Source: a bacterium
GTDB taxonomy: Bacteria > Gemmatimonadota > Glassbacteria > GWA2-58-10
Length of the DNA: 54,777 bases
Assembly (NCBI GenBank): GCA_021372515.1
Contig: JAJFUG010000083.1
Coordinates: 1-54,777, forward strand
Direction of reading: 5' to 3'
Shown: piece after piece, positions 1 to 54,777 of the stretch
How the letters are laid out: every line of letters begins with the position of its first letter
Numbering within the stretch: the stretch's first letter is position 1
The notes under the pieces: generated by a model
What the model was told of the DNA's origin: nothing
What the model saw: the letters and a program-made list of their open reading frames with translations, nothing else
Databases searched by the model: none
Program-made: the position numbers and the translations under genes

Positions 1-278
1 TTCTGGTAGCCGGTGTAGGTGAAAGTGATCGAGCGCCGTCCGGGCGGCACGTTCAGAATGAAATAGTACCCGTCGTTGTTGGTCACATTACCCAGACGTG
101 TGCCCTCGCAGGTCACCTGCACTCCGGCCAGGGGCTGGCCGCTGTTCTTGTCCCGCACCACGCCCTCGATCTTGGCCGTACTGATCTGGGCGTATCCCGT
201 CACGGCCCAGAGCATCAGCCCCAGGCAGAGCAGAATGCTCCGGAGCTTGACTGAGTCTCTTTCGGCTTTTCCCAACAT
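1..278 (-). CDS. TonB-dependent receptor-like outer-membrane protein, N-terminus (partial)
   Basis: Only the first 92 codons lie in the window; the gene runs off the left edge. The start is ATG at 278, with a strong AAGGAGGAT ribosome site at 281-289. Residues about 12-31 form a hydrophobic signal peptide ending in GYAQ. After it comes a carboxypeptidase-regulatory-like beta-sandwich (IEGVVRDKNSGQPLAGVQV, then TNNDGYYFILNVPPG). This domain is the usual N-terminal extension of SusC/RagA-type TonB-dependent receptors, and it also starts other surface proteins. The inferred role is outer-membrane uptake, probably of a glycan or siderophore. The barrel is not visible, so another surface protein with this domain cannot be excluded. 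Confidence 0.7.
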   Translation of the reverse strand, partial: MLGKAERDSVKLRSILLCLGLMLWAVTGYAQISTAKIEGVVRDKNSGQPLAGVQVTCEGTRLGNVTNNDGYYFILNVPPGRRSITFTYTGYQ

Positions 279-441
279 AGATCCTCCTTCGGTGGATCCT
301 TTCGCGGAAACTGTGGATACTTCCAAAAGTTTGCTGTTGTCCTGCTTGGTGCTTCGGCGGACATTCCTATTTCATGACCCGGCGCCTCCTTAATTATGGA
401 TAGTTGGCTGTTGAGTTACAGTGCAGTTCTCTCGCAGAAGC

Positions 442-840
442 TCACTCGTGTTTCAGGTCCGCGGCTCCCGATTCATCCCGGCTGCCCAGCGCGATTCTCC
501 GCAGAGTGCCGAAAAACTCCTCCATATCGATCAGTGGCTTACGGTAGAAGCCAATCGCCCCGTATTCGGCGGCGCGGCGGCGGTTTTCCGGGTCATCCCA
601 GGCAGTCAGGATGATGACCCGGGCCTGCGGGTCGAGGGCCAGGATGGCCCGTAACAGCCCGAACCCGTCCAGCACCGGCATCTTCAGGTCCGTAACCACC
701 ACATCGAACCTCCGGGCGCGGTAAAGGCCGATCGCCTCGCCCGAGTTCCGGCAGGCCACGGTCTCGAAACCCTCACCGCTCAGAGCGTCCTCCAGCTCTT
801 CCAACAGCTCGTAATCATCCTCGATGACTAAAACTCTCAT
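442..840 (-). CDS. Stand-alone response regulator receiver protein
   Basis: A 132-residue single-domain CheY-like receiver. The acidic pocket is E7-D8-D9, the phosphoacceptor is D51 (VVVTDLKMP), the switch Thr is T79 (IILTA) and the conserved Lys is K101 (YRKP). No output domain follows; the last 20 residues are a charged tail. Such proteins relay phosphate or act by protein contact. No kinase is adjacent. The nearest hybrid kinase is more than 40 kb away, so the partner is unknown. The ribosome site before ATG 840 is weak (GGAAT). A possible but poor promoter (TTGTCT, 16 nt, TATCAC) lies at 903-930. The gene is 163 nt upstream of the TonB-receptor gene on the same strand, so co-transcription is possible. 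Confidence 0.88.
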   Translation of the reverse strand: MRVLVIEDDYELLEELEDALSGEGFETVACRNSGEAIGLYRARRFDVVVTDLKMPVLDGFGLLRAILALDPQARVIILTAWDDPENRRRAAEYGAIGFYRKPLIDMEEFFGTLRRIALGSRDESGAADLKHE

Positions 841-1048
841 GATTTCATTCCATACTGGTATTGGCTCAACAGGGCGTATTGTGTCCAGAAAGGGGGATAG
901 GAGTGATATCTGATATCTTTACTTAGACAAGAAAGGTGCCAGGCGGGCCTTATTGCGGAGTTCGAGCGGAACAATTTCGTAAGACCAGTATTCCTGTATC
1001 TCTGCGGCGACGGTTCTGGGCCGGGCCGGGACCGTCTGCCATGATTTC

Positions 1049-1084
1049 ACCGCACCGATCGGTGCGGTTGCACCTTTCGGTGCG
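1049..1084. repeat. Palindrome cluster built on CCGCACC/GGTGCGG
   Basis: Positions 1049-1068 read ACCGCACCGATCGGTGCGGT, a perfect 20-bp palindrome. At 1070-1083 a second hairpin uses the same arm (GCACC, loop TTTC, GGTGC). Three copies of the GGTGCGG word, or its complement, therefore sit within 36 bases. The cluster is about 210 bp upstream of the receiver gene. It could be an operator for a dimeric regulator or a structured RNA element; nothing else in the sequence decides between these. Confidence 0.5.
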
Positions 1085-1243
1085 GACAGTCAGCGTACCT
1101 GCACGCTTCGGGATAGCGGTCGGAAAGCCATCCCGGAGGTCGCTCCCGCTCCCGAATTGCTATTCGCGGTATCCACTTACTCCGCTCTTGACATCCATTC
1201 CTTCCCGGGCGTCCCGGCGCGGCATTCCTCCCGTCCGCTGCAA

Positions 1244-1279
1244 CAAAAAAACCGGGGCGCGGATTGCTCCGCACCCCGG
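1244..1279 (-). terminator. Rho-independent terminator of the methyltransferase gene
   Basis: Arms at 1252-1263 and 1268-1279 pair over 12 positions with one mismatch, around the tetraloop GCAA (minus strand). On the minus strand they are followed by eight T residues. The hairpin lies 35 nt past the stop codon at 1314. Its core is 25/28 identical to the terminator core at 12475-12502. Confidence 0.85.
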
Positions 1280-1313
1280 GTCCTGTGGGCCGCTGTCAAT
1301 ATCTCAAGGCGTT

Positions 1314-2432
1314 TCAGTCCGTTTCGCCCGTGGGGACCAGTTCCACCACCGCCTCGGCGTGCGGGGTCTGGGGGAACAGGTCGAACAGGGCGGCGCTGCG
1401 CAGACTGTAGTCCTTGAGCTTGGGCAGATCGATCCCGAGCTGCTTGACATTGCAGGATACATAGATGATCAGCTCGGGGTGCAGCACGCCCAACTGGTGG
1501 ATGGTCTTGGGGTGCATGCCGCTGCGCGGCGGGTCGGTGATAACGATCAGGGGCTTGGGCAGCTCCAGGTTCTTCAGCTTCGCGGCATCCAGCACCACCG
1601 CCCGCACGTTGCCCACCCCGTTCAGCTCGATGTTCATCCCGGCGCACTGGATGGCCTGGCCGAAGCTTTCCACCACGCTCACGCTGTCGAACAGGTCGGC
1701 GTTGATAATGCCGAAAGTCCCCACCCCGCCGTAGAGGTCCAGCAGGTGCCTCCCCTCGGTGGGGTGCGACTGGAGCAGGCCCCGGCAGTGCTCGTGCAAC
1801 TTCACGGCCATGAAATAGTTGTTTTGGAAAAAGCCCTGCACGTGGTGCAGGAACCGCCGTCCCAGGTAGCTTTCCTCCAGCAGGTCACGGCCCTTGACCA
1901 CGTAGTAGTCCTCCCCCACGCTCATATCCGTGCTCGAGGGGACATAGGTCACCAGGACATTGGCCGCGCTGCTGCGCTCGGCGAACCGGGCGACCCGCTC
2001 CCGGGCGTCCAGCAGACGGGTCGAGTCGGCGTTCAGGACAAAGGAGATCGAGCTGTCGTTCTGCGGGGCGCGGATCACGGCGTAGCGGAACGTGCCGCTC
2101 TTGCGCCGGATGTCGAACGTGTCCGCGCCAGTGAACGAGGCGCGCACCTCGGCCAACAGCTCGTTTATCCGCTCGTTCGCGATCACGCAGCGGTCGACAT
2201 CCTCGATGCGGCGCCAGTCGCCCTTGTGGCGGAACCCCAGGCCGTTGGGGTGAAAGATCATATCCACCCGGGTGCGGTAGAAATACTCCCGGTCATGGAC
2301 CACGCGGATGTCCTCGCAGCCGATAGCGTTGGCCAGCTGACGGCGCTTGTTGTCGAGCTGGGCGGCGTAGTCGGTCTGCTGCGCGGTGCAGCCCCCGCAC
2401 CGTCCGAAATAGGCACACAGCGGTTCTGCCAT
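1314..2432 (-). CDS. RlmD/TrmA-type RNA (uracil-5-)-methyltransferase
   Basis: A 372-residue class I SAM methyltransferase that converts uridine to 5-methyluridine in RNA. Residues C6, C12, C15 and C82 match the four [4Fe-4S] ligands of the RlmD group. The SAM loop is DLYGGVGTFG (232-241). Motif IV is D300-PPRSG and the catalytic nucleophile is C327 (YVSCN). E361 sits where the general base is expected. The N-terminal TRAM domain of E. coli RlmD is absent, giving a short form like RlmC or the archaeal and Bdellovibrio enzymes. Whether it acts on 23S rRNA or tRNA cannot be decided from sequence alone. The ATG at 2432 has AAGGGAGA five nt upstream. The gene is monocistronic with its own terminator. 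Confidence 0.9.
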   Translation of the reverse strand: MAEPLCAYFGRCGGCTAQQTDYAAQLDNKRRQLANAIGCEDIRVVHDREYFYRTRVDMIFHPNGLGFRHKGDWRRIEDVDRCVIANERINELLAEVRASFTGADTFDIRRKSGTFRYAVIRAPQNDSSISFVLNADSTRLLDARERVARFAERSSAANVLVTYVPSSTDMSVGEDYYVVKGRDLLEESYLGRRFLHHVQGFFQNNYFMAVKLHEHCRGLLQSHPTEGRHLLDLYGGVGTFGIINADLFDSVSVVESFGQAIQCAGMNIELNGVGNVRAVVLDAAKLKNLELPKPLIVITDPPRSGMHPKTIHQLGVLHPELIIYVSCNVKQLGIDLPKLKDYSLRSAALFDLFPQTPHAEAVVELVPTGETD

Positions 2433-2882
2433 TGTTCTCCCTTGCGATGTGAATTTGTACCGGCAGATGCATTACGTACAATTCTCGCCATTAAGCAGGC
2501 GTATCCCAGCCGCAGCCCCCCTTGCGGCCGCCAGGCCGACGCGGTTGTCTTTGGGGGCCGCGCATGCCTGAGCCTGCACAACGGGCAGTGTTTCAACTTA
2601 AGCCCGGTCTTAGCCGCAGGGGCGGACCCATGTGTCCGCCCGGTCGCACACGCGGGTGCGACCCTACATAAATCATAAACGAACCATCCACCCCAAAGGC
2701 TGGGCTGCGGCGAACCGACGGCGTCGCTGGGATCGGATTGCCACTGATGCCGGTCCGCCTTAATACGAAAACGCCAAGCTGAATGCAAATTCGTCCCAAA
2801 GGCCGAAGTGCGGCGGGAAATATGGCACAAAAGCGGCGGAAAGTAAACAGCGCAAAGCGGAAAGCAGTCCCGGAGCGAGGGC
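2433..2882. other. Intergenic region carrying a dispersed repeat
   Basis: This 450-base gap lies between the FAD-reductase gene and the methyltransferase gene, both on the minus strand. It contains the double palindromic repeat at 2616-2667. No convincing ORF or promoter was recognised elsewhere; crossing frames have atypical composition. Confidence 0.5.
2616..2667. repeat. GTAGGGGCG-type palindromic repeat, tandem double unit
   Basis: Two adjoining stem-loops. The first pairs GGGCGGAC with GTCCGCCC (unit starts GCAGGGGCGGACCCATGTG). The second pairs GGTCGCAC with GTGCGACC and ends in CCCTAC. Read on the minus strand, the element starts with GTAGGGTCGCACC. It belongs with the copies at 33561-33586 and 36929-36953. 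Repeats of this form are common in environmental bacterial genomes and have no settled function. Confidence 0.75.
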
Positions 2883-4157
2883 TCAGCTTCTGTCCGGCGG
2901 GCAGGACATGGTGTGCCGCAGGGCCGCGGCGGCCACCCCGGCGCTCACCCTGAGTAGATCGGCGGGCGAGCCGAGGATCCGCCGCCAGACATTGCGGTAG
3001 GTGTCCTGGCCCGAGACGCTGTCGAACAGGGCGCGGCGCAGGGCCGGGCTGCGGCGGGCCGTGGCCAGCACTGGGTCGAACACCCCCAGGCGGGTCATCA
3101 CCCCGGTGATCAGCCGCGTGGCCCGCCCGTACCACAGGTCGCCGATGATCTCGGCGCAGCAGCGCTCGATCCCGCTCAGGGCCTGCCTCGTCACCCCGCG
3201 CTCCAGGATCAGGCCGGCCACGTGGCTGCCGCAGAGCAGGGCCGAGTTGATCCCCTTGCCCTTGAACGGGCGCACCAGCCCGGCGGCATCTCCGATGGCG
3301 ATGAAACGGTCGCAGTAGAAATTCCGTGCCGGCGAGATTGGGAAACTGCCGCGGAACATGTCACTCACCTCGAACGGATAGTCCAGCAACTGCCGCACTG
3401 ACTGCGAGCCGAGGAACTGCCGCAGGGTGAACGAGCTGACCTTCCGCCCGGCCACCAGGGCCGTGATATGGTTGCCCTTGGGGACCAGGGAGGCGAACTC
3501 CACCCCGGCCGTGGCAACGAGAAAGGCGTGGATCGTATCGCCGAAAGCGTCCACCCGCTCCTGGCCCGGATGGATCTTGGTCACCACCGTGTCCAGGTAG
3601 TCCGGCCTCCGGTAGCCGATCCGCCGCTCGAGCGCCTCGCTCATCTGGCAGTCCAGGCCGAAAGCCCCGACCAGGATGTCGCCGCTGAAACTGCCGCCCT
3701 CGGTGAAAATGTTCACCGCCTCCGCGCCGAACTCCACATCGCAGACCCGGCAGGGGTGAAGAGCCGCCCCGGCCCGGCAGGCGGATTCGTTGAGGAAGGC
3801 GTCGAACTGCACCCGCCGCGTGGCCAGCGAGGGCGTCGCGCCCCCCCCGGCCTCGCTCTCCTGAAGGCGGATACTGGTGCTCTCGGTGTGCAGGCAGTAA
3901 CCGTATATCCGGCGCAGGATAAGACTTTCCGGTATCTCCAGGCCGAGCAGGCCGGTCAACAGCTCCTGGATCGGCGGGCTGAGCACGCCCATGCACTGGT
4001 TGTAGTGGCGGCCGAACTGCTTGTGCTCGAAAAGGTCCACCTGCACTTGCCGCCCGGCCTGGGCTGCCAGGCGCAGCAGCGAGATGGCGCAGGCCGCTCC
4101 GGCTGGTCCTGCCCCGGCGATCAGCACCCGCAGGGGCTTTGTCTCACCTGCAATCAT
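2883..4157 (-). CDS. Geranylgeranyl-reductase-like FAD-dependent oxidoreductase (second of a tandem pair)
   Basis: A 424-residue flavoprotein. The N-terminal Rossmann motif is GAGPAG (15-20), and the second FAD motif AIGDAAGLVRPFKGKGI lies about two-thirds along. This pattern is typical of the geranylgeranyl reductase / PHBH-like group, which reduces isoprenoid double bonds or hydroxylates aromatics. C55 in QCMGVLS sits where that family has a conserved cap cysteine. The C-terminal 100 residues are helical and basic. The gene overlaps the upstream paralogue by 14 nt (4144-4157) and has no clear ribosome site, so translational coupling is likely. The substrate is unknown; quinone or lipid isoprenoid chains are possible. 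No redox partner is adjacent. Confidence 0.75.
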   Translation of the reverse strand: MIAGETKPLRVLIAGAGPAGAACAISLLRLAAQAGRQVQVDLFEHKQFGRHYNQCMGVLSPPIQELLTGLLGLEIPESLILRRIYGYCLHTESTSIRLQESEAGGGATPSLATRRVQFDAFLNESACRAGAALHPCRVCDVEFGAEAVNIFTEGGSFSGDILVGAFGLDCQMSEALERRIGYRRPDYLDTVVTKIHPGQERVDAFGDTIHAFLVATAGVEFASLVPKGNHITALVAGRKVSSFTLRQFLGSQSVRQLLDYPFEVSDMFRGSFPISPARNFYCDRFIAIGDAAGLVRPFKGKGINSALLCGSHVAGLILERGVTRQALSGIERCCAEIIGDLWYGRATRLITGVMTRLGVFDPVLATARRSPALRRALFDSVSGQDTYRNVWRRILGSPADLLRVSAGVAAAALRHTMSCPPDRS

Positions 4158-5523
4158 TGTCGTGTTCCTGTCCGAAAGCTTTCTTTCCGCTCAGCAGCAC
4201 GCGCAGCGCGGAGCAAACCACGCCGAAAGCCAGGCGCGGGTCCAGACAGTGGAGGAATATCCGGCGATAGGGCGCATCCCCGGTGAACATGTTCCAGAGC
4301 ACCCAGCGCAGACGGTGCGCGGCCAGGCCGGACAGCGGACACTCGCCGCGGGCCAGGCGGAGATGGGCCAGGGTGAGCGCCGGCACGCGGTTGATCCGGT
4401 CGTAGAGGCGGAACATGATCTGGCCCAGGCGGTTGTCGAAACCGAACTCGCCCTGGATGCGGCTCTCGTAGTCGCGGCGAAGGCCCCTCTCATCCGCGGG
4501 CCCGCAGTGGACCAGCACCTCGGCGGCCAGGGAGGCCGAGCGCAGGGCGCTGTCGATGCCTTTCTTGTAGTAGCGCGAGATTCCGGCATCCCCCACGATC
4601 AGGCAATGGGCCGCGGCCAGGCGCGGGCTGTGCTGCACCGGGAAACGCGGGGCGCAGCGGCAGCGTGGACTGCCGTCCACCGTGGCGACCTGTGCACCCC
4701 TCTCAAGGCCGGTGCGCCGCACGAACTCCTCCAGGTCGCTCAGGCTGAGCCCCTTGCCCACCAGCGACACGGTGACATAGTCTTTCTTGGGCGTTATCAC
4801 GCCGAACTGCACCGGACGCTCACCGGGGATGAACACCACGATCTCGCTGCCCGCTCCCTCGGGACGCTGGCCCTCGGGCATCGGAAACTCGGCCAGCACC
4901 GCGGCGTGTGTGGCGGGACGGTTGTAGCCGAACCCCAGCCGCTCGAACTGCTGGCCGGTGCTGGAGTTCACCCCGAACGCGCCGATCAGCATGTCCGCGG
5001 CGTACCTCTGACCGAGCTCATCGGTCAGATGCACCGGGTCGGGGCCGCTGCGTTCGAGCGCCACCCTCTCGATCCGGCGCGGGACCTTTATCGCCCCCAG
5101 GCCCAGGGCGGTGTCCAGCAGGAACTGGTCGAAACTGAGCCGCCCGCTGCGGTCGGGGTGCGGGCCGTGGCCGCGGTAGACAGTCAGGATGTGCGCACCG
5201 GCGGGCGCCTCCAGGCAGAGGCTGCCCACCCCGGTGACCAGACGGTAGCGGGTGATACGCTGCTGCACCACGCGCTCGGGCAGGGCCAGGCCCAAAGCCT
5301 CCAGCTCGGAGACCAATGCCGAGGACAGCACTCCCTGGCAGCAGTTGCAGTTGGAGGGGCCGCCGCGCTCGAACAGCTTGGGCTCGAAAATGGTCACCCG
5401 GGCCTCAATCCCGTTCTCGCGGCAAAGACTGAGGTAGCGTATCGAGAAAAAGGCCCCGGCCGGGCCACCGCCGATCACGGCCACGCGGACCGGTTGTGTG
5501 GAACGGGTCTGCTCAAGCGGCAT
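4144..5523 (-). CDS. Geranylgeranyl-reductase-like FAD-dependent oxidoreductase (first of a tandem pair)
   Basis: A 459-residue paralogue of the next gene on the same strand. The FAD motif is GGGPAG (18-23) and the second FAD motif is IVGDAGISRYYKKGIDSA. A cysteine cluster GPSNCNCCQGVLS (about 56-67) aligns with the single C55 motif of its partner, giving extra Cys at 59, 61 and 62. The ATG at 5523 follows GAGGCGAGC. The two genes overlap and form an operon. Two divergent copies translated as a pair suggest a heteromeric enzyme or successive steps on one substrate, but this is inference. Family membership rests on the FAD motifs and overall layout; the reaction is not known. Confidence 0.75.
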   Translation of the reverse strand: MPLEQTRSTQPVRVAVIGGGPAGAFFSIRYLSLCRENGIEARVTIFEPKLFERGGPSNCNCCQGVLSSALVSELEALGLALPERVVQQRITRYRLVTGVGSLCLEAPAGAHILTVYRGHGPHPDRSGRLSFDQFLLDTALGLGAIKVPRRIERVALERSGPDPVHLTDELGQRYAADMLIGAFGVNSSTGQQFERLGFGYNRPATHAAVLAEFPMPEGQRPEGAGSEIVVFIPGERPVQFGVITPKKDYVTVSLVGKGLSLSDLEEFVRRTGLERGAQVATVDGSPRCRCAPRFPVQHSPRLAAAHCLIVGDAGISRYYKKGIDSALRSASLAAEVLVHCGPADERGLRRDYESRIQGEFGFDNRLGQIMFRLYDRINRVPALTLAHLRLARGECPLSGLAAHRLRWVLWNMFTGDAPYRRIFLHCLDPRLAFGVVCSALRVLLSGKKAFGQEHDNDCR

Positions 5524-5708
5524 GCTCGCCTCGCGGGATTGTACAGTTCAAGCCTGAACCGCGCCCAATCTCCGGTTTGCGTTCCCTGACCTGAGTGTAG
5601 ACCCTGGACCCGACTTTTACAAGTGATTTTATCGTTGGAATACTAAGCGCATCCTGTTTGATCCGCGCCGCGCGACCGCTCCCTGCCCCCGGCGTTTAGC
5701 CGCCCCGC

Positions 5709-6236
5709 TCAGATCTGGATGCTGAGAATGCCGTTCTCCAGGCTGGCCTGGTAATGAGCCAGGCTGTGCGAGGCCGGCCCGCGGACCACGCTGCCCGAGG
5801 CGTTGAACTGCGCCCCGTGACGGGGGCAGGTGGCTACGCCGTCCGGCTGCAGGGCCCCGATCTGGTTCACCTCGTGCGTGCAGGTGCGGTCCAGGACCGT
5901 CACCACGCTCTCGGAGGTGCGCACCACGATGATTCCGAACCGCGGCAGTCCGCTCGCCGCAGTTGCGTTCAGACTGACCGATCCGCCAACTGTGCCGAGT
6001 GCGCTGTACTGCGGAAGGCTCAGGTCGAGCTGCACCGTGCCGCCGCCGGTGGCTGGCGCCACCGGGCTTGAGGAGTCTCCCCCGCCACAACCCTGCAACA
6101 GTGACAGAAGAGCACCGGCCGAGGCCAAGACGCCCACTCCCAGGGCCGACCGGCCGATAAATTCACGCCGGCTGTGCCCGGCGCCACCGCACGCGCATCC
6201 TGTCATACGTACTTCCTCAGGTTTGTCGCTTTTCAT
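5709..6236 (-). CDS. Tat-exported Rieske [2Fe-2S] lipoprotein
   Basis: A 175-residue protein. The twin-arginine signal SRREF (22-26) is followed by a hydrophobic stretch and the lipobox LLQGC, with C50 the likely lipidated residue. A Gly/Ser/Pro linker leads to a Rieske domain with cluster ligands C119 and H121 (CTH) and C137 and H140 (CPRHG). The protein would be folded before export and then sit as a lipoprotein on the periplasmic face, carrying electrons. The disulfide cysteines of high-potential Rieske proteins are not evident, so this resembles the small Rieske proteins of the arsenite oxidase or ferredoxin type more than bc1 subunits. The ribosome site GGGGAGGGG is strong. No cytochrome b or oxidase gene is adjacent, so the partner is unknown. 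Confidence 0.88.
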   Translation of the reverse strand: MKSDKPEEVRMTGCACGGAGHSRREFIGRSALGVGVLASAGALLSLLQGCGGGDSSSPVAPATGGGTVQLDLSLPQYSALGTVGGSVSLNATAASGLPRFGIIVVRTSESVVTVLDRTCTHEVNQIGALQPDGVATCPRHGAQFNASGSVVRGPASHSLAHYQASLENGILSIQI

Positions 6237-6497
6237 CGCAACCCCTCCCCAAAATGGAATGCCTCTCGGAACGAGCCGTCAACGCGGCTTTAAGAAATGA
6301 GCACAATGCGCTTTCTTGACTCTTTGATCGACTTTTATTAACTACACAAAATATTTTCCACTGTTCCTGTTTGCGGCGGCTTTTCCACGCCGTCTGTTGT
6401 AATCCGCACCTGAATCACTGTAGAGTTAATATGAAAGTCGTACAACGGAGGTGGGTTTAGCCCTCTGTTAATCGGACCTTCTGGGACCGGGGGCAGG

Positions 6498-7883
6498 ATG
6501 GAATACCGTCTTCAGAGCCTTCTGCAAGGAGTGAGCCCGGAGGCGGCGTTCGCCTGGCACGCCCGGCCGGGGGCCCTGGAACGCCTTATCCCGCCCTGGC
6601 AGAAAGTCCGGCTGCTTGAGGGCGGAACGACCGCCCTGGCCCAGGGCGCACGCCTTCACCTGCAGGCCGGTCTGGGGCCGCTGCGCCTCGACTGGCTGGC
6701 CGAGCTGAGCGGTGTGGAGCCTGGACATTCTTTCACCGACACCCAGGTGCGCGGTCCGTTCCGGCGCTGGGTCCACGAGCACGTTTTCACGGCTGTCGAG
6801 GGGGGCGGAAGCTGTGTCCTGACCGACCGGGTGGAGTGGGAGCCGCCCCTGCCCCGGCTGACCGACCGCTTCATCGCGAATCGCCTCGACCGGGCGTTCC
6901 GCTGGCGGCACCGGGTGACCGCCTCCGACCTGCGCGACAGCCTGGATTACGGTGAATGCGATTCGGAGATCGTGGTGAGCGGCGGCTCGGGGCTGATCGG
7001 CTCGGCGCTGGTCCCCTACCTGCGTGCGGCCGGGCACCGCGTGCGCAGTCTTGTGCGTCGGGAGCCGGATAGCGGCGATGAGTTCCGCTGGCAGCCCGAA
7101 TCCGGCCGGCTCGACCCGGCCGCCCTGGAGGGCGCCCAGGCGGTGGTGCACCTGGCCGGGGAAAGTATCGCCGGCGGGCGCTGGAACGAGCGCCGCAAGC
7201 GTGGCATTCTGGAAAGCCGGGTGCGCGGCACGGAGCTTATCGCGCGCAACCTGGCCCGGCTCGACAATCCGCCCCGGGTGCTGGTCTGCGCCTCGGCCGT
7301 GGGTTTCTACGGCGACCGGGGGGAGGAGGTTCTGGATGAGGACAGCCCCGGCGGCACGGGGTTCCTGGCCGGGGTCTGCGCGGCCTGGGAGGCGGCCTGC
7401 GCCCCGGCGGCTGAGGCCGGAGTGCGGGTGGTGTTCCTGCGGCTGGGGATGGTCCTCTCCCAGTCCGGCGGGGCGCTGCGGGCGATGCTGCCCGCGTTCC
7501 GCCTGGGCCTGGGGGGCCCGCTGGGCCGTGGTGAGCAGTATTTCGGCTGGATCGCGATCGATGACCTGTTACGGGTGATCCGGCATGTTGTCGCACACAA
7601 CGAGTTGAGCGGCCCGCTGATAGCCGCCGCGCCCGAGGCGACCACCAGCGCTCAGTTCAGCCGGGCCCTGGCTGGCGTTCTGCAGCGGCCCGCCTTTCTG
7701 GCCGCCCCGGCCCCGCTGCTGCGCGCCGCCCTGGGCGAGATGGGCAGCGCACTTCTTCTGTCCAGCCAGCGGGTGTGTCCGTCGCGACTGCTGCAATCGG
7801 GTTTCCGCTACCGCTACCCGGACCTGGGGCGCGCCCTTGGTCACTTGACAGGCCGCTTGAGCGAGACCCATATATTAACCTGA
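6498..7883 (+). CDS. SRPBCC-SDR fusion, TIGR01777-family NAD(P)-binding epimerase-like protein
   Basis: A 461-residue two-domain protein. Residues 1-145 resemble the SRPBCC (START/Bet v1-like) hydrophobic ligand fold. From about 157 a Rossmann SDR domain begins, with the nucleotide loop GGSGLIG (162-168). The motif SAVGFYGDRG follows, and the C-terminal half matches the YfcH / TIGR01777 / DUF1731 group. That group is called nucleoside-diphosphate-sugar epimerase, but its substrate is unknown; the plant GC1/SULA homologues influence division. Fusion to SRPBCC is a known variant. ATG 6498 has GGGGGCAGG just upstream. The gene is the first of a probable operon with tenA and pdxH. Confidence 0.85.
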   Translation: MEYRLQSLLQGVSPEAAFAWHARPGALERLIPPWQKVRLLEGGTTALAQGARLHLQAGLGPLRLDWLAELSGVEPGHSFTDTQVRGPFRRWVHEHVFTAVEGGGSCVLTDRVEWEPPLPRLTDRFIANRLDRAFRWRHRVTASDLRDSLDYGECDSEIVVSGGSGLIGSALVPYLRAAGHRVRSLVRREPDSGDEFRWQPESGRLDPAALEGAQAVVHLAGESIAGGRWNERRKRGILESRVRGTELIARNLARLDNPPRVLVCASAVGFYGDRGEEVLDEDSPGGTGFLAGVCAAWEAACAPAAEAGVRVVFLRLGMVLSQSGGALRAMLPAFRLGLGGPLGRGEQYFGWIAIDDLLRVIRHVVAHNELSGPLIAAAPEATTSAQFSRALAGVLQRPAFLAAPAPLLRAALGEMGSALLLSSQRVCPSRLLQSGFRYRYPDLGRALGHLTGRLSETHILT

Positions 7884-7959
7884 AGAACAGCTAAACCGGA
7901 GCAACCGAATCAGGTCACAAACCAGGACCTGTTCATCCATACCAGAGAAGGGAAACCGC

Positions 7960-8628
7960 ATGTCGTTCACCGACAGTCTCGCCGCCGCCTGCAACGACTC
8001 CTGGCAGAGGATGCACGAGCACCCGTTCGTACGCGAGATCGGCGAGGGAGTGCTGGCAGAGGACAAATTCGTTTTCTACCTGCGCCAGGACTATGTCTAT
8101 CTGATCGAATACAGCCGCCTGCTGGCCCTGGCCTGCGCCAAGGCGCCCGACCTGGAAACCATGCGCTATTTCAAAGACCTGCTGGGCCAGATCCTCGAAT
8201 CGGAGATGGAACTGCACGTGAAAATCTGCGCCGAGTACGGCCTGAGCCGCTCCGTGCTCGAATCCACCGTGGCCGCGCCGGGGTGCCTGGCCTACACCAG
8301 TTTTCTTCTCTCCACCGCCTATTCCGGCAGTTTCGCCGACCTTCTGGCCGTCATGCTCCCCTGTGTCTGGGGTTACCATGAGATCGGCCAACGCCTTCAA
8401 AGACAGGGTTTGCCGCAGGCCCAGTTTTACAGGGACTGGATCGAGATCTATGCCTCGGACCAGATGAAAAATATTTCTGACTGTCTGCGCCAGTTGATGG
8501 AGGCCCAGGCCCGGCATTCCGACGGGGCGGCGCATGAGCGCTGGAAAAACCTGTTCGCCAGGAGCGTGGAGTTCGAGGTGCTGTTCTGGGAAATGTCCTG
8601 GCGTAAACTCGACAGCGCACTGGGGTAA
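7960..8628 (+). CDS. tenA: TenA-family thiaminase II / aminopyrimidine aminohydrolase
   Basis: A 222-residue all-helical TenA protein. The family hydrolyses 4-amino-5-aminomethyl-2-methylpyrimidine (thiamin salvage) or thiamin. The active-site set of B. subtilis TenA is kept at nearly the same numbering: D44 (RQDYVYL), Y112, C135 (MLPCVWGYHEIG), Y164 and E204 or E206 near the C-terminus. The presence of C135 places it in the Cys-containing TenA_C subgroup. The start ATG is preceded by AGAAGGGAAA. The stop is two nt before pdxH, so B1 and B6 cofactor salvage are probably translated together. No TPP riboswitch was recognised upstream. Confidence 0.92.
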   Translation: MSFTDSLAAACNDSWQRMHEHPFVREIGEGVLAEDKFVFYLRQDYVYLIEYSRLLALACAKAPDLETMRYFKDLLGQILESEMELHVKICAEYGLSRSVLESTVAAPGCLAYTSFLLSTAYSGSFADLLAVMLPCVWGYHEIGQRLQRQGLPQAQFYRDWIEIYASDQMKNISDCLRQLMEAQARHSDGAAHERWKNLFARSVEFEVLFWEMSWRKLDSALG

Positions 8629-8630
8629 GA

Positions 8631-9233
8631 ATGGTGCACCTGGAAAGAGAATCCCTGGCCGATGATCCGTTCGTGCAGTTCGAACGCTGGTTCAGCCAGG
8701 CGCAGCGAGAGGGAGTGGCCGAACCGGAGGCGATGGCCCTGTCCACGGTGGACGCGGCGGGCGCGCCCTCCTCGCGCATGGTGCTGCTGCGCGGGTTCGA
8801 CCGCGCGGGCTTCGTGTTTTTCTCCAACTACGGCAGCCGCAAGGCGCAGGATATCCTGGCCCGGCCCAGGGCGGCCCTTCTTTTCTACTGGCGGAGCGAG
8901 CCTGCGCGCCAGGTGCGTATTGTCGGTGAGGTCGAAAAAACCACGCCCCGGGAGAGCCTGGCTTATTTCCGGACCCGCCCCCGCGGCAGCCGCCTGGGGG
9001 CCTGGGCCTCACCCCAGAGCCGGGCGATCCAGGACCGTGAAACCCTGGAGGCCGCACAGCGGGAAATGGAACGTATTTCCCCGGAGGAGGTCCCTCTGCC
9101 GCCGTTCTGGGGCGGATACCGTCTGGCGCCGCAGGAGTTCGAATTCTGGCAGGCCGGAGCGGACCGCCTGCACGACCGGTTCCGTTATTTTCAGGCCGCT
9201 GGCGTCTGGTCAATCGAGCGACTGGCGCCCTGA
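8631..9233 (+). CDS. pdxH: Pyridoxamine/pyridoxine 5'-phosphate oxidase
   Basis: A 200-residue FMN flavoprotein that oxidises PNP or PMP to pyridoxal 5'-phosphate. Family features in order: the substrate/FMN segment SSRMVLLRGFDRAGFVFFSN, the FMN contact SRKAQD, the segment ALLFYWRSEPARQVRIVG, the motif RGSRLGAWASPQS, and the C-terminal signature FWGGYRLAPQEFEFWQ followed by RLHDR. The length fits the family (E. coli 218 residues). The start lies two nt after the tenA stop, with a weak GGGG ribosome site inside tenA. Last gene of the 6.5-9.2 kb operon. Confidence 0.95.
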   Translation: MVHLERESLADDPFVQFERWFSQAQREGVAEPEAMALSTVDAAGAPSSRMVLLRGFDRAGFVFFSNYGSRKAQDILARPRAALLFYWRSEPARQVRIVGEVEKTTPRESLAYFRTRPRGSRLGAWASPQSRAIQDRETLEAAQREMERISPEEVPLPPFWGGYRLAPQEFEFWQAGADRLHDRFRYFQAAGVWSIERLAP

Positions 9234-9276
9234 GCGTTTCCGTCGGGCCGGTTCGGGAAGAAGATGCCTTACGGAC

Positions 9277-9305
9277 TTGATTTGTATTTGAGATTTATTT
9301 ACAAT
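9277..9305 (+). promoter_or_regulatory. Sigma-70-type promoter of the pnt operon
   Basis: The -35 box TTGATT (9277-9282) and the -10 box TACAAT (9300-9305) are separated by exactly 17 nt in an AT-rich patch. Transcription should start near 9312, leaving a leader of about 137 nt before pntA. Confidence 0.7.
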
Positions 9306-9342
9306 ATCACTGAACGGCAGTTGAGAGAGTATTGTAAAAGAG

Positions 9343-9408
9343 CGGCAGCCGGATGGCTGCCGAGCTGTTCCACAAAATCGGTTTCCTGGCCGGAGGCATT
9401 CCTCCGGC
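9343..9408 (+). promoter_or_regulatory. Double hairpin in the pntA leader
   Basis: Two perfect 8-bp stems with 4-nt loops lie in the untranslated leader. One is CGGCAGCC-GGAT-GGCTGCCG (9343-9362); the other is GCCGGAGG-CATT-CCTCCGGC (9389-9408). Neither is followed by a T-run, so they are not plain terminators. They could stabilise the transcript or form a regulatory leader. The ribosome site of pntA (GGAGAGG, about 9433) lies 25 nt after the second hairpin. Confidence 0.5.
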
Positions 9409-9448
9409 TGAAAACGCTAACCTCAACCGAACGGAGAGGCCGATTCCA

Positions 9449-10636
9449 ATGCGAGTGGGTGTTCCGAGGGAGACATTCCCTGGCCAGAACCAGGTGGCAC
9501 TGGTGCCCGATGGTGTTCCCGCACTCACTAAAGCGGGACTCGAGGTCGTGATGGAAGCCGGGGCTGGAGCTGCAGCCGGCTACCCGGACAGCGAGTACCA
9601 GGCCAAGGGGGTCCAGATGCTGTCCGGCCGGGAGAAAGTGTTCCAGGCCGCGGACATCATCCTCCAGTTTCAGGCCGCTGGAGCCAACCCCGAAAAAGGG
9701 CCGCAGGATTATGCTCTCCTGCGCGAGGGTCAGGTTCTGATCGCTTTTCTCGACCCTCTGTCCGCGCCGGATCAGGTCCAGGAGCTGGCCGCGCGCGGAG
9801 TGACCGCGTTCTCGATGGAGCTGATGCCGCGTATCACCAGGGCGCAGAGTATGGACGCCCTCTCCGCGATGGCCACCGTGGCCGGATACAAGGCGGTGAT
9901 CCTGGCCGCGGCGCAGCTTCCCCGCATGTTCCCGCTGATGATGACCGCGGCTGGCACTGTCAGTCCGGCCCGCGTGTTCGTGATCGGCGCGGGCGTGGCG
10001 GGCCTTCAGGCCATCTCCTCGGCCAAACGTCTGGGCGCGGTGGTGCAGGCCTATGATGTCCGTCCCGCGGTGCGCGAGCAGGTGGAAAGCCTGGGCGGCA
10101 AGTTTGTCGAAATGGAGCTGGATGCCGCCGCCAGCGAGACCAAGGGCGGATATGCCAAAGAGATGGGCGAGGATTTCTACCGCCGTCAGCGCGAGCTGAT
10201 GGAGCGCGTGGTGGCCGACAGCCACGTGGTGATCACCACGGCGGCTGTGCCGGGCAAGAAAGCCCCGGTGCTGATCACCGCCGACATGGTGAAGAGAATG
10301 CCCCCCGGCTCGGTGATTGTCGACCTGGCCGCCGAGCGCGGCGGCAACTGCGAGCTGACCCAGGCCGGCAAAACGGTCGAGGTGGACGGAGTGACAGTGA
10401 TCGGGACGCTCAACCTGCCCTCCACGGTGCCCTACCATGCCAGCCAGATGTACTCGAAGAACATCGTCACCTTCCTCAGGCACCTGCTCACCAAGGAGGG
10501 CAGCCTCAAGATAGACCCGAGCGAAGAGATCACCCGCGAGACCATGCTGACCCACGGCAAAGAGGTCACACAGGCGCGGGTGCGTGAGCTGTTGAACCTG
10601 CCGGCGCTCGCTCCGGCCCAGCCAGAGAAGGTATGA
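9449..10636 (+). CDS. pntA: NAD(P) transhydrogenase alpha subunit, soluble domain I
   Basis: A 395-residue NAD(H)-binding subunit of proton-translocating transhydrogenase, which uses the proton gradient to drive hydride transfer from NADH to NADP+. The N-terminus MRVGVPRETFPGQNQVALVP matches the alanine dehydrogenase/PNT family. The NAD-binding Rossmann motif is VIGAGVAGLQA. The mobile-loop region and the segment GSVIVDLAAERGGNCE are present. I chose ATG 9449, preceded by GGAGAGG; an upstream in-frame ATG at 9353 would add 32 unrelated residues. The membrane part is encoded separately, as in Rhodospirillum. Overlaps the next gene by 4 nt (ATGA). Confidence 0.95.
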   Translation: MRVGVPRETFPGQNQVALVPDGVPALTKAGLEVVMEAGAGAAAGYPDSEYQAKGVQMLSGREKVFQAADIILQFQAAGANPEKGPQDYALLREGQVLIAFLDPLSAPDQVQELAARGVTAFSMELMPRITRAQSMDALSAMATVAGYKAVILAAAQLPRMFPLMMTAAGTVSPARVFVIGAGVAGLQAISSAKRLGAVVQAYDVRPAVREQVESLGGKFVEMELDAAASETKGGYAKEMGEDFYRRQRELMERVVADSHVVITTAAVPGKKAPVLITADMVKRMPPGSVIVDLAAERGGNCELTQAGKTVEVDGVTVIGTLNLPSTVPYHASQMYSKNIVTFLRHLLTKEGSLKIDPSEEITRETMLTHGKEVTQARVRELLNLPALAPAQPEKV

Positions 10637-10917
10637 TGGATATTTTCATCATTTCGCTGACCATTTTCGTCCTGGCGGTGTTCGTGGGGTTCGAGGTGAT
10701 CAACAAGGTGCCTCCGATCCTGCACACGCCGCTGATGAGCGGGTCCAACGCCATTTCCGGCATCACGATCATCGGCGCGATGATCTCGGCCGGGGCCAAG
10801 GAGACCCTGCTGACCACGATCCTGGGCTGCACGGCCGTGGTCTTTGCGACTATTAACGTTGTGGGCGGCTTCATGGTGACCCACCGAATGCTCAAGATGT
10901 TCAAAAAGAAAAATTGA
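10633..10917 (+). CDS. pntAB: NAD(P) transhydrogenase alpha-2 (membrane) subunit
   Basis: A 94-residue membrane protein equal to the C-terminal membrane part of E. coli PntA, with three to four transmembrane helices. The conserved stretch is FEVINKVPPILHTPLMSGSN, continuing into AISGI. It helps form the proton channel of the dII domain with PntB. The start overlaps the pntA stop (ATGA); the second ATG at 10636 is an alternative. The next gene begins within 3 nt of its stop. Confidence 0.93.
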   Translation: MMDIFIISLTIFVLAVFVGFEVINKVPPILHTPLMSGSNAISGITIIGAMISAGAKETLLTTILGCTAVVFATINVVGGFMVTHRMLKMFKKKN

Positions 10918-10919
10918 TC

Positions 10920-12314
10920 ATGTACACAGCGATAATCAACCTGGCCTATCTGGTCGCTTCAGTGCTGTTCATTCTCGGGCTGAAAGGCATGGCCCATCCC
11001 CGGACCGCGGTCCGGGGCAACCTCGTCGGCGCACTCGGCATGCTGCTCGCCATCGTGGTGACTTTGTTCGACCGTCACATCGTAAGCTTCGAGGTTATCC
11101 TGATCGGCATCCTGATCGGCTCGCTGATCGGGGTGATCGTCTCGATCCGCATCCCGATGACCGCCATGCCGCAGATGGTGGCCCTGTACAACGGGTTCGG
11201 CGGCGGGGCCTCGCTGATCGTGGCCGGGTCGGCCCTGGTCGAATCCGGCCTGGCCAGCGGCACCCCCCTGACCCAGATGACCATCGCCACCGCAGCCTCA
11301 GGCATCGTGGGCGCGGTCACTTTCTGGGGCAGCCTGATCGCTTTCCTCAAGCTGCAGGAATTCCTGATCGGCGGCAACCCTGTGCTGTTCCCGGGACGGC
11401 ACGTGGTCAATATCCTGCTGGGCCTGATCGCGGTGGGACTGGGCGTCTGGCTCGTGCTCGAACCCAGCCAGGTTAACATCTATTGGATCATGGCCCTGGT
11501 GGCTTCGGTCCTGGGAGTTATGCTGGTCATCCCCATCGGCGGGGCGGACATGCCGGTGGTGATCTCGCTGCTCAACTCCTATTCCGGCATCGCGGGCGCG
11601 ACCACCGGGTTCGTGCTCAACAACTACGGCCTGATCATCGCCGGCTCGCTGGTAGGGGCCTCGGGTATCATCCTGACCCAGATCATGTGCAAGGCGATGA
11701 ACCGCTCCCTGGCCAACGTGCTGTTCGGCGGGGTGGGCGCAGTGGTCGCCACCGGCGGCAAGAAAGACGACATCTACGCCGGCAAGGTCAGGTCCACCAG
11801 CGCCGAGGAAGTGGCCATGCTGATGGAGGACGCCCGCCGGGTGATGATCGTGCCGGGTTACGGCATGGCCGTGGCCCAGGCTCAGCACCCGGTGCGCGAC
11901 CTGACCAATCTGCTCGAGTCGCGCGGGGTGGATGTCGAGTTCGCGATCCATCCGGTGGCCGGACGCATGCCCGGGCACATGAACGTGCTGCTGGCCGAGG
12001 CCGACATCCCCTACGACAAGCTCAAGGAGATGGACGAGGCCAACGCGATGATGGAGGAGACCGACATCGCCATCGTGCTGGGGGCCAACGATGTGGTGAA
12101 CCCCATCGCCCGCACCGACCCCGCGAGCCCGATTGCCGGCATGCCCATCATCAACGTGGACAAGGCCCGCACCGTGGTTGTGATCAAGCGTTCGCTGAGC
12201 CCCGGGTTCGCCGGGATCCCCAACCCGCTTTTCATCGCGGACAACACGCTGATGTACTTCGCGGACGGCAAGAAAGCGATCCTGGAGATCGTGGCGGCGC
12301 TCAAGGAGAGCTGA
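10920..12314 (+). CDS. pntB: NAD(P) transhydrogenase beta subunit
   Basis: A 464-residue subunit. Roughly the first 270 residues are membrane helices (dII). The rest is the soluble NADP(H)-binding dIII domain with the motif VPGYGMAVAQAQ and the later segments GRMPGHMNVLLAEA and LGANDVVNPIARTDP. It completes the transhydrogenase and supplies NADPH. The ATG at 10920 is used here; an in-frame TTG at 10914, which overlaps the pntAB stop, is an alternative. The operon ends at the bidirectional terminator at 12469-12509. Confidence 0.95.
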   Translation: MYTAIINLAYLVASVLFILGLKGMAHPRTAVRGNLVGALGMLLAIVVTLFDRHIVSFEVILIGILIGSLIGVIVSIRIPMTAMPQMVALYNGFGGGASLIVAGSALVESGLASGTPLTQMTIATAASGIVGAVTFWGSLIAFLKLQEFLIGGNPVLFPGRHVVNILLGLIAVGLGVWLVLEPSQVNIYWIMALVASVLGVMLVIPIGGADMPVVISLLNSYSGIAGATTGFVLNNYGLIIAGSLVGASGIILTQIMCKAMNRSLANVLFGGVGAVVATGGKKDDIYAGKVRSTSAEEVAMLMEDARRVMIVPGYGMAVAQAQHPVRDLTNLLESRGVDVEFAIHPVAGRMPGHMNVLLAEADIPYDKLKEMDEANAMMEETDIAIVLGANDVVNPIARTDPASPIAGMPIINVDKARTVVVIKRSLSPGFAGIPNPLFIADNTLMYFADGKKAILEIVAALKES

Positions 12315-12405
12315 TCCGGTGCAACCCCGGCCGGGAGGAGGGAGCTCAAATCCGAGGCCAGTCCAGGACGCCGGGCAGAGCGGAAAACACTGGAACGCAC
12401 AACGG

Positions 12406-12432
12406 CAGGGGCGGGCTTGAAACCCGCCCCTG
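12406..12432. repeat. CAGGGGCGGG palindromic repeat
   Basis: A 10-bp perfect stem (CAGGGGCGGG with CCCGCCCCTG) around a 7-nt loop, between the convergent pntB and chemoreceptor genes. The same element, with a degenerate end, occurs at 33644-33672. It is not followed by a T-run, so it is not a terminator by itself. Confidence 0.7.
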
Positions 12433-12468
12433 AGTCGTTTCCACAAGGTCGGCTCGTCAAAACAAAAA

Positions 12469-12509
12469 ACAGGCCGGGGTGTGGATCGCTCCGCACCCCG
12501 GCCTGTTTT
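12469..12509. terminator. Bidirectional terminator between pntB and the chemoreceptor gene
   Basis: Arms 12469-12485 and 12490-12506 pair over 17 positions with one G-T wobble, around the loop TCGC. A run TTTT follows on the plus strand and TTTTTTG on the minus strand, so it can end both convergent transcripts. Its core is nearly identical to the terminator at 1244-1279. Confidence 0.88.
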
Positions 12510-12533
12510 CACTTCCATGTGCCTAATGGCAGA

Positions 12534-14810
12534 TCAGAAATCGACGAAGTCCTTGTCATCCAGCGGGATCACACGCTCCGGGTTCAGAGCTTTGCCGTGC
12601 CCGTTGCCTGTGATCGGCCCGCTCTTGACACTGCCGGCCAGGACAGGACGGCCGTTCCGCACCTTGGCGGGCTTACGCGCGGCAGTCCGCTCGCTCTTCA
12701 TCGACATTGTCACTGTTTCCTGGCGCTGTCCGGCGGCCGTGGCCGACTGGGCGAGCGGGCGGGCCAGGATTTCGGTCTTGGCCTTGCGGGTCTCGTGCTG
12801 ACGGCTGAGGTTGAACTCATCCACCATGCTGCGCAGCTCCTCAGCCTGGCTGTTGAGCTCCTCGGCGGCGCTGGCAGATTCCTCGGAGTTGGAGGCGTTC
12901 TGCTGAGTCACCTTGTCCATCTGCGCCACTGCGGTGTTCACCTGCTCGATGCCCTGGGCCTGCTCGATAGCCGCGGCCGCTATCTCGGCCACCAGGTCGC
13001 TCACCTTGCGCGAGCCCTCGGCGATCTCCTCAAACCCGCGGGCCACGCTTTCGGTGATCTCCACTCCGCTGTCCGCGTTCTTGACCGCTTCTTCGATCAG
13101 GTCGGCCGTACTCTTGGCCGCGGTCGCGCTGCGCTGCGCCAGGGAGCGCACTTCCTCGGCCACCACGGCGAAGCCCTTGCCGGCCTCACCGGCGCGCGCC
13201 GCCTCCACCGCGGCGTTCAGGGCCAGAAGGTTGGTCTGGAACGCGATCTCGTCGATGGTCTTCACGATCTTGGCGGTCTGGTCCGAGCTGGACTTGATCT
13301 TTCCGATCGCCGCCACCATCTGCTCCACCGCCTGACGGCCCTTGTCAGCGGAACCGCGCGTCTCGTTCGACAGGTTCTTCGCCTGCTTGGCGTTGTCGGC
13401 GTTCTGCTTGGTCATGGAGGACATCTCCTCCAGGCTCGAGCTGATTTCCTCCAGGCTCGAGGCCTGCTCGTTGGCGCCCTCGGCCAGGCTCTGGCTGCCG
13501 CTGGCGATCTGGCCGCTGGCCGATCCGACCTGCTCCACGGCCAGGGCCACCTGCTGCAGCGCCTCGTCCAGGGATTCGATGGTGGTGTTTATATTCTGCT
13601 TGAACTCGGCCAGCTGGCCCTTGTAGTCCCCGGTCACCCGGCTTGTCAGGTCCTTATCCGCGGCCGCGGACAGCACCTGGGAGGCCTCCTCGATCGGGCG
13701 GGTCACGGTGTCCAGCAGGTTATTCACCCCGCCGACTATCTGGCCGTAATCACCCGCATACTTGGAGCTGTCGGCCCGTTCCTTGAGCTGACCGTCCAGG
13801 GCGGACTTGATGAGGTGTTTCACCTCGTTGTTCATCCGCTGCAGGCTGTCGATCATCTGGAGCATGGAATGCCCGAGAAGGTCCTTGTCCGAGGCGGCGT
13901 TTACCTTGGCCTCCAGGTTGCCCTGCGCAATCTGGCCCGCGGCCTCGGCCTTTTCTTTCTGGTTCGCGATCATGTGCGCGAAAGCACGGCCCATGTCCCC
14001 CAGCTCGTCCTGGCGCTGTTTGATTTTGGTTCTCTCATCGACGGACACGCCGGTCAACTCGACATCTCCATCCGCCAGGATGCGGGTCACATCGGTCAGC
14101 AGGATGAGCGGGCGGGTGATCGAGCGCGTCATAATTATTCCGAGCAGAAGAGCCAGGCCGAAACCGAACACCATGAACACGATGGCGATTGTTTTCTGCA
14201 CGAAAGCTTTCTGGAGCTGCGCCGCGACTTCTGACTTGGCCCCATCGCGGGTGCTTTCCACCATCTGGCGGATTTGGTTCTGGGTCTCGAGGAAAGCAGT
14301 GCGGGCGGCCATCGAGGCCTGGAAAGCGGTCTCATCCATTTCGAGGATTTGGGGATCATCCTTGCTCAGGCCCTGCGAGATCAACTGGTCTTTCTTCAGG
14401 CTGGCCTCCCGGACCGCCTGGTGTCCCTGTTTCCAGTTAGCCCATTTCGGCTCCAGATCTTTCCAAAGCTGTTCCTCGTCTGCGCTCTTGGGCAGCTCCT
14501 CGAAGGCTTTCCAGGCCTCATCGGCCCGGCTGAAAGCTTGATCGATGTAATCGTACTGGGCCTGACGGACCTTCGGGTCCATCATCTTGTTGTTCAGCAG
14601 TCCGCGCTCGCCAGTGGTCACTGCGGTCAGGGCCTCGTTGATTATCAACAGATGCTCAACTCCGGGCAACCTTATCGTGCCGATATCCGCAACGGCCCTG
14701 GAACTCCTGGAGATACCGTAATACCCGGATATGCCGATCGCCAAAGCAATTACTGCCAGGCTCATGTACGACATCATCAGTTTTTTGCCTACTGTCCATC
14801 TGGTTCCCAT
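12534..14810 (-). CDS. Methyl-accepting chemotaxis protein
   Basis: A 758-residue transmembrane chemoreceptor. TM1 spans about 10-30. A periplasmic four-helix-bundle sensor region (about 35-205) carries the GERGLLNN motif of 4HB_MCP domains. TM2 spans about 207-228, followed by a HAMP region and a further HAMP-like stretch. The cytoplasmic coiled coil has the hairpin signature [21 protein letters not shown] low-complexity basic tail ends in [12 protein letters not shown], an acidic end seen on many receptors. It signals to CheA/CheW, none of which are in the window. The ligand is unknown. ATG 14810 has GAGGTGAG upstream. Confidence 0.93.
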
Positions 14811-15426
14811 TCCGACTCACCTCGGTTGATTAGTTGACAAGGCAATTATCTGATATGTTTCTCCTCTATTGCATCTGTGCTCTCTCCGGTTTTCCGTTCT
14901 CCTTGGCATTTGTGTCATCACCCTGACCCTGAGACCTTCGTTCAAATCACATTTTTCGCATCTCCTTATCCGTAGTGACGGGTTTAAATGGAATCTGCCA
15001 GCTAAACCTGCTACAAGGATCGGGAACTCAATATTTTATATCTTGCTGACGGTGCACGCGAAGAAGAGGAACTCTTGAGACAGCCTGGCAAAAACGTGAT
15101 CAGAAATGCACTAACCGAGGCATGGGTACAGCCATCGAATTCAGCAAACACAAGGCTCTCCGATTTCAAACCCGATATGTTAATAATCAATTAGCATGCC
15201 AAATTATCCAATAATCGCATTTTGTTCATTTGCCACGTTTTACACTATTCAAAAAGGAGAATCTATTTCAAACTCTACAAACACCTTGTTCGAAATCGGG
15301 CATTCCGTGGCTGAAACCGCACAATCTGTCTGATTTAGTAAACAGGGCTTGCCTTTTCTGGCCGCTGCCTGTATTCATTACAGCGACTCAAGCCGATTTA
15401 CAGCCAATCCTCCCGGAGGACCCGCA
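14811..15426. other. AT-rich divergent intergenic region
   Basis: A 616-base gap between the divergent chemoreceptor and rhamnosidase-like genes, clearly richer in AT than its surroundings. A 69-codon frame at 14869-15078 has no ribosome site or recognisable family. The region should contain promoters for both flanking genes, but I could not pick a convincing pair of boxes. A small RNA or lost gene is possible. Confidence 0.4.
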
Positions 15427-17841
15427 ATGTCAAAAAAGCTCTTTCTCCCGATCCTTTTCCTTCTGCTGTTGCAGTCCCGGTGGCTCGCCGGCCAGGAGCC
15501 TTTTCACTCGGCCCGGCCGGTCTGGCCCGCAGGTTGCGACACGAGCATGAATCTGACCGCGGGCTTCCGGGCGGTGTTCGAATCCGGAGGCACGGAAAGG
15601 ACTGTCCTGCGCCTGGCCGCCTCTTCGATGTACCGGTTCTATGTCAACGGGGCCTTTGCCGGCCACGGGCCCTCGCGCGGGCCCCACGGCTGGCGCCGGG
15701 TGGATGAATGGGACATCACAAGGCTGCTCGCTCCGGGGGAAAACACCCTGGCGCTCGAGGTCACAGGCTACAACATCAACAGCTATTATCTTCTGGACCA
15801 GCCGGCGTTCCTGCAGGCGGAGGTGGTGTCTGAGGGCCGGGTGCTTGCCTCCACCGCCGGCGCGGGGGTGAATTTCGAGGCCGCGGTTCTTCCTCAGCGC
15901 GTGAGGAGCGTGCAGCGCTACAGTTTCCAGCGTGCGTTCAGCGAGGTCTACCGCCTGAGCCCCGATTTCAGCGCCTGGCGCACGGACAGCCGCGCCCGGT
16001 TCGACAGGGCCGAGCTGGCGCTCTCCACGCCGAAAAAGCTGCTCCCCTGCCGCACCGCGCTGCCGTGTTTCGAGCTGCGCCAACCGGTGAGCCTGCGTTC
16101 GACCGGCCGTTTCGAGGTGGGGCCGCGGCCAGATTCGCTCTGGGTCGACCGGGCCCTGACCCAGGTCGGGCCCCAGATCAAGGGGTTCCCCCGTTCCGAG
16201 CTTGAGGACTCCTCGTTTGTGCTGATGCAGTATGTGCGCACAATCGCCAACAATGCGCTGGATAAACCCTACTGTCCCGATTCCTCGACCGCGCTCCGGG
16301 CCAACTCTTTCGCCATTTTCGACCTGGGCGTCAACCTGACCGGATTTCCCGCGGTCCGTCTGAGCTGCCGCGAGGCGACCGAGCTGTTTTTCACTTTCGA
16401 CGAGCTGCTCACGGACGGGGACGTGGATTTCAAGCGTCTGGGCTGCGTGAACCTGGTGCACTGGCGCCTGGAGCCCGGACAATACGAGCTTGAGGCGGCC
16501 GAGCCCTACACGATGAAATACCTGAAAGTGATGGTCATGCAGGGAGAGGCCGAAATCACAGGAGTCAGCCTGCGCGAATACGCCAACCCGGAGGCCTCCC
16601 GGGCGCGGTTCGCCTCCAGCGACAACCGCCTCGACCGTCTGTTCGAGGCCGCGCGCCAGACTTTCCGTCAGAACGCGGTCGACCTGTTCACCGACTGCCC
16701 CTCGCGCGAGCGGGCCGGCTGGCTCTGTGACAGCTATTTCACCGCCCGGGCCGCGCAGAGCCTCTGCGGCAATTCCTCGGTGGAAAAGGCTTTCCTCGAG
16801 AATTTCATCCTGCCCGACAGTTTCTCCATGCTGCCGGCCGGCATGCTCCCGATGTGCTACCCGGCGGACAACCGCAACGGCAGCTATATCCCCAACTGGG
16901 CCATGTGGTTCGTCCTGGAGCTGGAGGAATACCTGGCCCGCAGCGGCGACCGCGCTCTGGTCGAGGCGGCGCGGCCCAAGGTGACTGCCCTGCTCGACCG
17001 GCTGGGACGTTACCGCAACCGGGACGGACTGCTTGAAAAACTGGACAGTTGGGTCTTTGTCGAATGGTCCGAGGCCAACGACTACGTGCAGGATGTCAAC
17101 TATCCGACCAACATGCTCTACGCCGCGGCGCTGGATGCCGCCGCCAGGCTGTACGACCTGCCCGCCTGCGCGGAACAGGCCGTGAAGGTGCGCCAGGTGA
17201 TCCGCAAGCAGTCGTACGACGGAACTTTTTTCGTGGACAACGCCGTGCGGGTCAAAGGGGTGCTCAAGCCCACCCGCAACCGCACCGAGACCTGCCAGGA
17301 CTACGCGTTCTACCTGGGCACGGCCACGCCGGAAAGCTATCCCGAACTCTGGAAGCTCCTGGTGAGCCAGTTCGGACCGCAGCGGGAAAAAAGCGGGGCC
17401 TGGCCCGAGGTGTCGCTGTCGCGGCCGTTCATCGGCAACCAGCTGCGCCTCGATATTCTTGCCAATCAGGGCCGGGTGGCCCAGGCCCTGGAGGAGTGCC
17501 GGGACTACCTTCTGTACATGGCCGACCGCACCGGCACGCTCTGGGAGATGCAGGACCAGCGGGCGAGCTGCAACCACGGCTTCGCCTCGCACTGCGCGCA
17601 TTTCCTGCTGCGTGACATCCTGGGACTGCGCCGGGTGGATACGGTCCACAAGCGTGTGACACTGCGCCTGTCCGACCCCGGGATCGAATGGTGCGAGGGC
17701 AGCCTGCCCACCCCGGACGGTGAGATTTCCGCCGCCTGGATCAAGCGCGGGGGACGGATCGAGTACCGCGTGCAGCTGCCGGCCGGGTACAGCCTGAGCG
17801 TGGAGAACAACTCCGGCCTGGAAATACGGCCGCAATTCTGA
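15427..17841 (+). CDS. Secreted alpha-L-rhamnosidase-like glycoside hydrolase (GH78-type)
   Basis: An 804-residue protein. Start ATG 15427 has GGAGGA nine nt upstream and gives a clear signal peptide (MSKKLFLPILFLLLLQSRW, cleavage after LAGQ). A longer in-frame start at 15349 would bury this signal. An N-terminal beta-sandwich with SSMYRFYVNGAFAGHGPSRG matches the lectin-like domain of bacterial alpha-L-rhamnosidases. The catalytic (alpha/alpha)6 barrel starts near DLFTDCPSRERAGWLCDSYF, the GH78 motif that normally reads DCPQRDERLGW. The predicted activity is release of terminal rhamnose or a related sugar from plant or bacterial glycans in the periplasm or outside. The motif differs at several positions, so the sugar specificity is open. 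Confidence 0.8.
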   Translation: MSKKLFLPILFLLLLQSRWLAGQEPFHSARPVWPAGCDTSMNLTAGFRAVFESGGTERTVLRLAASSMYRFYVNGAFAGHGPSRGPHGWRRVDEWDITRLLAPGENTLALEVTGYNINSYYLLDQPAFLQAEVVSEGRVLASTAGAGVNFEAAVLPQRVRSVQRYSFQRAFSEVYRLSPDFSAWRTDSRARFDRAELALSTPKKLLPCRTALPCFELRQPVSLRSTGRFEVGPRPDSLWVDRALTQVGPQIKGFPRSELEDSSFVLMQYVRTIANNALDKPYCPDSSTALRANSFAIFDLGVNLTGFPAVRLSCREATELFFTFDELLTDGDVDFKRLGCVNLVHWRLEPGQYELEAAEPYTMKYLKVMVMQGEAEITGVSLREYANPEASRARFASSDNRLDRLFEAARQTFRQNAVDLFTDCPSRERAGWLCDSYFTARAAQSLCGNSSVEKAFLENFILPDSFSMLPAGMLPMCYPADNRNGSYIPNWAMWFVLELEEYLARSGDRALVEAARPKVTALLDRLGRYRNRDGLLEKLDSWVFVEWSEANDYVQDVNYPTNMLYAAALDAAARLYDLPACAEQAVKVRQVIRKQSYDGTFFVDNAVRVKGVLKPTRNRTETCQDYAFYLGTATPESYPELWKLLVSQFGPQREKSGAWPEVSLSRPFIGNQLRLDILANQGRVAQALEECRDYLLYMADRTGTLWEMQDQRASCNHGFASHCAHFLLRDILGLRRVDTVHKRVTLRLSDPGIEWCEGSLPTPDGEISAAWIKRGGRIEYRVQLPAGYSLSVENNSGLEIRPQF

Positions 17842-17855
17842 CCTCTGCCGAAAGG

Positions 17856-17886
17856 GGCCGGACAGGCGCAGCCTGCCTGTCCGGCC
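17856..17886 (+). terminator. Strong hairpin after the rhamnosidase-like gene
   Basis: A perfect 12-bp stem (GGCCGGACAGGC with GCCTGTCCGGCC) around a 7-nt loop, 15 nt past the stop. No T-run follows, so it may be a weak terminator or an RNA 3'-end stabiliser. The CCGGACAGG arm recurs in the terminator at 20546-20590. Confidence 0.5.
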
Positions 17887-18026
17887 TCCTCACCGGCTCG
17901 CCGCAAGCCTCCCGCCGGGCCAGGCTTTCAATTCACTTGAGAAAAAACTGTAAATTATTCAAGACAGCAAAAAGCTGATTAAGCTGATTATCATGCTCAA
18001 AAAAGAATAAAATCAGCGCCGGATAG

Positions 18027-18055
18027 TTGACAGAAGCGCCTCGAACAGTGATAAT
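18027..18055 (+). promoter_or_regulatory. Sigma-70-type promoter of glgB
   Basis: A consensus -35 box TTGACA (18027-18032), a 17-nt spacer and a -10 box GATAAT (18050-18055). The predicted start is near 18062, giving a leader of about 175 nt. The whole gap 17842-18236 otherwise holds only the hairpin at 17856-17886 and a tandem 9-bp repeat (AGCTGATTA) near 17970. Confidence 0.75.
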
Positions 18056-18236
18056 GTATTAAGTGCAGAACCGGGTTTTCTCGGGCGCCTGGATGCGCTC
18101 GGGCCCGGCCCTTCCGCTGCTGAGCCGGGTCCCGGCCGACAGATGGATGTGGCGGCGGTTCCGGCCCGCTTTCAACTCCGGAAAAGCGCCGCGGGAGGGA
18201 ATCACAATCCCGAATTCATGAGGCAGAGAAGAGCAG

Positions 18237-20183
18237 ATGGCAGAACCGGAAGAGAAGGGATCGAACCCCACGGTGGATTATGATGTGACCCTTTTCACCG
18301 ACACCGATTACTACCTTTTCGCCGAGGGGAGCCATTTTCAGCTATACGACAAGCTGGGTTCACACCGGATGGAGGTGGATGGGCGGCCGGGGGTCTATTT
18401 CGCGGTCTGGGCGCCCAATGCCTTTACCGTATCGGTGATCGGGGATTTCAACGACTGGATGCCCGGCTTGCACCGTCTGGGCCGCCGTCATCTCGACTCC
18501 GGCATCTGGGAGGGGTTCATCCCCGGCCTGGACAAGGGCTGCCTGTACAAGTACCACATCGAGTCGAAGATCAACGGCTACCGGGTGGAGAAAGCCGACC
18601 CTTACGGCCTGTACCACGAGGTTGCCCCGCGCACCGGCTCGGTGGTCTGGGACCTGGACTACGAGTGGGGTGACGCCGGGTGGATGTCAGGCCGCCGGGA
18701 GCACAACTCCCTGGACCACCCGATGTCGGTCTACGAGGTGCACCTGGGCTCCTGGCAGCGTGTCCCAGAGGAGGGGAACCGTCACCTGTCCTACCGCGAG
18801 CTGGCCCCGCGCCTGGCCAACTATGTCAGGGAACTCGGGTTCACGCACGTGGAGTTCCTGCCCATGATGGAGCACCCGTTTTACGGCTCCTGGGGCTACC
18901 AGGTCCTGGGGTTCTTCGCCCCGACCAGCCGCTACGGCACCCCGCAGGATTTCATGTACCTGGTGGACTACCTGCACCGCGAGGGCATCGGGGTGATCCT
19001 TGACTGGGTGCCCAGCCATTTCCCCAGCGACATCCACGGCCTGGTCTATTTCGACGGGACGCACCTGTACGAGCACGAGGACGACCGGCGCGGCTATCAC
19101 CCGGAATGGACCAGCTACATTTTCAACTACGGCCGGCACGAGGTGCGCAATTTCCTCATCTCCAGCGCCCTGTTCTGGCTGAAGAAATACCATGTGGACG
19201 GTCTGCGGGTGGATGCGGTGGCCTCGATGCTCTATCTCGATTACGCCCGCCGCGACGGCCAGTGGCTGCCCAATCGCTACGGCGGCAAGGAAAACCTGGA
19301 GGCGATCTATTTCCTGCGCCGCATGAACGAGGTGCTCTACTCCGAGGAACCGGACGTCAACGTGATCGCCGAGGAATCCACCGCCTGGCCCATGGTCACC
19401 CGTCCCACCAGCGTGGGCGGGCTGGGTTTCGGCCTCAAGTGGAACATGGGCTGGATGCACGACATCCTGTTCTATTTCTCGCGCGACCCTGTATACCGCA
19501 GCTACCACCACAACCAGATCACGTTCAGTATCTGGTATGCGTTCACCGAAAATTTCATGCTGCCGCTCAGCCATGACGAGGTGGTGCACGGCAAAGGCTC
19601 GCTGATCAACAAGATGCCGGGCGACACCTGGCAGAAATTCGCCAACCTGCGGTTGCTGTTCGCTTTCATGTTCACCCATCCGGGCAAGAAACTGCTGTTC
19701 ATGGGCGGTGAGTTCGGCCAGTGGCGCGAGTGGACGCACGATGAGAGCCTGGACTGGCACCTGCTGGAGCAGCCCGCGCACCAGGGGCTCAAACGCTGGC
19801 TGGGCGACCTGAACCGTTTCTACTGCAGCAACCCCACCCTCTTCGAGCTGGATTTCGAGGCCGGCGGGTTCGAGTGGGTCGATTTCAACGACTGGCAGCA
19901 GAGCGTGGTCAGTTTCCTGCGCAAAGGGAAAACCAACGGACAATACACGCTCGTGGCCTGCAATTTCACCCCCGTGCCCCGTCATAATTATATTGTCGGC
20001 GTACCGGAGGGTGGGTTCTGGAAAGAAAACCTGAACAGCGACGCCGTGGAGTACGGGGGAGGCGGTGTCGGGAACAAGGGCGGCATGGAAGCCATTCCCC
20101 ACGGCTCGCACGGACGGCCCTGTTCGCTGGAGCTGGAGTTGCCCCCCCTGGGCGCCGTGATCCTTACTCGCGGCTTGCAGTGA
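18237..20183 (+). CDS. glgB: 1,4-alpha-glucan branching enzyme
   Basis: A 648-residue GH13 enzyme that makes alpha-1,6 branches in glycogen. An N-terminal CBM48-type domain is seen ([20 protein letters not shown], then FNDW). The GH13 barrel has the nucleophile D326 ([17 protein letters not shown]), the acid/base E379 (VIAEES) and the third carboxylate in [12 protein letters not shown]. The C-terminal beta domain is present with an insertion of about 30 residues ([10 protein letters not shown] region). The ATG at 18237 follows GAGAAGAG. It stands with malQ in a glycogen/maltodextrin cluster; no glgC or glgA is in the window. Confidence 0.95.
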
Positions 20184-20272
20184 CGCACTATCCCATGCAG
20201 TCAAACGGGGCCTTGCCAACCGGCCCCGGTCGAACGGCCGATAAACCCGGCAATCCTTGAAAGGAGATCAAA

Positions 20273-20488
20273 ATGAAGGATCAGATCGGCATTACCGCCG
20301 GCAAGCTTTGGAACTACCTGCGGGACAAGGATGAGACGAACATCGCCGCGCTTCCGAAAGCGCTGGACGAGAAAGCCCTTGTGGTGCAGATGGCCCTGGG
20401 CTGGCTGGCCCGCGAGGACAAGGTGGAATTCCGCATCGATGGGGCGAAGAACCTGGTCTCAATTGTCCCGAGCGAAAAAGGCAACTGA
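20273..20488 (+). CDS. Small winged-helix protein (DUF2582-like)
   Basis: A 71-residue protein that fits the short winged helix-turn-helix family formerly named DUF2582. Its features are GITAGKLWNYL, then ALDEKALVVQMALGWLARED and a beta wing KVEFRID. A strong AAAGGAGAT site precedes ATG 20273. It lies 89 nt after glgB, past a hairpin at about 20206-20229 (GGGGCC with GGCCCC), and is closed by tandem terminators. The family is widespread in anaerobes; its DNA target is unknown. Being next to glgB hints at a link to reserve carbohydrate control, but that is inference. Confidence 0.8.
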   Translation: MKDQIGITAGKLWNYLRDKDETNIAALPKALDEKALVVQMALGWLAREDKVEFRIDGAKNLVSIVPSEKGN

Positions 20489-20502
20489 CAGGTTTCCTTT
20501 AA

Positions 20503-20545
20503 CCCGGGCGGACAGCCGGTCCGGCACCGCCCGGGCTTCTTTTTT
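20503..20545 (+). terminator. Terminator after the winged-helix gene
   Basis: A 9-bp GC stem CCCGGGCGG (20503-20511) pairs with CCGCCCGGG (20527-20535), followed by a T-rich tail to 20545. The spacing of 15 nt after the stop codon is typical. Confidence 0.88.
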
Positions 20546-20590
20546 CCGGACAGGTTGAGCGTTTCTCACGCCCGGCCTGTCCGGTTTCTT
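20546..20590 (+). terminator. Second, tandem terminator-like hairpin
   Basis: CCGGACAGG (20546-20554) pairs with CCTGTCCGG (20576-20584), followed by TTTCTT. It starts directly after the T-run of the first terminator. The arm word is shared with the hairpin at 17856-17886. Confidence 0.6.
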
Positions 20591-20713
20591 GCATCCGGCC
20601 GGACGCGGGTCATCTTGTGCGCCGCGCGGTGGAGGCCCAACCTCGGGAAACAGAACGCTGTCCGCGGCCGCGAGCTGCCGCGCGGCAGGCGGAGCTATCA
20701 GCCAGGAGACAGA

Positions 20714-22213
20714 ATGAAGACCAGGGGCGGCGGCGTCCTTTTGCACGTAAGCTCTCTACCCTCGCCTTTCGGCGTGGGCGACCTGGGTCCTGCGGCCCGG
20801 CGCTTTGTCGATTTCCTGGCCGCCGCGGGCCAGATCTACTGGCAGATACTGCCGCTCAACCCGACCGACCCGCTCTACGACAACTCACCCTACCATAGTA
20901 TCTCGGCGTTCGCTTTCAACCCGCTCTTTATCAGCCCGGAGCTGCTGGTGCGCGACGGCCTGCTGGCCGAGGGCGAGCTGGAGCCGGTGGTCCCGGAGCT
21001 TGCTTCGCGGGCCGAGTACGAGAAAGCCATCGCCGTGCATTCCAGGCTGCTGCCCCTGGCTTTCGAGCGCTGGCGCGGGGCGGGTGTCACGGACTGCGAA
21101 TACGGGCGTTTCATCCGGCGCGAGTCCTGGTGGCTGGAGGATTTCAGCCTGTTCCAGGCCCTCAAGGTCGAGTTCGGCGCGCGGGCCTGGGTCGACTGGG
21201 CGCCCGAGCTGCGCGACCGTCACCCCGGGGCCCTGGAAGCCGCACGCCACCGTCACGCCGACCGGATCGCCCTGGAGAAATTCACCCAGTACATCTTCCA
21301 CCGCCAGTGGAGCGAGCTGAAAAATTACGCCGCCGAGCGCGGGGTGCACGTGATCGGCGACCTGCCGATCTACGTGGACGCCGACAGCGTGGACCTCTGG
21401 TCGCACCCACACCTGTTCAAGCTGGACGGGGCCAAGCGTCCCTGGGTGGTGGCCGGTGTGCCGCCCGACTATTTCAGCGCCACGGGCCAGCTCTGGGGCA
21501 ACCCGGTCTATAACTGGGAGGCCCTTCGCGCGGAGGGCTTCCGCTGGTGGATCGAAAGAATCCACCACAACCTGCGCCTGTTCGACCGGGTGCGGATCGA
21601 CCATTTCCGGGGGCTGGTGGCCTGCTGGGAGATACCGGCCGGGGCCCAGACCGCGGTGAGCGGCCGCTGGGTCGAGGCGCCGGTGAGTGATTTTCTGGTT
21701 CGTCTGGCCCGCTCCAGCGCCAGCCTGCCCATCATCGCCGAGGACCTGGGCCTGATCACCCCGGACGTGCGCGAAGCGATGAGCCAGTTCGGACTTCCGG
21801 GCATGAAAGTGCTGCTTTTCGCTTTCGGCGGCGACATGGCCCGCAACCCCTACATCCCGCACAACGTGCCCGAGGATTGTATCTACTACACCGGCACCCA
21901 CGACAACAATACCGCCCGCGGCTGGTTCGAGACCGAGGCCGGCCCGTCCGAGCGGGGCAACCTCAACGCCTACCTGGGACGGGAGGCCGACGCCGAAAGC
22001 GTGGCCTGGGACCTGATCCGCCTGGTGCTCAGCTCGCGCGCCGACACCGCGGTCCTGCCGCTTCAGGACATCCTGGGGCTGGATGCCTCCGCGCGGATGA
22101 ACGTGCCCTCCACGGCCCACGGCAACTGGCGCTGGCGCTGCAACGAGGAACACCTGTGCGACGGGGTGGCCGGGCGGCTCCTGGCCGCCACACGGATCTA
22201 CGGCCGCGGCTGA
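20714..22213 (+). CDS. malQ: 4-alpha-glucanotransferase (amylomaltase)
   Basis: A 499-residue GH77 enzyme that moves maltosyl segments between alpha-1,4-glucans. N-terminal RGGGVLLHVSSLPSPFGVGD and LPLNPTDPLYDNSPYHS are diagnostic. The nucleophile lies in VRIDHFRGL, the acid/base in IIAEDLG and the third acid in YTGTHDNNTARGW. The length is that of the short bacterial amylomaltases (about 500 residues). The start is ATG 20714 with CCAGGAG five nt upstream; an in-frame upstream ATG lies inside the terminator region and is not credible. It acts with GlgB in glycogen or maltodextrin turnover. Confidence 0.95.
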   Translation: MKTRGGGVLLHVSSLPSPFGVGDLGPAARRFVDFLAAAGQIYWQILPLNPTDPLYDNSPYHSISAFAFNPLFISPELLVRDGLLAEGELEPVVPELASRAEYEKAIAVHSRLLPLAFERWRGAGVTDCEYGRFIRRESWWLEDFSLFQALKVEFGARAWVDWAPELRDRHPGALEAARHRHADRIALEKFTQYIFHRQWSELKNYAAERGVHVIGDLPIYVDADSVDLWSHPHLFKLDGAKRPWVVAGVPPDYFSATGQLWGNPVYNWEALRAEGFRWWIERIHHNLRLFDRVRIDHFRGLVACWEIPAGAQTAVSGRWVEAPVSDFLVRLARSSASLPIIAEDLGLITPDVREAMSQFGLPGMKVLLFAFGGDMARNPYIPHNVPEDCIYYTGTHDNNTARGWFETEAGPSERGNLNAYLGREADAESVAWDLIRLVLSSRADTAVLPLQDILGLDASARMNVPSTAHGNWRWRCNEEHLCDGVAGRLLAATRIYGRG

Positions 22214-22234
22214 GGCTCTTCTGAAATTCCGGGA

Positions 22235-22606
22235 TCAATAATCGACATAGCGGCGCAGGATGTCGCGGGCCTCGGGGTGGCCCAGAGCGGCCGCCTCGCG
22301 CAGGTCCTGCACGGCCTGACGGGTGAATGGCTCGTCCGTGACCTGCTGGGTGAAACGGAAACGCATGAAATAGGCCTCGGCGTCGCGGGGGTCGCGGCGA
22401 AGCACTGCGCTCACCTCGGTTATCGCGTCGCGGTAGTTGCCCAGTGAGGCCTGGATCCAGGCTTTTTTTTTCAATTTGCGGGTGGCGGCGGTGTCGACAG
22501 GAGCGGCGCTTTCAAGCGCCTGTAGCCGCTGTTCCGGCTGCGGCTCGGTGCAGCCTGACACGAGAAGCGAAACGGTCAGTAGGAATACGTGCAGTGCGGT
22601 TTTCAT
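22235..22606 (-). CDS. Small TPR-containing lipoprotein
   Basis: A 123-residue protein with a lipoprotein signal (hydrophobic FLLTVSLLV, lipobox VSGC, C19). A linker follows, then about 75 residues with TPR-like helices (KAWIQASLGNYRDAITEVSA, then RDPRDAEAYFMRFRF) and a last helix pair resembling a Sel1/ankyrin end (REAAALGHPEARDILRRYV). It probably serves as a protein-contact module on the periplasmic side of a membrane. It starts 15 nt after the PilZ gene on the same strand, so the two are likely co-transcribed. Convergent with malQ (21-nt gap). Confidence 0.7.
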   Translation of the reverse strand: MKTALHVFLLTVSLLVSGCTEPQPEQRLQALESAAPVDTAATRKLKKKAWIQASLGNYRDAITEVSAVLRRDPRDAEAYFMRFRFTQQVTDEPFTRQAVQDLREAAALGHPEARDILRRYVDY

Positions 22607-22621
22607 ACCCGTTACGGCGGG

Positions 22622-22897
22622 TCAGTCTTCATCGGCGGAAAATTCGATCCCGTAGGTCATCCCGCCGTCCGGGGTCTTCTCGGCCCGGGCGAGCTGGGCC
22701 TTGCGGTCCACCAGAGCCCCGTCCACCAGGAACCGTATCCTGAGACTCAACGGACGGTCCATGTCGATCCGCAGACCTGTATCGGACATGTCCACGGTCA
22801 TGGCCTGAATCACCTCGGCCCCGACCACCAGGTCGACATCCGTGATGAAGGGTTCCCTTTCGGCACGCCTTCCGTTCGGGTCCTTACCGGCAATCAC
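22622..22897 (-). CDS. PilZ-domain protein, probable c-di-GMP binding
   Basis: A 91-residue single PilZ domain. Both halves of the c-di-GMP motif are visible: RRAERE near residue 10 (RxxxR) and DMSDTGLRI near residue 36 (DxSxxG). The start is GTG 22897 with AAAGGGG six nt upstream. Such proteins respond to cyclic di-GMP in motility, adhesion or exopolysaccharide control. It is the first gene of a two-gene unit with the TPR lipoprotein. Confidence 0.85.
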   Translation of the reverse strand: MIAGKDPNGRRAEREPFITDVDLVVGAEVIQAMTVDMSDTGLRIDMDRPLSLRIRFLVDGALVDRKAQLARAEKTPDGGMTYGIEFSADED

Positions 22898-23115
22898 GGT
22901 GCACCCCTTTCATGCGTAATGCAATACCGCTCAAGAAAATACTAACGAACAACGTTCTCAAGGTTTTCTAAAGATATTAGCTCATTTCTGAAATGTCAAC
23001 TCTGAAGTGAATTCCTGCTATATATTTTGTGCTGCTATTTTCCAGTGGAATGTTTTTAGAACGACAACAGGACTGCAGTTCGCCGGCCGGGCCGCACCCG
23101 GAGAGGAACTGGTCG

Positions 23116-23152
23116 AAAAGAAAAGGGACCGCACCATGAAAGAAGCGGTCCC
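23116..23152 (-). terminator. Terminator of tRNA-Thr
   Basis: On the minus strand GGGACCGC (23145-23152) pairs with GCGGTCCC (23125-23132), followed by TTTTCTTTT (23116-23124). The hairpin starts 7 nt after the CCA end. Confidence 0.88.
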
Positions 23153-23159
23153 CTCATAC

Positions 23160-23235
23160 TGGAGCCACCACCCGGAATCGAACCGGGGACCTACGCATTA
23201 CGAGTGCGTTGCTCTACCAGCTGAGCTATGGTGGC
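23160..23235 (-). tRNA. tRNA-Thr(CGT)
   Basis: A 76-nt cloverleaf with a 7-bp acceptor stem (GCCACCA/TGGTGGC), a D-arm starting TAGCTCAGCTGG, the anticodon stem ACGCA/TGCGT with loop CTCGTAA (anticodon CGT, codon ACG), a T-arm with GGTTCGATTCC, and an encoded CCA end. The discriminator base is T. It is transcribed alone from its own promoter and ended by its own terminator. Confidence 0.96.
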
Positions 23236-23259
23236 CTGAAATCGTAAAAAAGAGATAGA

Positions 23260-23288
23260 AAAATAATCCCCTGGGGCGGATTCGTCAA
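23260..23288 (-). promoter_or_regulatory. Promoter of tRNA-Thr
   Basis: On the minus strand the -35 box TTGACG (23283-23288) and the -10 box TATTTT (23260-23265) are 17 nt apart. The start point near 23253 leaves a leader of under 20 nt before the mature tRNA. Confidence 0.65.
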
Positions 23289-23417
23289 GTACGTCAAGAG
23301 TTTCGCCCCTCACCCCCGTCCCTTGCTTGCCGCGGCCCGGGGACTGAAGTATTTTCGTGGTACGAGGGCATTCGGACAAAAGTGTGGAAAACAACTCACC
23401 AGACCCAGGAGAGCGGC

Positions 23418-24437
23418 ATGCAGACTGAACAGAAGAAAATCAGGCTCGGGCTGATCGGCGCGGGCATAATCGCCAGCGAATCACACGCCCCGGCGCTGGA
23501 ACGCCTGCGGGACAAGCTGGAGGTCACGGCGGTCTGCAACCGGAGCGCGGCCAAGGCCGAGGCCCTGGCCGACCGTCTGGGCGTTCCGCGCAGGATGATC
23601 TGGCAGGACTGGCAGCGCTTTATCGCCGAGGCCCCGCTGGATGCGGTGCTGGTCTGCCTGCCAATCGGCATGAACTACCCGGTGAGCGAGGCGGCGGCCA
23701 GAGCCGGCAAGCATGTGCTGTGCGAAAAGCCCGCCGGGACAAGCCTGGACGAGGCCCGCGCCACGGTGGGCCTGGGCAGGCGCTGCGGAGTGACCTACAT
23801 GGTGGCCGAGGACTGCCACTACACGCCCTGTTTCACCCGGGCGGCCCAACTGGTGCGTCAGGGCGCGATCGGGCGGCTGGTCTCGATCAGTTGGAGCCCG
23901 CTGGGGTTCATGCCCCTGGACAACAAGTACGCCCGCACCGGGTGGCGTATCCACCACGACTACCCCGGCGGCTACCTTCTGGACGGTGGAGTGCACAATA
24001 TCCACGTACTGCAGATGCTGGCCGGAAAGGTAAACTCGGTCAAGGCCGAGGTGCGCTCGGTGGAACCGCGCCTGGGCGAGCTGGACCACGCGTTCTGCCT
24101 GTTGAACCATGACAGCGGAGTGCTCAGCTCACTCAACCTGAGCTGGCGGGCCAAAGACCGCGGCGACAACCCGCTCAAGGCTTTCGGGACCGAGGGGAGC
24201 CTGATCGTGGAATGGGAACGGATAATTAAGCTGGACCTGGAGGGAAAAGAGGAAGTTATCGAGGTCGGCGCGGAGGACGGTTTCTATCTGGAGGAACTGG
24301 ATTTCCACCGCGCAATCACCGTTGGTGCGACACCGGACTGCACGCCGGAGAGCACGGCCCGGGATGTGGCCGTGGCCCTGGCGCTGCTGGAGGCGGCCCG
24401 TAGCGGCTCGGCCGCCGGAGTGGCCCCGGTGGCCTGA
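23418..24437 (+). CDS. Gfo/Idh/MocA-family oxidoreductase
   Basis: A 339-residue NAD(P)-dependent dehydrogenase. The Rossmann start IRLGLIGAGIIASESHAPAL and the family Lys motif CEKPAGTSLDEA are present. The substrate-domain His motif occurs in DGGVHNIHVLQML. Family members oxidise, reduce or epimerise sugars and cyclitols. The chosen start ATG 23418 has AGGAGAG five nt upstream; an in-frame ATG at 23382 has no site. No transporter or kinase is adjacent, so the sugar cannot be named. The gene ends at the hairpin at 24499. Confidence 0.9.
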   Translation: MQTEQKKIRLGLIGAGIIASESHAPALERLRDKLEVTAVCNRSAAKAEALADRLGVPRRMIWQDWQRFIAEAPLDAVLVCLPIGMNYPVSEAAARAGKHVLCEKPAGTSLDEARATVGLGRRCGVTYMVAEDCHYTPCFTRAAQLVRQGAIGRLVSISWSPLGFMPLDNKYARTGWRIHHDYPGGYLLDGGVHNIHVLQMLAGKVNSVKAEVRSVEPRLGELDHAFCLLNHDSGVLSSLNLSWRAKDRGDNPLKAFGTEGSLIVEWERIIKLDLEGKEEVIEVGAEDGFYLEELDFHRAITVGATPDCTPESTARDVAVALALLEAARSGSAAGVAPVA

Positions 24438-24498
24438 GACCGGCGGAGCGCCCGGTTACTCTGTCTCCCGCCCTTCAAGAGGTGAATTCCCTGCTATC

Positions 24499-24541
24499 AC
24501 CGCCCGGAACCCGCAGCCGCGGGTTTCGGGCGGTTTACTTT
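24499..24541 (+). terminator. Terminator between convergent genes
   Basis: ACCGCCCG and ACCCGC pair with GCGGGT and CGGGCGGT around the loop AGCC, with a 2-nt internal loop, then TTTACTTTT. The T-run overlaps the stop codon region of the opposing PspC gene. Confidence 0.8.
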
Positions 24542-25113
24542 TCCTGCTCGGCGTCACTACCCGGCTGACTCAGGTCGATAGTGCCGGCGGACGATGATTC
24601 CTCCGGGGCTTTCTCGGCCGCGGGGTTCTTGTACTTGGGCTCTTTGCGGCCGGGCGCCACCACCTCGGGGGCGGCGGAATCGCTGCGGCCGGGATAGCTG
24701 GCCACCGGGGGCGGTGCGCTATGGTTGTAGGCGGTAGCGGGCGTGGCATACTGCTGCGCCTGGCTGTCCGCGCCTTTGTCCGACGCCGGGCTTTCCACAT
24801 TCAGCGGGGGCGGCATCAGGAGCCAGAGCACGATATACAGCACCAGACCGAACCCGTAAAACAGCGTGGTCACCACAAACAGCACGCGCAGCGGCAGGAT
24901 CAGCACCGGGGATTCGAACTGCTGGGCCAGGCCGGTGCAGACCCCGGCAATTTTCTTGCCCTGGCTCACCCGTCGCCAGTAGCCGCCGTTGGAATCGGCC
25001 TGCGCCACGCTCGGCTTGTGGCTGAGCATACTTCCGCAGTAGCGGCACTTAATCGCCTCGACCCGGATCATCTCGGCGCAGTAGGGGCACTTTTTCATCC
25101 CGTTATCTTCCAT
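24535..25113 (-). CDS. PspC-domain membrane protein with N-terminal zinc ribbon
   Basis: A 192-residue protein. Residues about 8-27 form a zinc ribbon (CPYCAE, then CRYCGS). A PspC domain follows (about 45-105), with RVSQGKKIAGVCTGLAQQFE leading into one long transmembrane segment ending in LWLLMPPP. The C-terminal 85 residues are Pro/Ala/Ser-rich and charged, probably disordered. PspC proteins take part in the envelope stress response and bind PspB or toxins; this fused form is stand-alone. ATG 25113 has AAGGAGAG; an upstream ATG (25143) is less likely. It lies downstream of the sigma factor pair on the same strand, after a 117-nt gap. Confidence 0.85.
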   Translation of the reverse strand: MEDNGMKKCPYCAEMIRVEAIKCRYCGSMLSHKPSVAQADSNGGYWRRVSQGKKIAGVCTGLAQQFESPVLILPLRVLFVVTTLFYGFGLVLYIVLWLLMPPPLNVESPASDKGADSQAQQYATPATAYNHSAPPPVASYPGRSDSAAPEVVAPGRKEPKYKNPAAEKAPEESSSAGTIDLSQPGSDAEQEK

Positions 25114-25230
25114 CTCTCTCTCCTTGCTTTGGTTTACAGTCATGTTCCTGACACACCGCCGCGCCGGGACACCTTGCGAAAGCTCTACGTCCGCGCAGCG
25201 GAATGCGATATTATTCCGCTCCAGTCCGGC

Positions 25231-25626
25231 TCAGGATTGCCGCTCCCTCGCTGGGACAGCCCGCGGCTGCAACAGCTTGAACGTCACCACCAGCAGTGTC
25301 CCGATAAGGAGAGACACACCGGCCAGCGGCATCCAGAACAGCGAGCGGGTGACATACACGGTCCAGGCGGCCGGCAGGGTGAACCGCAGCACCGTGCCCA
25401 CGGCGAACGTGTAGAACAGGTTCATCGTGAGCACCACCGCCAGCCCGGCGATCAGCATCACTGTCCGTGCCGAGGCCGGCGCGGCCGACTCGGCCCGGGA
25501 GGCGCTGTACAGCAGCTCCTCGCGCATCAGGCGCTTGGTCGCCTCCAGCAGCGAGGCGCGCGGACCGGGCACCCGGTAGGCGGACAGTATCCTCTGGACA
25601 TCCGCATCATTCAAATTCGTTTTCAT
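25231..25626 (-). CDS. Membrane protein coupled to ECF sigma factor (putative anti-sigma)
   Basis: A 131-residue protein with a cytoplasmic N-terminus of about 55 residues and two transmembrane segments (TVMLIAGLAVVLTMNLFYTF and WMPLAGVSLLIGTLLVV). The start ATG 25626 overlaps the end of the sigma gene by 20 nt, with GGAGG six nt upstream, so the two are translationally coupled. The position suggests an anti-sigma factor. The usual zinc anti-sigma motif (HxxxCxxC) is absent, and no known domain is recognised. The functional label is therefore context only. Confidence 0.65.
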   Translation of the reverse strand: MKTNLNDADVQRILSAYRVPGPRASLLEATKRLMREELLYSASRAESAAPASARTVMLIAGLAVVLTMNLFYTFAVGTVLRFTLPAAWTVYVTRSLFWMPLAGVSLLIGTLLVVTFKLLQPRAVPARERQS

Positions 25627-26209
25627 CCTCAGCCTCCGTGGCATACTCCGACGGGTTGAAACCGTCCATCTTTTCCTTGAGGAAGATCATCGCGCGGTGC
25701 AGGCGGCTCTTGACCGTGCCCAGCGGACAATCGATAATTTCGGCAATCTCCTGCTCACTCTTCTCGTTGTAGAACCTCAGCACCACCACTTCCCGCATCT
25801 TGGGCGGCAGGCTGTCCACGATCTTGCGCACCTTCTCGGCCCGCAGGATCGACTCGGCATCCACATCCGGATCCTGAGACAGCTCGGGAGCATCCTCCAA
25901 GGCCACATATTCCCGGCTGGAGGAGCGCCGCATCGAGCTGCGGCTCTGGTTCAAGGCTATCTGGAACAGCCAGGTCGAAAAGCGCGCCTGCCGTCTGAAC
26001 CCACCGATATGCCGGATCACCCGGATCCAGGTCTCCTGAAATATGTCCTCAGCCGTGGCGCTGTCGCCCACCAGCCGCATGATGAAAGCGTACAGCGGCT
26101 TGCTGAACGCATCCACCACCTCGTCGATGGCCTCGGGGTCACCAGACTGAAGTCTGTCCACCAGGGCGGTTTCATCCTCTATTATCGCCCCGGCCAGGGG
26201 ACTTTCCAT
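25607..26209 (-). CDS. ECF-type RNA polymerase sigma factor
   Basis: A 200-residue sigma-70 family protein of the RpoE type. Region 2 (about 25-95) contains DIFQETWIRVIRHIGGFR and FSTWLFQIALNQSRS. After a variable linker, region 4 (about 130-180) has LPPKMREVVVLRFYNEKSEQ and the helix-turn-helix EIAEIIDCPLGTVKSRLHRA. ATG 26209 has AAGGA seven nt upstream. The C-terminal tail is acidic (EAEDENEFE). A candidate self-recognised promoter lies at 26299-26327. The signal is unknown; the coupled membrane protein may control it. Confidence 0.93.
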   Translation of the reverse strand: MESPLAGAIIEDETALVDRLQSGDPEAIDEVVDAFSKPLYAFIMRLVGDSATAEDIFQETWIRVIRHIGGFRRQARFSTWLFQIALNQSRSSMRRSSSREYVALEDAPELSQDPDVDAESILRAEKVRKIVDSLPPKMREVVVLRFYNEKSEQEIAEIIDCPLGTVKSRLHRAMIFLKEKMDGFNPSEYATEAEDENEFE

Positions 26210-26298
26210 CCGCAGGTCCTTGTAGTTTCTGTCTCCGGCCTGTCATTGCTCCTACGCGCACCCGCCAGCCGGAACCCCGAGTTTCATCTTCCAAACAA

Positions 26299-26327
26299 TC
26301 AGACTCGGGGAACTGGCCGACGGTTCA
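26299..26327 (-). promoter_or_regulatory. Candidate autoregulatory ECF promoter
   Basis: On the minus strand TGAACCG (26321-26327), a 16-nt spacer and GTCTGA (26299-26304) resemble the RpoE-type pattern GGAACTT-N15/16-GTCTAA. It lies about 90 nt upstream of the sigma gene. Autoregulation is common for ECF factors. The rest of the 305-base divergent gap 26210-26514 is moderately AT-rich with no other feature recognised. Confidence 0.5.
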
Positions 26328-26514
26328 ATTATTAAGCAGTTTTTCCTGTTTCAGCATTGGGGAAATAATATCAGAATTATCCCACCACGACAAGACAGAT
26401 TGACAGACAACCCGCAGAAAAAGTTACCGTTGAACCAGAGGCACGAGCCGTTTACATTTCCCAGAGGCTAACCAGGCCGCCGTTCCTCCACCACCCATTC
26501 CAGGGAGAAAAGCC

Positions 26515-27693
26515 ATGAACCGTTTGACTGTCAGCCTGATCCTACTGCTCTTTCTGACCCTCTCATCCCTCGCGGCAGAGGAGCTGTTCCAGGCGCCCGC
26601 CGGGGTCAGCACGCGCTGGTATTCTTTCGAGAACCCCACCGCAGCCAAAGGCGCGGGCGGACAGACAAACCAGACCCGCAAGGGCGCGGCGGCCCGCGAG
26701 ATCGCCTCGGGCGAGACTGTCACCCTGGCCGACATCCAGGGACCGGGCATCATCCGCCGTATCTGGATGACTGTGCGCAACAAGCCGGAGAACCTGCGCG
26801 GCCTGGTGCTGCGTATCTATTGGGAGGACCAGGACTACCCCTCGGTCGAGGCCCCGCTGCAGGATTTCTTCGGCATCCCGTTCGCCCGTCAGGCGGCGTT
26901 CGAGAGCGCCCTGTTCTCCAATCCGGAGGGCCGCTCTTTCAACTGCTTTGTCCCCATGCCGTTCAAGACACACGCCCGGGTCACGATCGAAAACCAGGCC
27001 CCCGAGAGCGCCGGCTCGCTGTTCTACGACATCGACTGCACCGTGGGCGACAATCTGCCCGCGGATTTCTGCTATTTCCACGCCCGCTACCGTCGTGAGA
27101 ACCCCACCACGCCCAAGAAGGATTTCCAGATCCTGCCGCGGGTCGAGGGCCGCGGACGGTACCTGGGCTGCAACGTGGGGGTGCGCGCTATCGGGCAGTT
27201 CGGCCAGCCGACATGGTTCGGCGAGGGCGAGATGAAAATCTACCTGGACGGCGACCGCGAGTATCCCACCCTGGTGGGAACCGGCACCGAGGACCTGCTG
27301 GGAAGCGCCTGGGGCCTGGGGCCGTTCAACCACCTCTACCAGGGCTGCCTTCTGGGTGACGGCGGTAACGGGGTCTGGGGGTTCTACCGCTTCCACGTGC
27401 CAGACCCGGTGTATTTCCAGAAAGAAATCCAGGTCGACCTTCAGCAGATGCAAGGCGCCATGACCGAGCAGCTAAAAGAGAAAGTGAGCCCGGAGAATTA
27501 TCCGGAGATGGTCGACACGCATAAGCCTTTCAACCCGGCGGATTACAGCGAGGATATCTGGCGGAATTTCGAGGCGCCGCAGGATGTCTGCGCCACGGCC
27601 TACTGGTACCAGAGCCTGCCCTCGCCCAAGTGGGGGCCGCTGGAGCCCTACGCCTCGCGCATGAAAGACCTTCTTCTGCCGCCCAAGCCGTGA
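26515..27693 (+). CDS. Exported GH172 (DUF2961)-family protein
   Basis: A 392-residue protein with a signal peptide (NRLTVSLILLLFLTLSSLAA). The DUF2961 jelly-roll shows IQGPGIIRRIWMTV, VEAPLQDFFGIPF, the segment GEGEMKIYLDGDREYP (about 235-250) and the hallmark LVGTGTEDLLGSAWG (about 252-266). The family is now GH172; characterised members act on fructofuranose dianhydrides or D-arabinofuranose polymers. Glutamates in the GEGE and GTGTED motifs are the likely catalytic pair. The usual GTGTEDY reads GTGTEDL here. Predicted role: periplasmic hydrolysis of furanosides. ATG 26515 follows AGGGAGA. Divergent from the ECF sigma gene. Confidence 0.85.
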   Translation: MNRLTVSLILLLFLTLSSLAAEELFQAPAGVSTRWYSFENPTAAKGAGGQTNQTRKGAAAREIASGETVTLADIQGPGIIRRIWMTVRNKPENLRGLVLRIYWEDQDYPSVEAPLQDFFGIPFARQAAFESALFSNPEGRSFNCFVPMPFKTHARVTIENQAPESAGSLFYDIDCTVGDNLPADFCYFHARYRRENPTTPKKDFQILPRVEGRGRYLGCNVGVRAIGQFGQPTWFGEGEMKIYLDGDREYPTLVGTGTEDLLGSAWGLGPFNHLYQGCLLGDGGNGVWGFYRFHVPDPVYFQKEIQVDLQQMQGAMTEQLKEKVSPENYPEMVDTHKPFNPADYSEDIWRNFEAPQDVCATAYWYQSLPSPKWGPLEPYASRMKDLLLPPKP

Positions 27694-27758
27694 TTGCGGA
27701 GTGTGCGATGCGGTTTGCGGGAGGTTTAGGTACGGTCAGGAGACTCGGGCCGCGGACT

Positions 27759-27830
27759 GGGGGCCGCGCCGGGCGCCGGAGGCGCCGCGTGCGCAGCCGC
27801 CCGCCGTTTCACGGCGGCGGCGCGGCCCCC
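27759..27830. repeat. GC-rich three-way-junction palindrome
   Basis: A perfect 12-bp outer stem, GGGGGCCGCGCC (27759-27770) with GGCGCGGCCCCC (27819-27830), encloses two further hairpins. These are GGCGCC-GGA-GGCGCC (27772-27786) and CCGCCG-TTTCA-CGGCGG (27801-27817). It lies between two convergent genes (ends 27693 and 27849), where it may act as a bidirectional transcript end. No T-run is present and no second copy was noticed in the window. Confidence 0.6.
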
Positions 27831-27848
27831 CCCGCACCCCAGGCCCGC

Positions 27849-28685
27849 TCAGTAGGCCCAGTCCGGAGCGTAGGCGAAAAGCCCGGCCGTGTGGAGCAGT
27901 GTGTTCTCGACCACTCCGGGTAGCTGGGAGTAGCCGAAAGCCAGTCCCCCCAGAATCAGCGCCGAGGGGAACTCGGCGTGCCCGGCGCCGTCGAACAGAC
28001 GGGTGAAATCGCGCTCCTGGATGAACAGTCCCCCGGCCAGAGGGCCCAACTCGCCCGAGATCATCTCCGCGGCGCGGTCCAGGCTCTCGGCCGAAAAATC
28101 GACCGCAGCCCAGCTACCGGCGTAGCGGTCCAGGCTGGTGACCAGGGTCACTTCGCCCTGTTCCACCGATGCGATCAGGCTGAACGACAGGTTCTCCTCC
28201 GCAAAGACCGAGAGCAGGAAAGTCCCCGCCACGCTCATGTTCTGCCGCAGGAAATCGCTCATGGCCTGAAACCCGACCGGCCCGCGGTCGAGGCTGAGTT
28301 CCGGGTATATCCCGAATTTCTCGTTCTGACAGGCTTTGACCGCTTCGATCACCCGCGCCAGGAAAGCATAGCGTCCCTCATCCGGGGCCGGGGTGAGGTT
28401 CTGGGCCGCGCAGAGGTTGTCGTAGCTGTCGCGGTCGGTGATAATCACACGACGGACCCGGTAGCTGTTGTTGTCGTAGATCAGCCGGGCGCTGATCCGG
28501 GCGTCCGTGATACGGGAAAGCCCGAACTGTCGCGCCTCCCCGTCCAGCACGAACCGCCGCGGGATGCCGTCCTCGTGCCAGAGCACCGCCTGGGGGGCCC
28601 GCTGCGAGATTTTCTGCAGATAACCGACATAGGCGCTCCAACCGCGCGGGTCGATTTCCCTGACTGTCATCCGGGGCGAGATCAC
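27849..28685 (-). CDS. Hypothetical protein coupled to a GH35-like gene
   Basis: A 278-residue protein of unrecognised family, without signal peptide or membrane segment. It looks like a mixed alpha/beta soluble protein: an N-terminal part with VREIDPRGWSAYVGYLQKIS and RFVLDGEARQFGLSRITDA, a mid-region YDNNSYRVRRVIITDRDSYD, and a C-terminal part rich in short hydrophobic strands. It starts at GTG 28685, overlapping the stop of the GH35-like gene by 4 nt (GTGA), with GGGAGG about seven nt upstream. The coupling suggests a joint function with the exported glycosidase-like protein, although the two would be in different compartments. No function is assigned. Confidence 0.75.
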   Translation of the reverse strand: MISPRMTVREIDPRGWSAYVGYLQKISQRAPQAVLWHEDGIPRRFVLDGEARQFGLSRITDARISARLIYDNNSYRVRRVIITDRDSYDNLCAAQNLTPAPDEGRYAFLARVIEAVKACQNEKFGIYPELSLDRGPVGFQAMSDFLRQNMSVAGTFLLSVFAEENLSFSLIASVEQGEVTLVTSLDRYAGSWAAVDFSAESLDRAAEMISGELGPLAGGLFIQERDFTRLFDGAGHAEFPSALILGGLAFGYSQLPGVVENTLLHTAGLFAYAPDWAY

Positions 28686-30811
28686 GGGCGCACCTCCCAG
28701 ATTGCGAGGCTGCGCGGCGCCAGCTCCACTCTGAGGCTTCCCTCCATGACAGAGGCCTCCGCCCGGCCGTACGGGGTGACAGTCAGGAGGCCCTGGAAGA
28801 AAATGTCGCTGTGCTGCGGGCGGTCGCTGCTGTTGGCCACGAAAAGAAGACCCGCGCCCTCCAGGTTCTGGAAAAACGACAGGTCCAGGCTCGTGTTCGC
28901 CCGGGTAAAACGGGGCGAGATGCCCAGGGTCTTAATCAGGCGGCCCACCTCGTGCGGGCTTTCCATCTGGATCAGGCTGAGATTGGCCGCCTGGGTTCGT
29001 CCGGCCGGGGCCAGATAGTCGGCCAGAGGCATCGCACCGGCGAAAAAGTTCTCCACCTGAAGGTTGCGGTGCATGCTCTGGTCCAGATAAGGCCGTCCCG
29101 GCCCGAACACCAGCGCCCCGCCTTTGGACACGAACGCCCGCAGGGTCTCGATCTCCCGCCGGTCGAGATAATCGCTGCAAGAGAGGATCGCCACCTTGTA
29201 GCAGCAGAGCCGCTCGGCGGAGATGGCAGAATCGCCGCAATCCCAGTCGAAACCCACCTCGCGCATCAGTTCCGTAGCCTGGTCCAGCCAGAGCGTGCAG
29301 GTCTCGGGCGAGTTGAGAAGGCCCAGGTCCGCGGTCTCGTTGAACACCTCCCCGCCCAGGTCCAGGCCGGCCATGTCGCGGCGGTGTTCCAGGGCGGCGC
29401 TCAGACGGTCCAGGCCGCGGTTGAACAGCACGATAGTCTCGGCCTGCTTGGAATAATCCTGGAAGCGGCTCTCGCGCAGAAAGCGAACGACCCGGCGCAA
29501 CGGCTCGCAGTACTCCCCGCGCACCCGGCAGTCCCGGGTGAAAGCCCCGCCGGTCCAGTTGTCCGCCTCGGCCGCAAGATGAAAATTCAATCCCCGCAGA
29601 CCCTGCATCACAGCGGTCAGGGCCAGGAACTCGAACTCCTCCGGAGTGAGTGGGACATTGGCGTTCTCCAGAGCTGCGCCGAGAGTGAAACCCGAGTGGA
29701 ACGGGTAACGGCTGATCCCGGAGGCCATCTTTGCGCTGCGCCGCTCGGTGAGGTAATCCAGCGTCCCGGAGCCGGAGTTGTCGAACCCGGCGAAAGCGAT
29801 GTCATGCGAACTCTCGACCGCTTCCGGGTTGAACGGAGCGCGGAAACCCGAGGGCAGGGCGGCGAACACCGGCACGCCCTCCACCCCGCGCTTGACCAGC
29901 ATGCTGGCCAGACGGTCGAGGTGACGGGCGATGGAGACCTCGCGGAATTCCACCCAGTCGAGATGGCGGGGCAGTTCGTGCGGGTTCTCGGCCTCGAAGC
30001 GCCGCGGCGGCTCCACGGACTCGAACGAGGGGTAGTCGCTGCCGTAGGCGTTGTTCAGCTCTTCGATGTCGGTGTAGAGGCCGGCCAGCCAGCTACGGTA
30101 GCTGTCCAGGGCGGGAAGGCTGTAGTCGAGGCTGTAAACGTAGCGCGAGTGTATGAAAAGGCCGGCGCCGTCATCCACCTGCACCCCGATCACCGGACCG
30201 CCTGCGCTGCAAAGGTGGCGCTTGAGAAGCTGCCCCACCAGGTCGAACCAGGACCCGACCTCGTCCTCGAAAGCCTGGCTGAAACAGCTCGGCAGCGGGT
30301 ACTGCCCGTTGCGTCCGAAATGTATCTCCATGTTGCCGTCGCTGCCGCGAGCCGGCACCCGCGGGTCGAACAGCACGCGGCGCGGGATGCCGTTGTCCTG
30401 GACCTCGTGGCCCTGGAACGGTCCGGGACGGGCCAGCACTCTCATACCTCGCGTGGCGGCCTGCTTGAGGAAAGAGTCCAGGTCAAGCTCCGCCCGCCCG
30501 GAGCCGAAATCGAATCCGCCCTGCGCGCGCTCGTGCAGTGACCAGGGAATGTCCACTCTCAGGGTGATCAGCCCCAGACGGGACAGGTTGTCCAGAAGCT
30601 CGGGCCAGCGCGCCGGCTCGTGGCACCAGTAGTGCACTGTCCCGCTGTAGAGAGGATACACACGGCTGTCGATCACAAACCCGTCCCGCCCCACCTCGAT
30701 CCCGCCGCCCCGTCCGCGGCAGGCGCTGGCAAGCAGGATCGCGCCCCCTGCCGGGAGTACTCCCAGGGCGGTCAGAAAGTCCCTCCGGCTTATCCTGGTC
30801 AGGGCATTCAC
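28682..30811 (-). CDS. Tat-exported GH35-like beta-galactosidase-type lipoprotein, atypical active site
   Basis: A 709-residue protein. A twin-arginine signal ISRRDF (7-12) leads to a hydrophobic core and Cys31 (LASAC), so a lipoprotein is likely. The TIM-barrel start YPLYSGTVHYWCHEPARWPELLDNLSRLGL follows GH35 enzymes, as does LARPGPFQGHEVQDNGIPR. The GH35 acid/base motif normally reads VQVENEYG, but here it is VQVDDGAG (210-217), without the glutamate. A C-terminal Rossmann-like trimerisation-type domain is present (VFNRGLDRLSA to GALVFGPGRPYL). It may be a non-hydrolytic binder or use another residue. GTG start at 30811. Middle gene of an operon with an AEC transporter. Confidence 0.75.
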   Translation of the reverse strand: MNALTRISRRDFLTALGVLPAGGAILLASACRGRGGGIEVGRDGFVIDSRVYPLYSGTVHYWCHEPARWPELLDNLSRLGLITLRVDIPWSLHERAQGGFDFGSGRAELDLDSFLKQAATRGMRVLARPGPFQGHEVQDNGIPRRVLFDPRVPARGSDGNMEIHFGRNGQYPLPSCFSQAFEDEVGSWFDLVGQLLKRHLCSAGGPVIGVQVDDGAGLFIHSRYVYSLDYSLPALDSYRSWLAGLYTDIEELNNAYGSDYPSFESVEPPRRFEAENPHELPRHLDWVEFREVSIARHLDRLASMLVKRGVEGVPVFAALPSGFRAPFNPEAVESSHDIAFAGFDNSGSGTLDYLTERRSAKMASGISRYPFHSGFTLGAALENANVPLTPEEFEFLALTAVMQGLRGLNFHLAAEADNWTGGAFTRDCRVRGEYCEPLRRVVRFLRESRFQDYSKQAETIVLFNRGLDRLSAALEHRRDMAGLDLGGEVFNETADLGLLNSPETCTLWLDQATELMREVGFDWDCGDSAISAERLCCYKVAILSCSDYLDRREIETLRAFVSKGGALVFGPGRPYLDQSMHRNLQVENFFAGAMPLADYLAPAGRTQAANLSLIQMESPHEVGRLIKTLGISPRFTRANTSLDLSFFQNLEGAGLLFVANSSDRPQHSDIFFQGLLTVTPYGRAEASVMEGSLRVELAPRSLAIWEVRP

Positions 30812-30836
30812 GGCTCGAACCCGTCCCCTCTGCGGC

Positions 30837-31793
30837 TCAGAGTAGAACCTGCGTCAGGCTGAAAAACAGCGGCATGGTCAGAAGCGCGATCAGATAGGAG
30901 ATCACCAGCACCCCGCAGACCAGGTGCTCATCTCCGCCGAAATGCACGGCCTGCAGCGCCAGCCCGGTCGCCGGCGGCGAGGACATCTCCAGCATCCAGA
31001 ACGAACTCTCCAGCGGCCCGCTGCTGAAAGAGGTGTATTTCAGCACCGCGAACATTACCAAGGGAATGGCCACCAGCTTGATCAGCGCCACCCGCGTGAT
31101 GTTGAACACCGAGGGCATCCGCTGCACGTGCAGCGAGCCGATGGTCAGGCCAAGCACCACCGTGGCCAGCGGCACGCAGGAGCGCCCGATCATCTCCACC
31201 GGGCTGAGTATGATCGTCGGGAACCAGACCCGCAGGCCGGTAAACACCATGAACATCGCGGCCAGGGTCGCCACGAACGGGACAGTGATCAGCTGGCCCG
31301 GGCGCAGACGGTTGCCCTTGCGGTGCGAGATCAGGTAGCTGCCGATGCTCCAGAGCAGCGGGTTGTAGGTCAGAAGCAGCAGGAACAGGTAGATCGAAAA
31401 CCGGTGGAACTGGTCCGGGAACAGTATCTCGCCGATCGGCAGCACCAGATAGCCCGCGTTCTGGAACGTGGTCAGGGCGCTCAGGGCCCGTCCGTGCTCG
31501 TGCTGGTCGCGGAAAATCAGCCAGGAGGGAGGCAGGACGAACACCACGGTCAAGATACCCAGCAGGGGAAATTTCCACCAGTCGTGGTACTCGGCCACGT
31601 TGAAATCGCGCATGATGCTGCCGAATATCAGGCAGGGCAGGGACAGATTGACCACAATTCCGCTCAGGGCCCGGATGTGGTTCTCGTCGAACACCTTTCG
31701 CCGTACCAGGAACGCCGAGGCCCCGATCACCAGGGCGATCTGGATCAGCGCCGCGAGGGTGGCCAGAAAGGATTTACCGATCACAGCAATCAA
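30837..31793 (-). CDS. AEC-family (auxin efflux carrier-like) transporter
   Basis: A 318-residue membrane protein with about ten transmembrane helices in two inverted halves. Family features are LSGIVVNLSLPCLIFGSIM in the first half, TTFQNAGYLVLPIGEILFP mid-way and SCVPLATVVLGLTIGSL at the start of the second half. Members carry organic anions such as malate, malonate or auxin-like molecules. The start is TTG 31793 with GGAG six nt upstream. It lies 25 nt before the GH35-like gene in a three-gene operon; the substrate may relate to that system. Confidence 0.85.
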   Translation of the reverse strand: MIAVIGKSFLATLAALIQIALVIGASAFLVRRKVFDENHIRALSGIVVNLSLPCLIFGSIMRDFNVAEYHDWWKFPLLGILTVVFVLPPSWLIFRDQHEHGRALSALTTFQNAGYLVLPIGEILFPDQFHRFSIYLFLLLLTYNPLLWSIGSYLISHRKGNRLRPGQLITVPFVATLAAMFMVFTGLRVWFPTIILSPVEMIGRSCVPLATVVLGLTIGSLHVQRMPSVFNITRVALIKLVAIPLVMFAVLKYTSFSSGPLESSFWMLEMSSPPATGLALQAVHFGGDEHLVCGVLVISYLIALLTMPLFFSLTQVLL

Positions 31794-31989
31794 TCTTCGC
31801 TCCGTTTTGCACTCTTTTTCAGATCAGGGCTTCTCCGTGGGCCGGCACCCGACGGAGTCGTACCGGACAAGCTAAAAAGATAGCCATTTACGTCGATTTA
31901 TTCAAGTCGCTCGGCCGGCGCCACACCGTGGCGGGCCGCTCCCGATCACGGGCAGCACCGAGATTTCAGCCACTCACGCGGCAAAACAA

Positions 31990-32018
31990 TTGACACGACC
32001 GGCTCATTTTCATACTAA
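31990..32018 (+). promoter_or_regulatory. Candidate promoter of the dihydrolipoyl dehydrogenase gene
   Basis: A perfect -35 box TTGACA (31990-31995), a 17-nt spacer and a weak -10 box TACTAA (32013-32018). The predicted leader is about 98 nt. The remaining part of the divergent gap 31794-32122 shows no other feature. Confidence 0.5.
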
Positions 32019-32122
32019 ATAGAGTGCGCTTCCGGAAGCGACTGGCCGATGGGCGCCACCGGAGAACGGCAGGCCGGACTCGACCCGACACAGAAAACAA
32101 TTTGTCCGTAATTGGAGTCGCC

Positions 32123-33523
32123 ATGTCAGACGTACAGAGCAGCTTCGATATTCTGGTCCTGGGCGGTGGCCCCGGCGGCTACGTGGCCGCTATCCGCGCC
32201 GCCCAGCTCGGCCGCAGCGTGGCCCTGGTCGAGCGGGAGGCCCTGGGCGGGGTCTGCCTCAACTGGGGCTGCGTGCCCAGCAAAGCACTCCTGCGCAGCG
32301 CCCAGCTTTACCAGGATATCCTGCGCGCCGGGGACTTCGGGCTGAAAGTCGCAGAGCCGGGTTTCGATTGGAGCGCCATAGTCAAGCGCAGCCGTCAGGT
32401 GGCCGACCGCACCCGCCGCGGCGTGAATTACCTGATGAAAAAGAATGGGATCACGGTGGTCGAGGGCCGGGGCGAACTGCTGGGCCGCGGCAAGATGGGA
32501 GTGAAAGGTGAAAACGGAGAGCTGGAACTCGCAGCCAAGGATATAATCCTGGCCGTGGGCGGCCATCCCCGGGCCGTGCCGGGCCTGGAGATCGACCGGA
32601 CCAGCGTGATCACCAGCCGCGAGGCCCTGGCCCTTCCCGAGCTGCCCCGCTCGGTCCTGATCGTGGGCGCCGGCGCTATCGGGATCGAGTTCGCCTACAT
32701 GCTGAACTCTTTCGGCGTCACCGTGACCGTGGTCGAGCTGCTGGAGCGTATCCTGCCGCTGGAGGATGAGGAGGTGAGCGAGGAGCTGCACAGGATATTC
32801 ACCAAGCGCGGGATCAAGTTCATCACCGGAGCGAAAGTGACCAGCCTGAGCCGCGAGGGCGGCCTCTGCCGGGTGACTGTGGAGTCCGCCTCCGGCAGCA
32901 CGGAGATAGATACTGAGAAAGTGCTCCTGGCCGTGGGCGTGGCCGCCAACACCGAGGGGATCGGGCTGGAGGCTGCGGGGGTGGAGACCGAACGCGGGTT
33001 CATCCGGGTGGATGACACTTGCCGCACCGCTGCCAAGGGGGTGAGCGCCATCGGCGATTGCATCGGCGCGCCGCTCCTGGCCCATGCCGCCTCGCGGGAG
33101 GCCCTGGTGGCGGTGGACTCCCTCTGCGGTCTCCCGGCCCTCCGCCCCGCGCCCGGCCTTATCCCCGGCGCGATCTACTGCGAGCCGCAGGTGGCCAGCA
33201 TCGGCCTGACCGAAAAAAAGGCCGAGGCGGCCGGGTTCAAGGTGCGCGTGGGACGGTTCCCGTTCCGGCCCCTGGGCAAGGCCCTGGCCTCGGGCAACAC
33301 GGATGGGTTCGCCAAGCTGGTGATCGACTCCGGAACCGGAAAGCTGCTGGGAGCACACCTGATCGGCCCGGAGGCCACGGAGCTGATCCCCGAGCTGTCG
33401 CTGGCCCGCTGGCTCGACCTGGATGCCGCCGCCCTGCACCGGGCGGTCCATCCGCACCCCACGTTCTCGGAGGCCGTGGCCGAGGCCGCCGCCGACTGTC
33501 TGGGGCAGGCGATACACATCTGA
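32123..33523 (+). CDS. lpdA: Dihydrolipoyl dehydrogenase
   Basis: A 466-residue FAD disulfide oxidoreductase, the E3 component of 2-oxoacid dehydrogenases and the glycine cleavage system. FAD motif GGGPGG (14-19), redox pair C45/C50 (GGVCLNWGCVPSK), NAD motif GAGAIGIEFA, second FAD segment ISAIGD and the C-terminal His-Glu pair in HPHPTFSEA. No lipoyl domain is fused. Start ATG 32123 with GGAG seven nt upstream; the longer in-frame start at 32024 has no family support. The gene stands alone, apart from E1/E2 genes, so it may serve several complexes. Confidence 0.95.
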   Translation: MSDVQSSFDILVLGGGPGGYVAAIRAAQLGRSVALVEREALGGVCLNWGCVPSKALLRSAQLYQDILRAGDFGLKVAEPGFDWSAIVKRSRQVADRTRRGVNYLMKKNGITVVEGRGELLGRGKMGVKGENGELELAAKDIILAVGGHPRAVPGLEIDRTSVITSREALALPELPRSVLIVGAGAIGIEFAYMLNSFGVTVTVVELLERILPLEDEEVSEELHRIFTKRGIKFITGAKVTSLSREGGLCRVTVESASGSTEIDTEKVLLAVGVAANTEGIGLEAAGVETERGFIRVDDTCRTAAKGVSAIGDCIGAPLLAHAASREALVAVDSLCGLPALRPAPGLIPGAIYCEPQVASIGLTEKKAEAAGFKVRVGRFPFRPLGKALASGNTDGFAKLVIDSGTGKLLGAHLIGPEATELIPELSLARWLDLDAAALHRAVHPHPTFSEAVAEAAADCLGQAIHI

Positions 33524-33560
33524 CATCGATTTGCGCCCGCACCGCCCGAGGATAACTACC

Positions 33561-33586
33561 GTAGGGGCGGCCCCCTGTGGCCGCCC
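33561..33586. repeat. GTAGGGGCG-type palindromic repeat
   Basis: Starts GTAGGGGCGGCC and ends GGCCGCCC, with the conserved CCTGTG centre. Same family as 2616-2667 and 36929-36953. It lies 38 nt after the lpdA stop. A second imperfect hairpin follows at 33590-33616 (ACAGG/CCTGT). Part of the 403-base gap 33524-33926. Confidence 0.75.
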
Positions 33587-33643
33587 GAACAGGTCAGGGC
33601 AGGCGCAGGAGCCTGTCACATAGGAAACCTCCAAGAATCAAAT

Positions 33644-33672
33644 GCAGGGGCGGGTTTAATACCCGCCCTACG
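33644..33672. repeat. CAGGGGCGGG palindromic repeat, second copy
   Basis: GCAGGGGCGGGT, loop TTAAT, then ACCCGCCCTACG. It matches the element at 12406-12432, but the right arm is diverged at its outer end (CCCTAC rather than CCCCTG). Confidence 0.7.
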
Positions 33673-33790
33673 CAGGAGTTGGCTGTTTTAGCCCATAGCA
33701 GGTGGGGCGGAATCAGTTTCGATTGAAAAGACAGCTAAATGCAACTTAGTAGGGATGGAATAGCATATTGTGTTGAAGACTTTACGTAAC

Positions 33791-33839
33791 CCCGGCAAAT
33801 GCCCGGTAGTTAAACAGCCGGAAGAATGCCGGGTTTTTT
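33791..33839 (+). terminator. Terminator just upstream of the nuo promoter
   Basis: CCCGGCA (33791-33797) pairs with TGCCGGG (33827-33833), followed by TTTTTT. The large loop contains a smaller CCGG/CCGG stem. It lies 268 nt past the lpdA stop and 3 nt before the nuo -35 box, so it shields nuo from read-through. It could also end an unseen short RNA from the 33524-33790 region. Confidence 0.75.
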
Positions 33840-33841
33840 AC

Positions 33842-33870
33842 TGGACAAAGGTGCGGCCAAACTGTAAAAT
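33842..33870 (+). promoter_or_regulatory. Sigma-70-type promoter of the nuo operon
   Basis: The -35 box TGGACA (33842-33847), a 17-nt spacer and the -10 box TAAAAT (33865-33870); each box differs from consensus at one position. The predicted start near 33877 gives a 50-nt leader to nuoA. Confidence 0.8.
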
Positions 33871-33926
33871 AAATTAATTCGCACCGGCCTCTGAACCCCT
33901 TGCCACAAGGATACCAGGCGCTCCAG

Positions 33927-34283
33927 ATGCAGAGTTTCATTCCAGTAGTCATCACAATCGTTATCGCCGCGGTGATGGTCGGGGCCGCCTTGGGCCTGGC
34001 CGCGCTCTGCGGCCCCAGGCCCCGGACCGACAAGACCAAGGAAACCCCGTTCGAGTGCGGGCGGGCGCCGTTCGAGGAGCCGGGACGACCGTTCCCGGTG
34101 CATTTCTATGTCACCGCGATCCTGTTCATCGTCTTCGACATCGAGGTGGTGTTCCTCTATCCCTGGATCGCCGCGCGCAACGCGGTGGGCGCCTATGGCC
34201 TGCTGGCCGTGCTGATCTTCCTGTTCCTGCTCACTTTCGCCCTGCTCTACGAGTGGCTGAAAGGGGGCATGGAATGGCGCTGA
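33927..34283 (+). CDS. nuoA: NADH-quinone oxidoreductase subunit A
   Basis: A 118-residue membrane subunit of complex I with three helices. The family signature KETPFECGRAPFEEPGRPF, then HFYVTAILFIVFDIEVVFLYP, is clear; it holds the cysteine loop that changes with the active/deactive state. ATG 33927 is chosen; an in-frame TTG at 33900 would add nine residues. Overlaps nuoB by 10 nt. First gene of the cluster. Confidence 0.95.
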   Translation: MQSFIPVVITIVIAAVMVGAALGLAALCGPRPRTDKTKETPFECGRAPFEEPGRPFPVHFYVTAILFIVFDIEVVFLYPWIAARNAVGAYGLLAVLIFLFLLTFALLYEWLKGGMEWR

Positions 34284-34750
34284 AACCGATGCTTGGCGGC
34301 GAAAACTGGGTCACCTCGCGCCTGGACAAGGTGGTGGGCTGGGCGCGCAAGTACTCGGTGTTCCCCTACCCCTTTGTCACTGCCTGCTGCGGCATGGAGT
34401 ACATGTCGCTCTCCAGCTCGCACTACGACCTCGACCGTTTCGGCATGGCTTTCCCGCGTTTCACCCCCCGTCAGGCCGACCTGCTGTTCGTGGTGGGCAC
34501 GATCAGCCACAAGATCGCCCCGGTGCTGCGACGGGTCTACGACCAGATGTGCGAGCCCAAGTGGGTCATCGCGTTCGGGGTCTGCACCTGCACCGGCGGG
34601 TTCTACGACAACTACGCCACGGTCCAGGGGATCGACACGATCATCCCCGTGGATGTCTACATCCCCGGCTGCCCGCCGCGGCCCGAGACCGTGATCCAGG
34701 GCATGATGCTGCTGCAGGAAAAGATCGCCAGACAGAAACAGGAATACTGA
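34274..34750 (+). CDS. nuoB: NADH-quinone oxidoreductase subunit B
   Basis: A 158-residue peripheral-arm subunit that binds cluster N2, the last iron-sulfur centre before quinone. Ligand segments are TACCGMEY (tandem Cys), GVCTCTGGFYDNYATVQGID and IPGCPPRPE. ATG 34274 has AAGGGGG about six nt upstream and lies in the end of nuoA. The long frame reaching back to 34055 is an artefact of the overlap. Confidence 0.96.
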   Translation: MALKPMLGGENWVTSRLDKVVGWARKYSVFPYPFVTACCGMEYMSLSSSHYDLDRFGMAFPRFTPRQADLLFVVGTISHKIAPVLRRVYDQMCEPKWVIAFGVCTCTGGFYDNYATVQGIDTIIPVDVYIPGCPPRPETVIQGMMLLQEKIARQKQEY

Positions 34751-34806
34751 ACCGCCGGTTGAACGATATGCCGGCGTTATAAACAATCATTCACGGAATT
34801 GAACGG

Positions 34807-35298
34807 ATGCTCGAACCGGTTGAAAACAGCACGCTCGCCAGCCTGACCGCCCGTTTCGGCGCGGCGGTTATCGAGTCCGGACAGGACAAGGGCGATCTGG
34901 TGGCCGTGGTGACTCGCGACAGCCTGCACGAGATCGTGGCCTTCCTGCGCGACACGTCCGAGCTGGATTTCAACATGCTGATCGACTTGTGCGGTGTGGA
35001 TTACCTTCCCCGCAAGCCGCGTTTCGAGGTGGTCTACCAGGTGCACAGTCTGGAGCGCAACGAGAGGCTGCGCCTCAAGGTGACCGTGCCGGAGGAGGAC
35101 TGCCGCGTGGCCACGCTCAGCGACCTCTACCCGGTGGCCGACTGGCTGGAGCGCGAGTGCTGGGACATGTTCGGCGTGGTGTTCGAGGGCCACCCGAACC
35201 TCAAGCGCCTGCTGATGTACGACTCCTTTGTCGGCCACCCGCTGCGCAAGGACTACCCGATCAATCGCCGTCAGCCGCTGATCGGCCCGAAAAACTGA
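34807..35298 (+). CDS. nuoC: NADH-quinone oxidoreductase subunit C
   Basis: A 163-residue 30-kDa-type subunit, separate from NuoD (E. coli fuses the two). Conserved DLCGVDYLPRKPRFEVVYQV and the signature ERECWDMFGVVFEGHPNLKR are present, ending in LRKDYPI. It joins NuoB and NuoD in the quinone-reducing module. Gap of 56 nt after nuoB and 30 nt before nuoD. Confidence 0.95.
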   Translation: MLEPVENSTLASLTARFGAAVIESGQDKGDLVAVVTRDSLHEIVAFLRDTSELDFNMLIDLCGVDYLPRKPRFEVVYQVHSLERNERLRLKVTVPEEDCRVATLSDLYPVADWLERECWDMFGVVFEGHPNLKRLLMYDSFVGHPLRKDYPINRRQPLIGPKN

Positions 35299-35328
35299 GA
35301 AAAGATTCTACGGAAAGATGACCCGAGC

Positions 35329-36687
35329 ATGAGCGACACGGACAGCAGCCAGACCACAGGCCAACTACGCAGCGAGAGCATGCTGCTCAACGTGGGTCCC
35401 TCCCACCCGGCCATGCACGGGGTGATCCGCATTGTCACCGCTCTGGAGGGCGAGATCGTGCGCTCGGCCGAGGTGGAGATCGGCTACCTGCACCGCTGTT
35501 TCGAGAAGGACGTGGAGAACGTGAGCTGGACCATGGCCTTCCCCTACACCGACCGCCTGAACTATGTCAGCTCGATGCTCAACAACGTGGGCTGGGCCAT
35601 GGCCGCCGAGAAGCTGTTCGGCGTGACCGTGCCCGAGCGCTGCCAGTACGTGCGCGTGGTGGTCTCCGAGATCGCCCGCATAGTCGACCATCTCACCTGC
35701 ATCGGCGCCTCGGCCATGGAGCTGGGCGCGATGACCGCGTTCCTCTATTTCATGAAAGCCCGCGAGTACCTCTACGACCTGATCGAGTGGGTCTCCGGCG
35801 GACGGATCATGGCCACCTACATCCGTATCGGCGGCGTGAAAGCCGATCTGCCCGAGGGTTTCGCCGGGAAAGCCAAAAAGGTGCTGGGTCAGGTGCGCGA
35901 GGTGATCGACGAGGTGGACAAGCTCCTCACCCGCAACCGTATCTTCTTCGACCGCACCAAGGACATCGGGGTGTTGAGCCGCGAACGTGCGCTGTCCTAC
36001 GGGATCACGGGGCCCCTGATCCGCGCCGTGGGCGTGCCCTACGACATCCGGCGGGTGAAGCCCTATCTGGTCTACGACCAGCTCGATTTCGAGGTGCCGG
36101 TGGTGGAGGACGGCGACAACTACGCGCGCTATCTGGTGCGCATGGAGGAGATGCGCCAGAGCATAAGCATCATCCTCCAGGCCCTGGACAGGATGCCCGC
36201 CGGGGCGGTGGCCGTGGACCCATACGGCCGCGAGCTGACCGGGGCGCAGATGGTGGAGGAGTTCAAGCGCGCCCGCGTGGCGGACAATGTGGGCTCCAAG
36301 GCCAGGGTGGACCTCACCCTGGACGGGACCGACCGGGTCACCGCCGCCGGGGTGAGCCGCAGCACCGACCGTCGCATGATGCTGCCGCCCAAGGAGGAGA
36401 CCTACGGCAACATCGAGGGCCTGATGGGCCATTTCATGCTCATCATGGATTACTGGGGGGTGCGCCCGCCGAAGGGCGAGGCCTACCACGCGGTGGAGGG
36501 GGCCAACGGCGAATTGGGGTTCTATATGGTCTCCAACGGCGAGGGCCGCCCCTGGCGCGCCCATTGCCGCGGGCCCTGTTTCTTCCCCATGGCCGCCCTG
36601 CACGAGATGATAACCGGCGGCATGGTGGCCGACATAATCCCGACTTTCGGCTCGATCAACATGATCGCCGGTGAGTTGGACCGTTGA
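35329..36687 (+). CDS. nuoD: NADH-quinone oxidoreductase subunit D
   Basis: A 452-residue 49-kDa subunit, related to the NiFe-hydrogenase large subunit, that forms the quinone pocket with NuoB. Key stretches are LNVGPSHPAMHGVIRI (His loop near the quinone), EIGYLHRCFEK, the segment YVRVVVSEIARIVDHL and the end GPCFFPMAAL. It is somewhat longer than usual (about 400-420) because of an insertion around 300-345. The 339-base gap after this gene carries repeats. Confidence 0.96.
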   Translation: MSDTDSSQTTGQLRSESMLLNVGPSHPAMHGVIRIVTALEGEIVRSAEVEIGYLHRCFEKDVENVSWTMAFPYTDRLNYVSSMLNNVGWAMAAEKLFGVTVPERCQYVRVVVSEIARIVDHLTCIGASAMELGAMTAFLYFMKAREYLYDLIEWVSGGRIMATYIRIGGVKADLPEGFAGKAKKVLGQVREVIDEVDKLLTRNRIFFDRTKDIGVLSRERALSYGITGPLIRAVGVPYDIRRVKPYLVYDQLDFEVPVVEDGDNYARYLVRMEEMRQSISIILQALDRMPAGAVAVDPYGRELTGAQMVEEFKRARVADNVGSKARVDLTLDGTDRVTAAGVSRSTDRRMMLPPKEETYGNIEGLMGHFMLIMDYWGVRPPKGEAYHAVEGANGELGFYMVSNGEGRPWRAHCRGPCFFPMAALHEMITGGMVADIIPTFGSINMIAGELDR

Positions 36688-36727
36688 GTGGGTGACAAGA
36701 CTGTGGCAGGGTGAGGTTTGGGCCTTA

Positions 36728-36892
36728 CCTCCCCCTTTGACAAAGGGGGATTGAGGGGGATTTAGCAGAATTAATCATTCTCTTTCCTCTGTCTTGTTTG
36801 CCTGCTGCACAGGGGATGGCAGCACCAAGCGGTGATAAGGCGTACTGTTGGGTTAAATCCCCCCTGCCACCCCTTTGCTAAAGGGGGGAAGC
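36728..36892. mobile_element. MITE-like element with long terminal inverted repeats, inside the nuo operon
   Basis: About 165 bp, without coding capacity. The left end (36728-36764) starts CCTCCCCCTTTGACAAAGGG and ends GGGGGATTTA. The right end (36854-36892) is its imperfect inverse, starting TAAATCCCCCCTGCC and ending GGGGGGAAGC. Each end is itself a palindrome around CTTTG-CAAAG. Elements with CCCCCTTT/AAAGGGGG ends are widespread in environmental bacterial genomes. It lies in the nuoD-nuoE gap with no stop signal, so the operon is probably still read through. Confidence 0.6.
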
Positions 36893-36928
36893 TGGTCGCC
36901 GGCCTGTACAGTGCTGCCCAGCGTTGTC

Positions 36929-36953
36929 GTAGGGGCGAACCTTGTGTTCGCCC
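36929..36953. repeat. GTAGGGGCG-type palindromic repeat in the nuoD-nuoE gap
   Basis: GTAGGGGCGAAC, centre CTT, then GTGTTCGCCC. Same family as 2616-2667 and 33561-33586. It lies 36 nt after the MITE-like element; the two account for much of the gap 36688-37026. The remaining bases show no recognised feature. Confidence 0.75.
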
Positions 36954-37026
36954 GGCTGGTCCCGATAATGGGTGAATCTGTAAATATAATGCGATTTTCA
37001 TTCACCGCCTTTCCACGGAAAGAACG

Positions 37027-37512
37027 ATGAAAACCGATAAGCCGATTGCGTTCAGCGACGAGCAGTTGCAACTGATCCGGAGCCTGATGCAGCGTCTTCC
37101 GGACCGCAAGGCCGCGCTGGGCGATGTCATACATATGGCCCTGGAGGAGTTCGGGTGCGTGAGCCCCGAGGCCGAGACTTACATCGCAGGCATCATGGAC
37201 CTGCCGGCCAGCTATGTCCACGAGGTGGTCACTTTCTACAACATGTACATCCAGGAGCCAGTGGGCCGTCACCACCTGATGCTCTGCGACAACGTGAGCT
37301 GCATGCTCTGCGGGGCCGAGGGACTGGTGGCGCACCTCAAGGAGCGCCTGGGGATAGAGCCGGGGCAGACCACGGCGGATGGCCGCTTCACGCTCTGGAC
37401 CGTGGAGTGCCTGGGCGCCTGCGAGATGGCCCCGGTGGTGCTGGTGGACCACAAGTTTCACGGAAACCTCACTGTGCAGAAACTCGACGAGCTGCTCGAC
37501 AGCCTGGAGTGA
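37027..37512 (+). CDS. nuoE: NADH-quinone oxidoreductase subunit E
   Basis: A 161-residue 24-kDa subunit with a thioredoxin-like fold that binds the [2Fe-2S] cluster N1a. Ligand pairs: CDNVSCMLCG (conserved CxxxxC type) and WTVECLGACEMAP. The helical N-terminal part has the usual GCVSPEAETYIAGIM segment. ATG 37027 follows GGAAAGAACG. Separated from nuoF by 3 nt, so the NADH-oxidising E-F-G module is tightly coupled. Confidence 0.95.
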   Translation: MKTDKPIAFSDEQLQLIRSLMQRLPDRKAALGDVIHMALEEFGCVSPEAETYIAGIMDLPASYVHEVVTFYNMYIQEPVGRHHLMLCDNVSCMLCGAEGLVAHLKERLGIEPGQTTADGRFTLWTVECLGACEMAPVVLVDHKFHGNLTVQKLDELLDSLE

Positions 37513-37515
37513 TAG

Positions 37516-38823
37516 ATGGGTCAGGTCAAGCTGATTACGAAATATTTCGAGACCCCGGGCTGCGAGAAGCTCCCGGTGTTCGAGTCCGTGGGCGGCTACT
37601 CCCGTCTGCGGCGGATAGTTGAGGAGGAATGGACCGGCGAGAAAATAATCGCCACGCTCAAGGCCTCCAGCCTGCGCGGCCTGGGCGGGGCCGGGTTCCC
37701 CACCGGCATGAAATGGGGTTTCGTGCCCAAGGATGCCGAGCCGCCCAAGTACCTGGTGGTGAACGCGGATGAATCGGAGCCGGGCACGTTCAAGGACCGG
37801 CACATCATCATGCGCGCGCCGCACCTGCTTATCGAGGGCCTGACAATCGCGGCCCTGGCCGTGGGTGCGCATGAGGTGTTCGTCTACATCCGCGGCGAGT
37901 ACTGGGAACCCTACCGGGTGCTGAAAAACGCCCTGGACGAGGCCAGGAAAGCCGGCTACGTGGGCGACAGGATCATGGGCAGCGGACGCAGCGTGCATGT
38001 GACCGTGCACCGCGGCGCCGGGGCCTATATCTGCGGCGAGGAAACCGCCCTTCTGACCAGCCTGGAGGGCTACAAGGGCTGGCCCAAGCTCAAGCCCCCG
38101 TTCCCGGCGGTCAAAGGCCTGTTCCGCCGCCCCACCCTGGTCAATAATGTGGAAACCCTCTCCTACGTGCCGGTGGTGCTGGATATCGGGCCGGAAGAGT
38201 TCGCCAAGGTGGGGATCGAGCGCAACGGTGGCGCGCGGCTGTTCGGGGTGAGCGGGCATGTCAACCGCCCCGGTATCTACGAGTGCGCCCTGGGCACCCC
38301 GATGCGCGAGGTGATCTACGACCTGGCTGGCGGCATCCGAGGCGGAAAGAAACTCAAGGCCGTAATCCCTGGAGGCAGCTCCTGCCCGGTGCTCACCCCG
38401 GCTGAGATCGACGTCTCGCTCGATTTCGACAGCCTGGCCAAGCTGGGCTCCATGCTGGGCTCGGGCGGGATGATCGTAATGGACGAGGACACCGACCTGG
38501 TCAAGGTGCTCTATAGGATTTGCAAGTTCTACTCCAACGAGTCCTGCGGCCAGTGCACCCCCTGCCGCGAGGGCACCGGCTGGATGACCCGGATCATGGA
38601 GCGTGTCTACCGCGGCAACGGCACGAGCCAGGACCTGGACAACCTGGTCGACATCGCCGAGATGATCGGCGGCAACACGATCTGCCCGCTGGGCGATGCC
38701 GCCTCTCTGCCGGTGATGAGCTTCATCCGCAAGTTCCGGCCCGAGTTCGAGGCCCGTCTGTCGCGCAAGTATGTCCCCTCGGGCGAGATCGCCTCGCCCG
38801 GTGCGGAAGGAGCCACCCGGTGA
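37516..38823 (+). CDS. nuoF: NADH-quinone oxidoreductase subunit F
   Basis: A 435-residue 51-kDa subunit that binds NADH, FMN and cluster N3. The glycine-rich NADH/FMN loop is LRGLGGAGFPTGMKWGFVP. FMN contacts lie in VNADESEPGTFKDR and AYICGEETALL. The N3 ligands are in ESCGQCTPCREGT, with the fourth Cys in TICPLGDA. The stop overlaps the GTG start of nuoG. Confidence 0.96.
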   Translation: MGQVKLITKYFETPGCEKLPVFESVGGYSRLRRIVEEEWTGEKIIATLKASSLRGLGGAGFPTGMKWGFVPKDAEPPKYLVVNADESEPGTFKDRHIIMRAPHLLIEGLTIAALAVGAHEVFVYIRGEYWEPYRVLKNALDEARKAGYVGDRIMGSGRSVHVTVHRGAGAYICGEETALLTSLEGYKGWPKLKPPFPAVKGLFRRPTLVNNVETLSYVPVVLDIGPEEFAKVGIERNGGARLFGVSGHVNRPGIYECALGTPMREVIYDLAGGIRGGKKLKAVIPGGSSCPVLTPAEIDVSLDFDSLAKLGSMLGSGGMIVMDEDTDLVKVLYRICKFYSNESCGQCTPCREGTGWMTRIMERVYRGNGTSQDLDNLVDIAEMIGGNTICPLGDAASLPVMSFIRKFRPEFEARLSRKYVPSGEIASPGAEGATR

Positions 38824-40457
38824 GCGGCGGCGAAACCAAAATGGTGAAAACCACCATCGACGGGCGCGAGTACGAGTTCGCCGAGGGCGCCACGATCCTG
38901 GAAGCGGCCAGGAGCGTGGGGATCATGATCCCCCACTACTGCTACCACCCGGGGCTGTCCATCGCCGGGGCCTGCCGCATGTGCCTGGTGGAGATAGAGA
39001 AGATTCCCAAGCTCCAGATTTCCTGCTACATGACCGTGGGCGAGGGCATGGTGGTGCACACGGACACCGAGCGGGTCAAGCGGGCGCGCAAGTCGATCCT
39101 GGAGTTCCATCTGGTCAACCACCCCACCGACTGCCCGGTCTGCGACCAGGCCGGCGAGTGCGGCTTGCAGGAATACTACATGCTCCACGGGTTGTACACC
39201 TCGCGCATCCGTGAGAACAAGGTCCGCAAGACCAAGAAAGCTTTCCCGGTCGGCCCCAATATCATGCTCGACCAGGAGCGCTGTATTCTGTGCAGCCGCT
39301 GCGTGCGGTTCTGCCGCGAGGTTTCGAAAAGCCACGAGCTGGGGATGTTCAAGCGCGGCGACCGCGAGGTGATCGACACTTTCTCCGGCCGTCAGGTGGA
39401 CAACCCCTACGCCGGCAACGTGGTCGATATCTGCCCGGTTGGTGCGCTCACCAGCCGCGACAGCCGGTTCAAGACCCGTTCCTGGTATCAGCAGACCGCC
39501 GAATCGGTCTGCCCGCGCTGCTCCCGCGGCTGTAACATCTTCATCCACTACAACATCAAGCGTCCCTGGAAGAACGAGGGCCGCAAGGTGGTGCGCCTGA
39601 AGCCGCGTTTCAACGCCGAGGTCAACAAGTGGTGGATTTGCGATGAGGGCCGGTTCTGCTTCAAGTATATCGATGACCCCGACCGCCTGAGCGCGCCGCT
39701 GCGCCGGGTGGATGGAGCGTCCGAGACAATCGACTGGCCCGCGGCCCTGGCAATAGCCGCCGAGCGTATGCTGGCCGCCGCCTCCGCGCAGGAGCGTGAT
39801 CTGGCCGTGCTGGTCTCGCCCCAGGCCTCCAACGAGGAGCTGTTCCTGCTCAAGAAAGTCTGCGATGAGCGCCTTCCCGGCTGGCGGGCCGCGTTCAGCG
39901 CGGCGACCCCGTTCGAGCCCACCGAGGATGACTTTCTGCGCCGCGCCGACAAGAACCCCAACACCTTCGGGGCGCGGGCTCTGGGCCTGGGCGAGGACAA
40001 GTCCATGGACCTGGCGCAACTGAAACGGGCCGCCCTGGAGGGCCGTATCGGCACGCTGCTGGTCTGCTACACCGACCTGACCGGCCTGACCGGCGAGGCA
40101 GGCCAGGGCTGGGACGCCGCCCTGGAGAAAGTGGACACCCTGATCTACCTGGGTCACAACGACTGTGCCACCGCGCAGCGGGCCGACCTTGTGCTGCCGG
40201 CCGCCACGTTCGCCGAGCGCGAGGGCACTGTGACCAATTTCGAGGGCCGCATTCAGCTCCAGCGCCGGGCGTTCGACCCAGCGGGCGAATCGCTGCCGGG
40301 CTGGGAAATCCTGCGCCGTCTGGGCGAGACCCTGGGCGGTGAGTACGAGTTCGAGGGGCCGGAGCAGGTGTTCCAGCGCCTGGCCGAAACGGTCCCGCAA
40401 CTGGCCGGCCTGAGCTACGAGTCAATCGGCCCGGCCGGCTGCCCGGTGAAAAAGTGA
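38820..40457 (+). CDS. nuoG: NADH-quinone oxidoreductase subunit G (short form)
   Basis: A 545-residue 75-kDa-type subunit. The [2Fe-2S] domain shows HYCYHPGLSIAGACRMCLVE. The His-Cys ligated cluster N5 lies in HLVNHPTDCPVCDQAGECGL. N4 ligands are in CILCSRCVRFCREV, with the last Cys in VDICPVGAL. The molybdopterin-like part begins CPRCSRGCN, which may hold an extra N7-type cluster, and is short (E. coli NuoG has about 900 residues). The start is GTG 38820 with AGGAG seven nt upstream, overlapping the nuoF stop (GTGA); ATG 38841 lacks a site. A frame extending back to 38520 is an artefact. Confidence 0.93.
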   Translation: MSGGETKMVKTTIDGREYEFAEGATILEAARSVGIMIPHYCYHPGLSIAGACRMCLVEIEKIPKLQISCYMTVGEGMVVHTDTERVKRARKSILEFHLVNHPTDCPVCDQAGECGLQEYYMLHGLYTSRIRENKVRKTKKAFPVGPNIMLDQERCILCSRCVRFCREVSKSHELGMFKRGDREVIDTFSGRQVDNPYAGNVVDICPVGALTSRDSRFKTRSWYQQTAESVCPRCSRGCNIFIHYNIKRPWKNEGRKVVRLKPRFNAEVNKWWICDEGRFCFKYIDDPDRLSAPLRRVDGASETIDWPAALAIAAERMLAAASAQERDLAVLVSPQASNEELFLLKKVCDERLPGWRAAFSAATPFEPTEDDFLRRADKNPNTFGARALGLGEDKSMDLAQLKRAALEGRIGTLLVCYTDLTGLTGEAGQGWDAALEKVDTLIYLGHNDCATAQRADLVLPAATFAEREGTVTNFEGRIQLQRRAFDPAGESLPGWEILRRLGETLGGEYEFEGPEQVFQRLAETVPQLAGLSYESIGPAGCPVKK

Positions 40458-40484
40458 TCCCCTGTTCCTGCGGAGCCTGACACG

Positions 40485-41582
40485 ATGTTTCCCGACATGC
40501 TGCCCGAAATCCTGATCGATACGGCCAAAGCCGGGGCGGTCCTGACCGGAGTGCTCTCTTTCGGCGGCCTCCTTACCTGGGTCGAGCGCAAGCAGAGCGC
40601 CCTGATGCAGGACCGTATCGGCGCCAACCGCGCGGACATCCTGGGTTTCCGCCTTCTGGGCCTGTTCCATATCATGACTGACGGCCTTAAGATGTTCATG
40701 AAAGAGGAGTTCATCCCGCGTACGGAGCACCGCGCCCTGTTCGTGCTGGCCCCGTTTATCGCCTGGACTTTCGCCCTGTTAGGCTTCGCGGTGATCCCGT
40801 TCTCCCCGACGATCACGGTGCTGGGCGCCGGGTTCTCGCTCCAGATCGCCAACCCGGAGATCGGCATTCTGTACGTGTTCGCCATGATGGGCATGACAGT
40901 ATACGGCGTGGTGTTAGGCGGCTGGTCGAGCAACAACAACTACGCCCTGCTGGGCTCGATGCGCGCCACGGCCCAGATGATAAGCTACGAGGTGGCCCTG
41001 GCCGCCGCGGCGGTGGGCCCGCTGCTGGTATACAACAGCCTTAACATGCAGCAGATCGTTCTCTGGCAGGGCGGCTATTTCCAGGGTTGGCTGCCGCTCT
41101 GGGGCATTGTGGTCCAGCCCCTGGCGTTCCTCATTTTCCTGACCGCCGGCACGGCCGAGACCAAGCGCATCCCGTTCGACCTGCCCGAGGGCGAGAGCGA
41201 GATCATCGGCTTCCAGCTCGAATACTCGAGCATGCGTTTCGGTGCGTTCATGTTCACCGATTTCGTGGAAAAGATACTCATCGCCTGCCTGGCCACCACG
41301 TTGTTCCTGGGCGGCTGGCAGGTTCCCTGGCTGTCCGACAGCGGTTTAGCTTTCGGCGGGGCGAGCGTGCTGCCCCTGGCGGCGTGGCTGGTCTGGGCGC
41401 TCCGTGCCGCGGCGTTCGCGGTCAAGGTCTGTATCGTGATCTACGTGCTGATGCTGGTGCGCTGGACCTTGCCGCGGTTCCGCTACGACCAGCTCATGCA
41501 CCTGGGCTGGAAATTCCTGTTGCCGCTGGCCTTTGCCAACATAATTGTCACCGCGATAGTTTTGGCGGTGCTGAATCTCTGA
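40485..41582 (+). CDS. nuoH: NADH-quinone oxidoreductase subunit H
   Basis: A 365-residue membrane subunit with eight or nine helices that links the peripheral arm to the proton-pumping arm and forms part of the quinone tunnel. Signatures: ERKQSALMQDRIGANRAD, SMRATAQMISYEVAL and ETKRIPFDLPEGESEIIGF, then EYSSMRFGAFM. Ends in LVRWTLPRFRYDQLM and a last helix. Start ATG 40485, 27 nt after nuoG. Confidence 0.96.
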   Translation: MFPDMLPEILIDTAKAGAVLTGVLSFGGLLTWVERKQSALMQDRIGANRADILGFRLLGLFHIMTDGLKMFMKEEFIPRTEHRALFVLAPFIAWTFALLGFAVIPFSPTITVLGAGFSLQIANPEIGILYVFAMMGMTVYGVVLGGWSSNNNYALLGSMRATAQMISYEVALAAAAVGPLLVYNSLNMQQIVLWQGGYFQGWLPLWGIVVQPLAFLIFLTAGTAETKRIPFDLPEGESEIIGFQLEYSSMRFGAFMFTDFVEKILIACLATTLFLGGWQVPWLSDSGLAFGGASVLPLAAWLVWALRAAAFAVKVCIVIYVLMLVRWTLPRFRYDQLMHLGWKFLLPLAFANIIVTAIVLAVLNL

Positions 41583-41646
41583 GTTCCGCCGCAAGCGGAG
41601 GCTGTTTTGGCCATCACTGTCAAAAAGATCGAGTTCCGCCGCAAGC
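41581..41646 (+). repeat. 16-bp direct repeat at the nuoH-nuoI junction
   Basis: GAGTTCCGCCGCAAGC occurs at 41581-41596, just at the nuoH stop, and again at 41631-41646 inside nuoI, where it encodes EFRRK. The two copies are 50 nt apart. This looks like a short local duplication that made part of the nuoI leader. Confidence 0.6.
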
Positions 41647-42173
41647 TCACTTTCCTGGAGCGTATCTGGCTGCCCGAGATTCTGCGCGGACTCTGGATCA
41701 CCAACCGTCATTTCGTGGTGAACCTCAGCCTGCACATCCTGAACGCCGTGGGGATCAAGACCCGGCGCAAGGGGGCGGTGACGATCCAGTACCCGGAGCA
41801 GCATCGCGGCTACCACTGGCGACTGCGCACCGCGCACTACCTGACCAGACGCGAGGGCGGCGGCCCGCGCTGTGTGGGCTGCATGATGTGCGAGACGATC
41901 TGCCCGGCCAAGTGTATTTACATCGTGGCCAAGGAACACCCCGACCCGGAGACCGAGAAGCAGGCCGCCAGCTTCACCATCGACATGGGCAAGTGTGTCT
42001 ACTGCGGCCTGTGCGTGGAGGCCTGCCCGGAGGACGCGATCCGCATGGACAGCGGCCACCTGGAGATAAGCTGCTACAGCCGCCAGGAGATGATGTATCC
42101 CATCGACCGGCTGCTGGCCACGGAGCACGACCCGGCCCCGTACAAGGACTACAAACGCTTTTTGCAGGAATGA
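41607..42173 (+). CDS. nuoI: NADH-quinone oxidoreductase subunit I
   Basis: A 188-residue ferredoxin-type subunit carrying clusters N6a and N6b. The two motifs are CVGCMMCETICPAKC and CVYCGLCVEACPEDA. The N-terminal amphipathic part (EILRGLWITNRHF) anchors it to the membrane arm. The start is TTG 41607 with GGAGG five nt upstream. It is the last nuo gene here; nuoJ, K, L, M and N do not follow, and a hairpin terminator comes next. Confidence 0.95.
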   Translation: MAITVKKIEFRRKLTFLERIWLPEILRGLWITNRHFVVNLSLHILNAVGIKTRRKGAVTIQYPEQHRGYHWRLRTAHYLTRREGGGPRCVGCMMCETICPAKCIYIVAKEHPDPETEKQAASFTIDMGKCVYCGLCVEACPEDAIRMDSGHLEISCYSRQEMMYPIDRLLATEHDPAPYKDYKRFLQE

Positions 42174-42204
42174 GTCGAGCGTGATTGACCCGTTCCCATT
42201 CATT

Positions 42205-42242
42205 CGCCGTTTACCGGCCGGGCCGGGGACGGCGTATTTATT
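42205..42242 (+). terminator. Probable terminator of the nuo operon
   Basis: CGCCGT (42205-42210) pairs with ACGGCG (42229-42234), with an inner CCGGC/GCCGG stem, followed by TATTTATTT. It starts 32 nt after the nuoI stop. Confidence 0.65.
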
Positions 42243-42268
42243 TCAGGACAGAGAGGAGAAGCGGCAGG

Positions 42269-42589
42269 ATGCTTAAGACCAGAGAGGAAACCGTTGTCAC
42301 CAACCTGGGCGGCGGCGTGGTGCGCCGGGTCTGCCTGAGCGCGGGCAAGCTGATGTCGGTGGAGTTCAGTTTCGAAAAGGATGCCCTGCTGCCGATGCAC
42401 AGCCATCCGCACGAGCAGGTGGGCTATATCGTGAGCGGCGAGTACGAGCTGACCGTGGGCGGGGAAACCCGGATACTGCAAGCCGGCGACAGCTACTACG
42501 CCCCGCCGGATGTGGTCCACGGGGCCAAGGTGCGCGAGGCGGGCAAGGTGCTGGACGTGTTCTGCCCGCCGCGGGAGGACTACCTTTAG
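42269..42589 (+). CDS. Small cupin-domain protein
   Basis: A 106-residue single-domain cupin. Motif 1 is PMHSHPHEQVGYIVSGEYEL (metal-binding His pair plus Glu). Motif 2 is GDSYYAPPDVVHGAKV, with the last metal His. This gives a full 3-His/1-Glu set, so a metal site is likely. The enzyme or binding role cannot be named. ATG 42269 has GAGAGGAGAA just upstream, which rules out a longer frame from 42185. Convergent with the sensor kinase gene (18-nt gap). Confidence 0.85.
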   Translation: MLKTREETVVTNLGGGVVRRVCLSAGKLMSVEFSFEKDALLPMHSHPHEQVGYIVSGEYELTVGGETRILQAGDSYYAPPDVVHGAKVREAGKVLDVFCPPREDYL

Positions 42590-42607
42590 GCTGTCCGGCG
42601 GGCGTTC

Positions 42608-45600
42608 TCAGCCGCCGAGGGCCTCGCGCAGCTTGCGGTGCAGCGTCTCGGCGTTGAAAGGTTTCTGCAGGAAAAGCACTCCCTGGTCCAGCACCCCGTG
42701 ATGCGCTATCACGTCATCCGTGTAGCCGGACATGAACACCGGGCGCACCTCTGGATGGATGGCCCTGACTTTTTCGAGCACATCCCGGCCGGTGCCGCCC
42801 TGCAGGATGACATCGGTGAGAAGGACTTGCAGTGGAGAGTTCGCGTTGGCCAGGACCACCGCCTCCTCCACGTTGGCGGCGATAAGCGCGTGGTAGCCCA
42901 GGTGGCCCAGCAACTGGCGCAGGGTTTCACGGACAGTAGGGTCGTCCTCGACCACCAGCACCGACTCGCCCTCGGCACGACGGCTCTCGGCCCGGGGCTG
43001 GCCGCCTGCCGCGACTGCGCCGGAGGCCGCCCGCGGCAGGTATATCTTGAACGTGCTGCCCACACCGACCTCGCTGTAAACCCAGATACTGCCGCCGTGC
43101 TGCTTGACTATGCCGTAGACCATCGACAGCCCCAGGCCGGTGCCGAACCCGACATTCTTGGTGGTGAAGAACGGCTCGAAAATCCTCCGGCGCAGCCCCT
43201 CGTCCATCCCGCAGCCGGTGTCGCTCACTGCCAGCTGGACATATTCACCGGGGGCCGCCTCCGGGTGGGTGCGGGCGTATTCCTCGTCCAGGTCGACATT
43301 GCCGGTCTCCAGGGTGAGAATCCCGCCCCCGCTCATCGCGTCCCGGGCGTTGACCGCCAGGTTGAGCAGCACCTGCTCCAACTGTGAAATATCGGCCTCC
43401 ACCATGTCCGGCGCGGCGCGCAGGAACGTCTCGACCCGGATATTCTCGCCGATCACGCGGCTGAGGATATTGGTGAACCCGAGCACGACCTCGTTCAGGC
43501 CGACTGTCTTGACCGAAAGGACCTGCTTGTGCCCGAAAGCCAGGAGCTGACGGGTGAGGTCGCGGGCCCTTTCCGCCGCCTTGAGGGCATCCTCCAGGCT
43601 GTCATCCGTGCCGCCGGTGATCCCGTCTTTGGGGGCCGACACTTTCGCCAGCTCCAGGCTGCCGATTATCACGGTGAGCAGATTGTTGAAATCGTGCGCC
43701 ACACCGCCGGCCAGGCGCCCCACCGACTCCATTTTCTGCGAATGGGACAGCATCGATTCGAGCTCGCGCTGCTGCTGCTCCAGTTTCTTGCGCTCAGTGA
43801 TATCACGGGCCACGCCCTGGGTGCCGATAAAAGAATCGTGGTTCGGTTTTTCTGCCTGGTAGAGTCCCTCGGCGTCAATAAGGAATACCGGTTGTTCCTG
43901 TGTCACCTCCTCTGAATGGACCTCGAAATCCATGCTTTCGCCTGATTTCTGCATCAATCTGATTTCCAGAGAACGCGTGCGGCGCTCACGGGTGCGGCGT
44001 TCGTTGATCCGGTGAACGGCCCTCTGCCTGTCTTCCGGGTGCACGAACTCCAGTATCCCGCGACCGAGCATCTTCTCGGGCGTATAGCCGTAATTGCGCA
44101 CCGCGTCGTTTATGAAAAGAATCTTCCCCTCGGGATCGAGGCGGTAGACAATGTCCGGGATGGTCCGGAGGATCGATTCGAGAGTGCGCTCGCTGCGCAG
44201 GAGGGCTTCCTCGGCCAGCTTGCGGTCGGTGATGTCCTCCCCCGAACTGAGAGTGAACGCCACGCGGCCGTCATTGCCTCGGATCTGCGTGGTGTGCCAG
44301 GCGATTATCCGTTCCTGGCCCTGGCTGTTTATCACCGTGTTCTCGTCGTATTCGACGAACCCGGTCCTGCCGTTCATGATCTGCCTGAAATATTCGCGCA
44401 ACCGGTCGCGGTCTTCGGCCGGCACGAAATTGTCCACCCAGTCGAGGCCCAGCACGTTTTCCCGCTGGTGGCCCAGGATCCGGCAGCCGGTCTGGTTCAG
44501 GTCGGCGATCCGGCCATTGGAATCGAGGATCAACAGGATCACTGCCACAATATCGAAATATTTCTGCGCCCGGTCCCGTGTTTCCATGATCCGCTTGTCG
44601 GATTCGATCCGGTCGGTGATATCACGGGCGGCGGCGAAAATCAGTTTCTCCTGGTATGGGACCGAGCGCCATTCCACCCAGCGATAGGCGCCTTCCTTGC
44701 AACGGTAGCGGTTGATGAAATTGGAGACCACCTTACCCTCGCCCAGCTTGCGCAGCTCGATCAGGGTCGTGCCGACATCCTCGGGATGGACGAACTCGAT
44801 GAAACGCTGTCCCTCCATCTCCTTGACCGGATAACCGAGCACCTTGGTCCAGGCCGGATTCAGCCGGTGGATGACGCCCTCGGTGTCCGCGATGCAGAAC
44901 AGGTCCGGGGACACGTCGAAAAACATGTCGAGTTCCTCGGTTTTCTGCTTGAGTTCCGCGGCGGCCTGGACTTTCTCGGTATCGTCCAGACACAGCCCCA
45001 TGACCCTTTCCACCTCGCCCTTCTCGTTCTTCAGCACATCGCCGCGCAGACTGATGAACCTGATTCTGCCGTCCAGCAGACGGATACAAAAAGTCTCCAC
45101 GAGGTGAAGCTTTTCCCGTACGATCGAGTTGAAACGCTCCTGCAATCTTATCCGGTCCTGGGGGTCGATTGCGTTGCGAAGGAAATCCTGGCGTTTCTCG
45201 GGAGCGACCCCACCCGCCTGAAATATATCGAGCACCCGGTCGTCCCACGACATTTCACGGGTGGCGAGGTTGTAGCTCCAGACACCGGCGGTTGCGGCAT
45301 CCAAAGCCAGGTTGAGGCTCTCCTGTTTCTCGCGCAACTGCTCCGCGGAGCGGGCCGATTCGGTCAGGTTCTCGTACATCCCGACCAGTTCCACTGCTTT
45401 CCCGCTCTTGTCGCGCAGGGGGGATATGAACAGCCGCACCGGCACCCGTGAGCCGTCCTTGTGCCTCCGGTGGGTCACCAAGCCGCTTATCGACTCACCC
45501 GCATTCATCTTCTGGACATTGGCCCTGATTTCATCGATTTTGTCAGGATTTTCGGTTTGCAGATTCCTCCCGAGCACCTCGGCGGCGGTCCAGCCAAACA

Positions 45601-45736
45601 TGGCCTCGCACGCCCGGTTCCATCCCAGGACCCGGCCCTCGGTATCAAGACGGATAATCGCCAGAGGAGATTGATCCACCAGGGACTGGTACCGTTCGAG
45701 CAATATTCTAAGGTTTTCCCGTTCTGAGCGCGGCAT
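42608..45736 (-). CDS. Multi-PAS hybrid sensor histidine kinase with receiver domain
   Basis: A protein of about 1042 residues with no membrane segment. Five PAS domains follow each other: about 15-125 (SPLAIIRLDTEGRVLGWNRA), 135-260, 265-380 (VSPDLFCIADTEGVIHRLNP), 390-510 and 515-650 (IPDIVYRLDPEGKILFIND). A coiled coil leads to the HisKA H-box GGVAHDFNNLLTVI. The HATPase shows NLAVNARDAM, DTGCGMD and GTGLGLSMVYGI. The C-terminal receiver has VVEDD, phosphoacceptor LLTDVIL and KPF. The HDFNN form is the HisKA type typical of cytosolic PAS kinases. The ATG at 45736 is preferred over a TTG at 45778. The regulated target is unknown. Confidence 0.9.
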   Translation of the reverse strand: MPRSERENLRILLERYQSLVDQSPLAIIRLDTEGRVLGWNRACEAMFGWTAAEVLGRNLQTENPDKIDEIRANVQKMNAGESISGLVTHRRHKDGSRVPVRLFISPLRDKSGKAVELVGMYENLTESARSAEQLREKQESLNLALDAATAGVWSYNLATREMSWDDRVLDIFQAGGVAPEKRQDFLRNAIDPQDRIRLQERFNSIVREKLHLVETFCIRLLDGRIRFISLRGDVLKNEKGEVERVMGLCLDDTEKVQAAAELKQKTEELDMFFDVSPDLFCIADTEGVIHRLNPAWTKVLGYPVKEMEGQRFIEFVHPEDVGTTLIELRKLGEGKVVSNFINRYRCKEGAYRWVEWRSVPYQEKLIFAAARDITDRIESDKRIMETRDRAQKYFDIVAVILLILDSNGRIADLNQTGCRILGHQRENVLGLDWVDNFVPAEDRDRLREYFRQIMNGRTGFVEYDENTVINSQGQERIIAWHTTQIRGNDGRVAFTLSSGEDITDRKLAEEALLRSERTLESILRTIPDIVYRLDPEGKILFINDAVRNYGYTPEKMLGRGILEFVHPEDRQRAVHRINERRTRERRTRSLEIRLMQKSGESMDFEVHSEEVTQEQPVFLIDAEGLYQAEKPNHDSFIGTQGVARDITERKKLEQQQRELESMLSHSQKMESVGRLAGGVAHDFNNLLTVIIGSLELAKVSAPKDGITGGTDDSLEDALKAAERARDLTRQLLAFGHKQVLSVKTVGLNEVVLGFTNILSRVIGENIRVETFLRAAPDMVEADISQLEQVLLNLAVNARDAMSGGGILTLETGNVDLDEEYARTHPEAAPGEYVQLAVSDTGCGMDEGLRRRIFEPFFTTKNVGFGTGLGLSMVYGIVKQHGGSIWVYSEVGVGSTFKIYLPRAASGAVAAGGQPRAESRRAEGESVLVVEDDPTVRETLRQLLGHLGYHALIAANVEEAVVLANANSPLQVLLTDVILQGGTGRDVLEKVRAIHPEVRPVFMSGYTDDVIAHHGVLDQGVLFLQKPFNAETLHRKLREALGG

Positions 45737-46057
45737 CGAGGAGGTCTCGTCTTCCGGGATTATTATTTCTCGAAACAACTGCTGAGGATAGTCTCAAAGT
45801 ATTTCTATTTTCTGGAAAGCGCTCTTCAGGTTTTTCGGCTATTTTATCTACAAAACCAACCGCTTATTCAAATTACAATTTCTATTCAAATAAAAATAAT
45901 CAATACACAATGTACTTTTCAACTGAATGTACGGTTTTTATTCAGCCGAGTAAATGCGCCCCCGAAAAATCGGTCCGGGAGGACAATAATTTGATAAAAA
46001 AAGGGGGCGGCTGAAAACTCCGTCCCCTCTGGCAATTCAAACGTCACTGCCCGTCAA
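45737..46057. other. AT-rich intergenic region upstream of the sensor kinase
   Basis: A 321-base gap, far richer in AT than its flanks (about 45780-46000). It must hold the kinase promoter; TTGAAA and TATTTT with an 18-nt spacer near 45900 is a weak candidate. The right end carries the terminator of the phosphofructokinase operon. Confidence 0.5.
45996..46027 (-). terminator. Terminator of the four-gene sugar-phosphate operon
   Basis: On the minus strand GGGGACGG (46020-46027) pairs with CCGCCCCC (46003-46010), with one A-C mismatch, followed by seven T residues (45996-46002). It starts 31 nt after the phosphofructokinase stop codon. Confidence 0.85.
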
Positions 46058-47263
46058 TCAGGCTTTCACCGGATGGTAGGCCAGACGGGCCATGCTGGGC
46101 AGCGGACCGACCAGCGGCTTGAGGTATTCGACGAACTCCGGTGTGACAAACATGCCCGAAGCGTCGATATACTTGTCAGGCATGGGCTTGGAATGCACGG
46201 CCACCTCGGCCAGGGGCGCGGTGCCCAGCTTGGTCTGGTACTCGTGCCCGTCCTCGCGCAGCAGCGAGACCATCAGGCCGCTCTTGCCCTCGGCCGCCAG
46301 TTCCACGGCTTTCTGGCCGCAGAGGAAAGCCTCGGCCACGTCCAGCGCACTGGTGCGGTCGGAGCCGCACATCTGCAGCGACTCGACCACCTGAAACTCG
46401 CCGCGCCAGCCGAACTTTTCCGAGATCATGCGGTGCAGCATCATGGCCGCACTGGTGCCGCCCATGGCGCCGAACTCGACGTTGCCGAAACGGTCGCGGG
46501 TCTCGGAGGCGCTCACCGGACGGCCATCCGCGTAGGCGATGCCCTCGCCGCAGGCAATGGAGACGAAGCCGTATTTCTTATGGCACTCCTCGACTTTGGC
46601 CAGGAACTTGTCCTTGTCGAACGGGCGCTCGGGCATCAGGATGATGTGCGGCGGGTCGCATTCGCAGCGCTTGGCCGCGACCGAGGCGGCGGCCAGCCAG
46701 CCGGCATCGCGCCCCACGGCCTGGTAGATCACGTACTGGTCCACTTTCTGCATGTCACGGGCCAGCAGTCCGCCTTGGAGCACCGAAAGGGCCACGAAGC
46801 GGGCCGCGCTTCCGTAGCCCGGCGTGTGGTCGGTGCCGTGCAGGTCGTTGTCCACGGTCTTGGGGATACCGATCCCGCGCAACTCGTAGCCGTTAGCCAC
46901 ACAATATTTCTCGACCCGGTTGATCGTGTCCATCGTGTCGTTGCCGCCGATCATGAAGAAATAGCGGATGTTGAATTTCTCCAGAACCTGGCGTATCTTC
47001 GGGAAATCCTCGTCCTTCAGCTTGTGGCGGCTGGAGCCCAGCGCGCTCGAGGGAGTGAGCCGCAGCGCCGCGATCACGCTGGGGTCTTCCTTCTTCAGGT
47101 CGATCAGGTTTTCCTGCATGAACCCCTCGATGCCCCAGCGCATGCCGTAGACACCGGTGATGAAATCCTGGCGCACCGCCATCTCGACCACGCCGCAGAG
47201 GCTGGCGTTGATCACCGAGGTCGGTCCGCCGGATTGCCCGATAATCGCGTTACCCTTCAACAT
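46058..47263 (-). CDS. 6-phosphofructokinase, PPi-dependent type
   Basis: A 401-residue group II phosphofructokinase. The phosphate-donor loop reads GGNDT (106-110); the Asp at 109 replaces the Gly that ATP enzymes need. PKTVDND (134-140) has K135 where ATP enzymes have Gly. These two residues together mark pyrophosphate-dependent enzymes. D138 is the catalytic base. The enzyme would interconvert fructose-6-P (or possibly tagatose-6-P) and the 1,6-bisphosphate reversibly. ATG 47263 has GGAG eight nt upstream. Last gene of the operon with aldose epimerase, HAD and AgaS-like genes. A much longer frame to 47836 overlaps AgaS antisense composition and is not real. Confidence 0.9.
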   Translation of the reverse strand: MLKGNAIIGQSGGPTSVINASLCGVVEMAVRQDFITGVYGMRWGIEGFMQENLIDLKKEDPSVIAALRLTPSSALGSSRHKLKDEDFPKIRQVLEKFNIRYFFMIGGNDTMDTINRVEKYCVANGYELRGIGIPKTVDNDLHGTDHTPGYGSAARFVALSVLQGGLLARDMQKVDQYVIYQAVGRDAGWLAAASVAAKRCECDPPHIILMPERPFDKDKFLAKVEECHKKYGFVSIACGEGIAYADGRPVSASETRDRFGNVEFGAMGGTSAAMMLHRMISEKFGWRGEFQVVESLQMCGSDRTSALDVAEAFLCGQKAVELAAEGKSGLMVSLLREDGHEYQTKLGTAPLAEVAVHSKPMPDKYIDASGMFVTPEFVEYLKPLVGPLPSMARLAYHPVKA

Positions 47264-47301
47264 CGATCCACTCCGTAAGTTTTGGGTTGCCCTTGATCCG
47301 T

Positions 47302-48513
47302 TCAGCCGGCGATCACTTTCAGCGAGCCGTCGGCCTGAAACGCCGGGTGATCGTAGATTTTCACACCCTGCACCACACGCGTAATCACACCCTTCTCCGA
47401 GGGGCTGTCCGGCTTCAGTCCCACGCTCAGCGACTTGAACACGCCCAGCGACTGGCCGACAATCACATAGGCCGGGCTGAGGTAATCGTCCGGGATGTCG
47501 CAGCCGTGCTCGATCACCAGGTCGGCGGCGGCTTTCGTGTCGGCGTCGGCCTTGCGGCAGACCGCGATCTTCTTCATCCCGATACCCTTGTGTTTGACCC
47601 CGTTCATCAGGTCCAGCTCGTAGCGGTGCACCAGCGGCTCCTCGCTCATCAGGTAGACCACCAGGGTGTTGGAGTGGATCACCGCCTCGGGCCCGTGACG
47701 CAGGCCGAGGAAGCTGTCGAACTTGGCCACCACCTTGCCGTCGGTCTCCTCCTGCAGCTTCAGGTGGCACTCCTTGGAGCAGCCGTACAGCGTGTTGGAG
47801 CCCAGGAACACGGCGCGCTCGAAAGCGGCGGCGCACAGGGCCTCCAGGTCACTGGTGTACTGGGTGAGTATTTTGCGGCCGGCCGCGGCCAGGTTCGCCA
47901 CCACTTTACCGTAGGCCACGCTATCCTTGATCGAGGCCAGGTACTGGCCGGCGATCACCATGCTGGAGAACGAGCTGGTCATGGCCAGGGATTCATCATT
48001 CGTCTTCTCGGGCAGCAGGATGGTCAGGGCGCGGTCCTTCTTGGCCTGGCTCATGATCGCCAGCTTGCCGTTCTTGTTGCAGGTGATGACGATGTGCTTG
48101 ATATCGGCCTGGCTCTGCTCGCCCAGCACGAACGTGCCCACGCTCTCCGGGCTGTTGCCGGAGCGGGCGAAATGGACCAGGAAATATTTCTTGCCCGGGC
48201 GGAACGTGGCGGCCGGGTCGGTGATGATCTCGGTGGTTCCGACCGCGCGGGCCTCGTAGCCGCTGACCTTGTTGAACAGGTTCTCCAGGCAGATGCCGAT
48301 GAAAGCGCTGGTGCCGGCGCCGGTGAGCAGGAACTTGCGGTCGGTCTCGTTGCCCAGGAAAGCGAGGATCTGGCTCTTCATGCCCTCGCAGATTTTATAG
48401 GTCTGTTCCCACATCTCGGGCTGCTGGTAGATCTCGGCCGGAGTGTGGCGGGTGCCCCGCTTGTCTTTCTCGGCATCCGGGGCCTGGATCAACTTGATCA
48501 TTGCATCTGCCAT
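47302..48513 (-). CDS. agaS: AgaS-type SIS-domain sugar-phosphate isomerase/deaminase
   Basis: A 403-residue protein with two SIS domains. The first has LLTGAGTSAFIG (about 61-72) and VHFARSGNSPES. The second has ERAVFLGSNTLYGCSKECHL and the segment DSFLGLRHGPEAVIH. The overall plan follows AgaS, the galactosamine-6-phosphate deaminase/isomerase that gives tagatose-6-phosphate. It differs from GlmS in lacking the glutaminase domain. Start ATG 48513 with AGGAG about ten nt upstream. The gap to the phosphofructokinase gene is 38 nt. If the assignment is right, the phosphofructokinase may act on tagatose-6-P; no aldolase or deacetylase is adjacent. Confidence 0.8.
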   Translation of the reverse strand: MADAMIKLIQAPDAEKDKRGTRHTPAEIYQQPEMWEQTYKICEGMKSQILAFLGNETDRKFLLTGAGTSAFIGICLENLFNKVSGYEARAVGTTEIITDPAATFRPGKKYFLVHFARSGNSPESVGTFVLGEQSQADIKHIVITCNKNGKLAIMSQAKKDRALTILLPEKTNDESLAMTSSFSSMVIAGQYLASIKDSVAYGKVVANLAAAGRKILTQYTSDLEALCAAAFERAVFLGSNTLYGCSKECHLKLQEETDGKVVAKFDSFLGLRHGPEAVIHSNTLVVYLMSEEPLVHRYELDLMNGVKHKGIGMKKIAVCRKADADTKAAADLVIEHGCDIPDDYLSPAYVIVGQSLGVFKSLSVGLKPDSPSEKGVITRVVQGVKIYDHPAFQADGSLKVIAG

Positions 48514-48577
48514 CTCAACAATCTCCTGACTTCGGTTAACGGATATAGAAACAGATATAGCTGATGTCCAAAGGTCC

Positions 48578-49726
48578 TTATTTGCCGCCGGCGATACGGT
48601 GCGCCTCGGAGACCGCCAGGGCGAAATCGCGCACATCGATCGGGTTGAACGAGGGGATTTTCTCGTCGCGGGCGATCTTCTCGGCGCTGGAGGCTTTCTG
48701 TGCCGCCATCAGGGTGCGGGTCAGAGTCTTGGGGATGTCGCTGCGCTTGTCACCGATGATGATGCTGAGGAAATCATCGTTGCCGAACGCCTCGCGGCCG
48801 AAAGCACGCAGGCCGGCATCCTTCGAATAGTTGCCCTTCTCCACGGCCGGGGCGATCAGGTCCACGCCGAAATCCTCGTATACCAAAGCTTTGCGCCCGG
48901 AGCGCTTCTCGAACGCCGGTGTCACCGCCTTGAGGGCCTCGAAATCGAAACCGGCCTTGTCCTGGTCATCGATCCAGATCACGTAGTCGGCGCCCTCCAG
49001 GGCCACGCGCACCGAGATCAGGGGATGGGTCTTGATCAGGGCCTGGTAGACCCCGGGCATGTTGGACAGCTCACTGGAAAAGCGCACCTTGGCCCCGCCG
49101 GCGCTCAGGGCGGCCTTGCTGCCGCCTGCGGTCATGGCGTCACAGAGCTGCCCGGCCGTGGGACGGCGTCCCTTGACCAGCGGGTGCTGCAGCACGTTGC
49201 CGTTGCGGTCGCCCTCGATGTAGATCGCGCCGGCGCCGGTGGAATAATTGCCCTGGAACGCCACTTTCACGCCCTGCTCGGCGGCCGCGCCCAGGACATC
49301 CCGCACGAAATTGCAGGCCTCGGTCTCGTTGTACGGGTACAGGTAATTGAACCTGCCGCCACGCTCGTAGACCATGCCGTACTCGCCCACCGTGCCCAGC
49401 TTGTCCACGCCCAGGCGGTTCTCCTTGAAGAACTCCATGGACTTGAGGTCCCAGCCCGTGCAGAGAGTGACCTCGATGCCGGCGTTGTCGATCAGGTACT
49501 CGATGGCCGTGTTGGCCCCGGGGTACGGGGTCAGCTCGGAGTCATCACAGTCGACAATCGGTCCGTTCACGTCCAGCCCGCAGACAATGTTGCCCGAAAT
49601 ATCGCGGCCCGATTCGCGGCTCACCGCGAGGATGTCCTGGATCAGGGCGACGAGTTTCTGCTTGTCCAGGCCCAGCTTGCCGGCCATCGCTACGGCCTTC
49701 CCGGACAGCTCAATTGATGCAGACAT
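48578..49726 (-). CDS. HAD-superfamily protein with altered motif I
   Basis: A 382-residue HAD protein of the Cof/sugar-phosphatase type (C2B-like cap). Motif I reads GLDVNGPIVD, so the nucleophile is D52 but the usual general-acid Asp at +2 is N54. Motif II Thr is T90 (TLCTGWD). Motif IV is IIIGDKRSD with D326 and D330. A cap insert runs about 110-300. The first 45 residues form an extra helical lead. The Asn change may slow phosphate release or signal another reaction. ATG 49726 follows GGAGGAAG. It sits between the epimerase and AgaS genes, so a sugar phosphate is the likely ligand. Confidence 0.8.
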   Translation of the reverse strand: MSASIELSGKAVAMAGKLGLDKQKLVALIQDILAVSRESGRDISGNIVCGLDVNGPIVDCDDSELTPYPGANTAIEYLIDNAGIEVTLCTGWDLKSMEFFKENRLGVDKLGTVGEYGMVYERGGRFNYLYPYNETEACNFVRDVLGAAAEQGVKVAFQGNYSTGAGAIYIEGDRNGNVLQHPLVKGRRPTAGQLCDAMTAGGSKAALSAGGAKVRFSSELSNMPGVYQALIKTHPLISVRVALEGADYVIWIDDQDKAGFDFEALKAVTPAFEKRSGRKALVYEDFGVDLIAPAVEKGNYSKDAGLRAFGREAFGNDDFLSIIIGDKRSDIPKTLTRTLMAAQKASSAEKIARDEKIPSFNPIDVRDFALAVSEAHRIAGGK

Positions 49727-49798
49727 TCTTCCTCCATCGACGGATTGCGTTGTGGTTGACAGACACGGCTCTCTCTGCGGCGCTGCAGGCACGCCCGG

Positions 49799-50758
49799 TC
49801 AGGCGATTCGGGGAGTGACCGTGATCGTGCGCTTGTCGCTGCAGCCCGGCTCCAGCTTCACTACCCCCAACTTCTTGTCAAACGTCTCCTGCTCCTCATG
49901 ATCGTCCATCCCCTGCCAGGGCTCGATGCAGATGAACTCATCGCCCGGCTCGGACCAGAGCCCCAGGTGCGGGAAATCCGGGAACTCCATGCGGATCGAC
50001 ACACGGGAGGCCGGGTCCTCGAGGGTGAGATGACGCATCTCGGGGTCCTCGACACCGAACATCAGGGTGGCCTCTAACTCCTGCTCGGTCCAGACCAGCG
50101 GGCCGCCCACGGTGATCTCGCTGCTCTTTCCGGTCAGACGGCAGTGCTCGTTGTTTTCGTATTTGGTGATCTTGCCCTTGGGCAACAGGATACGGCAGTC
50201 GGTCTTGCTGCCCTTGCCGCTGAACACGGGGGTGGCAAACCCCGGGTGCCAGCCGAACTGGTAGAGGATCGTTTCACGGCCGGGGTTGGTGACCTCGAAA
50301 GTGGCGGCCAGGATGTTGCCGATCAACTCGTAGACCAGGTCGAGCTGGAAATCGAAGGGGTAAAACTGGCGGATCTCGGAGTTGGGCTTCAGACGGTAAC
50401 GGATCATCGCCCGCCCGTCATGGCTCGTCTCTATCAGGTCGAAAGTGCTGTGGCGGGCGAAACCGTGGTTGCCGCGGGTGGAGATGACCTTGTCACCCAA
50501 CAGGCTTTTCTTGTCCTTCAGCCCGCCCACGATCGGGAACAGGATCGTGGCGTGGTTTTTCCAGCCTTTTTCCGGGGCCTCAACCAGGCTGTCGCGCCAA
50601 AGCAGCGGTACACTCTGTCCACGGGCAGCGTCATGGATTCGATAGCCGATGACTTCACAACCGTAACGGTTGATCGTCACTTCACTTTTCTCGGTCTCGT
50701 TAACCAGACGGTCGATTTTTCGCTCGTTGTCGATTATCACGACATAGGATCCCAGCAT
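49799..50758 (-). CDS. Aldose 1-epimerase family protein
   Basis: A 319-residue protein of the galactose mutarotase-like fold. Features: FPIVGGLKD (near 75) and RGNHGFARHSTFDL, the His segment that binds the sugar ring; YQFGWHPGFATPVF, the second His; and the base region FICIEPWQGMDD with the conserved Glu. The arrangement is closer to the LacX/YeaD-like branch than to classical GalM, so it may act on a phosphorylated or amino sugar. First gene of the operon, with a promoter and leader hairpin upstream. The short leader (residues 1-20) seems unique. Confidence 0.85.
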   Translation of the reverse strand: MLGSYVVIIDNERKIDRLVNETEKSEVTINRYGCEVIGYRIHDAARGQSVPLLWRDSLVEAPEKGWKNHATILFPIVGGLKDKKSLLGDKVISTRGNHGFARHSTFDLIETSHDGRAMIRYRLKPNSEIRQFYPFDFQLDLVYELIGNILAATFEVTNPGRETILYQFGWHPGFATPVFSGKGSKTDCRILLPKGKITKYENNEHCRLTGKSSEITVGGPLVWTEQELEATLMFGVEDPEMRHLTLEDPASRVSIRMEFPDFPHLGLWSEPGDEFICIEPWQGMDDHEEQETFDKKLGVVKLEPGCSDKRTITVTPRIA

Positions 50759-50803
50759 CTTTGATTCTCCTGGCTGCAGCGCGACAGTTCAATTCAAAAT
50801 CCG

Positions 50804-50830
50804 CACCGTCCCTTTCGGGTCGGGACGGTG
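50804..50830 (-). promoter_or_regulatory. Hairpin in the leader of the epimerase operon
   Basis: A perfect 9-bp stem CACCGTCCC/GGGACGGTG with a 9-nt loop, lying 46-72 nt upstream of the epimerase start. On the minus strand it is followed by CGGATTTTG. It may be an attenuator; the short T-run makes this uncertain. Confidence 0.5.
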
Positions 50831-50870
50831 TTAAGTGGTGTTGTACGATCAGAATTTCATATAGATAGGC

Positions 50871-50899
50871 AATCTAACACCCTTTTTAGTTCAAGTCAA
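50871..50899 (-). promoter_or_regulatory. Promoter of the epimerase-HAD-agaS-PFK operon
   Basis: On the minus strand the -35 box TTGACT (50894-50899), a 17-nt spacer and the -10 box TAGATT (50871-50876). The predicted start near 50864 gives a leader of about 106 nt. Confidence 0.65.
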
Positions 50900-50963
50900 A
50901 AAATAAACCCTCGGCCTTTCGGACGCCTTGACAGGCAGTCGCTAAACACCGATATTCCGGGCC

Positions 50964-51668
50964 ATGCAAATCCACCGTCAACAACTGCTGACCGGGGCTG
51001 CGGCCGCCCGCGACACCGCGATCATCATCGATGTCTTCCGGGCCTACACCTGCTCGAGTTTCCTGCTGAACGCCGGAGTGGAGCGGGTGATCCTGGAGGA
51101 GGACCCGGAGCGCGCCCTGGCGCTCAAGCACGAGCACGGCTGGCTGGCCCTGGGCGAGGTGAACGGGGTGATGGTGGAGGGTTTCGACCTGGGCAACTCG
51201 CCCAGCGACATCGTGGCGGCCGGGGACAAGGTCCTTCGCGGACGCACCGTGGTGCAGCGCACCTCGGCCGGGGTGCGCGGCGCGGTGGCCGCGGCGCAGC
51301 ATTGCAGCCAGGTGTTTGTCGGGGCGTTCACCACCGCCGCCGCCCTGGCGGCCGTGGTGCGCAAGCTGAACCCGGCGGAGCTTCATATCGTGGCCATGGG
51401 CTGGAACGCCCTGGAGCCGATGCCCGAGGACGAGCGCTGCGCCGACTACATCCAGTCTCTGCTGGAGCCGGGCCGGCCCTACGACCACGTGGCCGCGGTG
51501 CATGGCATCCTGAGCCACGAGAGCGCCCGCAAGTTCCTGCGCGGCGACAAGCCCCAGTTCCCGCCCACGGATGTCACCTGGTGCCTGCTGCGCGACCTGT
51601 TTCCCTGGGCCATCCGGGTGGAGCGCACCGAGTTGGGCCTGGAGCTGCGCAAGACGCCGGTGGAGTAA
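50964..51668 (+). CDS. ComB-family 2-phosphosulfolactate phosphatase-like protein
   Basis: A 234-residue protein matching the ComB family: IIIDVFRAYTCSSFLLNAG, the motif GFDLGNSPSDI and RTSAGVRGAVAA, then VGAFTTAAALAAVV. The archaeal enzyme removes phosphate from 2-phosphosulfolactate in coenzyme M synthesis. Bacterial homologues are widespread without that pathway, so the substrate here is unproven. ATG 50964 has no clear ribosome site. Divergent from the epimerase operon; transcribed alone and ended by the hairpin at 51689. Confidence 0.85.
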   Translation: MQIHRQQLLTGAAAARDTAIIIDVFRAYTCSSFLLNAGVERVILEEDPERALALKHEHGWLALGEVNGVMVEGFDLGNSPSDIVAAGDKVLRGRTVVQRTSAGVRGAVAAAQHCSQVFVGAFTTAAALAAVVRKLNPAELHIVAMGWNALEPMPEDERCADYIQSLLEPGRPYDHVAAVHGILSHESARKFLRGDKPQFPPTDVTWCLLRDLFPWAIRVERTELGLELRKTPVE

Positions 51669-51688
51669 GAACCTCCGCACAATAAAAC

Positions 51689-51713
51689 GGGGCACGACGG
51701 TGCGCCGTGCCCC
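51689..51713. terminator. Hairpin after the ComB-like gene
   Basis: An 8-bp stem GGGGCACG (51689-51696) with CGTGCCCC (51706-51713), 20 nt past the stop and followed by ATTCTGTCATTT. A short A-run on the other side could also serve the convergent minus-strand gene. Confidence 0.65.
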
Positions 51714-51810
51714 ATTCTGTCATTTCAAACGAATCCAGCCTGACTCCAATTCTTCGCTCCACTGTTTTTAATCATTTCGCCTTCACCGGGCTTTCAATTC
51801 CCCCCCCGGC

Positions 51811-54030
51811 TCAGCGTAGCGTGCTCTCGCCGGTGCTGACCCGCAACTCGGCCAGGTCGGGCCCGGGCGCGTCGCTCACATGGCGCTCCATCACCTCGAG
51901 ACGCAACCGCAGGTCCTGCAGCGGGGTCTTGTAGATGAACGGGGTCTCCTCCACAGCCGAAATGTGGAAAAAGTTCGTCCGGCTGGATTCGAACAGGGCG
52001 ATCCAGTCGCGGGTGTTGCCCGTTTCGTCGGCGATGGCCTGGGACATTTTCTTTTTCTGCTCCGCCCTGTCCCCCTGGCCCAGCAGGTAGCGGTTGATCG
52101 CGGCCTGGGCGGCGAAACTGTTGCGCAGGGTGCGCATGAGCAGCAGCAGAGCCCGGTAGCGGTCGCGCTGGTCCTCCACTGCTTTCAGTTTCTTCTGGGA
52201 GCAGGCCTTGTTCAGCAGGCCCAGGGTCAGCTCCAGCTTGGGCAGCACCCGGCGGTCGTAGCCGGCCACCGTTTCCTCCATCCGCTCCTCGCTGTACATG
52301 CGGATACCGCCCTCGAAAGCCAGGTTCCGGCGCGCCACATCCCACTCCAGGGTGAACACCGCCCGCTCGAACGCGGCCAACTCGTCCTGGTTCAGCTTCG
52401 AGAAATCCGGGACGAGCGGACGGGTGATCCAGCGGGCCTGGGTGGCGCAGGGGCCGCAGTGGTACCAGTTGGTGGCGGGCCAGTCGCGCAGGGCCTGCTC
52501 GCCGGCCTGCCAGGCATCCACCAGAAGAGCGGCGGCGCGCTTGTCGCCCTCGCACCAGTCCAGGGCGCGCGCGAAAATGAAACCGTGGAAATCCGGTATC
52601 TCCCGTTCGCGCACCAGCTCGGCGTATACATCGTGGTTCACCGCGTAGGGGCACTGCGGCGGCGAGTAGATACCGCCCCGGGTGAAAAAGCGTTTCAGTT
52701 CCAAGGCCTCCAGGCTGGCGAATTTTTCGCGCACCAGCCAGGGGAACTGGATGCCGAATACCGGTTCCAGGTCCCACCAGGAGGAAATCACCACCTCGCC
52801 GGCCGGCTCCTTGCCGTGGGCGCGGTCGAACGGCAGGTAGGCGCCGGCTCCGGAGGCCGGGTCGGCGCCGCAGAGGATGCCGGAGGCGCTGCCGGTCAGC
52901 GGATGGGTGAGAGTCACCCCCGCGGGCAGGGCCGGGATAATTTTCTTCCACTCGTTCTCAAGGTACTCCCAGCCGATCTCCATCAATACTTGAAAGCGCG
53001 GGTTGATTTTCCGCCCAGCGACCGCCAGGGCGCCCGAGAACTCGGCCGCCATCTGCTCCAGGGGCTTGGAGCGGGCCAGCCAGCTGCCGTTGGGCCCGAA
53101 ATACAGCCCCTCCATGAACGGCAGGCCCGAGCCGCTGTCGCCGGTCCAGAACACCAGATAGCGCAGGTCGGGCAGGGTCTGCATCAGGCGGGTGAGCATC
53201 TCGGCATAGTGCTCCAGCACCCGCGGATGGGCGATGTCCAGGGCGTAGCGCGGCTGGAGGCTGCGCCCGGGGTGGTCGGTGCGCGAACCGCGCAACTGCG
53301 GGTTCTTTTTGAAGAAAGCCTCGTTCACGCTGCGCGGCTCGTAGCAGACAAACCCGGTTTCCATCCCATAGGCGCGGGCCAGCGAGGCCGCTTCGGCCAG
53401 GTCGGCCAGGTTGTGCTCCAGTTCCTCGGCCGGGTACAGCCCGGCGGTGAGCGGGCTTTCCACGAACGCGTCCAGCGCCGGGGCGTAGCTCAGGTACCAG
53501 GCGTAGGAGTCGCTGGGAAATTCACGGTTACGCACATGCCAGCCGCCGCTGTCGGCGTAGCGGTTGATCTCCACTGCGGTGTGGCCCATGCGGGCCAGTT
53601 CGCGGATGTGCTGCCGGCGGTCGAAGCCCTCGGTCATGCGGTACCACTGGTTGAGGGTGTTGTCCCACATGGTGAAGCGTTCTTCGAAACGGAACGTGGA
53701 GAACCGCCCAGTCTCCCGCGCCGGGTTGGCGATCCAGCCCAGGGTGGCCCGGCAGAGGCTGCGCGGGGCGCTCCCGGCGATAACAAGTCCGCCGCCGGAC
53801 TCGGCCACGGCCTCCCACTCGCCGGAGGTGTCCCGGCCGGCGCTCAGGGCGGCCACGGACGGCTGGGCCAGGCCGCTTTCACCCGTAAGAAGCACTATTT
53901 CGTTACGCGCCGGCGCCTGGACAGTCTCACGCTCCACGATCTGCACCCCGATGGCTGCGGCCAGCTCCTCCGCCGCGGTGCGCACCGGAAGGGCCGCTCC
54001 GGCCTGAATGACCACTCTACCGTATTTCAT
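51811..54030 (-). CDS. Large cytoplasmic glycoside-hydrolase-like protein
   Basis: A 739-residue protein with no signal peptide. The first 110 residues (VRTAAEELAAAIGV, then RNEIVLLTGESGLA and GGGLVIAGSAPRSLCRATLGW) resemble the small alpha/beta domain that precedes GH20, GH67 and GH84 barrels. A TIM-barrel-like middle (about 115-460) has HIRELARMGHTAVEINRYA and YLVFWTGDSGSGLPF. The C-terminal 280 residues are helical and rich in Trp and Arg. GH67 (alpha-glucuronidase) and related families share this plan. I could not fix the catalytic residues, so the activity is unassigned. ATG 54030 has AAGGGAAAA upstream. Acts alone; the gene lies 143 nt after acpS. Confidence 0.65.
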   Translation of the reverse strand: MKYGRVVIQAGAALPVRTAAEELAAAIGVQIVERETVQAPARNEIVLLTGESGLAQPSVAALSAGRDTSGEWEAVAESGGGLVIAGSAPRSLCRATLGWIANPARETGRFSTFRFEERFTMWDNTLNQWYRMTEGFDRRQHIRELARMGHTAVEINRYADSGGWHVRNREFPSDSYAWYLSYAPALDAFVESPLTAGLYPAEELEHNLADLAEAASLARAYGMETGFVCYEPRSVNEAFFKKNPQLRGSRTDHPGRSLQPRYALDIAHPRVLEHYAEMLTRLMQTLPDLRYLVFWTGDSGSGLPFMEGLYFGPNGSWLARSKPLEQMAAEFSGALAVAGRKINPRFQVLMEIGWEYLENEWKKIIPALPAGVTLTHPLTGSASGILCGADPASGAGAYLPFDRAHGKEPAGEVVISSWWDLEPVFGIQFPWLVREKFASLEALELKRFFTRGGIYSPPQCPYAVNHDVYAELVREREIPDFHGFIFARALDWCEGDKRAAALLVDAWQAGEQALRDWPATNWYHCGPCATQARWITRPLVPDFSKLNQDELAAFERAVFTLEWDVARRNLAFEGGIRMYSEERMEETVAGYDRRVLPKLELTLGLLNKACSQKKLKAVEDQRDRYRALLLLMRTLRNSFAAQAAINRYLLGQGDRAEQKKKMSQAIADETGNTRDWIALFESSRTNFFHISAVEETPFIYKTPLQDLRLRLEVMERHVSDAPGPDLAELRVSTGESTLR

Positions 54031-54173
54031 TTTTCCCTTTTACCTCCGGAGGTTGGACTTTCTCAGTCTCACAACCAACTTCAAGTCGCTGTTTCAATTC
54101 AATTATTTACAAACAATTACGCGGACATAACAACACACAGCATTAAATCTTTGCCAGCCCGGTTCAGCCTGTG

Positions 54174-54590
54174 TCAGGCTCTCAGCAGCAGGGCCACGGC
54201 CACGGCGCGCACCCGGTCGTGGCTGAGCGAGAGGTGCGAATCGGCCAGGCCGAGGCCGCGGGCAAACTCGGCGGTCTGGTCATTGAGCCGCAGCAGGGGT
54301 TTGCCCCGCTCGCCGTGCACCACCTCGATCCCGGTCCAGTTCACCTGGGCGGTCCAGCCGGTGCCCAGGGCTTTCATCACCGCCTCCTTGGCCGCGAAAC
54401 GGGCCGCGAAATGCGGGTACGGGTCGGCCTTGGAACGGCAGTAAACCACCTCCGCCGCGGTGAACACCCGCCGCTCGAACCGCGCCCCGGAGCGCGCCTC
54501 CAGCGCGTCGCGGATACGGTCCACCTCCACCGTGTCCACCCCCAGGCCCAGGACTGAAAGCCCGGGCGGTAAAGACCCTTTTTCCAGCAT
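54174..54590 (-). CDS. acpS: Holo-[acyl-carrier-protein] synthase
   Basis: A 138-residue enzyme that transfers 4'-phosphopantetheine from CoA to acyl carrier protein. Metal and CoA residues lie in LGVDTVEVDRI (D19) and in RFAAKEAVMKALG (E69). The family end HLSLSHDRVRAVAVALL is present. The N-terminus is about ten residues longer than in E. coli AcpS. ATG 54590 has GGAGA five nt upstream. Confidence 0.94.
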   Translation of the reverse strand: MLEKGSLPPGLSVLGLGVDTVEVDRIRDALEARSGARFERRVFTAAEVVYCRSKADPYPHFAARFAAKEAVMKALGTGWTAQVNWTGIEVVHGERGKPLLRLNDQTAEFARGLGLADSHLSLSHDRVRAVAVALLLRA

Positions 54591-54740
54591 GTCAGTCTCC
54601 GTTTCCCTTTGCGGTCATGGCGGTCCGACTTGATTCAGCCGCCCGCGAGGTAGTATATTTGCCCCTGTGCTTTATTGGGTCAAAAATAAGTCAGTCTCTG
54701 GCATTTGTCCACCGGTCCGCCCGGTGGCGGGACACGCAGA

Positions 54741-54777
54741 ATGAGCCGCAAAAACGAACAGGACATATTCGGCCTGC
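54741..54777 (+). CDS. Possible start of a gene (partial)
   Basis: An ATG at 54741 opens a frame of 12 codons (MSRKNEQDIFGL) up to the window end, divergent from acpS. A hairpin (CCACCGG/CCGGTGG, about 54708-54726) precedes it. No strong ribosome site and too little sequence to name a product. Confidence 0.35.
   Translation, partial: MSRKNEQDIFGL

Follow-up and report, generated by a model that had tools for sequence, protein, structure and literature searches.

The window (the whole analysed stretch of 54,777 nucleotides, which makes up one of the 222 contigs of a 4.9 Mb genome) carries four genes for sugar enzymes whose arrangement as an operon is genuine and conserved among uncultured Glassbacteria. 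The last of them encodes a phosphofructokinase (PFK) homologue that keeps the pyrophosphate (PPi) donor site and has a rebuilt acceptor pocket. From these sequences, we see an even chance that it acts as a PPi-dependent phosphotransferase on a new sugar acceptor, with the SIS-domain isomerase of the operon as its partner in a specialised, family-level sugar route. If true, a textbook family would gain a new acceptor specificity through this clade, and the fact that the clade is paired with SIS isomerases of two kinds would define a specific, assayable pathway. It would also be a caution that not every gene annotated as 'diphosphate--fructose-6-phosphate 1-phosphotransferase' need encode a fructose-6-phosphate enzyme.

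Operon structure and conservation

The four genes occupy positions 46058-50758 of the minus strand in the 5' to 3' order epimerase, HAD-like, SIS and PFK (Table 1). The preliminary description had placed them on one strand with gaps of 38-72 nt, a promoter upstream and a terminator downstream, and this layout holds. The gaps are 72 nt between epimerase and HAD-like, 64 nt between HAD-like and SIS and 38 nt between SIS and PFK, and a purine-rich ribosome-binding site precedes each of the four ATGs. The PFK reading frame can be extended upstream to 47836; its start was set at 47263 by homology and the ribosome-binding site. The plausible promoter, a consensus match only, is located some 113 nt ahead of the ATG of the epimerase gene, and the region contains six promoter-like sites where shuffled sequences lead one to expect 1.2. 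A simple terminator scan gave no match on the 3' side of PFK; folding shows a G+C-rich hairpin followed by seven T just past the PFK stop. No Rfam riboswitch match was found upstream of the operon. We infer that the four genes are co-transcribed.

Table 1. Features of the operon and its divergent neighbour, with positions in the window
Feature	Position	Strand	Basis or remark
Terminator-like hairpin with T run, downstream of PFK	45993..46033	-	fold -17.2 kcal/mol, z -2.34
PPi-dependent phosphofructokinase homologue, remodelled acceptor pocket	46058..47263	-	NF010675, residue table, tree
SIS-domain sugar(-phosphate) isomerase/deaminase	47302..48513	-	AgaS-like, outside AgaS cut-off
HAD-like protein, 382 aa	48578..49726	-	motifs only, without known family
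Epimerase	49799..50758	-	aldose 1-epimerase (mutarotase) homologue
Sigma-70-like promoter TTGACT-17-TAGATT, TG before -10	50871..50899	-	consensus match only
2-phosphosulfolactate phosphatase (ComB) family gene, divergent	50964..51668	+	PF04029 5.6e-33

Genes for the HAD-like and SIS proteins are present in all six genomes of the same family. The survey of gene order that had been proposed as a check came out in favour of the operon: the order divergent ComB-like, epimerase, HAD-like, SIS and PFK is kept in the six Glassbacteria genomes wherever the contig is long enough, and the ComB-like gene adjoins the epimerase in every family relative whose contig reaches that far. When the genome collection was searched for close relatives with the HAD-like protein as query, the named ones were three Candidatus Glassbacteria MAGs and one genome labelled Gemmatimonadales. 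Among 395 genomes of the phylum, the HAD-like gene was found only in the six family genomes and in none of the other 389; a SIS gene of the operon kind (E <= 1e-40) was likewise not found outside these six. Plasmids and viral contigs contained no distant relatives of the HAD-like protein. In two relatives (G003 and G005) the flanks are syntenic as well, and Complex I (nuo) genes lie beyond PFK, so the family-internal order may partly reflect vertical inheritance and is not strong evidence by itself.

The Complex I cluster (nuoBCDEFGHI-like, 34055-42589, plus strand), in which a cupin gene comes last, is oriented convergently to the operon, and its synteny extends to relatives. A large multi-PAS hybrid histidine kinase gene (42608-45778, minus strand) separates the two in the window and is not so placed in G003 and G005. 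On the other side, a 739-aa protein encoded at 51811-54030 (minus strand) matches no Pfam or NCBIfam family and looks by eye like a glycoside hydrolase whose N-terminal part is hexosaminidase-like; its neighbourhood to the operon is not kept in relatives.

Donor site and acceptor pocket of the phosphofructokinase homologue

The PFK protein, 74-80% identical across the Glassbacteria family, matches Pfam PFK (2e-44) and scores 432.6 bits against the PPi-PFK model NF010675, above its curated cut-off of 273. The set to which we aligned it comprises E. coli PfkA plus 24 further PFKs, among them same-genome paralogues and plasmid-borne relatives; these 25 comparison sequences are a sample and not the whole family. 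Asp at position 104 and Lys at position 124 (E. coli numbering, used hereafter) are the PPi-donor signature (PMC12203962); they correspond to D109 and K135 of the operon PFK and are kept in all clade members. The operon PFK resembles the PRK14072/NF010675 subfamily of PPi-PFKs (e.g. PDB 3k2q, 3hno) in length, in the GG-N-D and PKTVDND donor motifs and at the equivalents of D127, R171 and E222, all of which are kept; its identity to the plasmid-borne members that were found is at most about 40%. The earlier placement of a PPi-type PFK and an AgaS-like SIS protein in one operon with a conserved neighbourhood is supported.

The difference from this subfamily lies in the acceptor site. In E. coli-type PFK, His249, Arg252, Arg162 and Arg243 interact with the 6-phosphate of fructose 6-phosphate (PMC7319554), and high conservation across PFK-A is ascribed to the fructose 6-phosphate site (PMC11609450). 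The operon PFK carries E289, S295, M298 and V183 at the positions of R243, H249, R252 and M169, which rebuilds the pocket for the 6-phosphate. Known PFK-A diversity resides mainly in the phosphate donor. Glu243, Ser249 and Met252 are found in seven of seven clade members from two families, where the M169 equivalent is Val or Ile; none of the 25 comparison enzymes lacks Arg at 252 or a basic residue at 243. Since position 249 is naturally variable and 162 lacks a reliable alignment, the pocket claim rests on 243 and 252. None of the aligned plasmid PFK relatives carries the signature. Loss of the two clamp residues makes tagatose 6-phosphate or fructose 6-phosphate an unlikely acceptor, and the earlier suggestion that the PFK converts tagatose 6-phosphate to the 1,6-bisphosphate probably does not stand, given Glu and Met at these positions throughout the clade.

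PFK-SIS pairing in a second lineage

In the phylum search, the same PFK clade occurs in one other, distant genus, g42 (genomes G068, G166, G422 and G423), whose PFKs carry the same pocket residues; the joint clade has a support of 100/100 in the tree. There the PFK gene is located immediately upstream of a SIS-domain gene. The SIS proteins of the two lineages are not orthologous: a two-sequence comparison gives 27% identity over 150 aa (E 0.005), and the g42 protein is weakly GlmS/NagB-II-like by profile. No epimerase or HAD-like gene was seen in the g42 stretch examined around the pair. That the PFK is paired with different SIS subfamilies supports a functional PFK-SIS link, and suggests the pair as the core of a shared pathway on better evidence than within-family synteny, though in two lineages only.

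The g42 pair also adjoins genes for a 687-aa protein without Pfam or PDB match (L066:6986-9049) and for a glutamine-amidotransferase-like protein (L066:9046-9879), and both neighbours are kept within the genus where contigs reach.

Metabolic context

The window genome encodes two other PFKs, one of the ATP type and one PPi-PFK paralogue, and no genome checked lacks a further PFK; those aligned, including the second PFK of G068, keep R252. Each of the four family genomes tested has a canonical phosphoglucose isomerase (PGI). One class II aldolase is encoded in the window genome, and the family genomes are alike in this respect. With these enzymes available, the operon PFK need not serve core glycolysis, and the operon is probably an extra, dedicated route rather than the main glycolytic one. 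Two other roles are rejected on the same data, namely SIS as a stand-in for PGI and the operon PFK as the sole PFK.

A rival reading is an ordinary additional PPi-PFK. Two other arginines never vary in the clade: R303 and R287, the latter at position 241, where most PPi-PFKs are basic. They might bind a phosphate in a shifted pose; if the 6-phosphate were gripped in this way, the enzyme would still use fructose 6-phosphate, and the SIS protein would feed it hexose 6-phosphate. A family-model score far above the cut-off and the phosphate loop kept in SIS (see below) agree with such a role. Glu243 and Met252 in every clade member, however, are hard to square with a phosphate at this place, and both the other PFKs, at least one in each genome checked and with R252 kept in those aligned, and the canonical PGI of the family genomes speak against it. 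We regard this role as unlikely, though not remote.

The SIS protein

The SIS protein matches Pfam SIS (4.4e-9) and PDB 3odp (6e-66), is 33% identical to E. coli AgaS, and shows 33-37% identity over nearly its full length to the AgaS galactosamine-6-phosphate deaminase/isomerase family (TIGR02815; PDB 3odp, 3c3j). Aligned with E. coli AgaS, it keeps the phosphate loop RSGNSPES as well as E...LK..E and RHGP, and thereby the catalytic E/K/E/H pattern. It differs from the AgaS family in a TIGR02815 score of 312.3 bits, below the curated cut-off of 529.2, in the lack of aga/kba genes or a PTS nearby and in having a PPi-type enzyme as its partner. Its naming as AgaS-type in the preliminary description is upheld by the catalytic pattern and the phosphate loop and not by the family score. 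The kept phosphate loop speaks for one or more phosphosugars among the intermediates.

A tagatose route would have the AgaS-type protein convert galactosamine 6-phosphate to tagatose 6-phosphate and the PPi enzyme produce tagatose 1,6-bisphosphate. The AgaS-like SIS with its conserved catalytic pattern, the LacX-like mutarotase and the single class II aldolase of the genome are in line with it. Against these stand the lost 6-phosphate clamp, the SIS score below the AgaS cut-off and the composition of the operon. No deacetylase, PTS or tagatose-bisphosphate aldolase was found among the operon and adjacent genes scanned, so their absence, as claimed earlier, is accurate for the operon; for aldolase it does not extend to the genome. 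G068, which has the same PFK, yielded no class II aldolase match. Taken together, a tagatose route seems very doubtful.

Epimerase and HAD-like protein

The epimerase scores 56.9 bits against PF01263 (Aldose_epim; 2.8e-15), above the gathering score of 27, and is 58-62% identical within the family. It is closest to LacX-like galactose mutarotase-related proteins (PDB 3dcd, 4e-29). The lactococcal-type lac/tagatose pathway has the LacX mutarotase and so shares with the present operon a LacX-like epimerase among sugar genes; no LacA/LacB, LacC, LacD or PTS gene accompanies it here.

The HAD-like protein has no Pfam, NCBIfam or PDB match. It displays four HAD-like motifs (I DVNG, II LCTG, III SKDAGL, IV GDKRSD) with the spacing of HAD subclass IIB sugar phosphatases and mutases (Cof/YbiV, OtsB, PMM), and D52, N54, T90, K302, D326 and D330 are invariant in six of six homologues. 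It departs from that subclass in lacking a family-level match and in having DxN instead of DxD in motif I: the second Asp is Asn (D52-V-N54) in all six, leaving the HAD phosphatase Asp pair incomplete, so the protein may not be a standard phosphatase. An hhalign comparison with three E. coli HAD-IIB proteins gave a weak match over motifs I-II only (E 0.014, probability 3%), and the AlphaFold model, built from five sequences, is unusable with a pLDDT of 47.7. Membership in the HAD superfamily is likely from the motifs but unproven.

A putative PPi-dependent sugar route

In the route that we favour, SIS would isomerise (or deaminate) an aldose or amino-sugar derivative, and the PFK homologue would transfer phosphate from PPi to a sugar hydroxyl. 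Neither fructose 6-phosphate nor tagatose 6-phosphate would serve as the acceptor, given the rebuilt 6-phosphate pocket. The mutarotase may supply the right anomer and the HAD-like protein may act on a phosphorylated intermediate; the order of these reactions is presumptive. The invariant R287 and R303 and the phosphate loop kept in SIS count against this route.

The new acceptor could also be a sugar without any phosphate. As a kinase that uses PPi to phosphorylate a free hexose or amino hexose, the PFK homologue would take the mutarotase-handled sugar first, and SIS would then isomerise the resulting sugar phosphate. Such a kinase would suit the lost phosphate-binding charge and the new Glu, the presence of an enzyme for free aldoses within the operon and the phosphate loop kept in SIS, and would account for the missing PTS, deacetylase and aldolase. 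We know of no PFK-A enzyme that phosphorylates free sugars, which weighs against this reading, as do ROK-family matches in the genomes (several in the window genome) that may include sugar kinases; we find it improbable. A broader version, in which a PFK-A branch has turned into a PPi-dependent kinase for a sugar without a 6-phosphate (e.g. a free hexose or amino sugar), is coupled to different SIS isomerases in two lineages and provides PPi-driven sugar entry without ATP cost, is a conjecture of similarly low probability.

A sulfoquinovose route was considered in view of the mutarotase, SIS isomerase, kinase and nearby 2-phosphosulfolactate phosphatase and was set aside: we found no literature link in the papers searched, and a sulfonate would be expected to need the lost arginines too.

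Several PFK relatives have features of their own. In G001, one TGA interrupts the match to the PFK paralogue (contig C171, L063), which may reflect a frameshift or an end artefact. A Phyllobacterium plasmid PPi-PFK homologue (L071:8986-10152) adjoins a sugar ABC transporter and an NAD(P)-dependent oxidoreductase. The Candidatus Chlorohelix plasmid PFK (L072:6905-8185), of the same subfamily, reads GGNG, with Gly instead of Asp at 104, and is located in a sugar ABC transporter/fucose-isomerase-like cluster; this residue and setting suggest that it may use another substrate or donor.
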